Source: Phycisphaerae bacterium (GTDB lineage: Bacteria; Chloroflexota; Anaerolineae; 4572-78; J111). Taken from it: a DNA stretch of 64,000 bases. The stretch is from positions 62,001-126,000 of the forward strand of contig JANQQF010000181.1 of the NCBI GenBank assembly GCA_028285035.1, given 5' to 3'. The notes under the pieces were generated by a model. It did not search any database. It was not told where the DNA came from and saw only the letters and a program-made list of their open reading frames with translations. Positions 1-64,000 of the stretch are shown here, piece after piece. Made by a program: the position numbers and the translations under genes. How positions within the stretch are numbered: the stretch's first letter is position 1; each line of letters begins with the position of its first letter.

Positions 1-4
1 AATT

Positions 5-940
5 ATGGATAAATTAATCATCACTTCGGCCTTAACCGGCGCAATCACTGTGCCCACCCAAACGCCACATTTACCCTACAAACCCGATGATATCGCCGCT
101 GATGCGATTGCTTGTGCGGAGGCAGGGGCATCGGCCATTCATATTCACGCCCGTGATCCGGAAAATGGTCGCCCCTCCTCTGATCCTGAAATCGTGATGG
201 AGATTGCCACAAAAATCAAGCAAGGCACCGATGCCATCGTAGGCATTACCACCGGCGGGGGAATGGGGATGACTCCGCAAGATCGTTTGCGCGGGGCAGC
301 TTTGTGCGAGCCAGAAATCGCCTCATTCAATTTGGGGTCAATCAACTTCTCAATGCACCCCGTGGCCCGTCGTTACCCCAATCCCGAAGATTGGCAGTTT
401 GATTGGGAGCAGGATTACGTCACTGGAACGGAGAATTTCATCTTCCCCAACACCTTTGGCAGCATGGATATTTTTGCTGAAACGATGCGCGAGAAAAACA
501 TCAATCCCGAATTCGAAGCCTATGATGTCGGGCATCTCTACAACCTCAAATTTATGGAGAAGCAAGGTATCCTCAAGCCGCCATACTGGATTCAATTTGT
601 TCTTGGGGTTTTAGGTGGTCTGGCAGCAAATCCGCAGGCGTTACTAACGATGGTGGAGACGGCTGACCGTTTATTTGGCCGCGAAAATTATCGGTGGTCC
701 GTCATTGGCGTCGGCTACCCCTTTGAGTTCCATATGGCCGCGATGGGGATTATGATGGGCGGACACGTTCGGGTCGGTCTGGAAGACAATATCTTTATCA
801 AGCGCGGCGTCTTGGCCACCAATGCACAATTGGTCGAAAAGGTGGTTCGATTGGCCGATGAATTTGAGCGGGAAATTGCCACGCCAGGTGAGGCGCGGGA
901 GATGTTGGGGTTGAAGGGGTTAGAGGGTGTTAATTATTAG
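5..940 (+). CDS. BKACE-family (DUF849) beta-keto acid cleavage enzyme
   Basis: 311-residue TIM-barrel enzyme of the beta-keto acid cleavage family, the family of 3-keto-5-aminohexanoate cleavage enzyme. Members condense a beta-keto acid with acetyl-CoA to give a CoA ester and acetoacetate. The N-terminal zinc and substrate motif HIHARDP is intact (His46, His48, Arg50, Asp51), followed by GITTGGG and a late GLEDN motif near residue 258. Length is normal for the family. The ATG lies four bases into the window, so the promoter and any operon partner upstream are not visible. The substrate cannot be read from sequence, as the family covers several keto acids. The stop overlaps the convergent GAF gene by 11 bases. 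Confidence 0.9.
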   Translation: MDKLIITSALTGAITVPTQTPHLPYKPDDIAADAIACAEAGASAIHIHARDPENGRPSSDPEIVMEIATKIKQGTDAIVGITTGGGMGMTPQDRLRGAALCEPEIASFNLGSINFSMHPVARRYPNPEDWQFDWEQDYVTGTENFIFPNTFGSMDIFAETMREKNINPEFEAYDVGHLYNLKFMEKQGILKPPYWIQFVLGVLGGLAANPQALLTMVETADRLFGRENYRWSVIGVGYPFEFHMAAMGIMMGGHVRVGLEDNIFIKRGVLATNAQLVEKVVRLADEFEREIATPGEAREMLGLKGLEGVNY

Positions 941-1640
941 AAGCGTCAGTATCAGAAATGAGGTTCTGCAAACGAATCGAGATCTGGTCAGCCAGAAATT
1001 GAAAGTGGGTGATATCTTCTAGGCTAAAACCCATCTCGTTAGATGTGTGGATCCAAAGCACTCCTAAAGCTTGGTACTCCTTCCTTAAGGGAAGAAATAA
1101 TTCCCATCTTGTATCGGGTAGGAGATTACTAGGCAAAATCATATTCTCTGACAATTCAAACTTTATTTCAAGGTTCCACGGCGGATTTTGGGCTAACGAA
1201 TAGGTTAGCACTTCATCACCTTGTATCCAAAACTTATTTTCATTTACCAATTCATTTAGTTTCGGATATTTTGCCAGCAATCGATGACCTTTTTGTCGTA
1301 TCACCTTCCCAGCCTGGCCAGTCCCAGTTTCAAAAATTGCCTCCCTTCTTTCAGGGTCTAGAATATAAAATCCTAAAAAATAAATATCCACATGACTATG
1401 GACAATTCCAATAACTTTATCTAGCCATTGCTCTCGATCTATTTCAGCGGAAGTGGTCTTATCAAGTTTATACAACCCAATTAAAATAGCATTCAATGCA
1501 CTTAATGTAATGATGGGTTGACTGACTGGCTTAGAGTCCTTTTTGGATACAGATCCGGAGGTATTCGTTGCTGTGTTAGAAGATTGTTGAAATAGAGATT
1601 GTAAGAATGTTAGGAATTTCATAATCCAAATTTTATTCAA
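930..1640 (-). CDS. GAF domain-containing protein
   Basis: 236-residue soluble protein. After a low-complexity Ser/Thr/Lys linker (about residues 15-40) the rest looks like one divergent GAF domain: a YFLGFYILD strand, a central LFLPLRKEYQALGVLWI segment and the closing helix FLADQISIRLQNL, which is the usual end of a GAF domain. No output domain is attached, so it may work with a partner or bind a small ligand alone. The first Met gives MNKIWIMKFL; Met7 is an equally possible start. It is convergent with the BKACE gene and their 3' ends overlap. Ligand unknown. Confidence 0.6.
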   Translation of the reverse strand: MNKIWIMKFLTFLQSLFQQSSNTATNTSGSVSKKDSKPVSQPIITLSALNAILIGLYKLDKTTSAEIDREQWLDKVIGIVHSHVDIYFLGFYILDPERREAIFETGTGQAGKVIRQKGHRLLAKYPKLNELVNENKFWIQGDEVLTYSLAQNPPWNLEIKFELSENMILPSNLLPDTRWELFLPLRKEYQALGVLWIHTSNEMGFSLEDITHFQFLADQISIRLQNLISDTDASNN

Positions 1641-1669
1641 TTTTTATCTATAGTTACTCAAGTAATGGT

Positions 1670-1717
1670 AAGATTTCTCTCTGCATTCCACTTCGTTCCA
1701 TTCCGTTCGAAATGACA
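1670..1717. repeat. Half copy of a palindromic intergenic repeat
   Basis: The interval starts with AAGATTTCTCT and ends in TCGAAATGACA (1707-1717), the same inner and outer words that form the right arm of the full palindromic element at 44044-44139. Only this arm is present. It lies upstream of the GAF gene start and downstream of the YeeE/YedE gene stop. Confidence 0.45.
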
Positions 1718-1750
1718 TGCCACCCTAATCAGATTTATAACTGATCCCGT

Positions 1751-2767
1751 TTAATTATACCCCCGCACTGGCACGGATGTCGATTGATCAGCATTCAATG
1801 CCTTAACGCCATAATGAGCGATGGCGATGCCGATCACCATTGAGAGGGTAGTGGTGATACTGCCGAGGGAAAGTAAGGGCACGCCCACAAGTGAATGGCC
1901 GAGGTTGCAGCCACCAGAGATTGCGGCACTGACGCCCATAATGAAGCCGCCGACACCTAGCTCAGTGTATCGGAGCATTGTTTCCCCTCGAATCCACAAC
2001 TTATCGGAGTTAATGGCGGCAATAAAAGCGCCAATGATAATGCTAAAGAGAGAGATGGTAATCCAGGGTGACCACAGGGCTTGCCCCTCAGTGACAGCGA
2101 GGTAGAGGCTCGTTGGCACAGATGAAGTGCCATAGGTATAGTCGGAGCCGCCAGCATCGGCCAAAAGCCAAGCCAAACTGGTAAATAGGCCAACCGCTAG
2201 ACCTAGCAGCGGCCAATTCCAATAATCTTTGCGACCATCGCGAGACGATGTCACCAGCCATAAAACCGCAGCAATCGCCAAAACCACTAGCCCGATAACA
2301 CCCAATGACCCCAACCGATTGGTCACGGTGGCACTACCCCCATTGACGGTAATTGCGGTGGCATTTAGGCTCTCACGCAGCGGGGCAAGGGGTCCAATAT
2401 AGGTGATAATGTCGCCGATTGCCCACGCAATTAGACCAATGACCGTCCCGACCATCCCGTGGCCTAACTTGTAAAACAAGCCGGTGATACAGGTTGAGGC
2501 GATGACCATTCCCACCCCAAACATCACGCCACCGATCAGGTTTGCTTGCCACGCGAAGGGGGGAATCCAAGGCTCAATCCACCCCGCCGCTTGCATTCCC
2601 CAAACAAGCGGGGTCGCAATCAGCAGGCTCAAGATATAAGCGCGTACAAGGGTCATTTGGCGAGGTTGTCGGAACAAACCGCGAATGGTGCTATGAAAAC
2701 ACATATCGCCGCGTTCCAGGATGTACCCCAAACCAATCCCTGCAACCAAGGCTAAAACAATCATCAT
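1751..2767 (-). CDS. YeeE/YedE family (TsuA-like) sulfur-compound transporter
   Basis: 338-residue polytopic membrane protein of the YeeE/YedE (DUF395) family, which imports thiosulfate or related sulfur compounds. Three cysteines lie where the family's relay cysteines are found: Cys23 in GDMCF, Cys93 in ASTCITG and Cys287 in SGGCNLGHS. The GLFYKLGHGMVG and SGGCNLGHSLVGVP motifs mark the two pseudo-symmetric halves. Both halves are fused in one chain, as in TsuA. No TusA/SirA-like partner gene is adjacent, so the downstream acceptor is not visible. It is transcribed alone on the minus strand; the next minus-strand gene upstream is a VOC protein 110 bases away. Confidence 0.88.
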   Translation of the reverse strand: MMIVLALVAGIGLGYILERGDMCFHSTIRGLFRQPRQMTLVRAYILSLLIATPLVWGMQAAGWIEPWIPPFAWQANLIGGVMFGVGMVIASTCITGLFYKLGHGMVGTVIGLIAWAIGDIITYIGPLAPLRESLNATAITVNGGSATVTNRLGSLGVIGLVVLAIAAVLWLVTSSRDGRKDYWNWPLLGLAVGLFTSLAWLLADAGGSDYTYGTSSVPTSLYLAVTEGQALWSPWITISLFSIIIGAFIAAINSDKLWIRGETMLRYTELGVGGFIMGVSAAISGGCNLGHSLVGVPLLSLGSITTTLSMVIGIAIAHYGVKALNADQSTSVPVRGYN

Positions 2768-2877
2768 AATGCTATCTCTCTAATGGCCTAAGTATTTGGC
2801 AAAAAGTTTTAGGAAATAAAGGATTACTCAAAAACCGAAAGTCATCTCAAATATCATCAATTTCGCGCCAAATAAAG

Positions 2878-3261
2878 CTACTTCGAGCAAATAAACTCAA
2901 CTTCATTCCCCTCTGGGTCATCAACATACATTGTCCGAGAGGAGATGACCGGGTGCTCTCCGTATCGAATTTCATAGCCCAAGCCTTTAAGACGTTCTTC
3001 CTCAGCGGAGAAATCAGCGGGATCAAGCTCCAACGCCAAATGATGAAGTGTGCGTGGGGCGACAAATTCACCGGCATCACCAGGCAGTGGCACCAAGACA
3101 ATCATCTGTGGAATATTCACCGCTGGATCACCCGTCTTGAGAAAAACCGGGCCAGGTCGACCAATAATTTCGAGGCCCAGAACCTCTTGGTAAAATTTCA
3201 GTGCAGCATCCATGTCATGAACGTGGAGAACGATTTCTGCTAACCCTTTTATTTTTGTCAT
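2878..3261 (-). CDS. VOC (glyoxalase/bleomycin-resistance fold) protein
   Basis: 127-residue single-module vicinal oxygen chelate protein. Family markers are LHVHDMDAALKFYQEVLGL at the N terminus, TLHHLALEL in the middle and the terminal DPEGNEVEFI. His13, His73 or His74, and Glu122 are the likely metal ligands. The family includes glyoxalase I, dioxygenases and epimerases; the reaction here cannot be assigned. The ATG at 3261 is preceded by GAGGAAGAAAA, a reasonable ribosome-binding site. It stands alone between two other minus-strand genes. Confidence 0.85.
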   Translation of the reverse strand: MTKIKGLAEIVLHVHDMDAALKFYQEVLGLEIIGRPGPVFLKTGDPAVNIPQMIVLVPLPGDAGEFVAPRTLHHLALELDPADFSAEEERLKGLGYEIRYGEHPVISSRTMYVDDPEGNEVEFICSK

Positions 3262-3334
3262 TTTTCTTCCTCAAATGATGTAACAAATTTAACATTAAGC
3301 ACTATACCACGAATAAAGATTAGCGAAAATTTTA

Positions 3335-5227
3335 TCAATCATCACAATCATATAATGTCATCGGACCTTCATGATACAGGGTTACGCGAGGTGGCCCAGC
3401 CAATAGGCGAGCTTCTGCTTCATCACCAGGCGACGAGTCTTGCCATAATTCTGTAGGCACAACCTCACATTCACGCTTCACCGAATCAACTAAATCAGCT
3501 TGCCGTCCTTCATCATCAGGTAACAGCAAAAAGCGTACCTCATTTTGCGAGATAAGGGTCTCCAGTCGATCTGCCGACAAAATTTGATCGCCCCCAGAAA
3601 AGCCACCCATCGTCATCACAGCCTGATCTGTGGCTAACATAATTGGCGCGGCTACTTGCGCATTTATTGTACCGACTAAAAACGTTTCACCCTGATGTTC
3701 ATTTTGCAAGTAGCTGATCAAGCGGGCATCAGCCTCAGGAATGGGACGACGCGGCAAGACATCAGGCCCAGCAAAAGGCAAGGCCACATCTCCGCCAAAC
3801 CAAACGGGAATGGCAGCCCAGGTCAAGGGGGCGAGGAGAAGGCCCAAACCTGCCATCACAATAAAAATTGGCGCAAATTTCTGCATATTGAGATCGCGCA
3901 GAATCAACAAACCGCCAACCGCTAGTAAAGTCAGGCCAAAAATAATAGGGGTGAGGACAATGCGCCAACCAGAGAACGGAAGCACGATGTAGATTTCAAT
4001 TGCAGCGGTGAATAACAGCGCCACGGGCAGAAGCCAGGCCCATTTTTCTCGCGCTTGAAATTGTTGCCAAAGCATTACCAAACCAACCCCGCCTAAAACA
4101 GCGATGGCCGGGGCCATCATTCCGAGGTAATATCGATGAAAGAGAGAGGCAAAGCTAAAGAAGATGAGTTGGGGGATCAACCAAGCCCCCCAAAACAATA
4201 CCATCCAGCGTTGCGCAGATGAACCAAATCGGTAGGCAGCAACTAGACCTAATCCAGCCAGTGGAAGAAACCAGCTTAGCTGCCCCGCCAAGGCGCGATA
4301 AAAAAAACGAAACGGTCCAGCCGCCCCTGTTTCTGGGCTAAAGCCTCGCAAACGGGCAGTGACTGCTCCATTTTGCGATTGCCCAGGTGGACCACCAAGT
4401 TGTAGTCCTGTCGGACCTTGCAGCCCCCCTGGTATCAGCCGTGATAGACCATTGTGTCCAATAATGAGTTCGGTGACAGAGTTGTTGGTGCTACTGCCAA
4501 TAAAGGGGCGACTGTCGGCAGGGGTAAGATCAACGATGGTAACCCATAAAAGCGAGACAAATGCCAGCATAAGTGAACCCGCTGCAAGGTGAGTCAATCG
4601 TCGTTGCCAAGCGATGGGCGGGGCAACAAGGTAGTAGAGGTAAAAGGCGGGCAAGACGAGAAACGCTTGCAGCATTTTGATGTTGAAGCCGAGCCCAACG
4701 AAACTAAACGCCAAAAGCAACCAACGTAATTGCCCTTTTTCACCTGCTCTGATAAGCGTCCAAGCCGCTAGCAGTGAGGTCAAAACTAGCAGGCTGTCCA
4801 TCGTATTATTTCGATTTGCGGCCACACTGATGGGGGTTGTTGCTAAAATCAGGGCTGATAAGAGGGCTGCTTTGGCCCCAAAGCTACGATACACGATATG
4901 ATACAAAAGAAGCACTGACAGCACACCAGCCAAAGCCTGAGGGAGAATGAGGCTGACCCCGGAAAAGCCAAACAGGGCTGCGCTGCCAGCTTGAAGCCAA
5001 AGACCAAGTGGGGGTTTATCGACCATGATGAAGCCAGCGGGGTCAAATGAAACAAAGAAGAAGCTAGGCCAACTGGTCAGCATACTCTTGACCGCTGCGG
5101 CATAATACAAATTGCCATATCCCTCCTGTGACAACCAGGCAAAACGCAGGGTGATCGCAAGAATCATAATCAAACCAAGGATCAGCCAGTGCCAGATGGA
5201 ACGAGTGGTATCAGGTTGTGATATCAT
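3335..5227 (-). CDS. Glycosyltransferase family 39 (PMT/ArnT-like, YkcB type)
   Basis: 630-residue integral membrane glycosyltransferase of the GT-C fold, which moves a sugar from a lipid-phosphate carrier to protein or lipid on the outer face of the membrane. The first loop after TM1 carries the typical YYAAAVKSMLTSW and DPAGFIMVDKPPLGLW stretch, as in bacterial YkcB-like proteins. About 12 TM segments follow, then a C-terminal extracytoplasmic domain (about residues 480-630) with acidic motifs such as LLLPDDEGRQ. A Gly/Pro/Gln-rich loop lies near residues 265-290. No lipid-sugar synthase is adjacent, so the sugar donor is unknown. It is convergent with nothing nearby and divergent from the GMC gene. 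Confidence 0.85.
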   Translation of the reverse strand: MISQPDTTRSIWHWLILGLIMILAITLRFAWLSQEGYGNLYYAAAVKSMLTSWPSFFFVSFDPAGFIMVDKPPLGLWLQAGSAALFGFSGVSLILPQALAGVLSVLLLYHIVYRSFGAKAALLSALILATTPISVAANRNNTMDSLLVLTSLLAAWTLIRAGEKGQLRWLLLAFSFVGLGFNIKMLQAFLVLPAFYLYYLVAPPIAWQRRLTHLAAGSLMLAFVSLLWVTIVDLTPADSRPFIGSSTNNSVTELIIGHNGLSRLIPGGLQGPTGLQLGGPPGQSQNGAVTARLRGFSPETGAAGPFRFFYRALAGQLSWFLPLAGLGLVAAYRFGSSAQRWMVLFWGAWLIPQLIFFSFASLFHRYYLGMMAPAIAVLGGVGLVMLWQQFQAREKWAWLLPVALLFTAAIEIYIVLPFSGWRIVLTPIIFGLTLLAVGGLLILRDLNMQKFAPIFIVMAGLGLLLAPLTWAAIPVWFGGDVALPFAGPDVLPRRPIPEADARLISYLQNEHQGETFLVGTINAQVAAPIMLATDQAVMTMGGFSGGDQILSADRLETLISQNEVRFLLLPDDEGRQADLVDSVKRECEVVPTELWQDSSPGDEAEARLLAGPPRVTLYHEGPMTLYDCDD

Positions 5228-5386
5228 TCAAGTATAGTAGTCGAGGTCGAATGGATTCGAAAAATTTGCCTAAAGTTTATAGGGTTTGTAGAGTGGTAGA
5301 GTTGATATGAGTTTGCAGAAGCTGTGGCGTGATTGAAGGTCAACTAGCCACGTGGCTTTAGACACTATTTTACTGGAGCAAAATTA

Positions 5387-6901
5387 ATGCCAACGAAGTT
5401 ACATTTCGATTTTGTCATCATTGGCTCAGGAATGGGCGGGAGTGCCATGGCCTATGGTCTGAAAGACACAGGGGCATCGATCCTCATTCTGGAACGGGGC
5501 GACTTTTTACCGCAAGAACCAGAGAATTGGGATACCCAGGAGGTTTCCCTCAAAGGGCGGTATCGGGCGGATGAACAGTGGCTTGACCGGGACAACCAAC
5601 CGATTCAGCCTCGGGTTTACTACAATGTGGGTGGTAATACAAAGGTATATGGGGCCGCGATGTTACGCTACAGAGAACAAGATTTTCTGGGTATCGAACA
5701 CGAAGAAGGACACTCAATGCCGTGGCCCATCACCTATCAAGATTTACGCCCTTACTATGATGAGGCCGAACATCTTTTGGGTGTCCACGGTCAAGTTGGA
5801 GAAGATCCACTAGAGCCACCACGAGATGAATTTCCTTTTCCCGCTATGCCGCATGAGCCGGTGATTGAAGAATTGGCTGAGTCGCTACGACAACAGGGAT
5901 TACATCCATTTCACCTGCCCGTCTCTATAGATTTTGGCCCAGACGGCAAATGTGTTCGCTGCCAGACCTGTGACGGCTTTCCCTGCCAAGTTCAGGCTAA
6001 GGGTGATGCGGAAACAAGTTTTTTGCGACCAGCTCTAAGACATGAAAATGTGACCTTATGGACCAAGGCCCTCGTTGAGCGGTTAATTCCCAGTGATGAT
6101 GGAAAACGAGTGGAACGGGTTGAAATCAAGCGGGGCGGTCAGACACTTGAGATTTGGGCAGACACCTTCATTCTTTCAGCAGGCTCAATCAATTCGCCAG
6201 CCTTGCTGCTCAAGTCCAAAACAGATCAATTTCCCAATGGCTTAGCCAACAATGTCAGCGGCTTGGTGGGGCGAAATTATATGGCCCATAATAACTCGGT
6301 CATCATGGCTATTTCTCAGGAAAAGCCAAATCCCACCCATTTTCAAAAAACCTTGGCTCTCAATGATTTTTACCTGACGGGTTCAAAAAATGACAAGCCT
6401 TTGGGCCATATTCAAATGCGAGGTAAGATATTACCTGAGATGCTTCTCAAAAAGAAAGACCCCCGTCTAACCACTTTCAATAAATTGGCCGCCGAGCACA
6501 GCATCGATTTATGGTTGATGTCCGAGGATTTACCGAATGCTGAAAATCGGGTACACATCGATGGACGGGGTAAAATTCATTTGATCTGGGAGCCAAATAA
6601 TGTGTCTCCCCACGAAACATTAGTCGAAACAGCCTCAGAAATGATGCGGCAGGCAGGCTACCCCATCATTTTCGCCGAACGCCGAGGCGTCGAAACGATT
6701 TCCCATCAGTGCGGAACCTTACGCTTTGGGGACGATCCCAACAGCGCCGTCCTCGACCCATATTGTCGCAGTTTCGAGCTACCCAACTTGTACGTTGTCG
6801 ACACCAGCTTCTATCCCTCCTCCGCTGCGGTTAATCCGGCCTTAACATTAGCAGCACAGGCTCTACGCGTGGCAGAACATTTGAGTGGCGCACGAGGTTA
6901 G
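5387..6901 (+). CDS. GMC-family FAD-dependent oxidoreductase
   Basis: 504-residue flavoenzyme of the glucose-methanol-choline family. The N-terminal FAD Rossmann motif is IIGSGMGGSAMAYGL. The C-terminal GMC block contains HQCGTLRFG with the presumed catalytic His440 and NPALTLAAQALR with Asn483. Between them is a Cys cluster, CVRCQTCDGFPC (from Cys189), spaced C-x2-C-x2-C-x4-C. Several bacterial GMC enzymes have a Cys motif here, but its role is not settled. The substrate, an alcohol or sugar, is unknown. No signal peptide is visible. No partner gene is evident; the next gene is a response regulator 112 bases downstream. Confidence 0.88.
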   Translation: MPTKLHFDFVIIGSGMGGSAMAYGLKDTGASILILERGDFLPQEPENWDTQEVSLKGRYRADEQWLDRDNQPIQPRVYYNVGGNTKVYGAAMLRYREQDFLGIEHEEGHSMPWPITYQDLRPYYDEAEHLLGVHGQVGEDPLEPPRDEFPFPAMPHEPVIEELAESLRQQGLHPFHLPVSIDFGPDGKCVRCQTCDGFPCQVQAKGDAETSFLRPALRHENVTLWTKALVERLIPSDDGKRVERVEIKRGGQTLEIWADTFILSAGSINSPALLLKSKTDQFPNGLANNVSGLVGRNYMAHNNSVIMAISQEKPNPTHFQKTLALNDFYLTGSKNDKPLGHIQMRGKILPEMLLKKKDPRLTTFNKLAAEHSIDLWLMSEDLPNAENRVHIDGRGKIHLIWEPNNVSPHETLVETASEMMRQAGYPIIFAERRGVETISHQCGTLRFGDDPNSAVLDPYCRSFELPNLYVVDTSFYPSSAAVNPALTLAAQALRVAEHLSGARG

Positions 6902-6926
6902 GCAAATGAGTAAGACTTTCAGTTAA

Positions 6927-6993
6927 TTTACGATTTCAGATCTTAGGGTTTACGATGACGACAATGATCTAATCGTAAATCAACAATCGTAAA
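6927..6993. promoter_or_regulatory. Four copies of TTTACGAT/ATCGTAAA upstream of the response regulator
   Basis: The octamer TTTACGAT occurs at 6927-6934 and 6949-6956, and its exact complement ATCGTAAA at 6972-6979 and 6986-6993. The set is two plus-oriented words followed by two inverted words, ending 21 bases before the ATG of the NarL-type regulator. This fits a cluster of operator half-sites, possibly autoregulatory. The alternative is a degenerate short intergenic repeat without function. Confidence 0.35.
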
Positions 6994-7013
6994 TCAAGAT
7001 GAGGGATATTTGA

Positions 7014-7661
7014 ATGACAGAAACGATTAAGATTCTCGTGGTTGATGACCATCCTGTTGTCCGTGATGGGCTGGTTGCAATCTTGAGTACCCAGCCCGAT
7101 TTTGAAATTATTGGGGAAGCGGGCAATGGATCTGAGGCTGTGGCTCAAGCACAGAGCCTGTCCCCTGACGTCCTACTCCTTGATTTGGAGATGCCAGAGC
7201 TGGATGGCGTTGGGGTGCTAGAGAAGTTGAAGGAATTACAGACAACGGTCCGGGCCATTGTTTTCACAGCCTTTGACACGGACGAACGAATTTTAGGAGC
7301 AGTTCAAGCCGGGGCACAAGGGTATCTCCTCAAAGGTGCCCCACGGCAGGAGTTGTTCAATGCCATTCGAGTGGTCCACGGTGGTGGCTCGCTCCTTCAG
7401 CCGGTGGTGGCCTCCAAGTTATTGAAACAGATGAGTAGCCCAACTCAAGATAATGGTCCGGTCGAAAGCCTGACGCCACGTGAGTTGGAGGTACTTAATT
7501 TGTTAGGTCAAGGTTTGCAAAATAAAGAGATTGCCAATACCCTAGTCATCAGTGAACGAACAGTAAAATTTCACGTCAGCTCGATTATGGGTAAATTAGG
7601 GGCGGGCAATCGAACCGAAGCGGTCTCGATTGCAGCCCAGCAAGGTTTGATAAAACTGTAG
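7014..7661 (+). CDS. NarL/FixJ-type response regulator
   Basis: 215-residue two-component response regulator. The receiver domain (about residues 5-122) has acidic pocket residues in VVDDHPVVRDG, the phospho-acceptor Asp57 in LLLDLEMPE and a late Lys in YLLKGAP. The C-terminal LuxR/GerE helix-turn-helix covers about residues 148-208 (SLTPRELEVLNLLGQGLQNK, then SERTVKFHVSSIMGKLG). No histidine kinase gene is adjacent, so it is an orphan here. The upstream region holds four copies of an 8-bp word that could be its own binding sites. It is followed after nine bases by methionine aminopeptidase. Confidence 0.92.
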   Translation: MTETIKILVVDDHPVVRDGLVAILSTQPDFEIIGEAGNGSEAVAQAQSLSPDVLLLDLEMPELDGVGVLEKLKELQTTVRAIVFTAFDTDERILGAVQAGAQGYLLKGAPRQELFNAIRVVHGGGSLLQPVVASKLLKQMSSPTQDNGPVESLTPRELEVLNLLGQGLQNKEIANTLVISERTVKFHVSSIMGKLGAGNRTEAVSIAAQQGLIKL

Positions 7662-7670
7662 GAGTTATGT

Positions 7671-8450
7671 GTGTACGGATCAGGAATTCCCCTAAAAAGT
7701 CAAAAAGCATTAGGTAAATTACGAGACGCCAACCGGTTAGTTGCCGAAACATTTCAGGTCATCAGCGAGCATATTAAGCCAGGAATCAGCCTGCGGGAGC
7801 TGGATCATCTCGCCGAAACCCATCTCACCAGCCAAGGCGCGGCCCCGCTCTACAAAGGCTACCAAGGCAGCCCGCCCACCCATCCCCCTTTCCCTGGGGT
7901 GATTTGTGCCTCGATCAACGAAGAGGTGTGTCACGGCTTGCCGGATGATCGAATTCTCAAAGAAGGGGACATTGTTGGCATCGACATCGGCCTAAGACTC
8001 AATGGTTATTGTGGGGATGCGTGTGTCACGTTTGGCGTTGGTGAAATCTCAAAAGAGGCGCATCGTTTGCTCAAAATCACTCGCAAATGTTTAGAAATCG
8101 GCATCGAAGCCGCCCAACCAGGCGCGCAACTGAATGATATTGGGCGGGCGATTGAAAAGTACGCGACCAAGCAAAATGTCTCGGTTATTCGTGAGTGGGG
8201 GGGGCACGGCGTCGGCAAAAGTCTGCACGAAGCGCCATCAGTTTCACACGTTCGTGAAGATAAACCCGGCCCTCGTTTACGACCGGGGATGGTTTTCACC
8301 GTTGAGCCAATGATCAATCTCGGCACCCACGAGTGGACCCTGCTGGACGATGGCTGGACCGTGGTCACCAATGACAAAGCCCTTTCCGCTCAATTTGAGC
8401 ATACCATCGCCATCACCCCCAAAGGACCGGAAATCTTGTCAAGATTGTAG
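7671..8450 (+). CDS. map: Type I methionine aminopeptidase
   Basis: 259-residue metalloprotease that removes the initiator Met from nascent proteins. The five metal ligands of the family are all present: Asp105 (GIDIG), Asp116 (CGDACV), His179 (GGHGVG), Glu212 (TVEPMI) and Glu243 (FEHTIAI). His89 in EVCHGLP matches the substrate-binding His. Length is typical of the short bacterial type. The start is GTG, with GGAG six bases upstream; the ATG at 7667 is out of frame. It follows the response regulator by nine bases, so they are probably co-transcribed. Confidence 0.93.
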   Translation: MYGSGIPLKSQKALGKLRDANRLVAETFQVISEHIKPGISLRELDHLAETHLTSQGAAPLYKGYQGSPPTHPPFPGVICASINEEVCHGLPDDRILKEGDIVGIDIGLRLNGYCGDACVTFGVGEISKEAHRLLKITRKCLEIGIEAAQPGAQLNDIGRAIEKYATKQNVSVIREWGGHGVGKSLHEAPSVSHVREDKPGPRLRPGMVFTVEPMINLGTHEWTLLDDGWTVVTNDKALSAQFEHTIAITPKGPEILSRL

Positions 8451-8559
8451 TTTGGTGCGGTAAATGGTAAGGTTGTCAGTAAAGGCTAGTCAATCAGCAC
8501 AACACGATTAACTCCAAGAACCCTCTAACTCTAAAAACTCTAAACAGGAGGTGCCAACA

Positions 8560-8949
8560 ATGCGTTATCTTGTGACAGGTCGAGTAAAACCAGGGCAAGA
8601 GGAAGCTCTGCTTGAGGCGATTGAGACGGGCACACTTGGCCAAGGCTCGATTGCGGGTGGGGAATATCTGCGGAATATGGCCCAGGCCCGTCAGATCGAG
8701 GATGGACGCGTGCGTTGGGTTGAGGTCTGTTTCTGTTGGACCCCACTTGAGGAAGAGATCCCCTACTGGGAAGAGTATTTCGAGCTCGTCGATATCCGCG
8801 ATGCCCACGCCCGCACAAAGTGTCGCGATGAAACCGGCGAGGAGCCGTGGGCCTGCAGTCACTGCGATTGCACCGAACGGCTTGAGGCTACAATGGAAGG
8901 CTGGGGCACGGGATTCTTGGCGCAATTGCGTGAGAGGCACGGAGAATAG
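8560..8949 (+). CDS. Uncharacterised small acidic protein with Cys cluster
   Basis: 129 residues from ATG 8560. An in-frame GTG at 8551 lies inside the AGGAGGTG ribosome-binding site (8546-8553), so the later start is preferred. The N-terminal half (MRYLVTGRVKPGQEEALLEA and on) resembles a ferredoxin-like ligand-binding or stress-response dimer fold, but I do not recognise a named family. The C-terminal half has Cys residues in VCFCW, TKCRDE and WACSHCDCTER, which could bind a metal. It sits directly before the hydrolase-permease gene and ends where that gene's signal peptide reading begins. Function unknown. Confidence 0.75.
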   Translation: MRYLVTGRVKPGQEEALLEAIETGTLGQGSIAGGEYLRNMAQARQIEDGRVRWVEVCFCWTPLEEEIPYWEEYFELVDIRDAHARTKCRDETGEEPWACSHCDCTERLEATMEGWGTGFLAQLRERHGE

Positions 8950-9083
8950 TCTTCCTTTGTAGGGTATTTTGCCGAATTTTTCTTCTTTTCGGCGTTCTCG
9001 CTGTTTGTTTCTCGCTCACCGCGCCTGACGCCTTTGCGGATGAACCAGAGCAGCTTCCCCATTTTGAAATCACCCCCTGTTTT

Positions 9084-12000
9084 GTGACCATTCCAGCCCA
9101 TCAAACCATCGAATGTGGTTATCTCATCGTTCCCGAAAATCGGGCCAAGCCTGATGGGCCGACCACTCATTTGGCTGTCATCATTCTAAAAAGTCCTGCG
9201 CAAAATCCTGAGTCAGACCCCCTCGTATTTTTGAATGGCGGGCCTGGTGGGCAAGCCCTCACCGATTTACCGCGTTTTCTGGGCATCTTTCGGCTCCTTC
9301 TTCTCAACCTCAATCGTGACGTTATCATCTTTAGCCAACGAGGCGCGGATTTATCACAGCCTGCGCTTGAGTGCCCTGAGGTTACCTCCACATTTTTAGC
9401 GCGAGCCAAAGGGCAAACCTTGTCAATCGCGGAAGAACAAGCCCCGTTGTTAGCCTGCCGTGATCGTTGGCTCGCTGACGGCGTTGATTTGGTGGCTTAC
9501 ACGACAGCGGCGAGCGCAGCCGATGTCAATGATTTGTGGCGCACACTCGGCTACGCAGAGGTCAATCTTTTTGGGGTGTCTTATGGCACAGTGTTGGCCC
9601 AAACGGTGATGCGAGATTACCCAGACGGCATTCGTAGCGTGGTGCTGGACTCGGCCTTTCCGCTGGAAATTCAACTACAGACACCTGATACCGCCGCTGC
9701 AAATGCTGCAACTTATTTCAAAAGTGTGTTTGAAATCTGTGCAGACAATTTTTTGTGCCGTACTTTGTATCCTGATGTCGAGCAAAAGTTTTACGATCTC
9801 ATTGCTCAGATTGATGCTCAGCCTATGCTACTCACGATGCCCGACCCAGTGACGGGGGAGTCATTTACCTTCCCCTTTGACAGTGTCACGCTCATCGAAA
9901 TTGCCCAACAGGTTCCTCCCCGAGTTCTACCCGCCTTGATTTATGATTTGATCGAGGGTGATTACACCACCATTATTGAAGCGAAAGAACAGACTATCAA
10001 AAATCTGAGCCGCTACGGACCGCCGCCGGGTCGGGCGATGGCTTACTCGATTTTTTGCAGCCAGGGCTTATATGCGCCTCATCCAGCCACTGAAGCGATC
10101 AATGCGTACCCTGAGCGAGTTTGGGCTGAGCACACGATCAGAGTTCGAATGCCGCTGCCCTGTGAACAATGGCCAACGAATGGCCCACCAGATGACCGCC
10201 CCGCCATCAGCGATATCCCCACCTTAGTCTTGCTCGGCGAATTCGACTCCACCCTATCCGTTGAGTATGGCCAGCACTTCAGGCAAAATTTAAGCCACAG
10301 TTATATCTTGAATGTACCCGAGACATCTCATAGCGTCCTGCAAAGTAGTGGACCGTGCGCCAACAATTTGGTTCGAACGTTTATCAACGCCCCTGAAAAG
10401 TTATCACCCTCAGATTGTCTATACGAAGCAGAACATTTGCTGTTTGACACTAAATTTGTAATTCGGGCTGCAGTGATGCGCTCCCCGGTGCAAGGTCTGC
10501 TCATTCTGCTTAGTTTGGGGCTGATTGGCGCAACCAGCCTCAGCATGAGGCGCTGGAAGCGCACAACCTTTCCTTTAGGCTTGGCCTGGCAACGTAGTCT
10601 ACGATTGATTGGTTGGCAGCTAATTACTGTAAGCGTTGGTTTGCTCGCCCTTGGGTGGCTGACAAATACATTGGGCTGGCTGGCGGTGAAACCCACCTAT
10701 CTCGTCGCCCTTGTCCTTCCCATCCTAACAGCTCTGCCCGCTGCCTTCACCTTTTCACCGGAGGACGAGCCTGCCCTCGAGGTGCTGCTGGCCACACCAC
10801 GCCCGCTATCTATTTTGTTGCTTGAGCGATTAGCGGCGCTATTTCTTTGGCAGGGGGGCATTGGCACACTTTTCAGCCTATTCATAGTCTCACTAGAAGG
10901 CAATCTTCTGACAGCCATCCTGGGTTGGCTTTCGCCACTCATTTGTCTCAGTGGACTAGCGGTCTACATCACTCTAACCACGCGCCGAGCCATTTATAGC
11001 GTCGCGCTTGTTACCCTGTTATGGCTGGTCGCGGCAGTGTTTGGCGATTTTATCGTGTTGCGCTGGCCGTTTACTTGGCCCTTACATCTATACCTACCAG
11101 CCTCGCATCAGGATTACATTCTAAACCGGCTGTTTTTAATTGTTGTTGGCCTTGCTTTAATCGGATTGATGACGCCCCGTCTGCTCAACAATACCGAGCG
11201 ACTGCTGCTCAATTCGCGGGCCTCAAAACGCAAAACAACAAAAAAAGACACAGCGTACATTCCAGATACCATTTCTATTAGCCTGCCTTCTCAAAGTTTA
11301 GCCTCCCCAACACGCTGGCAACTTTGGTTGGCCCAAACAGGCGCAATTATCCGCTACGAGATACTCATGCAGTGGCGGCGAATAGCCTTGCCAGCCCTAG
11401 CTGTGGGGGTGCTGGTACCGGCCATTTTGGGGGCTTTTCTCTCGCAAACAAAATTTAGTGGATATCAAATGGCCCTTGCTACAGGTACCCTTTCGCTGGG
11501 GGCGGTTCGGGCAAATATTACCGCCGAGATGATTATGATCACCTGGCTTGGGGCATTTTTGGTGGTGATCTTGTTACTGCCTTTGGTCGTCGCAGATACG
11601 ATTCCTAAAGATCAGCATTGGCGAATGCGTGAAATTTTGGATAGTCTTCCCCTCAAACCGAACAGCTATTTAACGGGCAAAGTGTTGAGCTTATGGCTTA
11701 GTTTAACCATCAGTCTCAGCACCGCGGCTATGCTGATTGCTGGGGTGTGGCGTATCTTGGTTGGGCCGTTCAATCTGGGTATCTACCTTGAATTGTGGTT
11801 GGTCGGTATCCTCCCGATGGCCTTGACCAATGCAGCCTTAGTCAGCCTACTGGCCGCCTGGCAACCGACCAATCGACGAGCGATCATGCTTGGTGGTGGC
11901 TTTAGTTTATTTTGTTTGACGGGCCTTGTTTTTGCCTTTGTCACCTATGGCACCTTTTGGGATTGGCTCAACCCAGCCCGGCCCGCCATCGTCCTTTACT

Positions 12001-12176
12001 ATCTCATTGGTTGGCCTGGGGCAATGCAAGGGAGCGATATTTTCAGTCAGTTCAACCAATCAGCCTTAGACGTGATTACCCAAGTAGTCAATCGGACCCG
12101 GGTCTGGCAATCAATTTTGGGTGGACTAGGTCAAGTTGGTTTGGTGTGGTGGCTCGTCTGGTGGAGCAGGAGATAA
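9084..12176 (+). CDS. Serine hydrolase (TAP/S33 type) fused to ABC-2-type permease
   Basis: The first canonical start is GTG 9084 (1030 residues). Residues 1-460 are an alpha/beta hydrolase of the tripeptidyl aminopeptidase-like/S33 type: ECGYLIVPENR, oxyanion segment NGGPGGQ (51-57), nucleophile Ser166 in GVSYG, Asp388 in GEFDS and His416 in TSHSV. Residues 465-1030 are a membrane domain of about a dozen helices in two sets, resembling ABC-2 transporter permeases. The ATPase gene follows after one base. The frame is open upstream to 8934, and 8946-9083 encodes a good signal peptide (hydrophobic core, DAFA-DEP cleavage site) plus the conserved TPCF segment, so the real start is probably 8946 (ATA) or 8976 (ATT). 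This would place the hydrolase outside the membrane. Confidence 0.85.
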   Translation: MTIPAHQTIECGYLIVPENRAKPDGPTTHLAVIILKSPAQNPESDPLVFLNGGPGGQALTDLPRFLGIFRLLLLNLNRDVIIFSQRGADLSQPALECPEVTSTFLARAKGQTLSIAEEQAPLLACRDRWLADGVDLVAYTTAASAADVNDLWRTLGYAEVNLFGVSYGTVLAQTVMRDYPDGIRSVVLDSAFPLEIQLQTPDTAAANAATYFKSVFEICADNFLCRTLYPDVEQKFYDLIAQIDAQPMLLTMPDPVTGESFTFPFDSVTLIEIAQQVPPRVLPALIYDLIEGDYTTIIEAKEQTIKNLSRYGPPPGRAMAYSIFCSQGLYAPHPATEAINAYPERVWAEHTIRVRMPLPCEQWPTNGPPDDRPAISDIPTLVLLGEFDSTLSVEYGQHFRQNLSHSYILNVPETSHSVLQSSGPCANNLVRTFINAPEKLSPSDCLYEAEHLLFDTKFVIRAAVMRSPVQGLLILLSLGLIGATSLSMRRWKRTTFPLGLAWQRSLRLIGWQLITVSVGLLALGWLTNTLGWLAVKPTYLVALVLPILTALPAAFTFSPEDEPALEVLLATPRPLSILLLERLAALFLWQGGIGTLFSLFIVSLEGNLLTAILGWLSPLICLSGLAVYITLTTRRAIYSVALVTLLWLVAAVFGDFIVLRWPFTWPLHLYLPASHQDYILNRLFLIVVGLALIGLMTPRLLNNTERLLLNSRASKRKTTKKDTAYIPDTISISLPSQSLASPTRWQLWLAQTGAIIRYEILMQWRRIALPALAVGVLVPAILGAFLSQTKFSGYQMALATGTLSLGAVRANITAEMIMITWLGAFLVVILLLPLVVADTIPKDQHWRMREILDSLPLKPNSYLTGKVLSLWLSLTISLSTAAMLIAGVWRILVGPFNLGIYLELWLVGILPMALTNAALVSLLAAWQPTNRRAIMLGGGFSLFCLTGLVFAFVTYGTFWDWLNPARPAIVLYYLIGWPGAMQGSDIFSQFNQSALDVITQVVNRTRVWQSILGGLGQVGLVWWLVWWSRR

Positions 12177-12177
12177 G

Positions 12178-13038
12178 ATGATTAAAATCAAGGGGTTAAC
12201 TAAAACGTATCAAGGAAATATTCAGGCACTCCGTGGTCTAGATTTGGAGATTGGGTCGGGGATGTTTGGCTTGGTCGGGCCAAACGGAGCGGGTAAAACG
12301 TCGCTGATGCGAATTCTGGCTGGTCTAATTCAACCCACTAACGGCAACATCTCCATTTTTGGGCATGATGTCACGACAAGTGAAGGGAAAATGGCGGTTA
12401 AAGCCTTGCTGGGCTATCTACCTCAAGAGTTGGGGCTGTACCCCAACCTGACTGCCTTTGAATTTCTGGATTACATCGCCACCCTAAAAGGCTTAATCCA
12501 TCCCCCCACCCGACAGCAGCATATTCACGAGGTTTTAGTACAGGTGCATCTAAATGAAGTAGCTCACCGCCCTTTGAAAAGCTATTCCGGTGGGATGAAG
12601 CGACGAGTTGGGTTAGCCCAGGCCATTCTCAGTCAACCGAAGTTGGTCATCGTCGATGAGCCGACCGTCGGGCTCGATCCCGAAGAGCGAATTCGCATTC
12701 GTAACCTCCTCTCCGCCATCGCCCAACGCTGCACCGTGATTCTCTCCACTCACATCATCGAAGACATCAGCCAAAGCTGCCGTGATTTGGTCGTACTCCA
12801 TCAAGGCCAAATCCGCTTTCAAGGTAACCCTACAGATTTAATTAGCCAAGCCCTAGGGAATGTCTGGACCATCATCACTGAGACACTGCCTTCGGACGAT
12901 TTGATCGTCGTCTCCAGTCGTCAGCAGCAGACGGGAACGCAATATCGGGTTCTCAGCCCTGAACCGCCTGAACCTGAGGCCGTTTCTATTGAACCTACAT
13001 TGGAGGATGGGTATATGTGGCTGATGCAAGGGAAATGA
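12178..13038 (+). CDS. ABC transporter ATP-binding protein
   Basis: 286-residue ABC ATPase started at ATG 12178, with AGGAG five bases upstream; an in-frame ATG at 12136 lies inside the preceding gene and is unlikely. Walker A GPNGAGKTS, signature YSGGMKRR, Walker B LVIVDEPTVGLDPEER and the H-loop STHIIED are all intact. It belongs to the CcmA/DrrA-like type that pairs with ABC-2 permeases. A short C-terminal extension (about residues 220-286) follows the nucleotide-binding domain. Its partner is almost certainly the hydrolase-permease fusion, which ends one base before. The transported substrate is unknown. Confidence 0.93.
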   Translation: MIKIKGLTKTYQGNIQALRGLDLEIGSGMFGLVGPNGAGKTSLMRILAGLIQPTNGNISIFGHDVTTSEGKMAVKALLGYLPQELGLYPNLTAFEFLDYIATLKGLIHPPTRQQHIHEVLVQVHLNEVAHRPLKSYSGGMKRRVGLAQAILSQPKLVIVDEPTVGLDPEERIRIRNLLSAIAQRCTVILSTHIIEDISQSCRDLVVLHQGQIRFQGNPTDLISQALGNVWTIITETLPSDDLIVVSSRQQQTGTQYRVLSPEPPEPEAVSIEPTLEDGYMWLMQGK

Positions 13039-13080
13039 GGATTAACCTCATCTCGTTTAGTCAACGAATAGGAGCATAAA

Positions 13081-14412
13081 ATGAGGATATTTATCTCTCT
13101 ACAAGGCCAAAAAGTAATAATTGCGCTGGTTTTAGGATTGGCATTGATACAACTTTCCTTGTCCCTTGTAAATGCGGTCGGGCCAGGGGATTTAGACGAG
13201 ACGTTTAATGGTACGGGTATTATTACAACTACGATCAGTGGAGAAAATGTCAATGGAACCTCAATAGCTGTTCAATCAGATGGAAAGATTGTTGTATCGG
13301 GTAATGGCCCCCCACTTAAGTCAAACTTTATTTTAGTTCGATATAACACCAATGGTGACCTTGATGAAACATTTAACCTATCTGGAAAGGTCGTCGCTCC
13401 TATTGGAACGGGATTGGGCTTTGGCAGTGATATTGCCATTCAATCTGATGGGAAAATTGTTGTGGCTGGTACTGATGAATATGCTTTTGGTAAATATCAA
13501 ATTGCAACGATACGTTTTGATAAAAATGGTCAAGTAGACACAACATTTGGGAATAATGGGATAGTCAATGCTTCAGACTCTACAGGGGTTGCTGTTGGGA
13601 ACGCGGTGGCAGTTCAGTCGGATGATAAAATATTGGTAGCTGGTCGTATATTTGCAAATTTAACCATTATTCGATACACAATAACAGGAACATTAGACAC
13701 AACGTTTAATAGTAGCGGAATTGTTACCACTAATTTCAACAGTATAGATGCTCGTGATATTGCATATCAAAACAATAAAATTGTCACTGTCGGTGGTTTA
13801 TCCAACAACGATCAATTGGATTACGCAGTGATGCGATATAATATCGACGGCAATGTAGACAACGCATTTGGGATTAATGGTCTTATCAGTACATCAGTGG
13901 TGGCTACGGGTGAAAGTGACATCGGATATCATGGGGTTGCTATTCAACCTGATGACAAAATTGTGACCGTTGGTGAAGGGAGAGATCAAAATGGACGCCC
14001 CACCCTTGTTTTAGCGAGATACACGAATGAGGGACAGCTTGACCCTGAATTTAACGCAGGTAAGGTCATAACAACCGCACTAGAGGCTGGAGCAGCTGGC
14101 GCAAAAGTTGTTCTACAAGTTGATGGAAAAATTATTGTAGTTGGTGTAGCCATCGAAGAGGGGGTAAGTAAATTATTGATTGCTCGTTACAACAAAGATG
14201 GGAGTTTAGACACCAGCTTTGGAAACAATGGAATCGTAACGACAACGAATGATGGGAAAGGCATTACAGGTCGAGCCGTCACTATCCAAGAAGACGGAAA
14301 AATTGTAGCGACAGGGTTTGAGAGGACTTTGACTGTAGTTCGTTATCTGGGTGGTACAATACAAACGCTATACTTACCTGTAATTCTCAAACAAGAGCAA
14401 ACCAATGAATAA
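13081..14412 (+). CDS. Secreted delta-60 repeat protein
   Basis: 443-residue exported protein. Residues 1-34 form a signal peptide (VIIALVLGLALIQLSLSLVNA). The body consists of about seven delta-60-type repeats of 50-60 residues, each with the pattern AVQSDGKIVV, then LVRYNTNGDLDETF and a FNGTGIITT-like turn; these build a beta-propeller-like fold. The C terminus ends in QTLYLPVILKQEQTNE, a short hydrophobic YLPVILK tail that I associate with exported Chloroflexota proteins and which may be an anchoring or sorting tag. The last bases overlap the ATG of the next gene by eight. No enzymatic motif is seen; a role in adhesion or at the surface is a guess. Confidence 0.82.
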   Translation: MRIFISLQGQKVIIALVLGLALIQLSLSLVNAVGPGDLDETFNGTGIITTTISGENVNGTSIAVQSDGKIVVSGNGPPLKSNFILVRYNTNGDLDETFNLSGKVVAPIGTGLGFGSDIAIQSDGKIVVAGTDEYAFGKYQIATIRFDKNGQVDTTFGNNGIVNASDSTGVAVGNAVAVQSDDKILVAGRIFANLTIIRYTITGTLDTTFNSSGIVTTNFNSIDARDIAYQNNKIVTVGGLSNNDQLDYAVMRYNIDGNVDNAFGINGLISTSVVATGESDIGYHGVAIQPDDKIVTVGEGRDQNGRPTLVLARYTNEGQLDPEFNAGKVITTALEAGAAGAKVVLQVDGKIIVVGVAIEEGVSKLLIARYNKDGSLDTSFGNNGIVTTTNDGKGITGRAVTIQEDGKIVATGFERTLTVVRYLGGTIQTLYLPVILKQEQTNE

Positions 14413-15151
14413 TAGAACACTCATACAAAAACACCAAACAGCTTTAGACGCCATTGCCACAGAGAAAACAAAGCTGTGGTGGGAAAAGTATATGAAGCAG
14501 GTCATTCCATTTAGAGGCGTTGGCATTCCAGCCAACCGGGAGTTGCTGGCAACGTGGCGAATAGAGAATGGGGTTGACGCGTGGCCACTGGAAGAACAGT
14601 TGGCGATTGCCCTCGCCTTCTTCGAAGAGCCAATGGCTGAAGATAAATTGGCTGGTATCCTCTACCTGCAAAATCACCTGTATGACAAGTTACCTTGGCA
14701 GATGTTAATTGGGCAGTTTGAAAGGGTTTACGCCAAAGAACTGATCTTTGATTGGAATGTGTGTGATTGGTTTTGTGTACGGGTATTGGGGCCGATGATT
14801 CAGGTAAGTGGGCTGGCTTGCGCTCAGGCGATTGCTGGTTGGCATCAGGCCAATTATTTGTGGCAAGCCCGCTCATCAGTCGTCCCCTTCGTCAACTTAG
14901 CCACCGACAGACAATACTACCCGATTATTCAAGAGGCTTGCAGCACCCTAATCAATCGCGATGAACGCTTTGCTAAAACGGCCGTCGGCTGGATATTGCG
15001 AGAAATCTCAAATCACGATAAAGCATTTGTGACAGCTTTTGTGGAAGATAATCTGACCGCATTCTCAAAGGAGAGTTTGGGGAATGCGATCAAATATTTT
15101 GATAAGGACCAAAAACGGGCCTATTTACAAAAGCTTAAAAGTATGAGATAA
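14405..15151 (+). CDS. AlkD-like DNA alkylation repair protein
   Basis: 248-residue all-helical protein of the AlkC/AlkD HEAT-like repeat family, which excises 3-methyladenine and 7-methylguanine. The family pattern is visible in FRGVGIPANRELL, the central WNVCDWFCVRVLGPM and the late TAVGWILREIS. The Trp/Asp-rich central helix pair corresponds to the DNA-binding cleft. Length fits AlkD-like proteins. The ATG overlaps the end of the delta-60 gene by eight bases, suggesting translational coupling with an unrelated secreted protein. Substrate range is not proven. Confidence 0.75.
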   Translation: MNNRTLIQKHQTALDAIATEKTKLWWEKYMKQVIPFRGVGIPANRELLATWRIENGVDAWPLEEQLAIALAFFEEPMAEDKLAGILYLQNHLYDKLPWQMLIGQFERVYAKELIFDWNVCDWFCVRVLGPMIQVSGLACAQAIAGWHQANYLWQARSSVVPFVNLATDRQYYPIIQEACSTLINRDERFAKTAVGWILREISNHDKAFVTAFVEDNLTAFSKESLGNAIKYFDKDQKRAYLQKLKSMR

Positions 15152-15174
15152 CGCTGTCAGCCGTTATGCGTATC

Positions 15175-15293
15175 AAAAAGCGTTGGATTATGTCATACCT
15201 ACGTGCTTTTGTGCTATGATCTCCATAATCAGAGTCTATCGTTGGCAGTCCAGTGGATGCCCGACAAAACCATTCGGGCATGACACTTTGAAA
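15175..15293. repeat. REP-like double-hairpin element, copy A
   Basis: Positions 15251-15293 match 20109-20151 at 42 of 43 bases in the same orientation. The segment folds into a hairpin with an 8-bp perfect stem, ATGCCCGA (15257-15264) and TCGGGCAT (15274-15281). The 75 bases before it are a diverged copy of the first hairpin of the copy at 20042. The pattern is like bacterial REP/BIME or MITE-type repeats. It lies just downstream of the AlkD-like gene and could also act as a transcript end. Confidence 0.7.
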
Positions 15294-15308
15294 ACTTAAT
15301 GGTTTCTA

Positions 15309-15390
15309 CTGACCCGGACATAGAAAACTAAACAAAAATTCTTGTGCCATGGACCATCATCAAAAGTTTAGAAAGTTATGTCTGGGTCAG
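15309..15390. repeat. Inverted repeat at the 3' end of the IS630 remnant
   Basis: The 25 bases at 15309-15333 and the complement of 15366-15390 agree at 19 positions, sharing CTGACCC, GACATA and CTAAAC. The right arm overlaps the last codons of the transposase. This is probably the terminal inverted repeat region of the element. I found no convincing matching end near 16440-16560, so the other end appears lost. Confidence 0.5.
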
Positions 15391-16440
15391 TAATTCACTC
15401 AGCAAAGACCCGTTGGGCATCATCAACGGTGAAGGCCAATTGATTTTACGAGCAAGTTGATTACTGGTTTGTTCCCAAACGAACAGTTCCATGATCAAAG
15501 ACCACTCATCTGGCAAGCGACGATCCAGACATTGTTGACTCATGACGCTGATTTCAATCTCAGCCATATTGAGCCAGGAGGCGTGCGGTGGCGTAAAATA
15601 AAAACACAAACGAGCCATAATCCGGTCAGCCTCAACCTTGCCAAAAAACTCAACCAGGGAATGATAGTGGTGGGTGTTGAGGTTATCGAGGACAACATCG
15701 ATCAGTGGGGCGTCAGGATAAAGGTCGTCACCTAGGTAGCGTATAGCTTTGGCAAAATCTTCCTTGGTGCGACGTTGGGTGACTAAAATATGGCGTTGAC
15801 CAGCTTTAGGTTCAGCAAATACAAATAGATTACGGGTGCCCTGCCGTTTGTACTCATAAATCTTCTCGGTGCGGCTGACCGACTTCAGGCGGGAGCGGTG
15901 CTCGCAAACGAGCCAGTAATTGAACACTTTTTTCGTCAAAACAGATCAAAAGTCGCTCTGGATTGTAAGGCAATTGGTACAAATCCAAGATATGCGCCAT
16001 CTGTTGCAAGAATTTGGCGGTGACGTTTGGGATACACCAACTTTTCACTCGCCAAGGCTTAAGTTTGTTTTTTTGAGCACTAAACGGACGGTTTCAGGCG
16101 AGATGCTTTCGACCACCTCTGCCTTGATCAGTTGCTGCACCAGTAACTCCAAGGTTCAGCGGGCTCGACCTGGCGGTGGGTTAGAACAAGCGATAGCGAT
16201 CAGGCGGGCTTGTTGATGTTCGTTGAGTTTTGGTTCTCGCTTCGGATAGGCTTTGCCCGCTAAGGTTGTTTCCAAACCAACCAAGCCATAACTCTCCCAC
16301 ACTCGGCGAACTGTATCTGGGTCTATGTACAGTAGCTCAGCAATCTCTGTGTCCGTTTTTCCTTCGTCGCTTTTGAGCAAAATGTGCGCCCGACGAATGA
16401 CAATGGCTTTATTACGACCTGTGCTGACTACAGCGATCAA
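15376..16440 (-). pseudogene. IS630-family transposase, broken
   Basis: A whole IS630-type DDE transposase can be followed from the HTH at 16440 (IVIRRAHILLKSDEGKTDTE) to the stop at 15376, but three lesions break it. A TGA at 16156-16158 replaces the Trp expected in RARWTLELL. A run of seven A at about 16067-16073 is one short, shifting the frame before KLKPWRVKSW. One extra T at about 15857 shifts it again between PHREDL and YEYKRQGT. The catalytic acidic residues are still visible (ICFDEKS, DVVLDNLNTHH, SWLNMAEIE). Without correction it makes three fragments, so it should be inactive. Confidence 0.88.
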
Positions 16441-16670
16441 TTTCTTTTTGAGGTGGTCAGTTCGACTATATGTTTTTTCGGCATAGGACCCCAGCCTTAC
16501 TCCCCCTCCGTATTTTTATCAAGTTATGGTACTAGGTTCTTAGGAGGCGGGTTTTGCCGAGAAATCCTTCAAATTTTCAATTATAACGCAGACTCGGGAG
16601 GATTCTGTGCATCCCTGATGCGACCTCCGCCTCACTATGTCAGAATGACGTGCGCAAGTCCTAGCCTCTC

Positions 16671-17540
16671 CTAAACCATCCTCGAATACAACGTAAATAC
16701 CGTAATCTCAGGACGAGACAGAAATCGCATGCGCGGCTCAATCGGTAGCCGACCGAGACCTCGGTTAGTGTATTGGAGCATATCCCCAACTTGATACAAA
16801 CCAATTGGGTATTTTCGCCCCAGCGGAGGGAGAAGCGGTGGCCCAACAAAGGGAAAGGCGATTTGACCACCGTGAGAATGACCGGAAAGTTGTAGATCAA
16901 AGCGGCCCGTTGCGCTGCTGGTATCGGCAAAATCTGGCTCATGGGCCAACAAAATAGCTGCCCCCTGCTCAGGGAGTGTCGCCAGGACTTGATCTAAATC
17001 TGGCTCCCCCTTCAAAAGATCATCGACCCCGGCAAAATGGAGGGCTGCCTCACCGCGTTTGATTGTGCTGACCGTGTTGCACAACTCCGTCACCCCAATC
17101 TCGGCCAAACCCGGTCGTAGGATCTCTGGAAAATCATCCCAATGATCGTGATTACCCAGCACCGCATACACGCCATCCGGTGCTTCGAGATGAGCCATCG
17201 CGGCTTGGGCTCGCCGAAAGCCCCACTTACCATTCATAAAGTCGCCCGTGACGACAACGGCATCAGGCTGCTGCGCATTGACCAAGCGCACCACCTCACC
17301 CACTCGCGCCTCGTTCATCCATTTATCTGCGTGAATATCGCTAAATTGCACAACACGATAGCCGTCAAACTCAGGGGCCAAACGAGGTAAGGTCAAGGCA
17401 ACAGGTACAATATCAAACCAACCCGGCTCAATAAAACGACCATAGAGGTAGCTGCCTCCGACTCCCAGAGTGGCCAGCCCACCCCCCACGAGTAAGGTGC
17501 GTTTAAGAATTTCACGTCTTGTGTAGGTCCGTTTTATCAC
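16671..17540 (-). CDS. Tat-exported metallophosphoesterase (YkuE/YaeI-like)
   Basis: 289-residue calcineurin-like phosphoesterase. The N terminus YTRREILKRTLLVGGGLATL is a twin-arginine-type signal followed by a hydrophobic stretch, so it is exported or membrane-anchored outside. Metal-binding motifs occur in order: FSDIHAD, VTGDFMN, LGNHDHW, LAHEPD and SGHSHGGQ. This is the YkuE/YaeI subgroup, whose members are linked to hydrolysis of phospholipid headgroups or UDP-diacylglucosamine-type substrates; the actual substrate is not known here. A second phosphoesterase gene lies upstream on the same strand, past an intrinsic terminator. Confidence 0.88.
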   Translation of the reverse strand: MIKRTYTRREILKRTLLVGGGLATLGVGGSYLYGRFIEPGWFDIVPVALTLPRLAPEFDGYRVVQFSDIHADKWMNEARVGEVVRLVNAQQPDAVVVTGDFMNGKWGFRRAQAAMAHLEAPDGVYAVLGNHDHWDDFPEILRPGLAEIGVTELCNTVSTIKRGEAALHFAGVDDLLKGEPDLDQVLATLPEQGAAILLAHEPDFADTSSATGRFDLQLSGHSHGGQIAFPFVGPPLLPPLGRKYPIGLYQVGDMLQYTNRGLGRLPIEPRMRFLSRPEITVFTLYSRMV

Positions 17541-17682
17541 GGTTGATCTCCAGTCAATGCATTGATAGTCTAGGTATAATTCCCAGCAAGGGTTTTACCT
17601 GAAAGGGGAGGATTTGCCAAATGGATGGTGTGCTGATGTTCGAGGCTTTGGTCATACTGTTGATACGTGATGCGTGATACGT

Positions 17683-17731
17683 AAAAAAGTTATCCTTACA
17701 CATCAGCATCACGTGTGATTATAAGGATAAC
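17683..17731 (-). terminator. Intrinsic terminator downstream of the phosphoesterase gene
   Basis: On the minus strand a 10-bp perfect stem, GTTATCCTTA (complement of 17722-17731) and TAAGGATAAC (complement of 17689-17698), is followed immediately by six T (17683-17688 on the plus strand are six A). The inner loop can extend pairing through an imperfect ATCACGTGTGAT. It begins 35 bases after the stop at 17766 and fits termination of the 19497-to-17766 transcript. Confidence 0.82.
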
Positions 17732-17765
17732 GATGTGGTGAAAACTCAATAACACAAACAACAAG

Positions 17766-18395
17766 CTAGGTCTCAAAATCATACACAACCGGGGGATGAG
17801 CCAAATGCTTACCTACACCGGCTGAGCTGGCGTTGATGAACGTGGTGTAGTCATTGTGATACCACCCTGCGGCCTCATGGATGTGGCCGAAAACGTGCAA
17901 GCGCGGCTTGATCTGTTCCACCCGTTTGCGTAGGTCCGCACACCCTACATCTTCATCACGAATGGTCCGATCACCATAGCCAAACGGTGGGGTGTGAGTG
18001 ATGAGCACGTCTGTATCCGGTGGGATAAGCGCCCATTTTTCAGCCAGGAGCGGTGGATACAAATTGAAGGCCATATTCAAAAAGACAGGTTGCCAAGGGC
18101 TGGCGTAGAATTTGATGCCGTTGATGACCACTGTTTCATCCCGAAGATAGCGGGCGTTGGTGATCAGTGGGACAACCTTTTCTGGCTCCTGTTCAAAGGA
18201 ATAATCATGATTGCCAGCAATCACCAGCTTGTGTTGATGCGGCAACTCACCGAGCCAAACATTAAAATCACGGATAACCGTATCCTCCCCAAACAGGGTG
18301 ATGTCACCGGCATGGATCAGAATGTCTCCCTCGGGAATGGACATTTCCCAATGTTGGCCGTGAGTGTCACTAATGATCACTAATCGTGTCTTCAT
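17766..18395 (-). CDS. Metallophosphoesterase (MPPED-like)
   Basis: 209 residues from ATG 18395 (MKTRLVIISDTHGQH). A TTG at 18416 would add seven residues but overlaps the stop of the upstream gene. Metal motifs are ISDTHGQ, HAGDITL, IAGNHDYSF, ITHTPPFGYGD and FGHIHEAAGW. The GNHD and HTPP pattern is that of the MPPED1/MPPED2-like branch of calcineurin-type phosphoesterases, some of which cleave cyclic nucleotides with low activity. It is cytoplasmic. It lies 13 bases after the RelA/SpoT-like gene and is probably co-transcribed with it, ending at the terminator at 17683-17731. Confidence 0.85.
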   Translation of the reverse strand: MKTRLVIISDTHGQHWEMSIPEGDILIHAGDITLFGEDTVIRDFNVWLGELPHQHKLVIAGNHDYSFEQEPEKVVPLITNARYLRDETVVINGIKFYASPWQPVFLNMAFNLYPPLLAEKWALIPPDTDVLITHTPPFGYGDRTIRDEDVGCADLRKRVEQIKPRLHVFGHIHEAAGWYHNDYTTFINASSAGVGKHLAHPPVVYDFET

Positions 18396-18408
18396 TTTGC
18401 TCGTTTCC

Positions 18409-19497
18409 TCAATCAACTAAATGAATTGTAATATAGGGATGATCCGGGGGAGACGCGCCCTTGGGGCGAAAGAGCCACTGTAACAGCTCGCGATAAAAAC
18501 CAAATAGCGGGATTTGCTGACTAATCTGTTGGCGAACTTGTTCACGTTTTGCCCGAAAACTAGTGTGGCTTTCCTGGGTGAGATATTCTTGCTCACGAAT
18601 AAAATTGGGCAATGATTGAATCTGGATTTCAAAGGTTTTATCCGCCCACCGCACCACAGATTTGATCGCTTGCCAGCCAGTTAATTTTTGTTGCGCCTCG
18701 GCCAGATAATCCTTGACTTCCAAAATCTGGAGAGTCTGTGTGGCTGGCTCAATCTCAACTTGGACCTGACGCAATGCTTTCTTAGACCACATCAACGTTT
18801 GCAAGGCGGCGTGCATAGGGCGAATATCGTCAATTTTATCAACCACAATTTTGACTCCAAAAATATCTTTCACATAGCGGCTCATCTGACGCAGGGCTTT
18901 GTCACGTTTGACGATGCGATCCAACTCAAAAATCTCGTCCACCACCTTATTCCACACCTCTTCTTCAGCTTTAATTCGGCTGGTGATTTTATGAATGTTA
19001 TGGGGGTTGAGGGCCGTGGGTTGATAATCGACAAAGTTGGCCACAAGGTTCGCCCGGCTCCACTGTTTACCATCAAACACCTGCAATTTTTTGAGCTGGC
19101 GGGTGCCCAAATCAATATCAGTGGTATTTCGTAGCTCTTTACGAGTGATCGGCTGCATCAGGGTGAAGGTGTTCTTGGTCTCAACCAATTCGCCAATGAC
19201 GATGCTTTGCAGTTGATAATCGGTGAAAAAGGTGTGACACAGTAACTCACACAATCGATGCAGTTTATCTTCGCCTTGCAGAATCATCTTGGCAAAGGCT
19301 TTACGTACGGCTTTCAGCTCTTTTTTGGAAAATGTTATATCCCGGGGCATCTCTGGCTGAGCCATCAACTCCTGGCGAAGGTGCTGCAGTTGCCCAATAA
19401 ATTTGGTCAGCTTTGGCTCATGCGTGACCATCCACAGCGGTGAGGGTGGTAAATCCCAATCATCTTCAACCCAAGCGGAGTTACGTTTATCTCGCAA
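18409..19497 (-). CDS. Divergent RelA/SpoT-like nucleotidyltransferase-fold protein
   Basis: 362 residues. The C-terminal half follows the order of RelA/SpoT synthetase motifs in degenerate form: ITSRIKAEEEVWNKVV (compare RVKSxxSIxxKL), YVKDIFGVKIVV (compare DIIGVRIV), GWQAIKSVV where the usual GYxSxH His is Lys, and TFEIQIQSL with the EIQI strand. The N-terminal 190 residues carry a basic helical segment and no recognised domain. It could be an altered-specificity or inactive alarmone-type enzyme. It is followed by an MPPED-like phosphoesterase 13 bases downstream, which may act on the same molecule; that is inference. Confidence 0.55.
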   Translation of the reverse strand: MRDKRNSAWVEDDWDLPPSPLWMVTHEPKLTKFIGQLQHLRQELMAQPEMPRDITFSKKELKAVRKAFAKMILQGEDKLHRLCELLCHTFFTDYQLQSIVIGELVETKNTFTLMQPITRKELRNTTDIDLGTRQLKKLQVFDGKQWSRANLVANFVDYQPTALNPHNIHKITSRIKAEEEVWNKVVDEIFELDRIVKRDKALRQMSRYVKDIFGVKIVVDKIDDIRPMHAALQTLMWSKKALRQVQVEIEPATQTLQILEVKDYLAEAQQKLTGWQAIKSVVRWADKTFEIQIQSLPNFIREQEYLTQESHTSFRAKREQVRQQISQQIPLFGFYRELLQWLFRPKGASPPDHPYITIHLVD

Positions 19498-19507
19498 ATC
19501 TATATCA

Positions 19508-19614
19508 CCTAAATAAATCGAGGCGCAGGAGCGTATTCTTAATGTTGCTCTTGCGCCTTGGCAATCTATAATATTTCTATTGCGTTGTTATGATAATGAA
19601 TTATTTTATTTAGG
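19508..19614. repeat. Nested inverted repeat between divergent genes
   Basis: Outer arms CCTAAATAAA (19508-19517) and TTTATTTAGG (19605-19614) are perfect complements. Inner arms AGGCGCAGGAGC (19521-19532) and GCTCTTGCGCCT (19547-19558) pair at 11 of 12. The 107-bp unit fills most of the gap between the divergent RelA/SpoT-like and DUF4190-like genes, so it may be a small mobile-type repeat or a regulatory structure. Confidence 0.4.
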
Positions 19615-19667
19615 CAATGCGGCAATGTAGAGGCGTGTCCTTATCAACAACCTAAGCGAGAGCTATT

Positions 19668-19955
19668 ATGACATCAATGAACCCAAAATCCCAAAATCGG
19701 CCGGCTGTGATCAGCTTTTTTCTGGCGATGTTTGCTTTGATGCTCGCGGCGATTGGCCCTATTCTGGCGATCCCGGTGGCGGGCTTTGCAATTGAGTTTG
19801 GTCGCCGGGGCTTGATTTTGGCTCGGCAACAGAACAACGCTCGGCAAAATTTGGCCGTGGCGGGCTTGGTCATCGGCGGGGTGAGCATCCTACTCGCCCT
19901 GGTTCTGTTTCTCTCCCCAGCGATTCAGCCGACGGAGATATTTCGGCCAAATTAA
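19668..19955 (+). CDS. Small two-TM protein (DUF4190-like)
   Basis: 95-residue membrane protein with two hydrophobic helices, about residues 13-40 and 60-85, joined by a polar loop (EFGRRGLILARQQNNARQNL). The pattern of a first helix ending near PVAGFAIEFGRRGL and a second beginning AVAGLVIGGVSILLAL resembles DUF4190-type proteins. Function of that family is not established. ATG 19668 follows GCGAGAGCTATT. It is alone; a REP-like element follows downstream. Confidence 0.7.
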   Translation: MTSMNPKSQNRPAVISFFLAMFALMLAAIGPILAIPVAGFAIEFGRRGLILARQQNNARQNLAVAGLVIGGVSILLALVLFLSPAIQPTEIFRPN

Positions 19956-20041
19956 GCGGGGCCTGATCATAATTCAAATTTGAGAATCAGCTCAGACATG
20001 TCATTTAGAGAAAATGGGAAGTCTGTGGGCCTTCTACAAAA

Positions 20042-20151
20042 AAAGAAACGTCGGATCATGTCACTCCCGCACGCTTTTAGCGGGAGTCTACTGTGCACTA
20101 CCCCCAATCAGTGGATGCCCGACAAAACCATTCGGGCATGACACATTGAAA
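20042..20151. repeat. REP-like double-hairpin element, copy B
   Basis: Two hairpins in tandem. The first stem is ACTCCCGC (20063-20070) with GCGGGAGT (20080-20087). The second is ATGCCCGA (20115-20122) with TCGGGCAT (20132-20139). Positions 20109-20151 match copy A at 15251-15293 with one difference. It sits 60 bases before the cyclase gene. Confidence 0.75.
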
Positions 20152-20213
20152 GTTTCTTAAAAAACCTTGCCAGCCCTGCATACCTGAGGCATAATTGAGG
20201 CCGCAATTATCCA

Positions 20214-23200
20214 ATGTCTTGGGAGTCCTTTGTGGTAAGCTGTACCGCCTGCGCCTTCGAAAATCCAGTTGGAATGAAATTTTGTGGGAATTGTGGCGTC
20301 CCCCTCAATCTCAAATGCTCCAATTGTGCCTTTGAGAATCCACCAGGATTCAAATTCTGTGGAAATTGTGGAATATCGCTCACGGGTTCGCCACAAGAGG
20401 ACACCCCAACAAGCCCCTCACCCACGCGCTTGCCAACGTTTATCCCTGAAGCGGAACGCCGACAGTTGACCGTGATGTTCTGTGATCTCGTCGGATCGAC
20501 AGCCCTCTCACACCAGCTTGATCCAGAAGAGCTACACAAGGTGATTGGGGCGTATCAAGCCGTATGCGTCTCAGTGGTCACTCGCTTTGAGGGACACGTC
20601 GCCCAATATTTGGGGGATGGGCTACTGGTCTATTTTGGCTACCCCGCAGCTCATGAAGATGATGCGCAACGGGCCGTACGCACCGGCTTGGGGATTATTG
20701 AAGCGATTGAACGCTTGAGCAGCCAACTCAACCAAGAGATGAATTTGCAGTTACAACTCCGAATTGGCATTCATACGGGCCTCGTTGTGGTTGGTCAAGT
20801 CGGCAGCGGGAACAAACACGAACAGTTGGCGCTCGGCGATACCCCCAACATCGCCGCCCGCTTACAAAGCTTGGCTGACCCCAACACCATTGTCATTAGC
20901 GAGGCCACCCATCGCCTAGCGTCCCCCTACTTCTCCACTCAGGCGCAGGGCGCTAAATTACTTACAGGCATCGCTGAACCCCTGGATATCTATCAAATAT
21001 TGCACGAACAAGAAATCAACAGTCGGCTGGAAGCCGCCGCAATGGCTGGCCTAACGCCCTTAGTTGGCCGAGAACAAGAGTTATCGCTTTTGCTGGCCCG
21101 CTGGGAACAGGTCCAAGAAGGGGCCGGCCAGGTGGTCACTCTAAATGGCGATGGAGGGATCGGCAAGTCTCGTCTGATCCACGGATTTAAAGATCGTCTA
21201 GCCCAAACGCCCTATTTATGGCTCGAAACCCATTGCTCACCTTATCACGAAAACAGCGCATTTTTTCCATTGATCGAGCTTCTGCAACAGATACTTCAAT
21301 TTGAGCGGAATGACTCGCCCATCCAGCAACTCGGCAAAATCGAAGCGATGTTGGCCCAGCGGGCGACACTCAAAGGACAATCTGGTGATTTGTCCATCGC
21401 GGTGCCGTTACTGGCCAATCTTCTAAGTGTTCCTCTGAGCAATGATTATCGGGCAGTCAATCTACCACCCCATCATCAAAAGCAGCTCGCCCTGGAAATA
21501 TTGTTGGCCTCGCTGTTGGATGTGGCCCAGGAACAGCCGGTCCTCTTCATCATTGAGGATTTACATTGGGTCGACCCCTCAACTCTGGAATTTATCAACC
21601 TTCTGATTGATCAGGGCACGGTTGCTCCCGTCCTCGTGATCCTGACGTATCGACCCGCTTTCACCCCAACCTGGGCGGTTCGCTCCAATCTCACCCAACT
21701 GACTCTCAGTCGACTAACCAAAAACCAGGTCACTGAAATGATCACCTCCGTAACAGACACAGCCCTACCCAATGATTTGCTCAATACCTTAGTTGAAAAA
21801 ACAGATGGGGTCCCACTTTTTGTTGAAGAAATGACGAAAATGGTCGAAGGGCTTGAGGTAATTGAGGGGCAAGACCTCTCAGCCTCATTAGTGATTCCCA
21901 GTACCTTGCAAGACTTACTCATGGCCCGGCTTGACCGACTGACACAGGCGAAAGAGGTAGCCCAATTGGCAGCTACATTGGGACGTGAATTTGATTACAC
22001 AGTGCTACAGAAGGTGTCAGGATTAGACGATCATCGGTTACGGCAAGACTTGGCTGAGTTAGTCGAGGCCGAGCTACTGTATCAGCGGGGGCTGCCCCCA
22101 CAAGCCAGCTACATCTTCAAGCACGCCCTCATCCAAGAGGCGGCCTATCGCACGTTGCTGCGTAGTCGCCGTCAACAATATCACCAAACCATCGGCCGTG
22201 TATTAGCCGAGCAATTCCCTGACATTGCCGCAAAGCAGCCGGAGCTATTAGCCCGTCATTTCACCGTGGCTGGCGAATTAGAACCAGCCGCCACCTATTG
22301 GCAACAGGCTGGACAACGGGCCGCCCTTCATTCCGCAAATAAAGAGGCCATCGAGCATCTAACCACAGGCTTGGATTTACTTGAGGGTCTGCCAGAAACA
22401 ACCGAACGCATCCAACAGCAATTGGTCATGCAAATCACCTTGGGTGTTTCTTATTTGATGACAAAAGGGTATGCGGCCACAGAGGTTGAACAAGTCTACG
22501 CTAAGGCTTGGGCCTTGTGTCAAAAGGCTGGTAATGTTCCTCAGCGTGCCCCGGCCTTGTATGGGCTATGGCTCTTCTATTTAGTCCGCGCTGATTACGA
22601 GATGGCCCGGCGGCTGGGTGATCAGCTCATGGGTATTGCCCAGGAAAGTCACGACCCCATCTATCTCATGGAAGCCCACAAGGTCCAAGGGCTGAGCGCC
22701 TTCTATTTGGGCGAGTTACTGACTGCCCACGATCATCTCACCAAAGCGATCGAGCTACACGATCCCCAAGCAAAAGGGTTTCAAAATGCTTCGTATTCTG
22801 GGGCCAATGCCGGGGTAGCCTGTCTGTCTCATCTTGCCCTGGTCTTGTGGCATTTAGGCTACCCTGAGCAAGCGAAAACAAAAGCGCAGGATGCCTTGAA
22901 TTTAGCCAATATGTTGGGCCATCCATATAGCAAGGTATTTGCCGAGGCCTTTATCGCCTGGTTACATCAATATCGGCGCGAGCCTGAACCTGCGATCAAA
23001 CACGCGGAAGCAGCCATCGCCGCCTCTAGTGAGCAAGCCTTTGAGCTTTCTCTCCCGTTCTGTATGATGTTTCGAGGCTGGGGGCTGGTCATGCAGGGGG
23101 ATGACAAAGCAGGCTTACCCCAATTGAGACAGGGCCTAGACACATTTCTGGCTACGGGCGCAGAACAGGGGCACCTGTATTATAGCGCGATGCTGGCTGA

Positions 23201-23588
23201 AGTGTATGGACAACGTGGCCAAGCCCAAGCAGGGTTACGCCTTCTGAACGAAGCCCTACGCATCGCCAGAAAGAGTGGGGAACGTCTCTATGAGGCCGAG
23301 GCCTATCGGCTTAAGGGGGAATTTCGTCTACAAGCTGGGGCCGAGTTAGCTGAAGTCGAGCCAATTTTCAAAAAGGCCTTAACCGTTGCCCGTCAACAAC
23401 AAAGCAAAGCCTTGGCCTTGCGAGCGGCAATGAGCTTGAGTCGAGTTTGGCATCAACAAGGCAAACCTGAGGATGCTGTGCAATTGTTACAAGATAGCTA
23501 CAACGGCTTTAGCGAGGGACATGATACACCCGACTTACAGCAAGCTCAGGCCTTACTCAATCAATTGGGCTTTCTGTCTGTCCTATAG
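20214..23588 (+). CDS. Zinc ribbon-class III nucleotide cyclase-AAA ATPase-TPR protein
   Basis: 1124-residue cytoplasmic signalling protein. Residues 10-53 hold two near-identical zinc ribbons (CTACAFENP to FCGNCG, then CSNCAFENP to FCGNCG). Residues 82-262 are a class III cyclase domain with intact metal residues Asp91 (FCDLVGST) and Asp135 (LGDGLL) and transition-state residues Asn212 and Arg216 (PNIAARL). An AAA_16/NACHT-like ATPase follows, with Walker A GDGGIGKSR (312-320) and Walker B LFIIEDLHWVD. The C-terminal 450 residues are TPR repeats. It probably makes cAMP or cGMP under control of the ATPase/TPR part. An MscS channel gene starts 35 bases downstream. Confidence 0.92.
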   Translation: MSWESFVVSCTACAFENPVGMKFCGNCGVPLNLKCSNCAFENPPGFKFCGNCGISLTGSPQEDTPTSPSPTRLPTFIPEAERRQLTVMFCDLVGSTALSHQLDPEELHKVIGAYQAVCVSVVTRFEGHVAQYLGDGLLVYFGYPAAHEDDAQRAVRTGLGIIEAIERLSSQLNQEMNLQLQLRIGIHTGLVVVGQVGSGNKHEQLALGDTPNIAARLQSLADPNTIVISEATHRLASPYFSTQAQGAKLLTGIAEPLDIYQILHEQEINSRLEAAAMAGLTPLVGREQELSLLLARWEQVQEGAGQVVTLNGDGGIGKSRLIHGFKDRLAQTPYLWLETHCSPYHENSAFFPLIELLQQILQFERNDSPIQQLGKIEAMLAQRATLKGQSGDLSIAVPLLANLLSVPLSNDYRAVNLPPHHQKQLALEILLASLLDVAQEQPVLFIIEDLHWVDPSTLEFINLLIDQGTVAPVLVILTYRPAFTPTWAVRSNLTQLTLSRLTKNQVTEMITSVTDTALPNDLLNTLVEKTDGVPLFVEEMTKMVEGLEVIEGQDLSASLVIPSTLQDLLMARLDRLTQAKEVAQLAATLGREFDYTVLQKVSGLDDHRLRQDLAELVEAELLYQRGLPPQASYIFKHALIQEAAYRTLLRSRRQQYHQTIGRVLAEQFPDIAAKQPELLARHFTVAGELEPAATYWQQAGQRAALHSANKEAIEHLTTGLDLLEGLPETTERIQQQLVMQITLGVSYLMTKGYAATEVEQVYAKAWALCQKAGNVPQRAPALYGLWLFYLVRADYEMARRLGDQLMGIAQESHDPIYLMEAHKVQGLSAFYLGELLTAHDHLTKAIELHDPQAKGFQNASYSGANAGVACLSHLALVLWHLGYPEQAKTKAQDALNLANMLGHPYSKVFAEAFIAWLHQYRREPEPAIKHAEAAIAASSEQAFELSLPFCMMFRGWGLVMQGDDKAGLPQLRQGLDTFLATGAEQGHLYYSAMLAEVYGQRGQAQAGLRLLNEALRIARKSGERLYEAEAYRLKGEFRLQAGAELAEVEPIFKKALTVARQQQSKALALRAAMSLSRVWHQQGKPEDAVQLLQDSYNGFSEGHDTPDLQQAQALLNQLGFLSVL

Positions 23589-23623
23589 AAACACCATAAC
23601 TATTTTCGAGGAACTACTTCGTC

Positions 23624-24928
23624 ATGTTTGACACACTGACCTTTTATCTAACCACACTTTTGTCGTTGGATCTATTGCGTCAATTTACCGCCTTTGGCTT
23701 TGTCATCATCATTGCTTGGATCAGTCAATTTTTACTACGCCGCTTACTTGACCGCATTAGCGAGCGGGTCCCTAACCAAAGTGTTTGGTCTGAGCGATTG
23801 GTCGCGTTGGTCAAAATTATCCTTTGGCCTTTACTAGTTCGGGTCCTAAATGTGATTGCTGTCGCCACATTTGAGAATGTCGGCTGGCAAAACGGCCTTT
23901 TGGTCTGGGTGACGACACTTGTCACGTTATGGCTATTTTATCGCTTTATTGTGGCACTGCTCAACACCCTACTCCCTAAAGAGGTCGCCGCTGTGTGGTC
24001 TGGCAAAATCATTCTGCCACTCATCCTAATTGCGGCTGCCCTGCATAGTTTGGGGATCATGGATGATGTTCTTAGCTGGCCATTGACTCCCCGTGATGAT
24101 CTCAATGTCACAGTTGGCTCAATTATTACTGGTCTCATAACGCTGGCTTTATTTTTCCTCTTCTCGCGTGGGGCAGAGCAGTATCTCAACAGCATTTTGC
24201 TCCCACAACTTAGAATCAGCCGAGCGCTAAGTCAAGCGTTGTCTCGGGTCCTTAGCTACGGGGTCATCATATTTGGAGTGGTTCTTAGCTTGGGCCTGAT
24301 GGGGGTTAATTTAACCACAATCACGGTCGTCGCCGGTGGCTTATCCGTTGGGTTGGGCTTTGGATTGCAGGAAATCGTTAGTAACTTTGTCAGCGGTTTT
24401 ATCCTCATGTTTGAACGGTCGATTAGTCCAGGAGATGTTCTGCAAATTGGCGACACGGTCGGAGTAGTGCAACGCATCAATGTGCGGAGTATGATCATTC
24501 GGACTCAGGATAATGTTGAGTTGATTGTGCCAAACTCTAAATTTTTAACTGAAACCGTAACCAATTTAACCCGCACCCAAAACATCGTGCGGGTGCGGGT
24601 CGGTGTCGGGGTAACCTATGACGCTGATCCACGTCAGGTGGAGCAAATTTTGCTTCAGGCTGCTGAACATGAACAGGTTCTAAAGATCCCCGAACCAACG
24701 GTTCAGTTCACAGAATTTGGTGATAGCAGCCTCAACTTTGATCTCCTCATCTGGACCAATGATGCTGCCCGAATTCTCCCCTTAGCCAGCGACATAAGGT
24801 ATAATATATGGGAGGCGTTGAAGGCCAATGACATTGAAATCCCCTTCCCGCAACGAGATTTACACGTGCGGTCTGGCATTCCCTGGGATCAATTGGGGAC
24901 ATCGAGTCACGGCAAGGAGCTTTCGTGA
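23624..24928 (+). CDS. MscS-family mechanosensitive channel
   Basis: 434-residue membrane protein with about five TM helices and the MscS pore-lining and beta-domain signature: VAGGLSVGLGFGLQEIVSNF, then GFILMFERSISPGDVLQIGD. The C-terminal cytoplasmic cage ends near residue 425 (IPFPQRDLHVRSG). No cyclic-nucleotide-binding domain is attached, unlike the channel at 52315. It is 35 bases behind the AAA-type cyclase and overlaps the next gene by four bases (GTGA), so all three are probably one transcript. Expected role: release of solutes on osmotic downshock. Confidence 0.92.
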   Translation: MFDTLTFYLTTLLSLDLLRQFTAFGFVIIIAWISQFLLRRLLDRISERVPNQSVWSERLVALVKIILWPLLVRVLNVIAVATFENVGWQNGLLVWVTTLVTLWLFYRFIVALLNTLLPKEVAAVWSGKIILPLILIAAALHSLGIMDDVLSWPLTPRDDLNVTVGSIITGLITLALFFLFSRGAEQYLNSILLPQLRISRALSQALSRVLSYGVIIFGVVLSLGLMGVNLTTITVVAGGLSVGLGFGLQEIVSNFVSGFILMFERSISPGDVLQIGDTVGVVQRINVRSMIIRTQDNVELIVPNSKFLTETVTNLTRTQNIVRVRVGVGVTYDADPRQVEQILLQAAEHEQVLKIPEPTVQFTEFGDSSLNFDLLIWTNDAARILPLASDIRYNIWEALKANDIEIPFPQRDLHVRSGIPWDQLGTSSHGKELS

Positions 24929-25509
24929 GCGGCTATGACAATTACATTTTTGGCTATGGCTCGTTGGTCGATGCCATTCGGTTAAGCCAATTTTTGGAAC
25001 GCAAGGATTATGCGCCAAATGCGTATAAGTTCTGTCGCCTACAAGGCTATCGACGAAGTTGGAACATTGCCAGAGACAATCTGATCAATCTAAAAAATTA
25101 CAGCTACTTCGTCGATCCAGAAACTAGAGAGCGTCCAGCAGTATGTATCACGCCCTTGAATGTTCGCCCCACACCCGATGGCTCTATCGCTGGCCTCTTG
25201 TTTGGAGTCAATGAGGCAGAGCTGGCTTGGGTAGATCAGCGTGAACGTAACTATAAACGCGTTGAGGTTGGCGCTAATATCGAAGAACATACATTATCTG
25301 CACCCGTTTGGCTCTACATCGGTCTACCAGAGGCCGAAGAATGTTATCAGCAAGCGATATCACAAAACAAGGCTGTCATCACCAAGCAGTATTACAAATG
25401 GGTCTACACAGCGTTCCAAGCCTATGGAGATGCAGCCTTGGCCGATTATTTAGCCACAACTGACAAACCTGAAGTGCCAATTCGTGATTTGACTCGGGTA
25501 CGCACTTAA
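24925..25509 (+). CDS. Gamma-glutamylcyclotransferase-like (AIG2/GGCT fold) protein
   Basis: 194 residues, GTG start in a GTGA overlap with the MscS stop. The family glycine loop FGYGSL (residues 9-14) binds the gamma-glutamyl group, and Glu107 in WVDQRERNY is the likely catalytic acid. Family members cyclise gamma-glutamyl amino acids or degrade glutathione-type peptides to 5-oxoproline. The substrate is not certain here. The coupling to MscS is translational and suggests a link to osmolyte or thiol balance, but this is inference. Confidence 0.82.
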   Translation: MSGYDNYIFGYGSLVDAIRLSQFLERKDYAPNAYKFCRLQGYRRSWNIARDNLINLKNYSYFVDPETRERPAVCITPLNVRPTPDGSIAGLLFGVNEAELAWVDQRERNYKRVEVGANIEEHTLSAPVWLYIGLPEAEECYQQAISQNKAVITKQYYKWVYTAFQAYGDAALADYLATTDKPEVPIRDLTRVRT

Positions 25510-25632
25510 GTGAAACAAATGGTTTGTAACAAAAGGTTTGTTTTGTAACCTAAATCAAAGTCATATGTAGCGTAAAGCAGCAAAATCAGCTACAATGTTA
25601 TGTAAATTGCATTTTTAGGCTCATCAATTGAT

Positions 25633-27720
25633 ATGGAATCGTTACAATCCCTCTACGACGATATTGTATTCCGACTATTTGCCCGCACCTGGATTGAGCA
25701 ATTAGATTTAATCCTTGTTTTTATCACATTTTATCTTCTTTTAGTCTGGGCCCAACGTCGTCAGGCTGCCTTTCTTTTGCGGGGCGCTCTGTTGTTGGGT
25801 ATCTTTCTTTTTATCATCACTATCATCCTCCCTTTACCTACATTTGATTGGCTAGTTCGTGGAGCCTTATTGGCCATCGTCATTCCAATTCCGATCATTT
25901 TCCAACCGGAAATCCGACGATTTCTGGAGCGCATCGGGCGAACTGTTGGTATTTCCTTTTCTACCCGCCATACCGCAGCAGAAAATACATTAGCCGAGCT
26001 TGCGCGAGCCGTTGAATATTTTGCAGCCAATCAAATTGGCGTTTTGATTGCCATTGAAGGCAATGACAGCCTCAATGATATCATTCAAACTGGTGTTCGC
26101 GTAACTGGGCCAGTCACTCAGGATTTGCTACAGGCCATTTTTTATGGCGAAAATCCGCTACACGACGGGGCCGTTATTGTGCATGAAGATCGGGTGCTGG
26201 CAGCGGGGTGTGTGTTACCGCTAACCACCCGCCCTCTCCTGCAACCTGGTCGTCGGTTGGGGACTCGCCATCGTGCGGCGGTAGGCTTGAGTGAGACTAG
26301 TGATGCTCTGGTCATCGTCGTAAGTGAGGAAACGGGTGAGATATCCGTGGCTCGCAACGGAGCCATGCATCGCCCCCTAACCTTGACTCGACTGCGTGAG
26401 CAGCTATTCAACTTCTATATGCCACGCCAAACAACCTACACCAGCTTCTCCATCCGCAAATTGATTCGAGAATTCATAGCCAATTTACGCAAGCGACCAT
26501 TACGGATTACGCCAAGAGAACTTTGGGGTCAAATCGGATTGATGTTTGTCGCTTTTCTGTTGGCCTTGACTGTCTGGGCATTTGTGATTGAACAAACCAA
26601 TCCAGCACGACGGGTGGCCATTGAGGATATTCCCTTGCGAGTTGAAGGGCAGTCGGCTGAGTTAACACTAATGACTGACATCCCAAACACAATCGACACG
26701 GTTATCGAAACAACAGAAAATGCGATCATCCGGCACAGTGGATTTCAAGCGATCGTTTCTTTAGCAGATCTCCAACCTGGCTTGCATCAAATTGAGGTAC
26801 AAGTCAACTCAGGTATCTCGCCTATTCGAATCTTATCCGTCGACCCAAGCAGTGTCGATTTGGAGCTGGCCCAAAGTATCAGTCGCACGTTTACTGTATC
26901 ACCTGAGATCACGAATGAAGATAGGTTACCCTCATCCGTATTAATTGTAAGAGCACCAACTACTAACCCAGGCGAGGTTCAGGTCACTGGCCCCGAGCCG
27001 CTGGTCAGTCAAATAAACCAAGTACGCGCCAGAATATCTGTAGCGAATGCCACTGCTTCCTTAAACGAATTTCGCCCCTTGGACGCACTGAATGAACAAG
27101 GCGAGGTTATTGATGGGGTCACAATTGACCCTGCTCAAGTGCAGGTTTCTGTTGGCATTCAACGTCGGTTTAACGCACTTGATGTGGGGGTCCGAGCGGT
27201 GATCGAAAATACCCCCCCGCCTAACTACTGGTTAAGCTCGGTACAGGTCATCCCGGCCAGTGTGACCTTGCAAGGTAATCGAGAGCAGTTGAATGAAATC
27301 GAGAATTTTGTGAGTACATTTCCCGTTGATATTAGTGAGGCCTTGGGAGATTTTACAATTGAAATTCCGCTAAACTTACCCGCTGATCTCCAAGCCATTG
27401 ATGGAGATGGCAATGCCATAAAAACGGTGACTGTCATTGCCCGTATTACGCCTCGTAGTGGGGATTTAGTGATTACCAAGTCAATCCCGATTATTGGCCC
27501 TAATCGTGAGGATGCGACCATTGATCCAACGACCCTTAGACTTTTATTGAGCGGACCACTACCTACCCTCAATGAAATCGAGGCAAACCCCGAGTTAGTT
27601 CAAGTGTTTGTTGATATTACAGGCTTAGAAGCCGAACAAAATATCGAGCCCCTTATTATTGTTCCCGATGGGATAGAGGTGCAACCCGTCCCCCCATCGG
27701 TCTTATTAGTCTTACCTTAG
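25633..27720 (+). CDS. cdaA: Diadenylate cyclase (CdaA-type) fused to YbbR/CdaR repeats
   Basis: 695 residues. Three N-terminal TM helices (about 24-90) lead to a DAC (DisA_N) domain, residues 95-250, with DGA (178-180) in LHDGAVIV and RHR (212-214) in LGTRHRAAVGLSE, the motifs for making c-di-AMP from two ATP. A fourth TM (about 300-320) follows, then an extracytoplasmic region with about four YbbR repeats (residues 325-695). In Firmicutes these are two genes, cdaA and cdaR, with CdaR regulating CdaA; here both are in one chain. c-di-AMP controls K+ and turgor, which fits the neighbouring MscS gene. Confidence 0.92.
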   Translation: MESLQSLYDDIVFRLFARTWIEQLDLILVFITFYLLLVWAQRRQAAFLLRGALLLGIFLFIITIILPLPTFDWLVRGALLAIVIPIPIIFQPEIRRFLERIGRTVGISFSTRHTAAENTLAELARAVEYFAANQIGVLIAIEGNDSLNDIIQTGVRVTGPVTQDLLQAIFYGENPLHDGAVIVHEDRVLAAGCVLPLTTRPLLQPGRRLGTRHRAAVGLSETSDALVIVVSEETGEISVARNGAMHRPLTLTRLREQLFNFYMPRQTTYTSFSIRKLIREFIANLRKRPLRITPRELWGQIGLMFVAFLLALTVWAFVIEQTNPARRVAIEDIPLRVEGQSAELTLMTDIPNTIDTVIETTENAIIRHSGFQAIVSLADLQPGLHQIEVQVNSGISPIRILSVDPSSVDLELAQSISRTFTVSPEITNEDRLPSSVLIVRAPTTNPGEVQVTGPEPLVSQINQVRARISVANATASLNEFRPLDALNEQGEVIDGVTIDPAQVQVSVGIQRRFNALDVGVRAVIENTPPPNYWLSSVQVIPASVTLQGNREQLNEIENFVSTFPVDISEALGDFTIEIPLNLPADLQAIDGDGNAIKTVTVIARITPRSGDLVITKSIPIIGPNREDATIDPTTLRLLLSGPLPTLNEIEANPELVQVFVDITGLEAEQNIEPLIIVPDGIEVQPVPPSVLLVLP

Positions 27721-27737
27721 AAAAAGGATAGATCAAA

Positions 27738-28019
27738 ATGATTCAATTGTATCGTCTGGCTGAATGTTCAACCTGTGATGAAATTGAGGCAACCTTACAA
27801 GAGATTGTCATTGCTCATCAAGTTATTACAGTTTCACCACCACAATGGCCGGAAAATCTAGCGAAAAACAGCAAGTTACCCATCTTGATAGACAACAATC
27901 AAATTGTTGAACACGACAAAATCAAGGCCCACCTCAATGAACTGGCCCAATTTGTTAATGACTGGAATGTTTATCAAGGAGATGCCTGCTATATCAACGA
28001 GGATGGGGAGGTTTGTTAG
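27738..28019 (+). CDS. Glutaredoxin/thioredoxin-fold small protein
   Basis: 93-residue redox-type protein with active-site motif CSTC at residues 10-13 after IQLYRLAE. The cis-Pro loop SKLPILIDNNQIVEHDKI is as in glutaredoxin-like and GST N-terminal domains. Two more Cys lie near the C terminus (DACYINEDGEVC). It lies 17 bases after the c-di-AMP synthase gene and is probably co-transcribed. It may be a disulfide or glutathione-analogue reductase; the partner is unknown. Confidence 0.8.
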   Translation: MIQLYRLAECSTCDEIEATLQEIVIAHQVITVSPPQWPENLAKNSKLPILIDNNQIVEHDKIKAHLNELAQFVNDWNVYQGDACYINEDGEVC

Positions 28020-28202
28020 GTGATTGACGAACATTTGAACGCCCCTCTTCGACGCTTAGTTTTATAGATTATCATTCAGCAAAACCAGATCATTTTTTGT
28101 TAAAATCCCCACCCCGCTATATACTCCAACGGTGACATAAACAAGACCTCAGCTTGCCCCCTTCACAGGAGTAAAACAGTACAAGTTAGCATCCCAAAAT
28201 AA

Positions 28203-28225
28203 TGAAGACCTGTGATGAGTCTTCA
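28203..28225 (+). promoter_or_regulatory. Hairpin in the leader of the VWA gene
   Basis: TGAAGAC (28203-28209) pairs perfectly with GTCTTCA (28219-28225) over a nine-base loop. It has no T-run, so it is not a terminator. It lies 71 bases before the ATG of the VWA protein in a 277-base gap with no gene. A role in mRNA stability or control is possible but unproven. Confidence 0.3.
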
Positions 28226-28296
28226 TATCAAGCAAAAAAATTCAAGAATGTTTTTGCAGTGATGAGTACTATGACTAATGTTAGAGGAGGTAAGTT

Positions 28297-29493
28297 ATGG
28301 AAAAATCAATGAACGCAAATGAGAGTCGTACTTTGGGACGGCGAGAGCTTCTCAAGGCCCTGACAGCAACGGGTGGGGCTGCTTTGCTAGCAAATTCATT
28401 ACCATCAGAATGGATAACCCCGATAGTTGAAATAGGTACCTTGCCAGCCCACGCCCAAATCTCGGGTTCACTGTCTCCCATCCCCATTGGACCACCTATC
28501 ATTGAAACACTGTGCCCAACGGATACCCACGCTGACTCAATCACCACAAATCTGACCCTCATTCCAAACCAGGCCGATATCCTGTTTGCCATTGACACCA
28601 CCGGGAGTATGGGTGAGGTTATCAATCAGGTGAGAACAGAGGCCGAACAAATCTTTAATAATCTATCTGCAGCTATTCCCGATATCCGTTTTGGTATTGT
28701 AGATTTTCGAGATTATGCTCAATTTGGTGATGCGGGGGTAGCTTATCCTTATTTACTTGCTCTGCCAATGACAAATAATTTCACCGCTTTCCAGAATGCG
28801 CTTGACACACTAAGTGCGGCGGGGGGTGGCGATGACCCTGAGGCATATAGCCGTGTCTTGTTCGAGAGTTACAGTGACCCAAGCATTGGTTACAGAGTAG
28901 GCACAAGAAAATTTTTGGTCATGTTTGGTGACAATATCCCCCGTGATAATAACTTAAACGAAGGGGTTCCCTCGCCCCTCTTTCCTGATCCATTTTGTGG
29001 GACAGCAGCTTGTAATCTAGATCCAGGACGAGATGAAACGCTTGGCACCCCAGATGATATTGATTTGCAGGGTGCCTTAGCCGAAATGAGTACTAATCAA
29101 ATCACACTTTTATACATTGATGCCAGTGAGCTTTACCTAACCTATTGGAATTACTGGGCAGGATTAACCGCAGGCACGGGTCAAGCTGTCAATTTGAGTT
29201 CGGGAACAAATTTATCCGATCTTCTTATTACCTTAATTGGCACCGCTAGCCAAACGATTAACAGCCTTACCCTTGAGGTCGAGCCAGCTTCATTTGCTTC
29301 GTGGTTAGCGAGTGCAGATAGTTTTACTGATGTCAACGTTCCCGAAACCGGAATAGCTGTGACGCTCGATTTAGAAATCACAGCGCCTGGAGGTACGACG
29401 GCAGGTACATATAATTTCGACATCAACACGGTTGGTGATGGAACAATTTATACAGCGACGAATGTGACCATAACCGTGCCCTCAACCTGTTAA
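28297..29493 (+). CDS. Tat-exported von Willebrand factor A domain protein
   Basis: 398 residues. The N terminus has a twin-arginine-type leader (TLGRRELLKALTATGGAAL) and ends near PAHAQIS, about residue 51. Residues 90-315 form a VWA domain with the MIDAS motif DTTGSMG and a second acidic segment GGGDDPEAYSRVL, the type seen in integrin-beta-like and calcium-dependent adhesion proteins. A beta-rich C-terminal domain (320-398) follows. The start is set by AGAGGAGGT before ATG 28297. The Fe-S gene begins three bases after its stop. Likely an extracellular binding protein; the ligand is unknown. Confidence 0.85.
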   Translation: MEKSMNANESRTLGRRELLKALTATGGAALLANSLPSEWITPIVEIGTLPAHAQISGSLSPIPIGPPIIETLCPTDTHADSITTNLTLIPNQADILFAIDTTGSMGEVINQVRTEAEQIFNNLSAAIPDIRFGIVDFRDYAQFGDAGVAYPYLLALPMTNNFTAFQNALDTLSAAGGGDDPEAYSRVLFESYSDPSIGYRVGTRKFLVMFGDNIPRDNNLNEGVPSPLFPDPFCGTAACNLDPGRDETLGTPDDIDLQGALAEMSTNQITLLYIDASELYLTYWNYWAGLTAGTGQAVNLSSGTNLSDLLITLIGTASQTINSLTLEVEPASFASWLASADSFTDVNVPETGIAVTLDLEITAPGGTTAGTYNFDINTVGDGTIYTATNVTITVPSTC

Positions 29494-29495
29494 TT

Positions 29496-30218
29496 ATGAC
29501 AATACACCCAGATCAATCGGGGCAAGCTTACTTGCAACAACAAGGTCTAAATCTTTATGCTGTGTTTGATTGTAAAACCTTACCCCCAGAAATAAAAACG
29601 CAAATTCTGCAAAATGATATCGATCTTGAGAGTTATGCTCGCTTGGTATTGTTAGGTAATGGTGGCTCTGATTTTTGGACCGCCTTACAAAGGGCAGAGA
29701 TACAAAGTGAGCACCCTGTCGATGATTTTAGCATTCAGGTGACCCAGCATTTTGTTGACACCTATTTAGGCGAGACCCAAAGCCTCCTCCTGTATCCCAG
29801 CGAACACTTTGTCCCCCTACAACAACTCGGCACCCTGGCTGGCTGGAGTCACCCCTCCCCACTGGGTTTAGGCATCAACCCCAAATACGGAGTGTGGTTT
29901 GCCTATCGCACTGCTTTTCTAACAACAGCCCCTTTGCCGATCACGCCTGTTGCTCCATCATCTTCACCTTGCGACTCTTGTCAGGACAAGCCTTGTATTA
30001 CGGCCTGCCCAGGCCAAGCTGTGCAAGGTGTTGGCAATTTTAGTATCCCGGCTTGTGCCACCTATCGTGTCACTGACAATTCCGCCTGCGCTGATTGCTG
30101 CCTCTCCCGAATGGCCTGCCCCATCGGCCCTGAACATCGTTATGATCTCGAACAAATTCAATATCATTATCGTTATGCCCTAAATAGTATCCGTCTCTAT
30201 GTAGAGTCCACAAAATAA
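29496..30218 (+). CDS. QueG-like 4Fe-4S cluster protein
   Basis: 240-residue protein with a ferredoxin-type double cluster region at the C terminus: PCDSCQDKPCITACPGQAV and ACADCCLSRMACPIG. The arrangement is like the C-terminal part of epoxyqueuosine reductase (QueG) and related reductive-dehalogenase-like proteins. The N-terminal 150 residues keep a QueG-like layout (ARLVLLGNGG, GWSHPSPLGLGINPKYG) but are short and lack an evident cobalamin-binding motif. It starts three bases after the VWA gene. It is probably a cytoplasmic electron-transfer or reductase protein of unknown substrate. Confidence 0.7.
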   Translation: MTIHPDQSGQAYLQQQGLNLYAVFDCKTLPPEIKTQILQNDIDLESYARLVLLGNGGSDFWTALQRAEIQSEHPVDDFSIQVTQHFVDTYLGETQSLLLYPSEHFVPLQQLGTLAGWSHPSPLGLGINPKYGVWFAYRTAFLTTAPLPITPVAPSSSPCDSCQDKPCITACPGQAVQGVGNFSIPACATYRVTDNSACADCCLSRMACPIGPEHRYDLEQIQYHYRYALNSIRLYVESTK

Positions 30219-30287
30219 TGAGTTATGCCTCGACCAACAATAAATGTCAGACTATTCACTCACAAATTGAAAAGAAGGGATGAGGCG

Positions 30288-31160
30288 ATGTTTGATGGCT
30301 TCGACGGAAAAATAATAGATGTTGGCGAGGCTCGTATCAACTTACGCTTAGGCGGAGACGGGCCACCACTTCTACTCCTGCACGGCTACCCGCAAACTCA
30401 CGTCCATTGGCACGCCGTTGCGCCCTTACTCAAAGCGCATTTCACCTTGGTCATCCCAGACTTACGCGGTTATGGGGATAGCCTTGGCCCTGACCCAGAC
30501 CCTGACCATCACAACTATTCCAAACGGGTTATGGCCCAAGATATGGTCGAGGTGGTGAAACAATTGGGCTTCGAGCGCTTTTATCTGGCTGGACACGATC
30601 GTGGGGCGCGGGTGGCCTATCGCCTGACGCTTGATCATCCTGACCGTGTTATCAAGTTGGCTAGTTTGGATACGGTGCCTACACTTGATATTTGGGAGGC
30701 AATGGACAAAGCGACCTCGCTAGATGCCTTTCATTGGCCATTTCTGGCCCAGCCCGCCCCGATCCCCGAACAAATGATTGGCAACGATCCCGATTTTTTC
30801 CTAAATCACCTGCTTGAGCGATGGTCAGGCAGTCCCAACGTACTCGATGCAGCCGCAGTCGCAGAGTACACCAAACATTTTCGCAAGCCGAGTGTGTTAC
30901 AAGCAATGGCCGAGGACTATCGGGCTGGGGCAACCATCGACGTTGAACACGATCAGGCCGACCGAGATGTGGGTAGGCGAGTCACCTGCCCGGTGTTGGT
31001 GCCATTGGGACAGCGCTACACCACGGCCTCACTCCTGCCCATTTGGCAACGTTGGGCCGATGATGTCCGCGAAGTCCCTTTGGATTGTGGTCACTTCATT
31101 GCCGAGGAGTTACCAGAAGAATGCGCCAAGTTGTTGATCGAGTTTTTCACGGAAGGATAA
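30288..31160 (+). CDS. Fluoroacetate/haloacetate dehalogenase-like alpha/beta hydrolase
   Basis: 290 residues from ATG 30288; an ATG at 30225 adds 21 residues that do not fit the family. The family layout is close to fluoroacetate dehalogenase: oxyanion HGYPQTHVHW, nucleophile Asp104 with Arg105 and Arg108 in GHDRGAR, Asp128, catalytic His269 in CGHFIAEE, and the halide pocket His149, Trp150 and Tyr211. These are the residues known to bind fluoride in the studied enzymes. It would hydrolyse haloacetate to glycolate and halide. A general epoxide or haloalkane hydrolase activity is the alternative. It is the second-last of a loose plus-strand set and is followed after six bases by an unknown gene. 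Confidence 0.85.
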   Translation: MFDGFDGKIIDVGEARINLRLGGDGPPLLLLHGYPQTHVHWHAVAPLLKAHFTLVIPDLRGYGDSLGPDPDPDHHNYSKRVMAQDMVEVVKQLGFERFYLAGHDRGARVAYRLTLDHPDRVIKLASLDTVPTLDIWEAMDKATSLDAFHWPFLAQPAPIPEQMIGNDPDFFLNHLLERWSGSPNVLDAAAVAEYTKHFRKPSVLQAMAEDYRAGATIDVEHDQADRDVGRRVTCPVLVPLGQRYTTASLLPIWQRWADDVREVPLDCGHFIAEELPEECAKLLIEFFTEG

Positions 31161-31166
31161 GGTCAC

Positions 31167-32111
31167 GTGAAAATTTGGAAAGAATTGGCTGAAACGTACA
31201 ACCTACGATATCGACCTGGCACTTTCTTCAATACAGGCACTCAAATTACGGGAATTTACAAGGGACATTCACTTAAATTAAGCTTTCCCGAAGATACTAT
31301 CCAAATTAATATGTCCGCCAGGAAACAGACGACCGAAAATAAGGCGATAACATCAACAAATGCTGTTGACCAAGACTGGATCGAAAATCAACTATTATCG
31401 ATTTCAATTCGAGGGACCATCACGATTACGGCGCGAGGGCATACAATCTATTATCGTCAGACGGATCAAGAACTGTTCAGTTGGCAACTAGAGGGTCTAT
31501 TAGATGCGTTGTGTCAGCTACAGGAGCGTTATGCCGATATTTTAGCAACGGGGGGCAAGATTGCCCCAGTGTTGCACCCCATTGCTGAAGATAAAACCCA
31601 TCCTCTTCGGCATGTCGCCCTGCGACTACTCAAGGATATTGGTGCGGAGACAAAATTCAAGTACAGACATCGAATAACTGAAATTTTATGCCCAGAGTGC
31701 CTGACGCAATTTTCGGCCCATCATCTGAAGTTAACTTGGTTTGTTAATCCTGGAGTTACGATCTACTACGGCTGTCGAGTGTGTAGCCAAAGTCAAGAAT
31801 TTATCGAGGAGACACCTATTTTGGTTCTGGATCGGGCCATGACAGAGCCACAGATTTTTACAGCAGATACCCTCCGGGTCAATTGGTTACTCGCCCGCCG
31901 ACTCATCGATTGTGATCAAATTGAAATTATCGAGGCCAGTGACGAGGAGGTTGAGCGCTTTGTGGTTCAGTTGGGCAACAATACTGATCCCCTTCGAGAG
32001 CGCTTATTCAAAATGGTACCCGTTATTCTGTCAGCGAGTTGTCATCTCTCAGCAAACACGCATCAGATGCTGGAGCGGGTTTTTGTTGATAACCTTTCAC
32101 TTCGTTCTTAA
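31167..32111 (+). CDS. Uncharacterised protein with a zinc-ribbon
   Basis: 314 residues from GTG 31167, six bases after the dehalogenase gene. The N-terminal half is a beta-rich domain (WKELAETYNLRYRPGTFF, then SFPEDTIQINMSARK) that recalls DUF3137-like proteins. Residues 173-215 form a zinc ribbon with CPECLTQF and YYGCRVCSQSQ. The C-terminal 100 residues are helical. There is no TM helix or signal peptide. I do not recognise the family. The tight spacing suggests co-transcription with the dehalogenase. Confidence 0.7.
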   Translation: MKIWKELAETYNLRYRPGTFFNTGTQITGIYKGHSLKLSFPEDTIQINMSARKQTTENKAITSTNAVDQDWIENQLLSISIRGTITITARGHTIYYRQTDQELFSWQLEGLLDALCQLQERYADILATGGKIAPVLHPIAEDKTHPLRHVALRLLKDIGAETKFKYRHRITEILCPECLTQFSAHHLKLTWFVNPGVTIYYGCRVCSQSQEFIEETPILVLDRAMTEPQIFTADTLRVNWLLARRLIDCDQIEIIEASDEEVERFVVQLGNNTDPLRERLFKMVPVILSASCHLSANTHQMLERVFVDNLSLRS

Positions 32112-32259
32112 CGACGCTTACCCTAGATCAACGTGGAATAGAGAACACTAAAAAGCCTAACATTCATCTCAAGTTGCCCCCTCAACACCTCATAGATTAA
32201 AATCGACAGACGATATATGGAAATCTTCGTTCCATCATAGAACAACTCATAGAAATAAA

Positions 32260-34590
32260 ATGAACCGATTATCACTTTTTCTTGGCTTGCTTGTCTCCCT
32301 GTTGGCTTCCATCGCCTGTGCTCCCATATTGACAAACAATCAGCCCCCCGAAGCGATCGAGGGAGTCCTCGACCTGAGAGGGTGGGATTTTGAGCGAAAT
32401 GGTGCCGTTGCCCTCAAAGGTGAGTGGGAGTTGTATTGGGAACAACTGCTGACCAGTGATGATTTCGCCAATCCGCCGACCAGAACCGGATTTATCGATG
32501 TACCACAGGTTTGGCAAGGGTACGAGGTTAATGGGCAAATCCTGTCCGCTTATGGCTATGCGACCTATCGCTTGACTATCTTGATAGAAGCAGATACATT
32601 GCCCGAAGCTTCACTGGCCTTAAGCGCACCTCTCCCCATAAGCACAGCCCACAGTCTCTACGTAGAGGGACAATTGGTTGGATCGGGTGGGAAAGTCGGG
32701 ACTACGGCTGAAACTATGACCCCACAGTCTATCCGTTATTTTAGCAATATTTCTCCCGTCGACAACGAGATTGAAATTCTGCTGCACCTCTCAAACTTCT
32801 ATGATCCGCGAGGGGGTATCCCCTTTGAGGCATTTACCCTTGGCTCTCAATCACAAATACAGCAACGTCAACAACAACGGGTGAGTAGTAACTTTTTTAT
32901 TGTTGGCAGCCTCTTCATCATCGGTTTGTATCATTTAACCATGTTTGGACTGCGACGACGCGAAACACCGCTCCTCTATTTTGGCCTATTTTGTTTATGT
33001 GTGGCAGCCGAGGGGTTTGTCACTAATCAGCTCTCGATATTTACCACAACGATCAATTTCAGTTGGGCTGGATTTATTCGTACCCGCCTCTTCATTGCCC
33101 TGATTGCGGTTATTAATCAAGCCCTATTTGTCCACACCCTGTTTGGCACAAAAAGAACCAACTTCATATTGTCAATCCTTGTTGGTTTAGGAATAATCTT
33201 TGCCAGCCTCACCTTACTCCTGCCAAGCCCATTGTTTAGTGTCCTCATCTTCCCTACACCTATTTACGCGATTTCAGTCGGGCTTTACAGCTTAGGCCTT
33301 GTGCTACTCGCTGCGGTCCACCGAAAAGATGAGGCAATTATTTTTCTGGCAGGGTATCTCCCGTTGGTTCTCACCATTATCAACGACGCACTTTTCTTTA
33401 ACAACATTATTCAAAGTCGCCCGCTCATCTCGCTAGGTCTGTTTATCTTCATCCTCGCCCAAGCCTATCTACTCTCTGCGCGTTTCGCCAAGGCCTATCA
33501 GAAAAGTGAGTCTCTTTCCAGCGACCTACAACGCCAGAACCAATCACTGAAAGACACCCAAGCTGAGTTAGAGGTGAGCGAAGCCAAATATCGAACCATT
33601 TTTGAAGACTCCAAGGCGGTCATTTTTATCACCAATCTTCAAGGGGAAATTGAGGAGATCAACTCAGCCTGTTTTGAGTTGTTAGGCTATACTCGCGCCG
33701 AAATCTTAGCTAACAACCTGCTTGACACCTATGTAGACCCAGCCGATGTCTCTCATTTTCAACGAGCGATGACTGAACAGGGAGCCGTCACAGACTTCCC
33801 CCTCAACCTACGCCACAAAGCAGGACATGAGCTTGAAGGACAGGTCACGGCCACATTACGCCATGATGAAACGGGCCAGATCACAGGTTATCAAGGCATC
33901 ATCCACGATCTAACCGCCTATAAACAGGCTGAAGCCAATCGCCAGCGGGTGTTGGTCCTACAAAGCTTGAACCAAACGTTAGAGCAACGGGTTGAGGCCA
34001 GGACAGCAGCACTGTCCGAAGCCAACACGGCTTTACAAGCTGAAATCGAGCGGCGGGAAAGTCATCAACAGGAAAAGGAACGGCTCTTGGCTCTGGCTCA
34101 GCAGCAAAGTGAACACCTGCGCACGATGAGCAGTTGGGTGATGGAGCGGCAGCAAACGCCCCTTACAGACTCTACAGATAAGACAGATGGGGATATTCAA
34201 CAAAAAATGGTGGTCATCCGGCAAAATCTGGCTACATTACAAAATGCTGCTGCATTAGCCCAAGACCCTAGCCTCATCACTTATGTGGCCGATACCCTGC
34301 GCTTGCTGGCCGAAATGGAAATTTATCTCGACCAAACCACCACTCCGTCGGATGAGCCAATTGACAGTAGCGATCCTCTGGTAGAAAATCCACTCCTCCA
34401 GCTCTCTAGCCGAGAGCGACAGGTCCTCCGTCTCATTGCTGAAGGCAAGAGCAATCCCGAAATTGCTGACATCCTGACCATCCGTCTTAACACCGTCCAC
34501 ACCTATCTCAAACGCATTCGCTTCAAACTCGACATTCAAGACATCCCCGGCCTCATCGAGTTCGCCCGACGTAATCGACTGCTTGAGTAG
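32260..34590 (+). CDS. 7TMR-DISM sensor with PAS and LuxR DNA-binding domains
   Basis: 776 residues. A signal segment (1-25) leads to an extracellular beta-rich ligand domain (about 35-200, GEWELYWEQLL typical of 7TMR-DISM proteins). Seven TM helices follow (about 210-405), then a PAS domain (about 435-555, TIFEDSKAVIFITNLQGEIE), a Gln/Glu coiled coil (560-625) and a C-terminal LuxR/GerE HTH (about 712-772, LSSRERQVLRLIAEGKSNPE). No kinase or phosphatase domain is present, so a membrane receptor seems tied directly to DNA binding. It may bind DNA at the membrane or need proteolytic release. It is alone, with inverted repeats just downstream. Confidence 0.88.
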   Translation: MNRLSLFLGLLVSLLASIACAPILTNNQPPEAIEGVLDLRGWDFERNGAVALKGEWELYWEQLLTSDDFANPPTRTGFIDVPQVWQGYEVNGQILSAYGYATYRLTILIEADTLPEASLALSAPLPISTAHSLYVEGQLVGSGGKVGTTAETMTPQSIRYFSNISPVDNEIEILLHLSNFYDPRGGIPFEAFTLGSQSQIQQRQQQRVSSNFFIVGSLFIIGLYHLTMFGLRRRETPLLYFGLFCLCVAAEGFVTNQLSIFTTTINFSWAGFIRTRLFIALIAVINQALFVHTLFGTKRTNFILSILVGLGIIFASLTLLLPSPLFSVLIFPTPIYAISVGLYSLGLVLLAAVHRKDEAIIFLAGYLPLVLTIINDALFFNNIIQSRPLISLGLFIFILAQAYLLSARFAKAYQKSESLSSDLQRQNQSLKDTQAELEVSEAKYRTIFEDSKAVIFITNLQGEIEEINSACFELLGYTRAEILANNLLDTYVDPADVSHFQRAMTEQGAVTDFPLNLRHKAGHELEGQVTATLRHDETGQITGYQGIIHDLTAYKQAEANRQRVLVLQSLNQTLEQRVEARTAALSEANTALQAEIERRESHQQEKERLLALAQQQSEHLRTMSSWVMERQQTPLTDSTDKTDGDIQQKMVVIRQNLATLQNAAALAQDPSLITYVADTLRLLAEMEIYLDQTTTPSDEPIDSSDPLVENPLLQLSSRERQVLRLIAEGKSNPEIADILTIRLNTVHTYLKRIRFKLDIQDIPGLIEFARRNRLLE

Positions 34591-34595
34591 GGTAG

Positions 34596-34674
34596 CAGGG
34601 TAGCAAGGGTGCAGAGTAGCAAAAGAACAAAACACTTCTCTGCACCCTTACGACCTTGCGACTTTGCTACCCTG
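34596..34674. repeat. Nested inverted repeat after the DISM-LuxR gene
   Basis: Outer arms CAGGGTAGCAA (34596-34606) and TTGCTACCCTG (34664-34674), and inner arms AAGGGTGCAGAG (34605-34616) and CTCTGCACCCTT (34638-34649), are each perfect complements. It starts five bases after the stop at 34590. It could end transcription, though no T-run follows. The iterated GTAGC words resemble short intergenic repeats seen elsewhere in the window. Confidence 0.5.
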
Positions 34675-34868
34675 TCTCCTTGCTCATGACAAACCACCCC
34701 TAAAACTCAGGACAAAATTGTCCCGCCGTCGGGACAGACAAGCCCCTTTGGTTGTGTTACCCTCTGAACCAGTCAGTCACTGATTTCAATTGTAATTTCA
34801 ACTTTAACAATCATTGAAACTAGCCACTGACTACTAATCACTCAACACTATTTAAGGGGAGCAAAATC

Positions 34869-35327
34869 ATGAGTTTTCTTGATAACGTTATATGTCCAGT
34901 TTCAAATGTCAAAGTTGATAGTCACGTCAGTCGCTTAACAGTATTTCTCAATGCTGTATTCATCGCCCTGTATGTCATCACAGGTAATCCGCTATTTATG
35001 GCAGTGGTCGCGCTTGACTATGGCATTCGAGTCTTTGCCAGCGCAAAATACAGCCCACTAAAATGGGTCGCCACAGGTATCGCCCGAGCTATTGGGATGT
35101 CAGAAAAGATGGTTGATCAAGCCCCGAAGATGTTTGCCGCACGGGTTGGATTTTTGTTCGCGTTGGTTAGTGTGCTTCTCGCACCCCAAGCAGCCTTTGC
35201 CAGCCTCGTCGTAGCAGGCACCCTGCTTGTCTTCACCATCTTAGACTCCGTTTTCGATTTTTGTGTCGGCTGTTTAACGTACAACTACCTGGTCCTCCCA
35301 TTTTATCAATGGCGTGGGGTGCGATAG
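34869..35327 (+). CDS. DUF4395 family membrane protein
   Basis: 152-residue membrane protein with four hydrophobic helices. It has the DUF4395 pattern: an N-terminal CPVSNVKVDSHVSRL segment, a DYGIRVFA turn, DQAPKMFAARVG and a final FDFCVGCLTYNY with paired Cys. The paired Cys suggest thiol or sulfur chemistry. DUF4395 genes often occur near sulfur-handling genes. Here the next gene, 82 bases downstream, is a sulfide dehydrogenase-like flavoprotein. AGGGGAGC precedes ATG 34869. Confidence 0.82.
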   Translation: MSFLDNVICPVSNVKVDSHVSRLTVFLNAVFIALYVITGNPLFMAVVALDYGIRVFASAKYSPLKWVATGIARAIGMSEKMVDQAPKMFAARVGFLFALVSVLLAPQAAFASLVVAGTLLVFTILDSVFDFCVGCLTYNYLVLPFYQWRGVR

Positions 35328-35409
35328 TAGGGTCATACATTGTGGGTGTCCGGGGTTGGACACCCACTCGCCCACTTTAACCAAAAACAAATCAGGAAAG
35401 GAATGTGTT

Positions 35410-36546
35410 ATGAATAACGTGCTAATTTTAGGGGGTGGCTTTGGTGGTGTGTCCACAGCACTGACCTTACGAAAGCTACTGCCCGATCAAGACAAGATCA
35501 TATTGGTTGATCGTCAAACCCACTTTATGGTGGGTTTTCGTAAAACCTGGGCGATGCTGGATATCGCCCCTTTGGAAGAGGGGTTACGGCCTTTATCAAC
35601 CCTAAGCAAGCGAGGCATTGTCGTCTGTCAGGCCAATGTGGACAAGATTGAGCCTGAGACTTGCTCGGCAATTTGTGATGGGGAACGTGTTGAGGCAGAT
35701 GTGTTGGTGGTGGCCTTGGGAGTTCGTCACGCACCGGAAAAAATCCCTGGCTATTGCGAGCACGCCGTCAACGCCTTTGCGCTGCGTGACTTGGAGCAGG
35801 TCAAACACACATTACGGTCATTCAAGGGGGGCAAAATCGTCATGGGGGTTTATGGTATCCCTTACCAATGCCCCCCCGCCCCGTATGAAATTGCCATTTT
35901 GACCAAGGAGTATTTCGAGCAACGCAACGTTGAGGTAGATATCACCGTGATCAGCCCCAAGCCCATGTCGCTCTGGGCGGCGGGGCCGGAGTCAAGTCGC
36001 CGTTTGGATGAGCGGATGGCTGAATTTGGCATCGAGTTCCGGCCTAATCATAAAGTCCTGTCTGTTGAGGCGGGGGCTGTGATCACAGATCAAGGCCGAC
36101 TCGATTGCGATTTAGCCTTTGGCGTTCCGCCCCACGTGGCCGTAGATGTCGTCCACGAAAGCCCCCTTGTGGCTACCGACGGCTGGGTCCACGTCAATCG
36201 CCATACCCTCGAAACCGACTTTGACAACGTTTACGCGATTGGCGATTGCACTAAGATCCCTGTCGGCAAAAATGGACAGTTGCCAAAGGCAGGGCTATTT
36301 GCGGAAAAGGAAGGGGAAGTAGTGGCCAAGCGAATTGCGGCTCGACTGGCTGGGCTAGAACCGACGGCCCAACTTGATGGACAGGCCTTATGTTACGTCG
36401 AAACTGGGCGCGGCGAAGCGGCCATTATTGGCGGCGATTTTTTAGCTGATCCCAAGCCTGATATCAGCCTGTCCGAGATGAATGAAGCCCATTTTGCCAA
36501 CAAACATCTCTTTGAAAGTAGCCGGTTGGAAAAGTGGTTTGGCTAA
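35410..36546 (+). CDS. Sulfide:quinone oxidoreductase/flavocytochrome c-like flavoprotein
   Basis: 378 residues from ATG 35410, preceded by GGAAAGGA; the open frame runs back to 35314 but the upstream codons do not fit the fold. It has the FAD motif VLILGGGFGGVSTALTL, a second GXG region (GKIVMGVYGIPYQCPPAPYE) and FDNVYAIGDCTKIP near the end. The YQCPPAPYE segment is typical of flavocytochrome c sulfide dehydrogenase and sulfide:quinone reductase flavoproteins. It probably oxidises sulfide or a related thiol. The neighbouring DUF4395 gene and the TsuA-like gene at 1751 fit sulfur metabolism. Confidence 0.85.
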   Translation: MNNVLILGGGFGGVSTALTLRKLLPDQDKIILVDRQTHFMVGFRKTWAMLDIAPLEEGLRPLSTLSKRGIVVCQANVDKIEPETCSAICDGERVEADVLVVALGVRHAPEKIPGYCEHAVNAFALRDLEQVKHTLRSFKGGKIVMGVYGIPYQCPPAPYEIAILTKEYFEQRNVEVDITVISPKPMSLWAAGPESSRRLDERMAEFGIEFRPNHKVLSVEAGAVITDQGRLDCDLAFGVPPHVAVDVVHESPLVATDGWVHVNRHTLETDFDNVYAIGDCTKIPVGKNGQLPKAGLFAEKEGEVVAKRIAARLAGLEPTAQLDGQALCYVETGRGEAAIIGGDFLADPKPDISLSEMNEAHFANKHLFESSRLEKWFG

Positions 36547-36648
36547 AAGGCTAGTTCTTGCCAGAATTTACTGATGAGCTTATGATTAAGACAAGTGGCC
36601 TGAGTTCAATCATCAACTTACACCTCAATAAGGTGAGCGGTTGCAAAA

Positions 36649-37884
36649 ATGGCGGACAATCATCAACGACATAAGTGGGAAACTCTTCGTTCCCCACTTA
36701 TTTTATTTATAACAGGCACCATCCTCATCATTGTAATTGGGTGGGGTATCGTTAATATACGGGGAAGACCATTTACTGATGCTACCCTTGCCCCAGCCAA
36801 TGACTCTCCTGAAGATTCTTCACAAAATTCTACTGGTTCGGGTAATGACATACTAGAGTTTATTAATCGCGGTATCGCTTATTATGAGGCAGGAAATCAT
36901 GAGCAGGCTATTGCTGAATTTGATACAGCCCTTGTGTTGCACCCAGAGGAGGCCTCTATTTATCGAAATCGTGCCCTTTCCTTTTACGCGCTCGGGGATG
37001 TTGAGCAAGCCGTTGATGATTTTAACACAGCGATTCAGCTTGATGCACTGGATGCCTCAACTCCCCTAACACCCCTGCCCCAAGACCCGTCTATTCAACC
37101 GGACACCCCGACCGAGTTGTTTCACGGTGTCAGATATGTGATTGAACAACGACAGACGCCGCGCCCAATGATGATACACATTATCACCATTGATTTGACC
37201 ACAGAGACGATTGATTTATTAGTGACACCTGGTGATGATAGCGGCGGTCGAGAAATCCCGGCGCGCACTACCTCTGAGTTTCTAACGGAGTTTGGGCTGG
37301 CTATTGCGATCAATGCCAATTTTTTTAGACCATTTCAGTCTCAAGATCCCAATTATTATTACCCTTATCGTGGTGATCCCGTTGATGTATTGGGGCTGGC
37401 TATTTCAGATCAGATCGAATACTCTCCACCACAGACAGATTTTAGCGTACTGTGCATATTTGATGAGCGCCAGGTTGAAATCAATGAGGTGGATTGTCCC
37501 AGTGAAACAACCCAAGCTGTTGCTGGGGGGCCTATTCTGCTCGACCGTGGGGTGCCCATTACACGAGATGATATTCCGAATGATGAGCTGCACCCCCGTA
37601 CCGCTGTGGCTATTGATGAAATGGGAACAACATTGTGGCTCGTTATTGTGGATGGTCGTCAACCCGGCTATAGTGAAGGGATGATGGTGACAGAATTAGT
37701 GCAAATCATGCTAGATTTGGGCGCTCATATGGCGCTCAATCTCGATGGAGGTGGATCTACAACACTGGTCACAGCAACGGATAGAGCGCCACAAATTTTG
37801 AATCGACCGATTGATGCAAACATTCCAGGGCGTGAACGTCCAGTGGCTAATCATTTAGGCATCTTCGCCAAGCCGTTGCAATGA
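36649..37884 (+). CDS. TPR and phosphodiester glycosidase (NAGPA-like) membrane protein
   Basis: 411 residues. TM helix at 17-36, then TPR repeats (about 68-135, IAYYEAGNHEQAIAEFDTAL), then a phosphodiester glycosidase domain (about 150-408). The domain motifs are AINANFFRP, AVAGGPILLDRG, HPRTAVAID, IVDGRQPGYSEGM, LNLDGGGSTTLV and ERPVANHLGIF. The family (NAGPA/DUF2233) cleaves N-acetylglucosamine phosphodiesters; in bacteria it is thought to act on envelope glycans. The domain faces outside the cell if the N-terminal helix is an anchor. It is alone, 102 bases after the flavoprotein. Confidence 0.85.
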   Translation: MADNHQRHKWETLRSPLILFITGTILIIVIGWGIVNIRGRPFTDATLAPANDSPEDSSQNSTGSGNDILEFINRGIAYYEAGNHEQAIAEFDTALVLHPEEASIYRNRALSFYALGDVEQAVDDFNTAIQLDALDASTPLTPLPQDPSIQPDTPTELFHGVRYVIEQRQTPRPMMIHIITIDLTTETIDLLVTPGDDSGGREIPARTTSEFLTEFGLAIAINANFFRPFQSQDPNYYYPYRGDPVDVLGLAISDQIEYSPPQTDFSVLCIFDERQVEINEVDCPSETTQAVAGGPILLDRGVPITRDDIPNDELHPRTAVAIDEMGTTLWLVIVDGRQPGYSEGMMVTELVQIMLDLGAHMALNLDGGGSTTLVTATDRAPQILNRPIDANIPGRERPVANHLGIFAKPLQ

Positions 37885-38091
37885 CGAGGTATCTACTTAA
37901 GAATTGATTACTGAGAAGCTTGGTACCTTGAGCAGGTATTTTGTTTGGCCTACTAATCACTTTCTTCTGCTATTTAGCATCATTCATCTCGATTTTACAA
38001 ATGCCCTGATTTAGTAAAATTCATACTAGACATTTCAATTCGATTTTGCTAACATACGATTATAAATTCCCCGCATAACAAGGAGTAATCT

Positions 38092-41000
38092 ATGTCCAAT
38101 GACCAAGCTATTTTGGAGCAACTTAAAAAGACTCTTGGTGTTGATTTGGAGCCTATCATCATTTATCAAGACGATAAAGAGCAGGCAGAAGATCGGTTTC
38201 GATTTAATGAAAACAGAGAGCTAATACACTTAAATTTATTTGGTTACAAACTGAGTGAGCTTCCTCCTGAAATTGGTCAGTTACAAAGCCTCACTTCACT
38301 TAATTTGGACGGCAACCAACTCAGCCAACTTCCTCCTGAAATTGGTCAGTTACAAAACCTCACTTCACTTAATTTGGACGGCAACCAACTCAGCCAACTT
38401 CCTCCTGAAATTGGTCAGTTACAAAACCTCACTTCGCTCGAATTAACCCGCAACCAACTCAGCCAGCTTCCTCCTGAAATTGGTCAACTAACACATCTGG
38501 TCGTACTACATATTTGGGGTAATCCCTTTAGTGCATTGCCATCAGAGATTCAAAATTTAACCAATCTGTCAACATTCAGCTTTAACTCTGATCAATTAGC
38601 AGAGTTACCAGCTACAATATTTAGTTTAGAGAACCTGAGGTTGCTTGATGTTAGCGGTAATATCACTATAAAAATATTTCCAAAGTCGATTAAAAAATTG
38701 GTAAAATTAAAGACACTACACCTCACTCGTAGTCAGATAACTAAATTATCATCAGAAGTTGGTCAGTTACAAAGCCTCACTTCACTTAATTTGGACGGCA
38801 ACCAACTCAGCCAGCTTCCTCCTGAAATCATTGAGTTACAAAGCCTCACTTCACTTAATTTGGACGGCAACCAACTCAGCCAGCTTCCTCCTGAAATCAT
38901 TGAGTTACAAAACCTCACTTCACTTAGTTTGAGTAGCAACCAACTCAGCCAACTTCCCCCAGAAATCATTGAGTTACAAAACCTCACTTCACTTAGTTTG
39001 AGTAGCAACCAACTCAGCCAACTTCCTCCTGAAATTGATCAGTTACAAAACCTCACTTCACTCAGTTTGAGTAGCAACCAACTCAGCCAACTTCCTCCTG
39101 AAATTGGCCAGTTGAAAAATAAAATTCGTCTCAATATAGCTGATAACCCTTGGCCAGACGCCTTAACCCCCTTATTTGACAGACCAACCTTGGAAATCTT
39201 GACCTATCTGCGTAGCTTACAGGGTGGCAGCCCACAGTATGAAGCCAAGATTCTTTTGATTGGGGAGGGGGGGGTGGGTAAATCATCGCTTTTAGCTGCG
39301 CTTAAGGGGGATCAATTTGTTGAGGGCCGACTTACGACCCACGGAATTGAGCAGACTACATTATCTACCACTCATCCTAATACAACTATCGAAGAAGCGT
39401 TGCGACTTAACTTTTGGGATTTTGGTGGACAAGAGGTGTATCGGATTACCCACCAATTTTTTTTTAGTCGAGATGCTGTTTATTTGCTGGTATGGAAACC
39501 CAGAGAAGGTCAAGAGGAAAACGCGCTGGAAGATTGGCTAGAACGGATTCAATTGCGGGTTGGAACTGAAGCCAAAGTGTTAATTGTGGCCACCCATTGT
39601 AACCAACGTCAACCCGAGCTGGATTATCCTTATTTAGAAAGCAGATTTGGTCACATATTAGTTGAGCATTTTGAGGTGGATAATGAAGATAACACGGGTA
39701 TTGAGGCCTTACTCAATGAAATTAAATCTGTGGTAACAACCCATCTCAAACATATCGGAACACCTTTAAGTCAAGCGTGGTTAGCCGCTAAGGATGAGAT
39801 TTTAGCCCAACCTGAGACTCATATAACCTACGCCACCTTTGAACAAGTTTGTCATAAGCACAATTTAGATACTGTAGAAGTCAAGGCTCTAAGTATCCTA
39901 CTTCATACCTTGGGGCACATCATCTATTATGATAAAGATGGGTTACGTGATTATGTGGTTCTCAAACCAGAGTGGTTAACAAAAGCCATTAGCTACATTT
40001 TAGATGACGGGAAAACCCGTATAGACAAAGGGGTTTTAGATCATCGTCGTCTCAAACAGATTTGGTCTACCCATCAAGATGAAGAATGGGCGCTTTATAC
40101 AGAAGTTTACTTTCCCTTTTTTCTGCGCTTGATGGAAGAGTATGACGTTTCCGTCCGGCTAGAGGGCAGAAATGAAAGCCTGATCCCACAACTGGTTCCT
40201 TACGAACAGCCCAAAATCTCCTGGCAAACAGAAACTTCCGTAGAAAGAGGGCAACTGACCCTGATTTGTGAAATGCGGCAAAATCCACCGGGACTCATTG
40301 CTTGGCTTACTGCTCGAAATCATCGCTGGAGTACAGAAACCCACTGGCGCAAAGGTGTCTTTTTGCGCTATCGCGATGGTCACGAAGCGCTTATTGAATT
40401 TGAGAGCCAGACGAGTCTTATGCTAACTGTAACGGTTCAGGGGGTTTATCCCTCCGATTTTATGAGTATCTTACGTAACAGTCTGCAAAATCTGATTGAG
40501 GATCGCTGGCCTTATTTAAACTACGAACTCTTGGTGCCGTGTCCAACCCAAGTAGACGGACAATCTTGTACGGGACGTTTCAAATTGGAAACCCTGAAGA
40601 AGGCTCGTAATAAGAGACAAGTTTGGCCTTGCGGCGAGTGCATTGAAGATATCGAAATCGCTCAAATTTTAGATGGGATATCTATTCCCCAAACCTCCAT
40701 AGAGGATAAATTAGAACAAATCCAACAGGGTCTAGAAGATCTTGATCAAAAAACTTCACAAGAAATGAGGATCATTGCCGCCCAATCTAATCAAGTTCTC
40801 CGTCAACTCCTACAAGCATCACTCAGCGAAGCCCGACAAGGTCCTCGGCTCTTTACTCTCAGTCCCGTGTCAAGCGGTTTAAGTACAGAGTCCTATTCTC
40901 TACGCTTATGGTGTGAGCACTCTGAAGAAAAACATCCCTGTTACGATGCACCCCTATATGTCATTGAGCAGCCTAAAGTCTGGCTGGTTAAAATGGCCCC

Positions 41001-41373
41001 TTACATGTCTGTGATGTTAAAAGGGCTCAAAATCGTAGCAGGGATTACGGCAGGAGCAGGCGGTGTTATTGATGAACGGATGCTTTCAGACATTAATGAG
41101 GAAGTGAGATTGATGGATAAGGTGGTCAGCACGTTAGCGCCAAAAGGGGATTGGGAAGGCGAAAGACCTGTTGAAGAAGGGGCAGCCTTTTCCGCAGATG
41201 ACGCACGCGGATTACGAGAATTTCACGATTTACTGGCTCATGTAGGGTGGAGGCCGGGGGCGGCTAATCTACGGCGGGTAATGGACAAATCCACTGGAGA
41301 TATTTTATGGGTTTGTCCTCGACACTATAAAGAGTATGATCCTGGTCTACCCCAACTACCTGAACAGATATAA
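38092..41373 (+). CDS. Leucine-rich repeat Roc-COR (ROCO family) GTPase
   Basis: 1093 residues. Residues 40-355 are leucine-rich repeats with a 23-residue period (LPPEIGQLQNLTSLNL type). The Roc GTPase domain has G1 GEGGVGKSS (391-399), G3 DFGGQE (443-448) and VATHCNQ in place of the usual TKxD. The COR domain (about 560-740) follows, then a Cys-rich segment (VPCPTQVDGQSC and WPCGECIED) and a C-terminal region of unknown fold ending WVCPRHYKEYDPGLP. Two DNA blocks of 69-bp repeats encode the LRRs. ROCO proteins are dimeric GTPases of signalling; the bacterial role is unclear. It is alone, with a 207-base upstream gap. Confidence 0.92.
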   Translation: MSNDQAILEQLKKTLGVDLEPIIIYQDDKEQAEDRFRFNENRELIHLNLFGYKLSELPPEIGQLQSLTSLNLDGNQLSQLPPEIGQLQNLTSLNLDGNQLSQLPPEIGQLQNLTSLELTRNQLSQLPPEIGQLTHLVVLHIWGNPFSALPSEIQNLTNLSTFSFNSDQLAELPATIFSLENLRLLDVSGNITIKIFPKSIKKLVKLKTLHLTRSQITKLSSEVGQLQSLTSLNLDGNQLSQLPPEIIELQSLTSLNLDGNQLSQLPPEIIELQNLTSLSLSSNQLSQLPPEIIELQNLTSLSLSSNQLSQLPPEIDQLQNLTSLSLSSNQLSQLPPEIGQLKNKIRLNIADNPWPDALTPLFDRPTLEILTYLRSLQGGSPQYEAKILLIGEGGVGKSSLLAALKGDQFVEGRLTTHGIEQTTLSTTHPNTTIEEALRLNFWDFGGQEVYRITHQFFFSRDAVYLLVWKPREGQEENALEDWLERIQLRVGTEAKVLIVATHCNQRQPELDYPYLESRFGHILVEHFEVDNEDNTGIEALLNEIKSVVTTHLKHIGTPLSQAWLAAKDEILAQPETHITYATFEQVCHKHNLDTVEVKALSILLHTLGHIIYYDKDGLRDYVVLKPEWLTKAISYILDDGKTRIDKGVLDHRRLKQIWSTHQDEEWALYTEVYFPFFLRLMEEYDVSVRLEGRNESLIPQLVPYEQPKISWQTETSVERGQLTLICEMRQNPPGLIAWLTARNHRWSTETHWRKGVFLRYRDGHEALIEFESQTSLMLTVTVQGVYPSDFMSILRNSLQNLIEDRWPYLNYELLVPCPTQVDGQSCTGRFKLETLKKARNKRQVWPCGECIEDIEIAQILDGISIPQTSIEDKLEQIQQGLEDLDQKTSQEMRIIAAQSNQVLRQLLQASLSEARQGPRLFTLSPVSSGLSTESYSLRLWCEHSEEKHPCYDAPLYVIEQPKVWLVKMAPYMSVMLKGLKIVAGITAGAGGVIDERMLSDINEEVRLMDKVVSTLAPKGDWEGERPVEEGAAFSADDARGLREFHDLLAHVGWRPGAANLRRVMDKSTGDILWVCPRHYKEYDPGLPQLPEQI
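38260..38487 (+). repeat. 69-bp tandem repeats, LRR block 1
   Basis: The word CTTCCTCCTGAAATTGGTCA starts at 38260, 38329, 38398 and 38467, a strict 69-base period. The copies differ by only a few bases, for example AAAGCC versus AAAACC. This low divergence points to recent expansion or gene conversion within the ROCO gene. Confidence 0.9.
38755..39115 (+). repeat. 69-bp tandem repeats, LRR block 2
   Basis: A second block with units beginning at 38815, 38884, 38953, 39022 and 39091, again 69 bases apart, with an upstream partial unit from 38755. Units alternate between encoding LNLDGNQLSQLPPEI and LSLSSNQLSQLPPEI. A more diverged LRR stretch (38490-38754) separates it from block 1. Confidence 0.9.
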
Positions 41374-41495
41374 GATAAAAAACAAATTTTTGACGATTTG
41401 GAAGAACAACTTCTTGCAAGAATTTATTACCACCTCTATGATTAGAAATCTCAAAAAATCTCCTATGTTTTACAAATCAAAGAAAGGCTACAGCT

Positions 41496-42212
41496 ATGAA
41501 ATTAGCGATTGTTACAGGTGCCTCAAAAGGATTGGGGCAGGCCCTGTTTGAACAGTTGGGTGACTTAGGCTATCAACGGCTCGACTTTTCACGGTCGGCC
41601 CCCTATCAAGAGTCCCGAAAAATCGATTTAAGCTCGCCAGAACAGGCCCACCAAGCGGTTCAAACCGCACTGGCGGATACTGATGCCAATTCGCTTGAGG
41701 AGTTGCTAGTAATTAACAATGCAGCCAGCAACGAGCCGATTGGCCCACCTGCTACCCACCAGGTAGCAGACGTTATCACCCATTTCAATATCAATGTCAC
41801 CTCCCAAATCCTGTTTTTGTCCGCGATCATGGCCAAATTTCGAGACAGTGCCTGTCGTAAAGTCATTGCCAATATCACCTCAGGGGCCGCGAATTTCGCC
41901 TTCGAAGGCTTCTCGGTCTACTGCGCCTCAAAGGCAGCCACGGAGCAATTTGTCCGAACCGTCGCGGCGGAGCAACAGCGAGAAGACGCGCCATTTATCT
42001 TGATCAATATCGATCCTGGCGTGATGGATACTGAGATGCAAACGATTATGCGTGGGAAGTCTGAGGCCGATTTCCCGATGGTGCAGCACTTTATCTCGAT
42101 GAAAGAGCAGGGCAGTCTGGCAACGCCAGAACAAGTTGCATCGGGAGTCATCAAAATTGTGACAAACACCAATGTGGTCACTGGCGAGCGGTATAGCGCG
42201 CAGGACGTCTAA
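41496..42212 (+). CDS. Short-chain dehydrogenase/reductase
   Basis: 238-residue classical SDR. The nucleotide-binding motif is VTGASKGLG (residues 6-14), the NAG-type motif is INNAASN, and the catalytic set is Ser in NITSGAA and Tyr-x3-Lys in YCASKAA. The PGVMDTEM segment after beta-6 and the length resemble sepiapterin or benzil reductase-like SDRs. The substrate is unknown. ATG 41496 follows GAAAGGCTACAGCT. It leads a three-gene set with a solute-binding-like protein (four-base gap) and a Gfo/Idh/MocA oxidoreductase. Confidence 0.88.
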   Translation: MKLAIVTGASKGLGQALFEQLGDLGYQRLDFSRSAPYQESRKIDLSSPEQAHQAVQTALADTDANSLEELLVINNAASNEPIGPPATHQVADVITHFNINVTSQILFLSAIMAKFRDSACRKVIANITSGAANFAFEGFSVYCASKAATEQFVRTVAAEQQREDAPFILINIDPGVMDTEMQTIMRGKSEADFPMVQHFISMKEQGSLATPEQVASGVIKIVTNTNVVTGERYSAQDV

Positions 42213-42216
42213 GCCG

Positions 42217-42927
42217 ATGAAATTCGCGTATATCATCGAACCTCCATTCAACTATATCAACGATAAGGGCATTCTCACGGGTTGTGATGTGGAATTGGCG
42301 AAAATCGTTCTAAGCAAGATCGGTGTTGATGATTTTGAGCCGATTGAAACGGAATTTGCCGAGCTTCTCCCTGGAGTCAGTCAAGGAAGCTGGCGAATGA
42401 CCACTGGCCTTTTTGCCACGAAAGAGCGCCAAAAAATCGCATCCTTTAGTCGCCCCATATGGGCCTTGCCTGATGGCCTGCTGGTACAAAAAGACAACCC
42501 AAAACAGCTAACCGGCTACAAATCGATAGCCGAAACCCCAGATTGTGTTCTGGCCGTGCTTCACGAGCAAATTCAGCATTTGACCGCGCTTGAGTGTGGC
42601 GTTTTAGACACGCAAATCAGATTATTCGACACATATGAGCAAGCGGCAAATGCGGTCCTAGGCGGACAGGTGGATGCTTACGCCAGTGTCGCCAGGGCAC
42701 ATTTTGGCTATTTAGCCCAACACGGAATATCTGAATTAGAGATTGTTGCCGTGCCATTTGATGAAAAGGAACCTGCCTTTGGCTGTTTTGCCTTCAGCAA
42801 AAGTGATGACGAATTTAGGGCCTCGATAAACGAGGCGTTAGTTGCATATCTTGGGTCTGATCACCACCGGTCCATGATGGCAACATTTGGCTTTTCTGAT
42901 GATGAGATTGATTTGGTCACACGTTAA
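42217..42927 (+). CDS. Signal-less family 3 solute-binding-like protein
   Basis: 236 residues from ATG 42217. An upstream ATG at 42172 would overlap the SDR gene and adds no signal peptide. The fold is that of ABC solute-binding protein family 3: FAYIIEPPFNYINDKGILTG, CDVELAKIVL, GLFATKERQKIASFSRPIW and VLGGQVDAYASV. No leader and no permease gene are present, so it likely works in the cytoplasm as a ligand-binding or enzymatic module. It sits four bases after an SDR and 24 before an oxidoreductase. The ligand is probably amino-acid-like. Confidence 0.82.
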   Translation: MKFAYIIEPPFNYINDKGILTGCDVELAKIVLSKIGVDDFEPIETEFAELLPGVSQGSWRMTTGLFATKERQKIASFSRPIWALPDGLLVQKDNPKQLTGYKSIAETPDCVLAVLHEQIQHLTALECGVLDTQIRLFDTYEQAANAVLGGQVDAYASVARAHFGYLAQHGISELEIVAVPFDEKEPAFGCFAFSKSDDEFRASINEALVAYLGSDHHRSMMATFGFSDDEIDLVTR

Positions 42928-42951
42928 TAAATCCTCAAAGGAGTAACTGAT

Positions 42952-43947
42952 ATGCTAAACCTTGCTCTACTCAGCTTTTGGCACGTTCACGCCAAAGATT
43001 ATCTACAAGATGCGGCCTTGCATCCCGACACGACCGTAGTGGCGGTGTGGGATGAAATACCAGAACGAGGACAGCGAGAGGCCGAGAAACGCGGCTTGCA
43101 GGCCTACCAGGATTTGGCCGAGCTCTTGAGCCAGCCTGATATCGACGGGGTGATTGTGACCACGCCCACGAATTTGCATGAGGAGGTGATGGTCGCGGCG
43201 GCACAGGCGAAGAAGCACATCTTCACTGAGAAAGTTGTGGCCGCGACCACTGCGGCGACCAAAACAATTTTGGATACGGCCCAAGCAAACGACATCAAAC
43301 TCTGTGTTTCGCTACCGAGGTTATATCACGGATACACGCAAGCAATTAAAGAAATCATCGAACAGGGTAAAATCGGGCAGGTATCGTATGCGCGAGTCCG
43401 GCTGGCGCACGATGGAGCGGTCTCGACTCTGAAGAACCCCGATGGCTGGCTGCCCACTCACTTCTACAGCGTTGAGCAAGCACAGGGTGGGGCACTGATC
43501 GATCTCGGCTGTCATCCGGTTTATCTGCTGCAAGAGTTTCTGGGGAAACCACAGACCGTCCAGGCCACATTTGGCTACGTCACCGAACGAGCCGTTGAGG
43601 ATCAGGCCGTCGTTACGCTTGGCTATGCGAATGGAATACTTGGTGTCGCTGAAACGGGCTTTGTCTCAGCCAACATCCCAATTCAAATTGACATACAAGG
43701 GACATCGGGCTGGCTTCGGTATGGTTTTGGGCAAGAGCAATTAGAGCTGTATCAACAGGAAACGGCTGAAGTCGTCACTGTTAATCCGCCACAAGATCAA
43801 CCGACGCCTTTTGAATTATGGGTGGATCAAATTCAGGGCAAGGCCGATGGGGTAGAAAATTTGGCGCACGCTTATGCCCTGACCGAGGTTATGGAGGCCG
43901 CTTATTTGTCTGTGGGGCAAGATCGAACAATACCGCTTGATGATTAA
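42952..43947 (+). CDS. Gfo/Idh/MocA family NAD(P)-dependent oxidoreductase
   Basis: 331 residues. The N-terminal Rossmann part is short (LNLALLSFWHVHAKDYLQDA) and lacks a clean GxGxxG. The usual EKP motif appears as FTEKVVA with Lys kept. The C-terminal alpha/beta domain has the GGALIDLGCHPVYLL helix with the catalytic-type Asp and His. The family oxidises or reduces sugars and cyclitols with NAD(P). It has AAAGGAGT before the ATG and closes the SDR/solute-binding/oxidoreductase set, so a small-molecule pathway is likely; the substrate is not known. Confidence 0.88.
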   Translation: MLNLALLSFWHVHAKDYLQDAALHPDTTVVAVWDEIPERGQREAEKRGLQAYQDLAELLSQPDIDGVIVTTPTNLHEEVMVAAAQAKKHIFTEKVVAATTAATKTILDTAQANDIKLCVSLPRLYHGYTQAIKEIIEQGKIGQVSYARVRLAHDGAVSTLKNPDGWLPTHFYSVEQAQGGALIDLGCHPVYLLQEFLGKPQTVQATFGYVTERAVEDQAVVTLGYANGILGVAETGFVSANIPIQIDIQGTSGWLRYGFGQEQLELYQQETAEVVTVNPPQDQPTPFELWVDQIQGKADGVENLAHAYALTEVMEAAYLSVGQDRTIPLDD

Positions 43948-44250
43948 CTCAAGTTTGGCCCGAAAAACCCCTCAGAGGGCATCTGAATATTCAAGATTTG
44001 ACAGATTTTGCGGCAATGCGACTTATGGAAAACGAGAGAGACCTGTCATTTCGAACCCGTTAGGATGAGAAATCTTCTAGATCGGTCACGCTTAATGCCC
44101 CGTTTGGAAGATTTCTCCGCCTCTGTCGTCGAAATGACAATTAAATGAGCCATTGTGTAACACCAGTTAAGAAGTGAAGCGCCTCAATAATCAATTGACC
44201 CCACTCCCTAACTCCCTTATAATTGAAACACACGCAATGGGAACCTTAGT
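43948..44250. other. Gene-free interval with palindromic repeat
   Basis: About 300 bases without a gene between the oxidoreductase and the Ser/Thr kinase. It holds the 96-bp palindromic element at 44044-44139. No promoter stands out and no terminator with a T-run is seen. Confidence 0.6.
44044..44139. repeat. 96-bp palindromic intergenic element
   Basis: The ends are perfect inverted repeats, TGTCATTTCGA (44044-44054) and TCGAAATGACA (44129-44139). A second perfect pair lies inside, GAGAAATCTTC (44067-44077) and GAAGATTTCTC (44107-44117). A half copy occurs at 1670-1717 and the end word recurs at 63167-63177. The form fits a non-autonomous REP/MITE-like repeat family. Confidence 0.75.
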
Positions 44251-47200
44251 ATGTCAGAGCTTGCCGAAATGCCCGTGAGTGGGCGTTACCTGCTACATCA
44301 AAAATTAGGGCAGGGTGGGATGGGGACGGTCTATCGGGCTACCGACCGCCTCACGGGTGATGTTGTTGCCCTAAAACAAGTCACGGTTCCCACGAAACAG
44401 CTCGACTTTTCCTCACGGGCTTCCTTTAATCAAAGTAACAACTTTCGCTTAGCATTGGCTCAGGAATTCAAAGTCTTGGCCTCCCTTCGTCATCCCCATA
44501 TCATCAGTGTCCTTGACTACGGCTTTAATGCAGACCGTCAACCCTTTCTAACAATGGAACTCCTGGAAAAGGCCCCAAACTTGATTGAAGCGGGCCGTGA
44601 TCAGCCCCATAATCAACAGGTTGCTTTACTGATTCAACTGCTTCAGGCTCTGGCTTATTTGCATCGACGGAACATTATTCACCGTGATTTGAAGCCGGAC
44701 AATGTGTTGGTGGTGGATGGGCAGGTCAAGGTACTGGATTTTGGTTTGGCTGTGGCGCGGGAGCATCTGAATGAGACCAACGGCCAAGTGGCGGGAACCT
44801 TGGCTTATATGGCCCCTGAGGTATTGGAGGGAGAGCCGGTCAGTGAAGCCTCGGACCTATACGCGGTGGGGGTGATGGCCTATGAATTATTTGCTGGAAA
44901 ACATCCCTTTGATACCGAAAATTTAGGGCAACTGATGTTGGATGTCCTGCAAACCGTGCCTGACACCCAAATTTTAGGGCAGTCGGATCAGTTCAATCAA
45001 ATTGTGGCCCGACTGTTGGAGAAGCAGCCGGCCAAGCGATATGGGTCAGCCCCTGAGTTGATTTCGGTTTGGACTGAAGCAGCAAACCAGCCGGGGTTGG
45101 GTGCAGAAACGATCGAAATCCGGGAAAGTTTTTTGCAGGCAGCTCAATTTGTGGGACGAGAGGATGAATTTGCGCAGTTGAACAAGGCTCTGAAAGAAAC
45201 GTTGGCTGGCCGAGGCAGTGCTTGGTTGATTGGCGGCGAAAGTGGGGTGGGTAAGTCGCGCCTCTTGGATGAATTGCGAACCCAGGCCCTAGTCGATGGG
45301 GCTTGGGTCTTTCAAGGCCAGGCTATCAGCGAAGGGGGGGCACCGTACCATCTGTGGCAAACAATTTTGCATTGTTTATGTCTGGTCGGCGATCTCTCTG
45401 ATTTAGAAGCAGGCATCCTCAAGCCTTTAATCCCGGATATCGCTGCGGTCTTAAACCGCCCCATTCCAGATGCGCCGAAAGTATCACCCAAAGCTGACTT
45501 TGAGCGTCTTATCAACTTGATTGTCTCTATTTTTCAAAGGCAAACGCAGCCCATCGTCGTCATTTTGGAAGATATTCATTGGATTGATGACAATAGCTTG
45601 ACCGTTTTAGAGCACCTCAGCCAGGAAATCGCAACCCATTCCCTTTTGATGATTGCCAGCTATCGTGATGACGAGCACCCTCGCCTGCCATTGTTGTTAC
45701 CCGAGATGTCGATCCTCAAATTGTCCCGTCTTGATGAGACAGGGATTGCTGCGTTGAGCGAGTCGATGTTAGGCGACATTGGGAAACGTCCAGCAGTCTT
45801 ACAATTGTTGCGACGCGAAACCGAAGGAAACACCTTCTTTATGGTCGAAGTCATGCACATTCTGGCGGAAACAGCCGGTCATCTTGACCAAATCGGCCAC
45901 ATGGATCTCCCTGACACTGTCCTGGCCGGTGGCGTCCAGCGAGTATTGCACCGTCGCTTGAACCGCATTCCAGAGTCAGCACGACCATTGTTAAAGGTAG
46001 CGGCTGTGGCGGGACGGATGCTCGATATTAGCCTGCTTCGCTTGATGGACACCCCGCTGCATCTTGATGCCTGGCTGACAACCTGTGCTGAGTTGGCAGT
46101 TTTGGAGATACAGGCTGATCGTTGGCGTTTTACCCATGACAAATTGCGGGAAGGGTTGCTAGCTGAATTATCCGTAACTGAACAGCAACACCTCCACCAC
46201 CAAGTGGCTCAGAAAATTGAGCAACGTTACCCAAATCAAGCTGACCATGTTGCAGCCTTGGCTTTTCACTGGCAACAGGCCGATGTCGCTCCCAAGGCCT
46301 TTCGTTATTTGATGCAAGCGGGAGAAAACGCTACCCAGGTCTATGCCAATGGTGAGGCGATTGAGTTTTATAAGCAGGCCATAACCCTCATTGATCGGAG
46401 CGAGGCCAGCCCAAAAGATGTCCTTGACCTTTACAACCGACTTGGTCGGACCCTGGAATTAAGTGGCAAAATGGAAGAGGCCCTGACCACCTATCAGGCT
46501 ATGGCTGATCTCGCCGATCAACAACAAAATCGTCCGATGACCTTAGCGGCGTTGATTGCTCAAACAACCCTCTTTTCCACCCCAAACTCATTACATGATC
46601 CTGGGCAAGGGATAGAGTTAGGGCAGGTGGCCCTTCAGTTGGCTCAAGAGCTAAAAGATGGTGAGGCCGAGACAAAAACCTTGTGGAACTTGTCCCTAGC
46701 CCACTCTTGGTCAGGGCAGCCAGCCGAGGCGATTCGTTATGGTGAAGCAGCCGTAGATTTAGCACGACGGCTGGGATTACGAGAGTTACAAGCCCTCGCC
46801 CTGAATGATTTATGCCTGGTGTATGTCAATTCATACTTTGAACGAGCCAAGACTGGCTTACAAGAGGTCATTCAGTTATGGCGTGAGTTAGACAATCTGC
46901 CGATGTTGACTGATAGCCTAACTTTGTTTGCGGCTGTTCATATTTTGCGGGGTGAATTTGATCAGGGGATTGCTTTTTCCGATGAAGCGTTTCAGATTAG
47001 TCACCAAACAAACAACCTGTGGGGACAATCCTTTAGTCGGATGACCGTAGGGCAAGCGTATTGGGAGCAAGGTCACGCGGATCAGGCCATCACCCTGATC
47101 AATGAATCCCTCCATTGGAGCGAGTTGTCTGGCTTTGTCGTCCCACAGATCAGCACCAGGGTCGATCTCGCAAATATCTACGCGGGCTTGGGCGCGATTG

Positions 47201-47808
47201 ATCAAGCGTTGGAATTCACCCAGATTGCAATTACTTATGCCGACCCTCCTTTCAGCATGTTCAAGACATACGCCCTATGCACCTTGGCCCAAATTTATCT
47301 TTTACAAAGCAATTTGGCCGAAGCTGAAAAGGCGTTGACCCAAGCCAAAAACGATCCGAATGGAACCATCTTCCCTACTTGGTATATGCCAGTTGGTATT
47401 ACGGAAAGCACATTCGTCTTGCAACAGGGGGATCCAACGCAAGCCTTACAAATTGCTAGAACTTGGCTCGCCATGTTAGACCAGAATGGGATGAGTATCT
47501 ATCGCCTGCCGCTTCTTTATACTCAGGCTAAAGCTCACCTTGCCTTAGGTCAAATTACCGAGGCTAAACAAAGCTTGACTATTGCCAAAGGCATTGCGCT
47601 CGCGAATGATTCTCGTCGAATGTTGTGGAAAATTCTTGCACTTCTCGCCAATATCGAGCAGCAACAGGGACAGCCAGCAAAAGTTGAAGTGCTTCGTAAT
47701 CAAGCCCAAACGCTCATCAATTATATCGCCGACCATACAGGGTCCGCCGACCTCCGTACCTCATTTTTGGCTTTGCCAGAGGTTCAGGTGGTCTTGAGGG
47801 GTATTTAG
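44251..47808 (+). CDS. Serine/threonine kinase-AAA ATPase-TPR protein
   Basis: 1185 residues. Residues 13-275 are a Hanks-type kinase with GQGGMGTVYRA, Lys42, HRDLKPDN (Asp146), DFG (Asp163) and APE (MAPEVL). An AAA_16-like ATPase follows with GGESGVGKSRLL, about residues 328-339, and VVILEDIHWID. The C-terminal 500 residues are TPR-like repeats. All catalytic residues are present, so it should phosphorylate proteins under control of the ATPase/TPR part. The architecture matches the cyclase at 20214 with the kinase in place of the cyclase. No cognate substrate gene is adjacent. Confidence 0.92.
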   Translation: MSELAEMPVSGRYLLHQKLGQGGMGTVYRATDRLTGDVVALKQVTVPTKQLDFSSRASFNQSNNFRLALAQEFKVLASLRHPHIISVLDYGFNADRQPFLTMELLEKAPNLIEAGRDQPHNQQVALLIQLLQALAYLHRRNIIHRDLKPDNVLVVDGQVKVLDFGLAVAREHLNETNGQVAGTLAYMAPEVLEGEPVSEASDLYAVGVMAYELFAGKHPFDTENLGQLMLDVLQTVPDTQILGQSDQFNQIVARLLEKQPAKRYGSAPELISVWTEAANQPGLGAETIEIRESFLQAAQFVGREDEFAQLNKALKETLAGRGSAWLIGGESGVGKSRLLDELRTQALVDGAWVFQGQAISEGGAPYHLWQTILHCLCLVGDLSDLEAGILKPLIPDIAAVLNRPIPDAPKVSPKADFERLINLIVSIFQRQTQPIVVILEDIHWIDDNSLTVLEHLSQEIATHSLLMIASYRDDEHPRLPLLLPEMSILKLSRLDETGIAALSESMLGDIGKRPAVLQLLRRETEGNTFFMVEVMHILAETAGHLDQIGHMDLPDTVLAGGVQRVLHRRLNRIPESARPLLKVAAVAGRMLDISLLRLMDTPLHLDAWLTTCAELAVLEIQADRWRFTHDKLREGLLAELSVTEQQHLHHQVAQKIEQRYPNQADHVAALAFHWQQADVAPKAFRYLMQAGENATQVYANGEAIEFYKQAITLIDRSEASPKDVLDLYNRLGRTLELSGKMEEALTTYQAMADLADQQQNRPMTLAALIAQTTLFSTPNSLHDPGQGIELGQVALQLAQELKDGEAETKTLWNLSLAHSWSGQPAEAIRYGEAAVDLARRLGLRELQALALNDLCLVYVNSYFERAKTGLQEVIQLWRELDNLPMLTDSLTLFAAVHILRGEFDQGIAFSDEAFQISHQTNNLWGQSFSRMTVGQAYWEQGHADQAITLINESLHWSELSGFVVPQISTRVDLANIYAGLGAIDQALEFTQIAITYADPPFSMFKTYALCTLAQIYLLQSNLAEAEKALTQAKNDPNGTIFPTWYMPVGITESTFVLQQGDPTQALQIARTWLAMLDQNGMSIYRLPLLYTQAKAHLALGQITEAKQSLTIAKGIALANDSRRMLWKILALLANIEQQQGQPAKVEVLRNQAQTLINYIADHTGSADLRTSFLALPEVQVVLRGI

Positions 47809-47850
47809 TTTAAAATACAAATATTCAGTTTCCAACGTTTAGGAGGCCAA

Positions 47851-48483
47851 ATGCCAGGAACTACATCATTATTAGGATTTATTACAGCAGCCCTAGTCGT
47901 CTTATTGATTCCCGGACCGGGCGTTTTGTACATTGTGGCCCGGAGTCTGAGCCAAGGGCAGCGGGCGGGGCTTGTATCGGTTGTGGGATTATCAACTGGG
48001 GCGCTGGTGCATGTCGTAGCAGCAACGGTCGGCTTATCGGCCATTCTGCTCACATCCGCTACGGCATTTAGCGTGGTCAAAATGTTGGGGGCTGGTTACT
48101 TGATTTATTTAGGCCTTCGGGCATTACTGACTCGTCACACACCAGTCGATGTGGAGACACCCAGCCCACGCTCATTATATCGTCTCTTTACAGATGGGAT
48201 TATCGTCAGTGTGTTTAACCCAAAAATTGCTGTATTTTTTCTAGCCTTTCTCCCTCAATTTGTCGAGCCAAGCCGAGGCCCTATCCCCCAACAAATTCTG
48301 TTTCTCGGTCTCCTCTACGTCGCTCTAGCTTTGTGCACTGATGGGGCTTATGCCCTGCTCTCGGGAAGTATTCGACGCTGGGTTGGTGGACGAATAGCCC
48401 AAGGTCCAATCCCTCAGTATGCCAGTGGGGTGGTTTATCTTGGATTGGGGGTTAGTATGGCCCTTACCGATCAGCGGAATTAG
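47851..48483 (+). CDS. LysE/RhtB family amino acid exporter
   Basis: 210-residue membrane protein with about six helices. It has the family PGPGVLYIVARSLSQGQRAG motif near residue 21 and the GAGYLIYLGLRAL segment. LysE/RhtB proteins export amino acids or related small molecules. Substrate unknown. AGGAGG precedes ATG 47851. It lies 42 bases after the kinase gene and may share its transcript. Confidence 0.88.
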   Translation: MPGTTSLLGFITAALVVLLIPGPGVLYIVARSLSQGQRAGLVSVVGLSTGALVHVVAATVGLSAILLTSATAFSVVKMLGAGYLIYLGLRALLTRHTPVDVETPSPRSLYRLFTDGIIVSVFNPKIAVFFLAFLPQFVEPSRGPIPQQILFLGLLYVALALCTDGAYALLSGSIRRWVGGRIAQGPIPQYASGVVYLGLGVSMALTDQRN

Positions 48484-48523
48484 GCTCACTACCTACTCTA
48501 AGTGACTTTCAGGAATACGCTTA

Positions 48524-49069
48524 ATGCTTGAAAAACCAATTTTAATTGGCTCAAAAATCACCCTCCGCCCGATTACGGCGGCAGACGCAGCGGCGATGTT
48601 TGCTAGCTTATCCGATAAAGAGTCGATGCGACTGACTGGAACCCAAGATAGCTTTACGCTTGAGCAGGTGCAACAGTATTGCCAGCGGATTGAAACCGCA
48701 GATGATCGCGCAGACTACGCCATTATGCGAAAGGACAATCCGACCTACCTTGGTGAAGTGGTTCTCAATAATATCGATTGGGATAATCGCTCAGCCAATT
48801 TTCGCATTGCGCTAGCCAGTGAAAAACTGTTTGGCCAAGGCCTAGGCACAGAAGCAACCCGACTCATCATTGACTACGGATTTGAAACGCTCAAGATACA
48901 TCGCATTGAGTTGGAGGTTTACGATTTCAATCCCAGAGCCAAGCGTGTCTATGAGAAGATTGGGTTTGTCCAAGAAGGGGTTAAACGTGATGTTTTACTG
49001 TGGGAAGGTCAGTATCAGAATGCAATCGTGATGAGTATGTTGAGCCACGAGTACCAAACTCAAGCCTGA
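48524..49069 (+). CDS. GNAT family acetyltransferase (RimJ/RimL-like)
   Basis: 181 residues of the GCN5-related N-acetyltransferase fold. Typical motifs are TLRPITAADAAAMFASL, the acetyl-CoA loop KLFGQGLGTEATRLIIDYGF and the RimJ-like end HRIELEVYDFNPRAKRVYEK. It may acetylate a ribosomal protein N terminus or a small molecule; the target is not evident. It is 40 bases after the LysE-type gene and convergent with the FMN-barrel gene three bases away. Confidence 0.87.
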   Translation: MLEKPILIGSKITLRPITAADAAAMFASLSDKESMRLTGTQDSFTLEQVQQYCQRIETADDRADYAIMRKDNPTYLGEVVLNNIDWDNRSANFRIALASEKLFGQGLGTEATRLIIDYGFETLKIHRIELEVYDFNPRAKRVYEKIGFVQEGVKRDVLLWEGQYQNAIVMSMLSHEYQTQA

Positions 49070-49072
49070 CCG

Positions 49073-49525
49073 TTATCCCTCAGCACTACTCTCCCACGCT
49101 GCTTTGCTTGTATACGACCGAATACGGCTCGATATCAAGCGCATCCCCAAAAAGCCATCAATATGTTCAAGCCATTGGGCCAAGGTAGCTTTGGGATAGG
49201 GGTCATCCAAATTCCAGTAACGGGCGGCTGACCGTGAGACCAAATCGGCCACACCTTCTTCAAAAAAGGCGACCTCCCCATCAATAGCGACCCACTCCTC
49301 GATTTCCATCGCCGGGCGAGCCACCATCAGGGTAGCCCGTGGGTCAGCTTGTAGATGGCGGACCTTGGCATAAGTTTTCGAGGTGAACATCAACGCATTC
49401 GTCCCATCCCATTCATACCAAACTGGGGCAGATAGAGGGGCACCAGTGCTTGAAAGCCAGGATAAAACAGCGATACGGGGTTCGGATAAAAAGATGTGCT
49501 GATCTGTATCAGACATTGTACTCAT
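49073..49525 (-). CDS. Pyridoxamine 5'-phosphate oxidase-like split-barrel protein
   Basis: 150 residues of the flavin-binding split-barrel fold. Markers are IAVLSWLSSTGAPLSAPVWY, LMFTSKTYAKVRHLQADPRA and ATLMVARPAMEIEEWVAIDGEV. Members bind FMN, F420 or haem. The cofactor here is not clear. It is convergent with the acetyltransferase gene, three bases apart. Confidence 0.8.
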   Translation of the reverse strand: MSTMSDTDQHIFLSEPRIAVLSWLSSTGAPLSAPVWYEWDGTNALMFTSKTYAKVRHLQADPRATLMVARPAMEIEEWVAIDGEVAFFEEGVADLVSRSAARYWNLDDPYPKATLAQWLEHIDGFLGMRLISSRIRSYTSKAAWESSAEG

Positions 49526-49735
49526 CGCATTTCCCTCCTCAATTATAAGTAGATTTTTTAATTGTAGCTATAAGGTATATTTAGTGGAAATTTATGATCA
49601 AGCCCGATGGAAACATCTTACATAACGTAATAATGATTACGGTTATTTACAGTTACCAGCTTCATAATCAAGTGTAGGGTCAGGTAGCCCGCACTGCCTG
49701 ATCCAAGTAGAATCTTCTCTACTTCCCTCCTCATT

Positions 49736-49771
49736 TTGAGGCACTTCAAGAATGAAGTGCCTCAACTTTTT
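49736..49771 (+). terminator. Strong intrinsic-terminator-like hairpin
   Basis: A 12-bp perfect stem, TTGAGGCACTTC (49736-49747) and GAAGTGCCTCAA (49754-49765), with a six-base loop, followed by CTTTTT. It points along the plus strand, yet no plus-strand gene ends within 650 bases upstream. Confidence 0.6.
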
Positions 49772-49819
49772 ACACTCTCCTCTTTACGCAAGAGCAAGCC
49801 GATGGCGAACCCCAACACC

Positions 49820-49843
49820 TTGAGGCATAAATCCTCATTTTTT
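49820..49843 (+). terminator. Second terminator-like hairpin
   Basis: TGAGG (49821-49825) pairs with CCTCA (49833-49837), followed by six T (49838-49843). The stem is short. It lies 48 bases after the first hairpin and in the same direction, 200 bases before the receptor gene. Confidence 0.4.
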
Positions 49844-50045
49844 CTCATTCAATCCAACATACATTTATCTATCAAAAATTGTATCTACTATTAGAAAACT
49901 ATTTCAAATTCTATCAAATAGCCTGACAGGTTGCAGTTTGTAATGGCGTATAGTAAGATCAGTGTATCCGTCATTATATTTCAATCTTTAAGTTTACTGT
50001 TCTCCTGATTTCCAAATCGCCACGATCTGAGGAGATTTCACGAAT

Positions 50046-52262
50046 ATGTTTAGATTTCTTGGTCAGCTTAGTGTTAAAACAAAATTAATTTTAATGGTAC
50101 TCATCATCAGCCTTGGTTCAGCCTTGGTGATTGGCTACCTAAGCTTGGAGATCAGTCGTCAGGCCTTGTCAGATGCGGCAACACAGCGGCTCGCAAATAT
50201 ACGAACCGAAAAAGCCCTACAAATTGAAACCTATTTTCAGAGATTACACGATCAGATTGAGATTTTGTCGGAGGATGAAACAGCGATTGGCGCGATGGTT
50301 CGCTTTAACAAATCGTTTCGCGAGCTAAATCACGAATTGATTCAACAAGAGCAAGACACCAGTTTGCAGGCCTACTATCAGGATGAATATTTCCCTCAAC
50401 TGGCTCCGCACGTTGCTGGTGAGTTGAGCTTTGATATTTATCGTCCCACCAGTCAGGCGGCGCACTACCTACAATATCACTACATCTCAAACAACCCATT
50501 TTCTCCATCAGAAAAATTAGAACTCATCAATGCCGAAGATGGGAGTGAGTACAGCTTATTTCACGAGCGTTATCACAAGGTCTTTCGCAGTTTAGTGCAA
50601 AAATTTGGTTACCACGATTTGTTCCTGATTGATTTTGAGACACAAGAAGTTATCTATTCTGTTTCAAAAAAGGTTGATTTAGGCACAAGCCTCATCGATG
50701 GTCCTTATGCCCAGAGTGGTTTATCAGAAGTGATCAAACGGGTGCGAGCCCGTCCAGAGATTGGGGCTGTCCAGATTATTGATTATCAGCCCTACACACC
50801 CTCATCTGAAAACCTAGAGGCGTTCATAGCCGCCCCAATCCATAATGGCCCTCATATTGTTGGAATCTTAGCGGCGCAGCTCCCTATGGATGAAATTGAT
50901 CGGATATTGAACAATAATCAGCAGTGGGAAGAGACTGGATTAGGGCGTAGTGGCGAAACCTATTTGGTTGGACCCGACTTTCGCCTTCGCTCAAACCCAC
51001 GTCTCTTGATTGAGGACCCGGCAGCATATCTTACCCGTGAACGAGCGAGAGGTCTACCAACCGAGGCGGCCACCAAAGTTGAGCAATTCAACACTGCTAT
51101 TTTATTACAACAACGCGATACCCCAGCCACCCGAGCCGCCCTCAATGGCGAAGCTGGTGAACGTATCATTCGAGTATCAGGACACCCCCCGATTTTAAGT
51201 ACATATCAACCCCTTAATCTGCCGGGCTTAAATTGGGTGATTATAACGGAGATGGAAGAAGGCGAGGTCTTACAACCCGTTCTGGCTCAACAACGAGCGA
51301 TTCTAACCGCGATGGGAATTCTGGCCGTTGTCGTCACCATTTTAACAATCATCCTATCTTACAGTTTTGTTCGTCCAATGGATAGGTTGGTGGCTTCAGC
51401 TCATGAGGTAGAAGCGGGTGAGAAAAGCCTCATTTCCGTAAAATCAAAGGATGAATTTGGTTCATTGGCTGATACAATGAATAGCATCATCTCTAAATTC
51501 CGGGATGAGAATAAGCTTATCGCTCGCCAACATGAACAGCACGACGCGATGTTGACCAGTCTTGTACCCGAGGCCATTTTGGAACGGGTTGGTCGAGGTG
51601 AAGATCGGTTAGTCGAAGAGATCAATGCGGTCACCGTGATGATGATTCGGGTCCTGGGCTTTACGGAGTTCTCCGATCGTCAAGACACTGAAGAGGGCGC
51701 TCGGTTAATGGATGAGTGGAACCAAAACCTTAATGCCCTGGCTGAGAAACATGATTTAGATCGCATTGAAATCGTTGGGGAAAGTTTTATGGTCTCGTGC
51801 GGCCTTTCCAAGCCATATCTGGACCACGTCAAACGCACTTTAGATTATGGGCTAGATACATTCCGGATGGCAGAGCGCTTCAACGAACGTAACCAGACCC
51901 ATCTGTCATTGGTCGCCGGGGTAGAAACAGGACATATGACCATCGGCATCATCAATACCACAAGTTTTGAGTATGACTTGTGGGGGCAAACCTTGAACGT
52001 TGCTAGCGACCTCATGGTGGCAGCCCCTCGGAACACAATCCTGGTTTCGCCCTCGGTCTATGAGCGTCGCAAAGATCTATTTGCGTTCAAAAAATTTGAT
52101 AGAGTTCATTTAATGGATATCACGGAAAACCTCTATATTGACGCTTGGGTACTTGAAAGTCACAATCCATCGTCCACAGAGCCTGAAGATTTGACGGAAG
52201 ACTCGATTGTTTTGCTAAATAAAAGAGTTAAAGATATAGCAACCGATAATGATGATGAATAA
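50046..52262 (+). CDS. Membrane receptor with degenerate class III cyclase domain
   Basis: 738 residues. TM1 at about 11-31, a large extracytoplasmic Cache-like sensor (32-415), TM2 (417-437), HAMP (438-490) and a C-terminal class III cyclase-type domain (about 520-715). In that domain key residues are changed. The first metal Asp is Arg (VTVMMIRVLGFT), the second is Glu (IVGESFMVSCG), and the transition-state Arg is Asp (LNVASDLM), though the adenine-type Asp (YDLWGQ) and Asn are kept. It is thus likely a non-catalytic or altered cyclase used for signalling or binding. It leads a cluster, 52 bases before a channel gene with a cyclic-nucleotide-binding domain. Confidence 0.88.
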   Translation: MFRFLGQLSVKTKLILMVLIISLGSALVIGYLSLEISRQALSDAATQRLANIRTEKALQIETYFQRLHDQIEILSEDETAIGAMVRFNKSFRELNHELIQQEQDTSLQAYYQDEYFPQLAPHVAGELSFDIYRPTSQAAHYLQYHYISNNPFSPSEKLELINAEDGSEYSLFHERYHKVFRSLVQKFGYHDLFLIDFETQEVIYSVSKKVDLGTSLIDGPYAQSGLSEVIKRVRARPEIGAVQIIDYQPYTPSSENLEAFIAAPIHNGPHIVGILAAQLPMDEIDRILNNNQQWEETGLGRSGETYLVGPDFRLRSNPRLLIEDPAAYLTRERARGLPTEAATKVEQFNTAILLQQRDTPATRAALNGEAGERIIRVSGHPPILSTYQPLNLPGLNWVIITEMEEGEVLQPVLAQQRAILTAMGILAVVVTILTIILSYSFVRPMDRLVASAHEVEAGEKSLISVKSKDEFGSLADTMNSIISKFRDENKLIARQHEQHDAMLTSLVPEAILERVGRGEDRLVEEINAVTVMMIRVLGFTEFSDRQDTEEGARLMDEWNQNLNALAEKHDLDRIEIVGESFMVSCGLSKPYLDHVKRTLDYGLDTFRMAERFNERNQTHLSLVAGVETGHMTIGIINTTSFEYDLWGQTLNVASDLMVAAPRNTILVSPSVYERRKDLFAFKKFDRVHLMDITENLYIDAWVLESHNPSSTEPEDLTEDSIVLLNKRVKDIATDNDDE

Positions 52263-52314
52263 TTACAGAGTTCTATTGTCCCACCATCGGAACAGTGAGA
52301 GGTAAATAAGGGCG

Positions 52315-53820
52315 ATGTTTGATTTATTGTTACAAGATCCGCTACTGGGCTGGGTATTAGGTTTGGTTGTTGGCCTCCCCGTTTTGATAATTCTCTTGGG
52401 GGAATTAAATGAGCGCCTAAGCAAACAAAATAACCCACTCGCTCAATTTGTTCGCCAAGTCCGCCACTATATTGTTCCCTTGGTGGCCGTTTCCATCATT
52501 TTACAGGCAATTTTGAATTTACCCGCCAATGATGGAGCGGTTCGATTTGTCGACACCCTGCTCTTAATTGTCATCATTTATGTGGGCCTGACCCTGCTAA
52601 ACAATCTCCTGAGTATCGCTAATTCATCAGAAAGCACCATCATTTCAGATGTTCCCCGCTTATATTTCACCTTGGGCCGAGTTGTGGTCGTCCTTCTCAT
52701 TGGTTCCCAAATCCTGACAGGCGTTTGGGGAATTGATATATCTAATCTTGTGACCGCTTTGGGGGTTGGATCACTGGTGATTGCTTTGGCGTTACAAGAC
52801 ACATTGAGTAATCTTGTGTCAGGGTTCCTGTTATTGATTGATCGTCCCTTCAAAGTGGGCGACCGTTTGTTGATTGGTGAAATCAAAGGGGCTGGTGAGG
52901 TTCGTGGGGATGTCATTGATGTGAACTGGCGGGCAGTCCGTATTATGGATCGAGATCGCAATCTTGTGGTCATCCCAAACGGTACGCTAGGTAATAGTAT
53001 CATTTACAACTATAGCCAGCCCTCAACCATACGTCGCTACAGCTTCCTCATTACATTTGCTTATGATCATCCGCCCAATCGGGTCAAAGCGGTTATCTTA
53101 GACGCGATTCGGTCAGCCAATGGGATTGTAGCCCAACCAACACCAAAGGCATTTGTGTGGTCTTTTGGTGAGTCGGGTATCGAATACATGATTCGGGTAT
53201 TTAGCCATAAACCTGCCATTGGGCCTGTCCGAGATGCAGTTATCGGCCAGATTTATTACGCGGCAAAACGCAACGAGCTGACAATACCCTATAATATTCA
53301 AACGGTCTATCATCACGATCACACAAATGCTGCCCCTGAAGATCCACGTCCAGAAATACAAAATGTTCTTGAGTCGATTAGCGTGTTACAAGGTCTGGAT
53401 GATTTTGCCCGTGAAGAGCTGGCTGATAATGCTCGGTTTAGCTATTACGGCGCGGGCGAAACAATTATCAGGCAAAATGAAGCTGATGAAGGCTTCTACA
53501 TTATTTGGAAAGGTCAAGCGAAGTTACTGGCCAAGGATGAGACTGATACAGATCAGGAAGTCACCCGTTTGGAGCGGGGTGATTTTTTCGGTGAAATGGC
53601 TTTGCTTCGAGACAAACCTAGCCCAGTTTCTGTCGTTGCCCTCACCGATTTGGAACTCCTCATCATCAGCCACGAGTCAATCAACCTAGTCCTTGAAGAA
53701 GTTCCTAGCTTTGCTCTGGAAATGGGTCAATTTATTGAAGAGCGGACCAAAATGGTCAAAATCGCCTTGGGTCAGGAAGAAGTTTTAACAAATGGGCAGT
53801 TCAAACCGCTGGTTGATTAA
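52315..53820 (+). CDS. MscS channel with C-terminal cyclic-nucleotide-binding domain
   Basis: 501 residues. N-terminal TM helices (about 10-165), MscS core (ALGVGSLVIALALQDTLSNL, then GFLLLIDRPFKVGDRLLIGE), cytoplasmic beta/alpha cage to about 345, then a cNMP-binding beta-roll (about 350-480, GAGETIIRQNEADEGFYIIW). This is the layout of bacterial cyclic-nucleotide-gated (bCNG) MscS-type channels. The phosphate-binding cassette reads FFGEMALLRDKPSPVSVVA, so the conserved Arg that contacts the cyclic phosphate is Ser. Glu is kept. Ligand binding may be lost or changed. It lies between the degenerate cyclase and a double PstS-like lipoprotein. Confidence 0.9.
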   Translation: MFDLLLQDPLLGWVLGLVVGLPVLIILLGELNERLSKQNNPLAQFVRQVRHYIVPLVAVSIILQAILNLPANDGAVRFVDTLLLIVIIYVGLTLLNNLLSIANSSESTIISDVPRLYFTLGRVVVVLLIGSQILTGVWGIDISNLVTALGVGSLVIALALQDTLSNLVSGFLLLIDRPFKVGDRLLIGEIKGAGEVRGDVIDVNWRAVRIMDRDRNLVVIPNGTLGNSIIYNYSQPSTIRRYSFLITFAYDHPPNRVKAVILDAIRSANGIVAQPTPKAFVWSFGESGIEYMIRVFSHKPAIGPVRDAVIGQIYYAAKRNELTIPYNIQTVYHHDHTNAAPEDPRPEIQNVLESISVLQGLDDFAREELADNARFSYYGAGETIIRQNEADEGFYIIWKGQAKLLAKDETDTDQEVTRLERGDFFGEMALLRDKPSPVSVVALTDLELLIISHESINLVLEEVPSFALEMGQFIEERTKMVKIALGQEEVLTNGQFKPLVD

Positions 53821-53850
53821 TTCCAGCTAGGTCATCAAAAGGAACGCACT

Positions 53851-55749
53851 TTGTATCCCAATACATTGCTCAAATCTATACAAATCTTAGGTCTGATACT
53901 TCTAGGTTTGATCTTATCATCGTGTCAGGAAGCCGTGTCTGAAGAGCCGACCCCTAGCGTTCAAATCACGCCGACGCCGACAATTATCGCAGAAATTGCC
54001 ACACCTCGTCCCACGATTGCCATAGGCATCCGAGCCGCAACCACCCCAACCAGCGATATTATTTTGCCAGAAATCGATCCTTTGGAGGTGACCGGTGATG
54101 TCTCCACCTATGGCAGTTCTACGGTCATGCCTTTGGTTCGTACGCTGTATCGCCGTTTTATTCGGGAAGGCTATCCAGGTGTGATGGCCATCAATGAAGT
54201 TGGGACTGGATTAGGGTTAGAGTTGTATTGCACCACAGGTGAAATTGATATTGCTTCGGCAAGCCGTAAAATTACAGCTAACGAGCGCGAAGCCTGCGCC
54301 AAAATCGATCGAGCTCCCATTGAATTTCTAATTGGTGTAGACGCGCTATCGATTGTGGTTAATGTCGAAAACGATTTTGTGCAAGATGTGACGATTGATG
54401 AGGTGCGCACCCTATTTACGGCCCGCCGTTGGTCTGATGTTAGACCCGAGTGGCCAAACCAGCCGATTGAGCGCTTCATTCCAAATGAGAATTCCGGTAC
54501 CTTTAACTTTTTTGTGGACAACGTATTTGATGGCGACACTATAACTTTATTAGATGCCCAAAATACAGAAAGTAACAGTACCCCTGAATTAGTGGCCCAA
54601 AATGTAGGAAATAGTTCATTTGGGCTTGGATTTGTGGGGCATGCCTTTTTCAAACGAAATAATGATGCCCTTAAAATAGTGGCTATTGATGGCAACATTC
54701 CCTCCAAACGATCTGTTACAAATGAAACTTATCCACTTATTCGCCCGCTATATCTTTACAGTGATTTGCACATTATCTCAGAAAAACCTCAAGTTCGCGC
54801 TTATCTCAATTTTTTCTTGAACCACGTTAATGAGGAAATTGATAGCATTGGTTATTTCCCAATCCGACAAGATATTTTGGATGAATCAAAGATAAGACTG
54901 GTTGCGACCCGAAGTGGCGATATTAGTATTACAGGCAGCACAACCATTAGCCCTATCATTGAAGTTTTGGCTGAACGCTTTCGCGAGAAGGGGGCTGGCA
55001 ACAAGATCTTTATAGACAGAGTTGGCTCGGTCGCTGGGCTGGAACGATTTTGCACTGACCCAACTGTGGATATTGTCATGGCCAGTCGACGCATTCGGGA
55101 TGAAGAAAATAACAATTGTGCCAATAATGACCGTATCCCCATTGAGTTTCGTATCGGAACCGATGCTGTGGCCGTCATTGCTAACCCGGCCAATACCTTT
55201 CTTGAAGATACAACCGTTGAAGAGTTAGACTTTCTATTCACCCGAGACAAGTGGACAGACGTTGATGAAGATTATTGGGACGAGCCAATTATCCGCTTTA
55301 TTCCTAGCCCTACCACTGGCACCTTTGACTTCTTCACTGATCGCGTTTTTCTTGAAGGTGAAACAGAACCTATTTTGGAGGCATCAAACACCATTCGCAG
55401 CATCTATGATGAAGCGATTGTTCAGGGTGTGGCTGATGATCCAAACGGACTCGGTTTTGTTGCCTATAGCACCTATCAAAATAACGCCGATTTACTCAAA
55501 ATCATTGCCATTGATGGCGTTCGGCCTGGGGCCGAAGTGCTAGATGCAAATGCGTACGCCTTATCACGACCCCTCTTTATTTATGTAGACTCGCAAGCCC
55601 TAAGAACTAAACCTCAAGTCGCGTCATTTGTCACATTTGTCATCACCCGAGTCAATGAGGATATTGAGAACGTGGGGTATTTCCCCGTAAGCCAAGAGAC
55701 ATTAGACCAAGCCAAAGCATTTTTATGGCGAGTTATGGGAGCATCCTAA
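53851..55749 (+). CDS. Lipoprotein with two tandem PstS-like domains
   Basis: 632 residues, TTG start. Signal peptide with lipobox LSSC (Cys25), a Pro/Thr-rich linker (30-75) and two phosphate-binding-type domains at about 80-345 and 356-625. Each repeat has the PstS pattern: GSSTVMPL or GSTTISPI, GLELYCTTGEIDIASASR or GLERFCTDPTVDIVMASR, RFIPNENSGTFNFF or RFIPSPTTGTFDFF, and a GLGFVG or GLGFVA turn. No pst permease or ATPase is near. It may be a phosphate or anion sensor for the cluster rather than an importer subunit. It begins 30 bases after the bCNG gene. Confidence 0.88.
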   Translation: MYPNTLLKSIQILGLILLGLILSSCQEAVSEEPTPSVQITPTPTIIAEIATPRPTIAIGIRAATTPTSDIILPEIDPLEVTGDVSTYGSSTVMPLVRTLYRRFIREGYPGVMAINEVGTGLGLELYCTTGEIDIASASRKITANEREACAKIDRAPIEFLIGVDALSIVVNVENDFVQDVTIDEVRTLFTARRWSDVRPEWPNQPIERFIPNENSGTFNFFVDNVFDGDTITLLDAQNTESNSTPELVAQNVGNSSFGLGFVGHAFFKRNNDALKIVAIDGNIPSKRSVTNETYPLIRPLYLYSDLHIISEKPQVRAYLNFFLNHVNEEIDSIGYFPIRQDILDESKIRLVATRSGDISITGSTTISPIIEVLAERFREKGAGNKIFIDRVGSVAGLERFCTDPTVDIVMASRRIRDEENNNCANNDRIPIEFRIGTDAVAVIANPANTFLEDTTVEELDFLFTRDKWTDVDEDYWDEPIIRFIPSPTTGTFDFFTDRVFLEGETEPILEASNTIRSIYDEAIVQGVADDPNGLGFVAYSTYQNNADLLKIIAIDGVRPGAEVLDANAYALSRPLFIYVDSQALRTKPQVASFVTFVITRVNEDIENVGYFPVSQETLDQAKAFLWRVMGAS

Positions 55750-55784
55750 ACATATTTAGATCACGTCTAAAACAGGAACACACT

Positions 55785-56909
55785 ATGGTCCAGCAAAAAT
55801 ACCCCTCCAGTTGCTTCAAATGGTTTTTCAATTTTATCTTAATACCCATCATCGGGCTGACACTCATTGCTTGTGCCGAGGAGGAAATCCCACAGACCGA
55901 AACATCAGGTCGAATAACCGTCTACACCCCGCTTCGCAGAGATTGGGCTGAGCAATATTTAGCTGACTTTAACCGCAACTACCCTAATATTGAAGTGGAA
56001 TTGGTTAGGGAGCAAGCATTACCGTTAACCCAACGTCTGTTTGATGAACAAGATGATCCTCAAGCAGATGTCGTTTGGGCCTTATCGGTTATGAATATGC
56101 TTCAAGCTGAATGGAAAGGCATGCTCAAAATCTATCAACCAGAGGGATTGTACTTTGATGCGCAGCAACGCGAACCTCGGATTGCCACAATGTTTCGGGA
56201 CACCAATAATCCTCCCTACTGGGTTGGTGTTGCGGCCCGAACGATCGTCATATGCACAAATCCAGATTTGATGATAAGTGAGGGTTTATCTCCTGATGAG
56301 TTGACCAGTTGGCGCGATTTAGCCGAGAAGGAGTATCGAGGCAAACTCGTTATGCCCGTGCCCCCATCAACGAGTGTCGGTCTTTTACTCTCTTCGGTGA
56401 TGATCCAGCGTTACGGTGAAGTTGAAGGTTGGGATTATCTGGCAAGAATTCACGAGAATACGGGGGCTTATCTTCCAACCGCAACAGGCGCTTGTGAAGC
56501 CGTTGCTCGGGGAGAGTATCCAATCGCGGTCAGTTGGGGATATGTTTCACTTCCATTAGAAGCAGAGGGCAAAGTAAAAACCATCTTTCCAGAAGAAGGG
56601 GCTGGCTGGGAGCTGGAGGTAAATGCTTTGGTGCAAAAGAAAGAGATTAAGCCGGCTGCAAAAACCTTTCTCAATTGGGCTATTGAAGATGAGGCCATGA
56701 TGCTACATGCAGCAAATCGGCCACTGACTGCGGCTAATATAGATATTCCAGCAAGCGAAATTTACCCAGAAAATCCAACAGACCTTTTACTGGATCAAGA
56801 TGTACCGTGGATGGCAGCGAACCGTCATCGCATCGAAGAGATCTGGTGTAATAAATATGGCCCCAGCTTTGGCAGATTCACCCCTCAGGCTTGCCAAGTA
56901 GTCGAATAG
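55785..56909 (+). CDS. Family 1 extracellular solute-binding lipoprotein
   Basis: 374 residues from ATG 55785, with AGGA upstream; an in-frame ATG at 55725 lies inside the preceding gene. Signal peptide with lipobox LIAC (IIGLTLIACAEEE). The mature part is a periplasmic-binding fold of the iron/aminophosphonate-like type: TVYTPLRRDWAEQYLADFNR, ADVVWALSVMNMLQAEWKG, YRGKLVMPVPPSTSVGLLLS and FLNWAIEDEAM. The ligand is unknown. No matching importer permease is present; the next gene is an exporter-type ABC protein 27 bases on. Confidence 0.87.
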   Translation: MVQQKYPSSCFKWFFNFILIPIIGLTLIACAEEEIPQTETSGRITVYTPLRRDWAEQYLADFNRNYPNIEVELVREQALPLTQRLFDEQDDPQADVVWALSVMNMLQAEWKGMLKIYQPEGLYFDAQQREPRIATMFRDTNNPPYWVGVAARTIVICTNPDLMISEGLSPDELTSWRDLAEKEYRGKLVMPVPPSTSVGLLLSSVMIQRYGEVEGWDYLARIHENTGAYLPTATGACEAVARGEYPIAVSWGYVSLPLEAEGKVKTIFPEEGAGWELEVNALVQKKEIKPAAKTFLNWAIEDEAMMLHAANRPLTAANIDIPASEIYPENPTDLLLDQDVPWMAANRHRIEEIWCNKYGPSFGRFTPQACQVVE

Positions 56910-56936
56910 GAAGCTAACCAGCTAGAGACGAAAACA

Positions 56937-59123
56937 ATGTCCTCTACAAATCCATCTCAATTCTCCAATGTTATCTGGCGTGAGTCTGAATTAGACAAAG
57001 CGCTACACATTTTAGCCCAAAAGCGAGGGCTAATCTCCGAAACACATATTCTTCATCCCCTAACAAGCGCTCAACAAAGCGCGTCATTGGGAGAGCGACT
57101 CTCATCAGGCGAGCGACTCTCATTAGGAGAGTGGCTCCCATTTATTGGCGTACAACTTGATTTAGAAGTAGAACCCGTCACCCTTCCTTACCCAGACATC
57201 GAAATATTTCTCAACCAAACCAATCCTATCATTCTTCCGTTTCAACCTTCCACTCACCCCGAGCCTCATTTTGTTGTTGTTCTTAAGGGGGGGCGTTGGC
57301 GGATTACCGTTCTAACGCCGGATGGGCAAACACATCGTATTTCACCGCAGGCTCTGAAACGGGCAGTTTGTCACGATTTAGAAAATAACCTTTCTGATAA
57401 AATTGAGGGAATACTAGAACCACTAACGTTATCTGAACAAAGGCATCAAAAGGCATATGATGCCCTTCTAACCGAATACCTGGCCGACACCCACCTTAAT
57501 AATATTTGGTTAGTGCGCCCAGCAACACGACAAAACTTTTGGGGGCAGATTCGCAAAGCTGGTCTCTTTAATTATTTGTGGCTGCACATTGGCGAGCGGG
57601 CTGTCTCATACGCCCTATTTCTGTTCGCGCTTGGTTTGATGGGGCGGGCGATTGACCCAAACAGTCCAGCTTGGCTATTCCTTGTGACTGGTGTACTCGT
57701 CTGGTTGGCCCGAATTCCGTTCGCAGCCACCATCTCCTGGGTAGAACGTAAATATGCGGTTGATGTTGGATATCTATTTAAACAACATTTATTCGAGGGT
57801 GTTTTGCGTCTCAAACTGGAAGATGTCCAGCATCAAGGCTCGGGGCGGTTCTTGGCTTGGCTTTTAGAAGCTGAAACGGTTGAAGAAGCTGGTTTAAGTC
57901 GAGGTTCAGGGCTAATTTCTTCAAGTGTAGCTCTATTGACAATCATTATCACCTTGCTTATTGTTGGGGATTTTACGATCGGTATTCTTCTCTTTCTGTG
58001 GTTAGTCGGCTCGGGTTGGATGATTTGGCGATTAGTCAGTCATTATCAAACCCTCAATGAGTATCACAGCGTTATGATCAGCAATTTGTTGGAACGATTA
58101 CATGGACACAAAACTCGTCTGATTCAGGAAACCGATTGGTATCAGCCAGAAGATCAAACATTGGCCCAATATTTATCCTTAGCCCAAGCTTACGATCGGC
58201 ATTTACTCCCAATTTGGGTGCTCATCCCTTATGGGGGTGTCATCATCATGCTCATTGGGTTAATCCCATCTTTCATATTTGGCCCAACTACGCCAGCTGA
58301 GCTAGATTTTTTAGTTGGCGTCCGATTCGCCGCTTTGTTATTTGGCCTATTACAACTACAAATCTTGGCCTTAGCTATTCCTGAGACAGCTAAAGCATTG
58401 GCTGCGTGGAAACAAACGGAATCTCTGCGCAACGCGGCTACGAATAATCTGTCCGTTGATACCCCCGCAGAAATCACCCTATCAAGTGATATTGAAATCG
58501 CGCCTAATTTAATTCCCATTCTCGAAGCCAAAGAAATTGATTTCCACTATCCAAATGATAATCATTTGGTCTTAACCAACTGCAATCTCAGCATCAACAC
58601 AAATGACCAACTCCTATTACAAGGCCCATCGGGGAGTGGAAAATCTACGCTTGCCGCATTACTGGCGGGGTTGTACCCAGTCAACCGTGGCCTCCTACTT
58701 TTGTGGGGGCTTGACCGATACACGGTCAGTGATGCAATTTGGCGCAAACGCGTCATCGCCACCCCCCAATTCAATACCAATCACATTCTAAACGCACCTT
58801 TGGCCTTTAATCTATTGATGGGGCGGCAATGGCCGCCTTCACCGGAAGATTTAGCGGAGGCCGAACAAATTTGTCGGGAGTTGGGTTTAGGAGATCTAAT
58901 AGACCGAATGCCTGATGGTCTTAATCAAATTGTAGGCGAGCAAGGTTGGCGCTTATCGCATGGTGAAGCTAGCCGTCTGTACATCGCACGGACCCTTTTA
59001 CAATCAGCGGACCTTATTATCTTGGATGAAAGCTTTGGATCATTAGACCCCGAAAGCATGCAGATGACGATGGAAAGTGCCCTAAATCGAGCAGAAACCA
59101 TCATGGTCATTGCTCATCCATAG
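56937..59123 (+). CDS. Exporter-type ABC transporter (TM-ATPase), C-terminally short
   Basis: 728 residues. Residues 1-190 form an N-terminal domain that looks like a degenerate C39 peptidase-like domain (GRWRITVLTPDGQTHRIS), without a clear catalytic Cys. TM domain at about 215-495, then an ATPase with Walker A GPSGSGKST (about 562-570), signature variant RLSHGEASR and Walker B LIILDESFGSLDPES. The chain ends at VIAHP, right at the H-loop His, so the last 25-30 residues of a normal domain are missing. The layout is that of NHLM/bacteriocin-type peptide exporters. It is followed by a mini HlyD-like gene nine bases on. Confidence 0.87.
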   Translation: MSSTNPSQFSNVIWRESELDKALHILAQKRGLISETHILHPLTSAQQSASLGERLSSGERLSLGEWLPFIGVQLDLEVEPVTLPYPDIEIFLNQTNPIILPFQPSTHPEPHFVVVLKGGRWRITVLTPDGQTHRISPQALKRAVCHDLENNLSDKIEGILEPLTLSEQRHQKAYDALLTEYLADTHLNNIWLVRPATRQNFWGQIRKAGLFNYLWLHIGERAVSYALFLFALGLMGRAIDPNSPAWLFLVTGVLVWLARIPFAATISWVERKYAVDVGYLFKQHLFEGVLRLKLEDVQHQGSGRFLAWLLEAETVEEAGLSRGSGLISSSVALLTIIITLLIVGDFTIGILLFLWLVGSGWMIWRLVSHYQTLNEYHSVMISNLLERLHGHKTRLIQETDWYQPEDQTLAQYLSLAQAYDRHLLPIWVLIPYGGVIIMLIGLIPSFIFGPTTPAELDFLVGVRFAALLFGLLQLQILALAIPETAKALAAWKQTESLRNAATNNLSVDTPAEITLSSDIEIAPNLIPILEAKEIDFHYPNDNHLVLTNCNLSINTNDQLLLQGPSGSGKSTLAALLAGLYPVNRGLLLLWGLDRYTVSDAIWRKRVIATPQFNTNHILNAPLAFNLLMGRQWPPSPEDLAEAEQICRELGLGDLIDRMPDGLNQIVGEQGWRLSHGEASRLYIARTLLQSADLIILDESFGSLDPESMQMTMESALNRAETIMVIAHP

Positions 59124-59132
59124 AAACCTATT

Positions 59133-59594
59133 ATGTCGAGCCAATTTCCACGGTCAGCCACCCTTATTCAAAGTCGTAACTTGCGCCCTGCCCTAATTGG
59201 AATTATTATTTTTATATTCCTGGTAATTTTATGGGGGGGGTGGTTTCTTTTTGCTCAAGTCTCATTTTATGAGACAAGCCAATCAGCTATTCTCTCATCC
59301 GAGGGGATTATCGTCGCCGATTTTCCTCAAGATGCATTGACGCACATCCAGCAAGGACAGACAGCCTTGTTTAAGGTCATCGACTCAACAGGGCAGCCCC
59401 AACAAATATCAGCTACCGTAGCCATAGTTGATCGTTCACAGAACCAAATCAAACTCATCCCAACCGTTGATGATGCCACGGTGTTAGGTGCCCTTACCCA
59501 TGGGATGCCTGGACAGGTTGATGTTATTATTGAACAATTATCACCAGCTACTTTAATTCTAAAATCGGCTGGCTTACGATCAATCTCAAATTGA
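59133..59594 (+). CDS. Minimal HlyD-like membrane adaptor
   Basis: 153 residues. One TM helix (about 20-42), then a small beta-rich domain (50-150): SSEGIIVADFPQDALTHIQQ, GQTALFKV and GMPGQVDVIIE. The pattern matches the beta-barrel part of HlyD/membrane fusion proteins that serve peptide exporters, but the lipoyl domain and coiled-coil hairpin are absent. A short adaptor of this kind would fit a single-membrane cell. It lies nine bases after the ABC protein and is most likely its partner. Confidence 0.7.
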   Translation: MSSQFPRSATLIQSRNLRPALIGIIIFIFLVILWGGWFLFAQVSFYETSQSAILSSEGIIVADFPQDALTHIQQGQTALFKVIDSTGQPQQISATVAIVDRSQNQIKLIPTVDDATVLGALTHGMPGQVDVIIEQLSPATLILKSAGLRSISN

Positions 59595-59796
59595 AGTATT
59601 ACTGCGATTTTTACATAATTCACAAGAGATATTCACACCTAAAGAAAACTTTACCGCCACAGATCAGAATTTAAGTCGCTGTCTGATGGATCATTTTAAC
59701 AGTAAGCCGAATCCTGGGTAGATCTGAGCCTCATAGATTCATGTACGAAGATTAAACAATCAAAGTCTTACTCGGTTTACTTAACAAAGAGGAATT

Positions 59797-60939
59797 ATGG
59801 ACTCAATTATAGGCCCAAACACAATCGGAATTAATGTCGATTATGTCCTTCAGATTATAGGCTGGATATCATTAATCCTTTTTGTCATCTTCATTATCAC
59901 TTGGTTTATTCGGACCCTAATTCGAGAAGGATTGCTTACCGCCCTGCTGGAAATGTTATCCTTCCGAGTATTAATCCCCCTTCTCATCGTACTCGGTCTT
60001 AACCTTCTTAGTGCCTCAATTATCTTTGTTCAACCGCCAACGGTTGGTGTTGTCGTTTCAGCAATTTCGCCTGGCGGGGTTCGACCTGAACCAATGCGGT
60101 CAGGCTTACACTGGATTATTCCTCTGCTTGAAGAAGTTGCCATTTATCCAATTTATTGGCAGACCTACACGATGTCGGCCAGAATAAATGAGGGTGAAAA
60201 TTTTGGTGAAGATGCCATTCGAGCAAGAACAAGTGATGGTCAAGAGGTTTGGTTAGATACATCGGTCATTTTTCGAATAAATGTAAATCAGGTTATTCAG
60301 GTTCATATCGATTGGCAGGAACGATATACGGCCGATTTTATCCGCCCCTTGGTGCAGGGCCAAGTGCGTACCGAAGTTGCTAAGTTTACAGTAGATGAAG
60401 TTAATAGCTCTAAACGGGGTGATTTAGAGACTGCATTAAATCGTCTGCTTGAGGAAGAATTTTCTGACAAGGGCTTACTGTTGGATCAATTTCTATTGCG
60501 TGACATTACTTTCTCACAGGAATATGCAGAGTCAGTCGAACGGAAACAGGTTGCCCTCCAGCAAGTCACTCAAGCGGAACGAGAAGCGAGACAAATGGAG
60601 CGGCGAGCCACCGGTAGGGCTAACGCTATTCGTATCGAAGCTCAAGGTCAGGCAGAAGCTCTAAAACTCATTGGTGATGCCTTGAATGCCAATCCTGACT
60701 TGGTTACATATCATTATGTGGATCGATTATCACCCAATATTAGAGTGATGCTTGTGCCCAGTAACAATCCTTTAATTTTACCATTACCTGACTTAGATGA
60801 GGTAGATACAATGACAAATACAGTCCCCATAACTGACACATTATCTACCCCGACGTTACCAGCTACATTAACCCAATCCATTGACTTACCAACGGGAGCC
60901 TCAGGTCAGCTTCCGTTCATCAACTTTGGCGGAAATTGA
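59797..60939 (+). CDS. SPFH/band 7 (prohibitin-like) membrane protein
   Basis: 380 residues. Two N-terminal TM segments (about 17-42 and 55-75), an SPFH domain (about 80-240, with FVQPPTVGVVVSAI and DFIRPLVQGQVRTEVAKF), a coiled coil (240-290, QVTQAEREARQMERRATGRA) and a Thr/Pro-rich C-terminal tail. SPFH proteins form ring-like microdomain scaffolds in membranes. It is 202 bases after the adaptor gene and on the same strand, with an unknown gene 117 bases on. A NfeD partner gene is not seen nearby. Confidence 0.9.
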   Translation: MDSIIGPNTIGINVDYVLQIIGWISLILFVIFIITWFIRTLIREGLLTALLEMLSFRVLIPLLIVLGLNLLSASIIFVQPPTVGVVVSAISPGGVRPEPMRSGLHWIIPLLEEVAIYPIYWQTYTMSARINEGENFGEDAIRARTSDGQEVWLDTSVIFRINVNQVIQVHIDWQERYTADFIRPLVQGQVRTEVAKFTVDEVNSSKRGDLETALNRLLEEEFSDKGLLLDQFLLRDITFSQEYAESVERKQVALQQVTQAEREARQMERRATGRANAIRIEAQGQAEALKLIGDALNANPDLVTYHYVDRLSPNIRVMLVPSNNPLILPLPDLDEVDTMTNTVPITDTLSTPTLPATLTQSIDLPTGASGQLPFINFGGN

Positions 60940-61056
60940 TTTCTTTTTGTTTTACATACAACTAATGCCTTTTATGACTGCTGATTTGGTCGCAAATCTA
61001 AAATTCAAATCAAAACGAGTTATTTGGCACTATTATCCAAAATCAGGAGAGTAACT

Positions 61057-61857
61057 ATGCCTTTCTACATTTTTATCGCCGTACTGATTGTTATTGTGGC
61101 TATTTTATCTATTGTTATTGATCGTAATCTACGAATTCGCAAGTTAGAAGCCAATCTCAATACTGAAACCACCGAAGCGAGTGGCGAAAGCAGTACTTTA
61201 ACCAGTGGTTTAGAAGATGTCCGGGATCGCATTACTGGCAAAAAGCGAAAAGAGCTACCAAAACGTTACCAAGTGTGGGCAGCTAAAAATATCAAAGATA
61301 ACGCGCTTAATGAATGGGTTGCAGGACTTTCAGACGAGGAGCTTGAGCCGTTGGTATTTAGTTTAGCCAAGTTTGTCTCACAGCAAGGGATTGATTTGAC
61401 CTGGCTGACAGATAGCAAGCTTGATACCGATCCAGAAATCAAGAAAAGCGTTGAAACGATTGCCATTTCTTACAATTCAGCCTACCGCGATGCACAACTC
61501 GCCCAGGATAATGTCACCCTTTTCAAAGCTATACAAGGCCTAGAAGGTTTACCTTCAAGCCGCAGTAACCAAGCATTGGCCCAACAATTGTATGCTGAGT
61601 TGGTTAAACAAGAGTTGGCCCCTGCTACTTCACCAGAAATGTTGTTAGCCAACGACAGCGAGCGTCGTGAGCACATTCAAGCCACTATTCAAAATGTAGC
61701 TCAAAAAGATCGTGAAGCCTTCAAGCGTGTTCTCAAAGAAGTTTTGACTGCCACCAAAGACGGAAAAGGTGAAGAAGAATTGAACTCTTCCTGGAAAGCT
61801 CTAAACATCTTTAAGCGCAACGATAAGTCTACAGAAGCCGAAGTGGTGTCACATTAG
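61057..61857 (+). CDS. Uncharacterised TM-anchored helical protein
   Basis: 266 residues from ATG 61057 (AGGAGAG five bases upstream); a TTG at 61024 would add 11 residues. One TM helix (about 4-24, FIAVLIVIVAILSIVI), a short acidic linker (30-60), a basic patch GKKRKELPKRYQ, then an all-helical cytoplasmic domain to the C terminus. The family is not recognised. It follows the SPFH gene by 117 bases, so it could be a scaffold partner. No enzymatic motif is seen. Confidence 0.72.
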   Translation: MPFYIFIAVLIVIVAILSIVIDRNLRIRKLEANLNTETTEASGESSTLTSGLEDVRDRITGKKRKELPKRYQVWAAKNIKDNALNEWVAGLSDEELEPLVFSLAKFVSQQGIDLTWLTDSKLDTDPEIKKSVETIAISYNSAYRDAQLAQDNVTLFKAIQGLEGLPSSRSNQALAQQLYAELVKQELAPATSPEMLLANDSERREHIQATIQNVAQKDREAFKRVLKEVLTATKDGKGEEELNSSWKALNIFKRNDKSTEAEVVSH

Positions 61858-62009
61858 GCAATGTAGGGCTAGGCCGTTACTTTCTGCTAAATACTTAAAA
61901 TTCAAAAATCGACTTGATTTAATTCAAAGATCAGGGCATTATTGTTGTAGGCAGTATTGTTTTTTTCTTAAAACAAATCAACTTTAACATTCTCTAAATA
62001 AAGGCAGTG

Positions 62010-62050
62010 ATATGTGACAACACAGCGATGTGTACAATAAAGTCACATAT
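62010..62050. promoter_or_regulatory. Inverted repeat with TGTGAC/GTCACA arms
   Basis: ATATGTGAC (62010-62018) and GTCACATAT (62042-62050) are perfect complements separated by 23 bases. The arms recall CRP-type half-sites (TGTGA/TCACA), but the spacing is far too wide for one CRP site. It lies 57 bases before the methyltransferase start. It could be a pair of operator sites or an mRNA hairpin. Confidence 0.4.
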
Positions 62051-62106
62051 TGTGGCAACTTTCAATTTCACCCAATTCTTATCACCATTTCATGAAGGAG
62101 CCAATT

Positions 62107-62808
62107 GTGAACACAAAACCAGTACAAACTTGGGCACCCGGTCTAGAAGCCAAGCGTCGATTAGAAGCCTGGATGGAAGCCGTCCATTCAGGAAACTGGG
62201 CCATGATGATCGAAAGGATGACCGAGCAAGATTTGAGTGGCAAAACGGTTCTAGATTTTGGTTGTAACCGGGGGGGGTTTTTGCGACAACTTTACAGCAA
62301 AAAACCTTTTGCCCAGGGATACGGCATTGATCTAGACACGGAAGCGATTGAAATTGCCAACAATCGTAAAGGGGATTTACCCATCACCTTTGAGAAACGA
62401 GTCAACCTGGCCCATTTGGATAGTGCCATAGATATCGCCTTTAGTCACGAAGTGTTATGGTTGATTGAAGATATGGATCAACACGCAGCCCAAATGGCTC
62501 AAGCCCTAAAGCCAGGCGGGGTCTATTATGCTGTACACGGCTATTTTCCTGATGCCCCCGGCTGGGAGCATCACCTCCCCATCATCATGTCAGGCTTCGG
62601 TCTCAAACCACACGCCCATCACCTCTATGACATCGCTGCTCTTTTTAGAGATTACGGGTTTGCCGTACAAGCCCAAAAGTTTAACCCAACTTCATTTTTA
62701 ACAATTGATCCGCGCCAACAGGCTTGGTTCTCCAACATGTTGGAAGAGTTAGATTATTTTTACAATAAAGTAATTTTACGCTTGATTAAATCACCAAATG
62801 TTCTGTAG
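62107..62808 (+). CDS. SAM-dependent methyltransferase
   Basis: 233 residues from GTG 62107, with AAGGAG six bases upstream; ATG starts at 62050 and 62092 are in frame but less well placed. Class I methyltransferase fold with motif I VLDFGCNRGGFL, motif II acidic GIDLDTEAIEIA and motif IV AFSHEVLWLIED. The substrate is unknown. It stands alone between a gap carrying an inverted repeat and a 414-base gap before glpX. Confidence 0.85.
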   Translation: MNTKPVQTWAPGLEAKRRLEAWMEAVHSGNWAMMIERMTEQDLSGKTVLDFGCNRGGFLRQLYSKKPFAQGYGIDLDTEAIEIANNRKGDLPITFEKRVNLAHLDSAIDIAFSHEVLWLIEDMDQHAAQMAQALKPGGVYYAVHGYFPDAPGWEHHLPIIMSGFGLKPHAHHLYDIAALFRDYGFAVQAQKFNPTSFLTIDPRQQAWFSNMLEELDYFYNKVILRLIKSPNVL

Positions 62809-63222
62809 ACTTGTCTTTCAACAAGTTTGCAAATTGAAGCACTGGGTTCATTATTCTAACTTGAGCGGACTCAATACCTTGAGCATACACAGTCCAGGGT
62901 TTTGATTAAAAATGACCAAGCCTTGGATTCGTACGCGAGGTAGACATGTTTGGGTTTGGTAAGACTGGCTCCCTTACAAAAACAGCCAACTATGCAGTCA
63001 CGAATCAGGCACTGTTTCAATGAGGCCAATTAATTTGATTTGTTAATCCCCCTCATTTCCTTATACTTTTTAAGTAACTGAGATAAGTATACACCTGGAC
63101 ACACCTTCATTTTCAAAGCCTCGATTCCCCTAAACTCAAAATTTCTTCCAAATCCAAGCCATTCGGTCGAAATGACATAAATCAAGCCATTTCGACAATC
63201 AACATAGCAAAGGAGCTGACTC
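62809..63222. other. 414-base gene-free interval
   Basis: No usable coding region or clear terminator. The end word TCGAAATGACA of the palindromic family recurs at 63167-63177 in the same orientation as at 1707 and 44129. The ribosome-binding site AAGGAG for glpX is at 63209-63214. Nothing else could be supported. Confidence 0.5.
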
Positions 63223-64000
63223 ATGAGCGACTATATGTCTCACAACCTTGGTCTAGAATTGGTTCGTATCACAGAAATGACCGCTTTGGTAGCTGGCCAT
63301 TGGACGGGCAGCGGAGATCGAGAGGGAGTGCATCGAGCCGCAACACTTGCTATGGCCGGAGCCTTTCAAACGGTCGACATTGATGGTTATATCGTCATCG
63401 GCGAGGAGGGCCGAGTTGGTGAGAATTCCCCTTTGGATACCAATCAGCAAATTGGTATGGGTAGCGGTCCAAAAGTCGACGTGGTTCTTGATCCTATCGA
63501 CGGCACCCGGTCTGTGGTCCGCGGTCGACCTGGGGCCGTCAGCGTCGCCGCCATTGCCCCCTATGGCTCTATTTGGTCACCCCAACCAGCGGTCTATATG
63601 GACAAAATCATTGTTGATGAAGAGGTCGCTGAACATCTCATTCCAGAGTGCATGGATGCGCCCGTAGGGTGGACTTTGGCTCTGATTGCCAAAGCTAAAG
63701 GCAAGGCCATTCGCGATTTGCGCGTCGTTATTCTAGATCGACCCCGTCATCAAGATGTTATCAATGAAATCCGCCAGACCGGCGCAAAGATTATGCTGCG
63801 ACCTGATGGTGACACAACAGGAGCGATGGTTTCGGCCCATCCCGGTTTCAGAGCCGATATTTTGCTGGGAATTGGGGGGGCCTCTGAAGCCGTAGCCGCC
63901 GCCTGCGTAGTCAAGGCAATGGGGGGCGGCATGTTAACCCGATTGGCCCCACAAAGTGAAGCAGAGCGAAATGCAGTCATCGAAGCTGGGCTAGACACAA
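63223..64000 (+). CDS. glpX: Class II fructose-1,6-bisphosphatase (partial)
   Basis: 5' part (259 codons), running past the window end. It is the GlpX type of gluconeogenic phosphatase (fructose-1,6-bisphosphate to fructose-6-phosphate). The start is MSDYMSHNLGLELVRITEM with AAGGAG eight bases upstream. Family motifs are GEEGRVGENSP, the metal site VDVVLDPIDGTRSVVRG and, later, LRPDGDTTGAM and GIGGASEAVAAAC. In some bacteria the same enzyme also hydrolyses sedoheptulose-bisphosphate. The reading frame is intact to base 64000. Confidence 0.93.
   Translation, partial: MSDYMSHNLGLELVRITEMTALVAGHWTGSGDREGVHRAATLAMAGAFQTVDIDGYIVIGEEGRVGENSPLDTNQQIGMGSGPKVDVVLDPIDGTRSVVRGRPGAVSVAAIAPYGSIWSPQPAVYMDKIIVDEEVAEHLIPECMDAPVGWTLALIAKAKGKAIRDLRVVILDRPRHQDVINEIRQTGAKIMLRPDGDTTGAMVSAHPGFRADILLGIGGASEAVAAACVVKAMGGGMLTRLAPQSEAERNAVIEAGLDT

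Follow-up and report, generated by a model that had tools for sequence, protein, structure and literature searches.

Six genes of a one-strand Chloroflexota run as a predicted export-and-envelope part of a peptide secretion system

The gene run and its domains

The window, that is, the whole 64-kb stretch of DNA analysed here, carries a run of eight plus-strand genes between positions 50046 and 61857. All eight open reading frames (ORFs) were found, with the domains given in the original prediction (Table 1).

Table 1. Genes of the run, with their positions in the window
Feature	Position	Strand	Basis
Cache-HAMP receptor with a degenerate class III cyclase domain	50046..52262	+	domain search, site alignment
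MscS-type channel; cNMP-like domain with Ser at the usual position of the phosphate-binding Arg	52315..53820	+	domain search, site alignment
Lipoprotein with two PstS-like (PBP_like_2) domains	53851..55749	+	domain search
SBP_bac_6 (PhnS2-like) lipoprotein	55785..56909 (ORF opens at 55725)	+	domain search
ABC2 half-exporter whose C39-like domain lacks the catalytic Cys, followed by a TM region and an NBD that ends at the H-loop	56937..59123	+
Mini adaptor, HlyD-type, no lipoyl domain or helical hairpin	59133..59594	+	alignment
SPFH protein of the ABC2-accompanying subfamily	59797..60939	+
C6: N-terminal helix (likely TM) and helical domain, no Pfam assignment	61024..61857	+

The first six genes are separated by 52, 30, 35, 27 and 9 bases if the SBP_bac_6 gene starts at ATG 55785, and with this start the predicted spacing of 9-52 bases holds; the first ATG of that gene, at 55725, gives a 25-base overlap with the preceding gene. 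The mini adaptor gene is followed by a gap of 202 bases, and the distance from the SPFH gene to C6 is 84 bases (TTG 61024) or 117 bases (ATG 61057), the latter start, with ggaga upstream, being the likely one. Terminator-like sites numbered 13, compared to 11.8 in shuffled sequences.

In the receptor, alignment to solved cyclases places Arg at the first metal-binding Asp, Glu at the second, and Asp at the transition-state Arg, which we take to be the catalytic roles of these positions. All three compared positions are thus replaced, the Asp pair and the Arg of an active class III nucleotide cyclase are lacking, and the domain is degenerate, as had been predicted. The next gene had been called a bCNG channel; both the MscS core and the cyclic-nucleotide domain are present, but the protein is not a textbook bCNG channel because Ser occupies the position of the Arg that presumably binds the phosphate.

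The front domain of the window ABC2 is indeed C39-like: it matches, from residue 59 on, the profile of ABC1, the partner transporter of its relatives (hhalign, 99.8%), and the top PDB hits of the AF2 model are PCAT1, with about 695 aligned columns. The protein combines the C39-TMD-NBD fold of the PCAT type with the loss of the active C39 cysteine, there being no Cys before residue 145. The adaptor, predicted to be minimal and HlyD-like, aligns to an HlyD-type protein minus the lipoyl domain and helical hairpin that characterize HlyD membrane fusion proteins, retaining only the TM segment and the terminal barrel. No importer permease lies next to the binding proteins, and none of the eight proteins of the run matched importer permease families at E<=0.1.

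Recurrence of the gene set in relatives

Among GTDB species, 228 stretches encode ABC2, of which the best 80 were kept; the comparison drew on 80 retrieved relatives together with regions from nine genomes. ABC1 is present in 10 of the 10 ABC2 genomes searched (as fragments in two), the C39 cysteine is intact in 46 of 50 ABC1 front domains of relatives, and in one locus (L128) ABC1 and ABC2 are fused in a single ORF of 1629 aa. Another candidate for such a fusion is P0256, a protein of 1696 aa. There is no ABC1 within the 64-kb window, which we count against the explanation favored below, and among the best 120 of 281 and the best 120 of 182 matches of two ABC1 protein searches, none lies on a contig as long as that of the window (267,671).

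The accompanying genes differ sharply between clade B and the remaining regions. Outside clade B, 44 regions yielded 19 adaptor genes, all of them encoding proteins of 145-202 aa, whereas all 35 adaptor genes in the 46 clade B loci encode proteins of 384-516 aa; SPFH was found in 24 and C6 in 16 of the 44 regions, versus none of the 46 clade B loci in either case. ABC2 and C6 share an identical 3 of 301 genomes and, in a second sample, an identical 3 of 46, the same three in which SPFH was found, both samples being centred by choice on a single genome (G001). The SPFH subfamily is broader than the system, occurring at E<=1e-60 in 21 of the 301 genomes, 18 of them without ABC2, and this also counts against our explanation.

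The run had been predicted to end with an unknown anchored protein. The gene is there, and “unknown” can now be narrowed, given that its family, C6, has members in other Chloroflexota loci; judging from sequence, this is a new helical family that recurs around the exporter together with SPFH and pentapeptide or solute-binding lipoproteins. The window represents this set by the two binding proteins, ABC2 and its mini adaptor, SPFH and C6. All six gene kinds are found on one contig of another genome, G002, within about 30 kb (L125 and L115), and in G001 they are spread over two contigs (L132 and L113). The exact order of the six genes in the window was not seen in any other locus examined.

Leader-type peptides and RiPP enzymes

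The loci of relatives carry short precursor-like peptides with a common VKTNVKAG-type motif of the form [VI][KR]T.[VLI][KR]AG. With repeated cores taken singly, the strict motif gave 52 hits in short ORFs from 27 of 92 regions, compared to none in ten shuffles, and a relaxed version gave 100 hits in 46 regions, compared to 1-5 in shuffles. Among eight regions fetched after the motif had been defined, three (L125-L127) contain a mini adaptor, an intact ABC1 and KAG-type peptides. On the opposite side of the balance, 18 of the 52 regions with an intact ABC1 contain no motif peptide even under the relaxed pattern, and no KAG-type peptide was found in the window.

RiPP enzymes are encoded in two of these loci: L014 contains a pair of MvdD-type ATP-grasps along with PFFAR[FY]LE/KYPSD precursors, and L127 contains a LanM-type synthetase. 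No RiPP enzyme was detected among the window ORFs scanned, which are a subset of all ORFs in the window. C39 peptidase/ABC and HlyD genes are described in one paper (PMC8939145) as being among the frequent companions of graspetide ATP-grasps. The strings VKTNVKAG, KTNVKAG, KTNIKAG and KTNLKAG were absent from the article texts searched; no title on leader peptides appeared among the matches listed for “KAG motif” and its kin, and no “SPFH” among those listed for SPFH together with RiPP terms. As words, SPFH, bacteriocin, immunity and ABC transporter do co-occur in some literature.

A predicted secretion system, its alternatives and known relatives

Overall, the six genes belong to a set that recurs in scattered Chloroflexota, and this set probably forms the export and envelope components of a predicted RiPP-type peptide secretion system. 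The exporter family is very probably, by prediction, a RiPP/peptide exporter, and the partner transporter is likely encoded outside the window. ABC2 would pair with ABC1, as suggested by one fusion and by the co-occurrence of the two. Where intact, the C39 peptidase of ABC1 would cut the short precursor after the [VI][KR]T.[VLI][KR]AG leader, a step proposed from the motif and the peptidase, and the pair would pump the core peptide outward. At the exit, the short adaptor would form a cap with no reach to an outer-membrane tunnel; SPFH and C6 might structure or shield the membrane surrounding the exporter, and the binding lipoproteins outside the cell could capture either the peptide or its target, or else a ligand. 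The branch to which the window belongs perhaps exports without cleavage, because ABC1 of the nearest relative is Cys-less and the leader peptide was not found, or else the partner and the peptide are located elsewhere in the genome. More tentatively, and with somewhat less than even confidence, we propose an undescribed family of two-part RiPP exporters that would recognize one and the same VKTxxKAG leader in many phyla and on peptides of unrelated classes. In the Chloroflexota branch, the adaptor would have shrunk to a stub, and SPFH, C6 and surface lipoproteins of the binding and pentapeptide kinds would form an envelope complex dedicated to the exporter; in the branch to which the window belongs, the leader peptidase would be off.

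The Cys-less ABC1 proteins invite another reading, which we consider rather unlikely, namely, that this is a repurposed branch of a RiPP exporter that lost leader cleavage and now transports a different substrate, be it a lipid, thiol or surface protein, as one component of a complex that maintains the envelope and also includes SPFH, C6 and the binding lipoproteins. Four loci, that of the closest relative (L001) and L013, L024 and L046, encode an ABC1 without the catalytic Cys, and none of them has a KAG-type peptide; among the 31 proteins closest to the L001 ABC1 (P0077-P0107), 27 have no C39 Pfam call, and the six that were aligned all lack the Cys; and the best NCBIfam score of the window ABC2 is CydC, at 132 of the 329-bit cutoff. 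The link between the Cys loss and the absence of the peptide is weak, however: under the relaxed pattern, peptides occur in 0 of 4 such loci vs 34 of 52 (Fisher p 0.02, kinship ignored), and under the strict one, in 0 of 4 vs 20 of 52 (p 0.29, kinship ignored). Furthermore, the L001 locus is only 6.5 kb long, and the window's own ABC1 was not among the sequences found.

That the entire run is one stimulus-gated unit, with the receptor and the channel gating export, appears improbable despite the single strand, the close spacing of the first six genes and the weak MscS-like matches of 20-51 bits in L009, L030, L127 and L129. In 80 loci of relatives, tblastn at 1e-4 gave no match to the receptor and two weak (28%) matches to the channel, on the opposite strand in L009 and L030. 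The ten ABC2 genomes yielded one distant channel match, on another contig, and partial receptor matches in three, including, in G005, a 40% match to the Cache part on the same contig as an ABC1 fragment, about 26 kb apart. Neither in the 80 loci nor in the ten genomes does an orthologue of the receptor or the channel adjoin the system, so this element of the original prediction is not supported. Both nucleotide domains are degenerate, and the pseudo-cyclase and the channel are likely local neighbours. Peptide export is favored over a turgor or nucleotide gate because of the leader-type peptides and RiPP enzymes in the relatives. We consider it very improbable that the binding proteins are chance neighbours, left from lost phosphate or phosphonate importers beside an unrelated exporter. 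Both do resemble importer binding proteins, and each family occurs in only 4 of the 44 regions, window included, a count that also weighs against our own explanation. Yet genes of both families adjoin SPFH-C6 in L113 and L115, and SBP_bac_6 proteins occur in L040/L115 as well as in L113. Both families are also fused to the pentapeptide repeats of the system's lipoproteins, SBP_bac_6 in L008, and the PstS-like family in L052, L113 and L040/L115.

If the peptide-secretion reading holds, it would connect an orphan exporter family, the new small-protein family C6 and an SPFH subfamily with the export of peptides in Chloroflexota, largely uncultured, and in other phyla. New RiPP precursors could then be sought directly by means of the common leader motif, and the short adaptor would make export without an outer-membrane tunnel testable.

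Among known systems, NHLP/NHLM bacteriocin export (TIGR03794 HlyD, TIGR03796 peptidase ABC1, TIGR03797 ABC2) resembles clade B in joining an HlyD-type gene to two ABC genes, one of them with a C39 peptidase; of these three, the window has the adaptor and ABC2, with no ABC1 in 64 kb. The scores are far below the cutoffs: 78.8 bits of 709.4 for the window ABC2 against TIGR03797 (100-108 for three relatives), 60 of 156 for TIGR03794 (one protein tested) and 156-200 of 853 for TIGR03796 (three tested). Unlike NHLP/NHLM, the present system has a leader-type motif ending in KAG and, outside clade B, an adaptor without the lipoyl domain and hairpin. Microviridin (graspetide) clusters share the MvdD-type ATP-grasps and the PFFAR[FY]LE/KYPSD precursors with L014, and class II lanthipeptide clusters share the LanM-type synthetase with L127, but the Chloroflexota loci add SPFH, C6, and pentapeptide and SBP lipoproteins, and no such enzyme is among the window ORFs scanned. 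HlyBD type I secretion likewise combines an ABC exporter with an HlyD-family adaptor, in the window reduced to a TM segment and terminal barrel. PCAT1-type transporters share the overall fold of ABC2, front domain included, and most relatives' ABC1 keep the C39 Cys, but the present system consists of two unlike halves, one of them without the catalytic cysteine.

Gene content of the window and the recurrent set

ORF and domain scans confirmed the eight plus-strand genes of the original prediction, with the domains named there, and the predicted spacing of 9-52 bases in the first six genes (52, 30, 35, 27 and 9 bases, if the second binding protein begins at the ATG listed in the table); the SPFH gene starts 202 bases past the mini adaptor. 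The proposal that all eight form a single stimulus-gated unit held in part: six belong to a set that recurs in relatives, but the receptor and the MscS-type channel have no counterpart above 100 bits anywhere outside the window in profile scans of the relatives' regions. In tblastn searches of 80 loci, the receptor had no match and the channel two weak ones, both on the opposite strand (L009, L030), and profile scans detected weak MscS-like matches (20-51 bits) near exporter genes in L009, L030, L127 and L129. Among ten genomes carrying ABC2, the window's half-exporter, the channel matched once (27%, on another contig of genome G005) and the receptor partially in G004, G005 and G018; one of three receptor matches in G005, 40% over the Cache part, lies ~26 kb from a fragment of ABC1, the partner C39-peptidase ABC protein. 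To judge from these comparisons, the receptor and the channel probably do not belong to the system. The cyclase domain of the receptor is indeed degenerate, with Arg, Glu and Asp aligned to Asp, Asp and Arg of solved relatives, and Ser replaces the usual Arg in the cNMP domain of the channel. Because these key residues are replaced, nucleotide signalling in its textbook form appears unlikely for either protein. Two other window genes are included in the table.

Coordinates of the gene run, other window genes and additional binding-domain genes near the system
Sequence	Position	Feature
Window	38092-41373	1093-aa LRR-Roc-COR protein (bacterial Roco type)
Window	44251-47808	1185-aa serine/threonine kinase-AAA-TPR signalling protein, upstream of the cluster
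Window	50046-61857	Eight-gene run, plus strand
Window	55785	ATG of the second binding protein
L046	2317-4428, 11529-13037	Binding-domain genes
L024	6967-8481	Binding-domain gene
L110	15277-16950	Binding-domain gene
L006	16409-18640	Binding-domain gene

Co-occurrence points to the same set. Within one family (46 genomes), ABC2 (E<=1e-60) and C6, the helical anchored protein (E<=1e-5), were found in the identical three genomes, which also encode SPFH (E<=1e-30); across the phylum (301 genomes), ABC2 and C6 again share an identical three, SPFH being broader (21 of 301). The chance of such identity, about 7e-5 and 2e-7, is flattering given that G001 was the chosen centre of both samples and that the C6 query was derived from loci located by ABC2; without G001, the coincidence (2 of 45 and 2 of 300 genomes) amounts to 1 in 990 and 1 in 44,850, with kinship ignored.

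Exporter halves, adaptor and envelope proteins

A protein search that scored the 7,996 candidates sharing the most words with ABC2 yielded three full-length relatives besides the window copy, and scanning GTDB genomes by alignment turned up 228 encoding stretches. The best 80 of these, analysed here as loci, come from Chloroflexota, Acidobacteriota, Myxococcota, Planctomycetota, Pseudomonadota, Thermodesulfobacteriota and Verrucomicrobiota. In a quick tree of 85 rows (SH-aLRT supports), the window copy pairs with L001 (support 100), and clade B (46 rows, support 96) unites Acidobacteriota, Pseudomonadota, Myxococcota, Planctomycetota and others. All rows outside clade B, denoted group A, comprise the window, L001, L040/L115 and a 35-row clade (support 94; 16 Chloroflexota, 9 Pseudomonadota, 6 Thermodesulfobacteriota, 1 Verrucomicrobiota and 3 ungrouped).

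The front domain of ABC2 is C39-like according to both profile and model: it aligns with ABC1 from residue 59 onward at 99.8% probability, and PCAT1 is the best match of the AF2 model (mean pLDDT 77). Cys is absent before residue 145 of the window protein. The Walker A Lys, the signature, the Walker B Asp-Glu and the H-loop His are invariant in a 20-row alignment, and the four rows examined at full length end one residue past this His.

The ABC1 partner exists in relatives, being present in all ten searched genomes, which were picked for carrying ABC2 (as fragments in G005 and G007); within the 64-kb window, the search for ABC1 returned generic NBD matches only. The gene order is HlyD - ABC1 - ABC2 in clade B, and in many group A loci ABC1 adjoins the mini adaptor, sometimes apart from ABC2; in L128, the two are fused in a single 1629-aa ORF. 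The Cys of the DCG motif is kept in 46 of the 50 front domains scored in a 51-row alignment (L036 has no front) and is absent in L001, L013, L024 and L046. A Cys-less ABC1 branch of some size is suggested by relatives of the L001 ABC1 (P0077-P0107): Pfam gives no C39 call for 27 of 31, and the Cys is absent from all six that were aligned.

The window adaptor (153 aa) matches relatives' HlyD proteins (391-396 aa) over their N-terminal segment and C-terminal part but has no lipoyl and hairpin part. All 19 adaptors detected in 44 group A regions (the window, 34 of the 80 loci and another nine regions from the same or related genomes) have 145-202 aa, compared with 384-516 aa for all 35 adaptors of clade B (46 loci). 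Envelope type alone cannot explain the short form because it also occurs in Thiotrichales and Desulfobulbaceae (L015, L030, L070).

The same division holds for SPFH (24/44 group A regions vs 0/46 clade B loci), C6 (16/44 vs 0/46) and pentapeptide proteins recognized by repeat pattern (16/44 vs 1/46), with several group A regions stemming from one genome. The two binding-protein families of the window occur in four of the 44 regions each, counting the window; pentapeptide repeats are joined to PstS-like domains in three of these regions and to SBP6 in one. L113 and L115 share the order SPFH - C6 - pentapeptide+PstS-like - pentapeptide - SBP6, interrupted in L113 by a weakly sulfotransferase-like gene, and on contig C84 of G002 the mini adaptor with ABC1 (L125) and the remaining set (L115) lie within ~30 kb. 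C6 is modelled as helical (pLDDT 80), has no clear relative among solved structures and was found in none of 14 genomes outside the phylum.

Several other genes recur nearby: P-type ATPases close to SPFH/C6 (L040/L115, L069, L108, L112), some without a hydrolase domain match; a ParA/MinD-type ATPase behind pentapeptide genes or ABC2 (L016, L023, L029, L031, L040); and more extracytoplasmic binding domains (a pentapeptide + LamG fusion, Peripla_BP_6 and SBP_bac_5 proteins).

Motif peptides near the transporters

Clustering of 25-130-aa ORFs revealed a KAG-type motif common to short reading frames in the vicinity of these transporters. The strict pattern, [VI][KR]T[DNGSH][VLI][KR][AS]G, matched 49 times in 25 of 89 loci, and five shuffles averaged 0.2 matches. 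Adding start and tail conditions gave 52 matches in 27 of 92 regions and none in ten shuffles; the relaxed motif gave 100 matches in 46 of 92 regions and 1-5 in shuffles. Many of the matches are repeated cores in L019, L041 and L075. Core sequences differ from locus to locus and include microviridin-like KYPSD repeats behind PFFAR[FY]LE leaders (L014, L043, L051), repeated NHNQ cores (L041, L075), tryptophan-rich tails (L003, L005, L126, L127) and a CGC-containing type in Chloroflexota. Precursor-like peptides of five Chloroflexota loci (L016, L023, L029, L031, L052) share a core of the form GLGD...YEQVTGKPCGCDERR..LN; small CGC-type proteins resembling them are known from phage genomes. An enzyme scan covering L014 and L127 identified MvdD-type ATP-grasp proteins in the former and a DUF4135-LANC_like lanthipeptide synthetase in the latter. 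Both PFFARFL and C39/GG are mentioned in PMC8939145.

Eight regions (L125-L132) were fetched once the motif had been defined. The ABC1 regions of G002, G006 and G018 (L125, L126 and L127), each have a mini adaptor and an intact ABC1; motif peptides, in part recognized by the relaxed pattern, number two in L125, two in L126 and one in L127, and L130, where the contig end cuts an ABC1 gene with the Cys, contains two looser ones. No motif peptide was detected in L128 (the fusion, Cys intact), L129 and L131 (front-less ABC1 pieces) or L132 (the L001 locus again). In L069, relaxed-motif peptides sit directly behind C6 genes.

Proposed function and known systems

We consider it fairly probable that the system is a peptide exporter, in which ABC1 and ABC2 would form a heterodimer, the leader would be cleaved after KAG and the peptides exported, SPFH and C6 may act as a scaffold, and the binding lipoproteins may bind the peptide, its target or some ligand on the outside. 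Less probably, the window's branch was repurposed; it may have lost leader cleavage, because the ABC1 of its nearest relative, L001, lacks the catalytic Cys and Cys-less loci carry no motif peptide. The link is weak: relaxed-motif peptides occur in 0 of 4 such loci versus 34 of 52 with intact ABC1 (p 0.02), and strict-motif peptides in 0 of 4 versus 20 of 52 (p 0.29).

In literature searched mostly without subscription papers, none of the exact strings VKTNVKAG, KTNVKAG, KTNIKAG and KTNLKAG was found in any paper; among the matches listed, there was no paper on SPFH with such exporters and, judging by titles, none on a KAG motif in leader peptides. In its three-gene logic, clade B is reminiscent of NHLP export. 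Every score, however, falls far under the NHLP cutoffs, and the system is therefore not assigned to that group.
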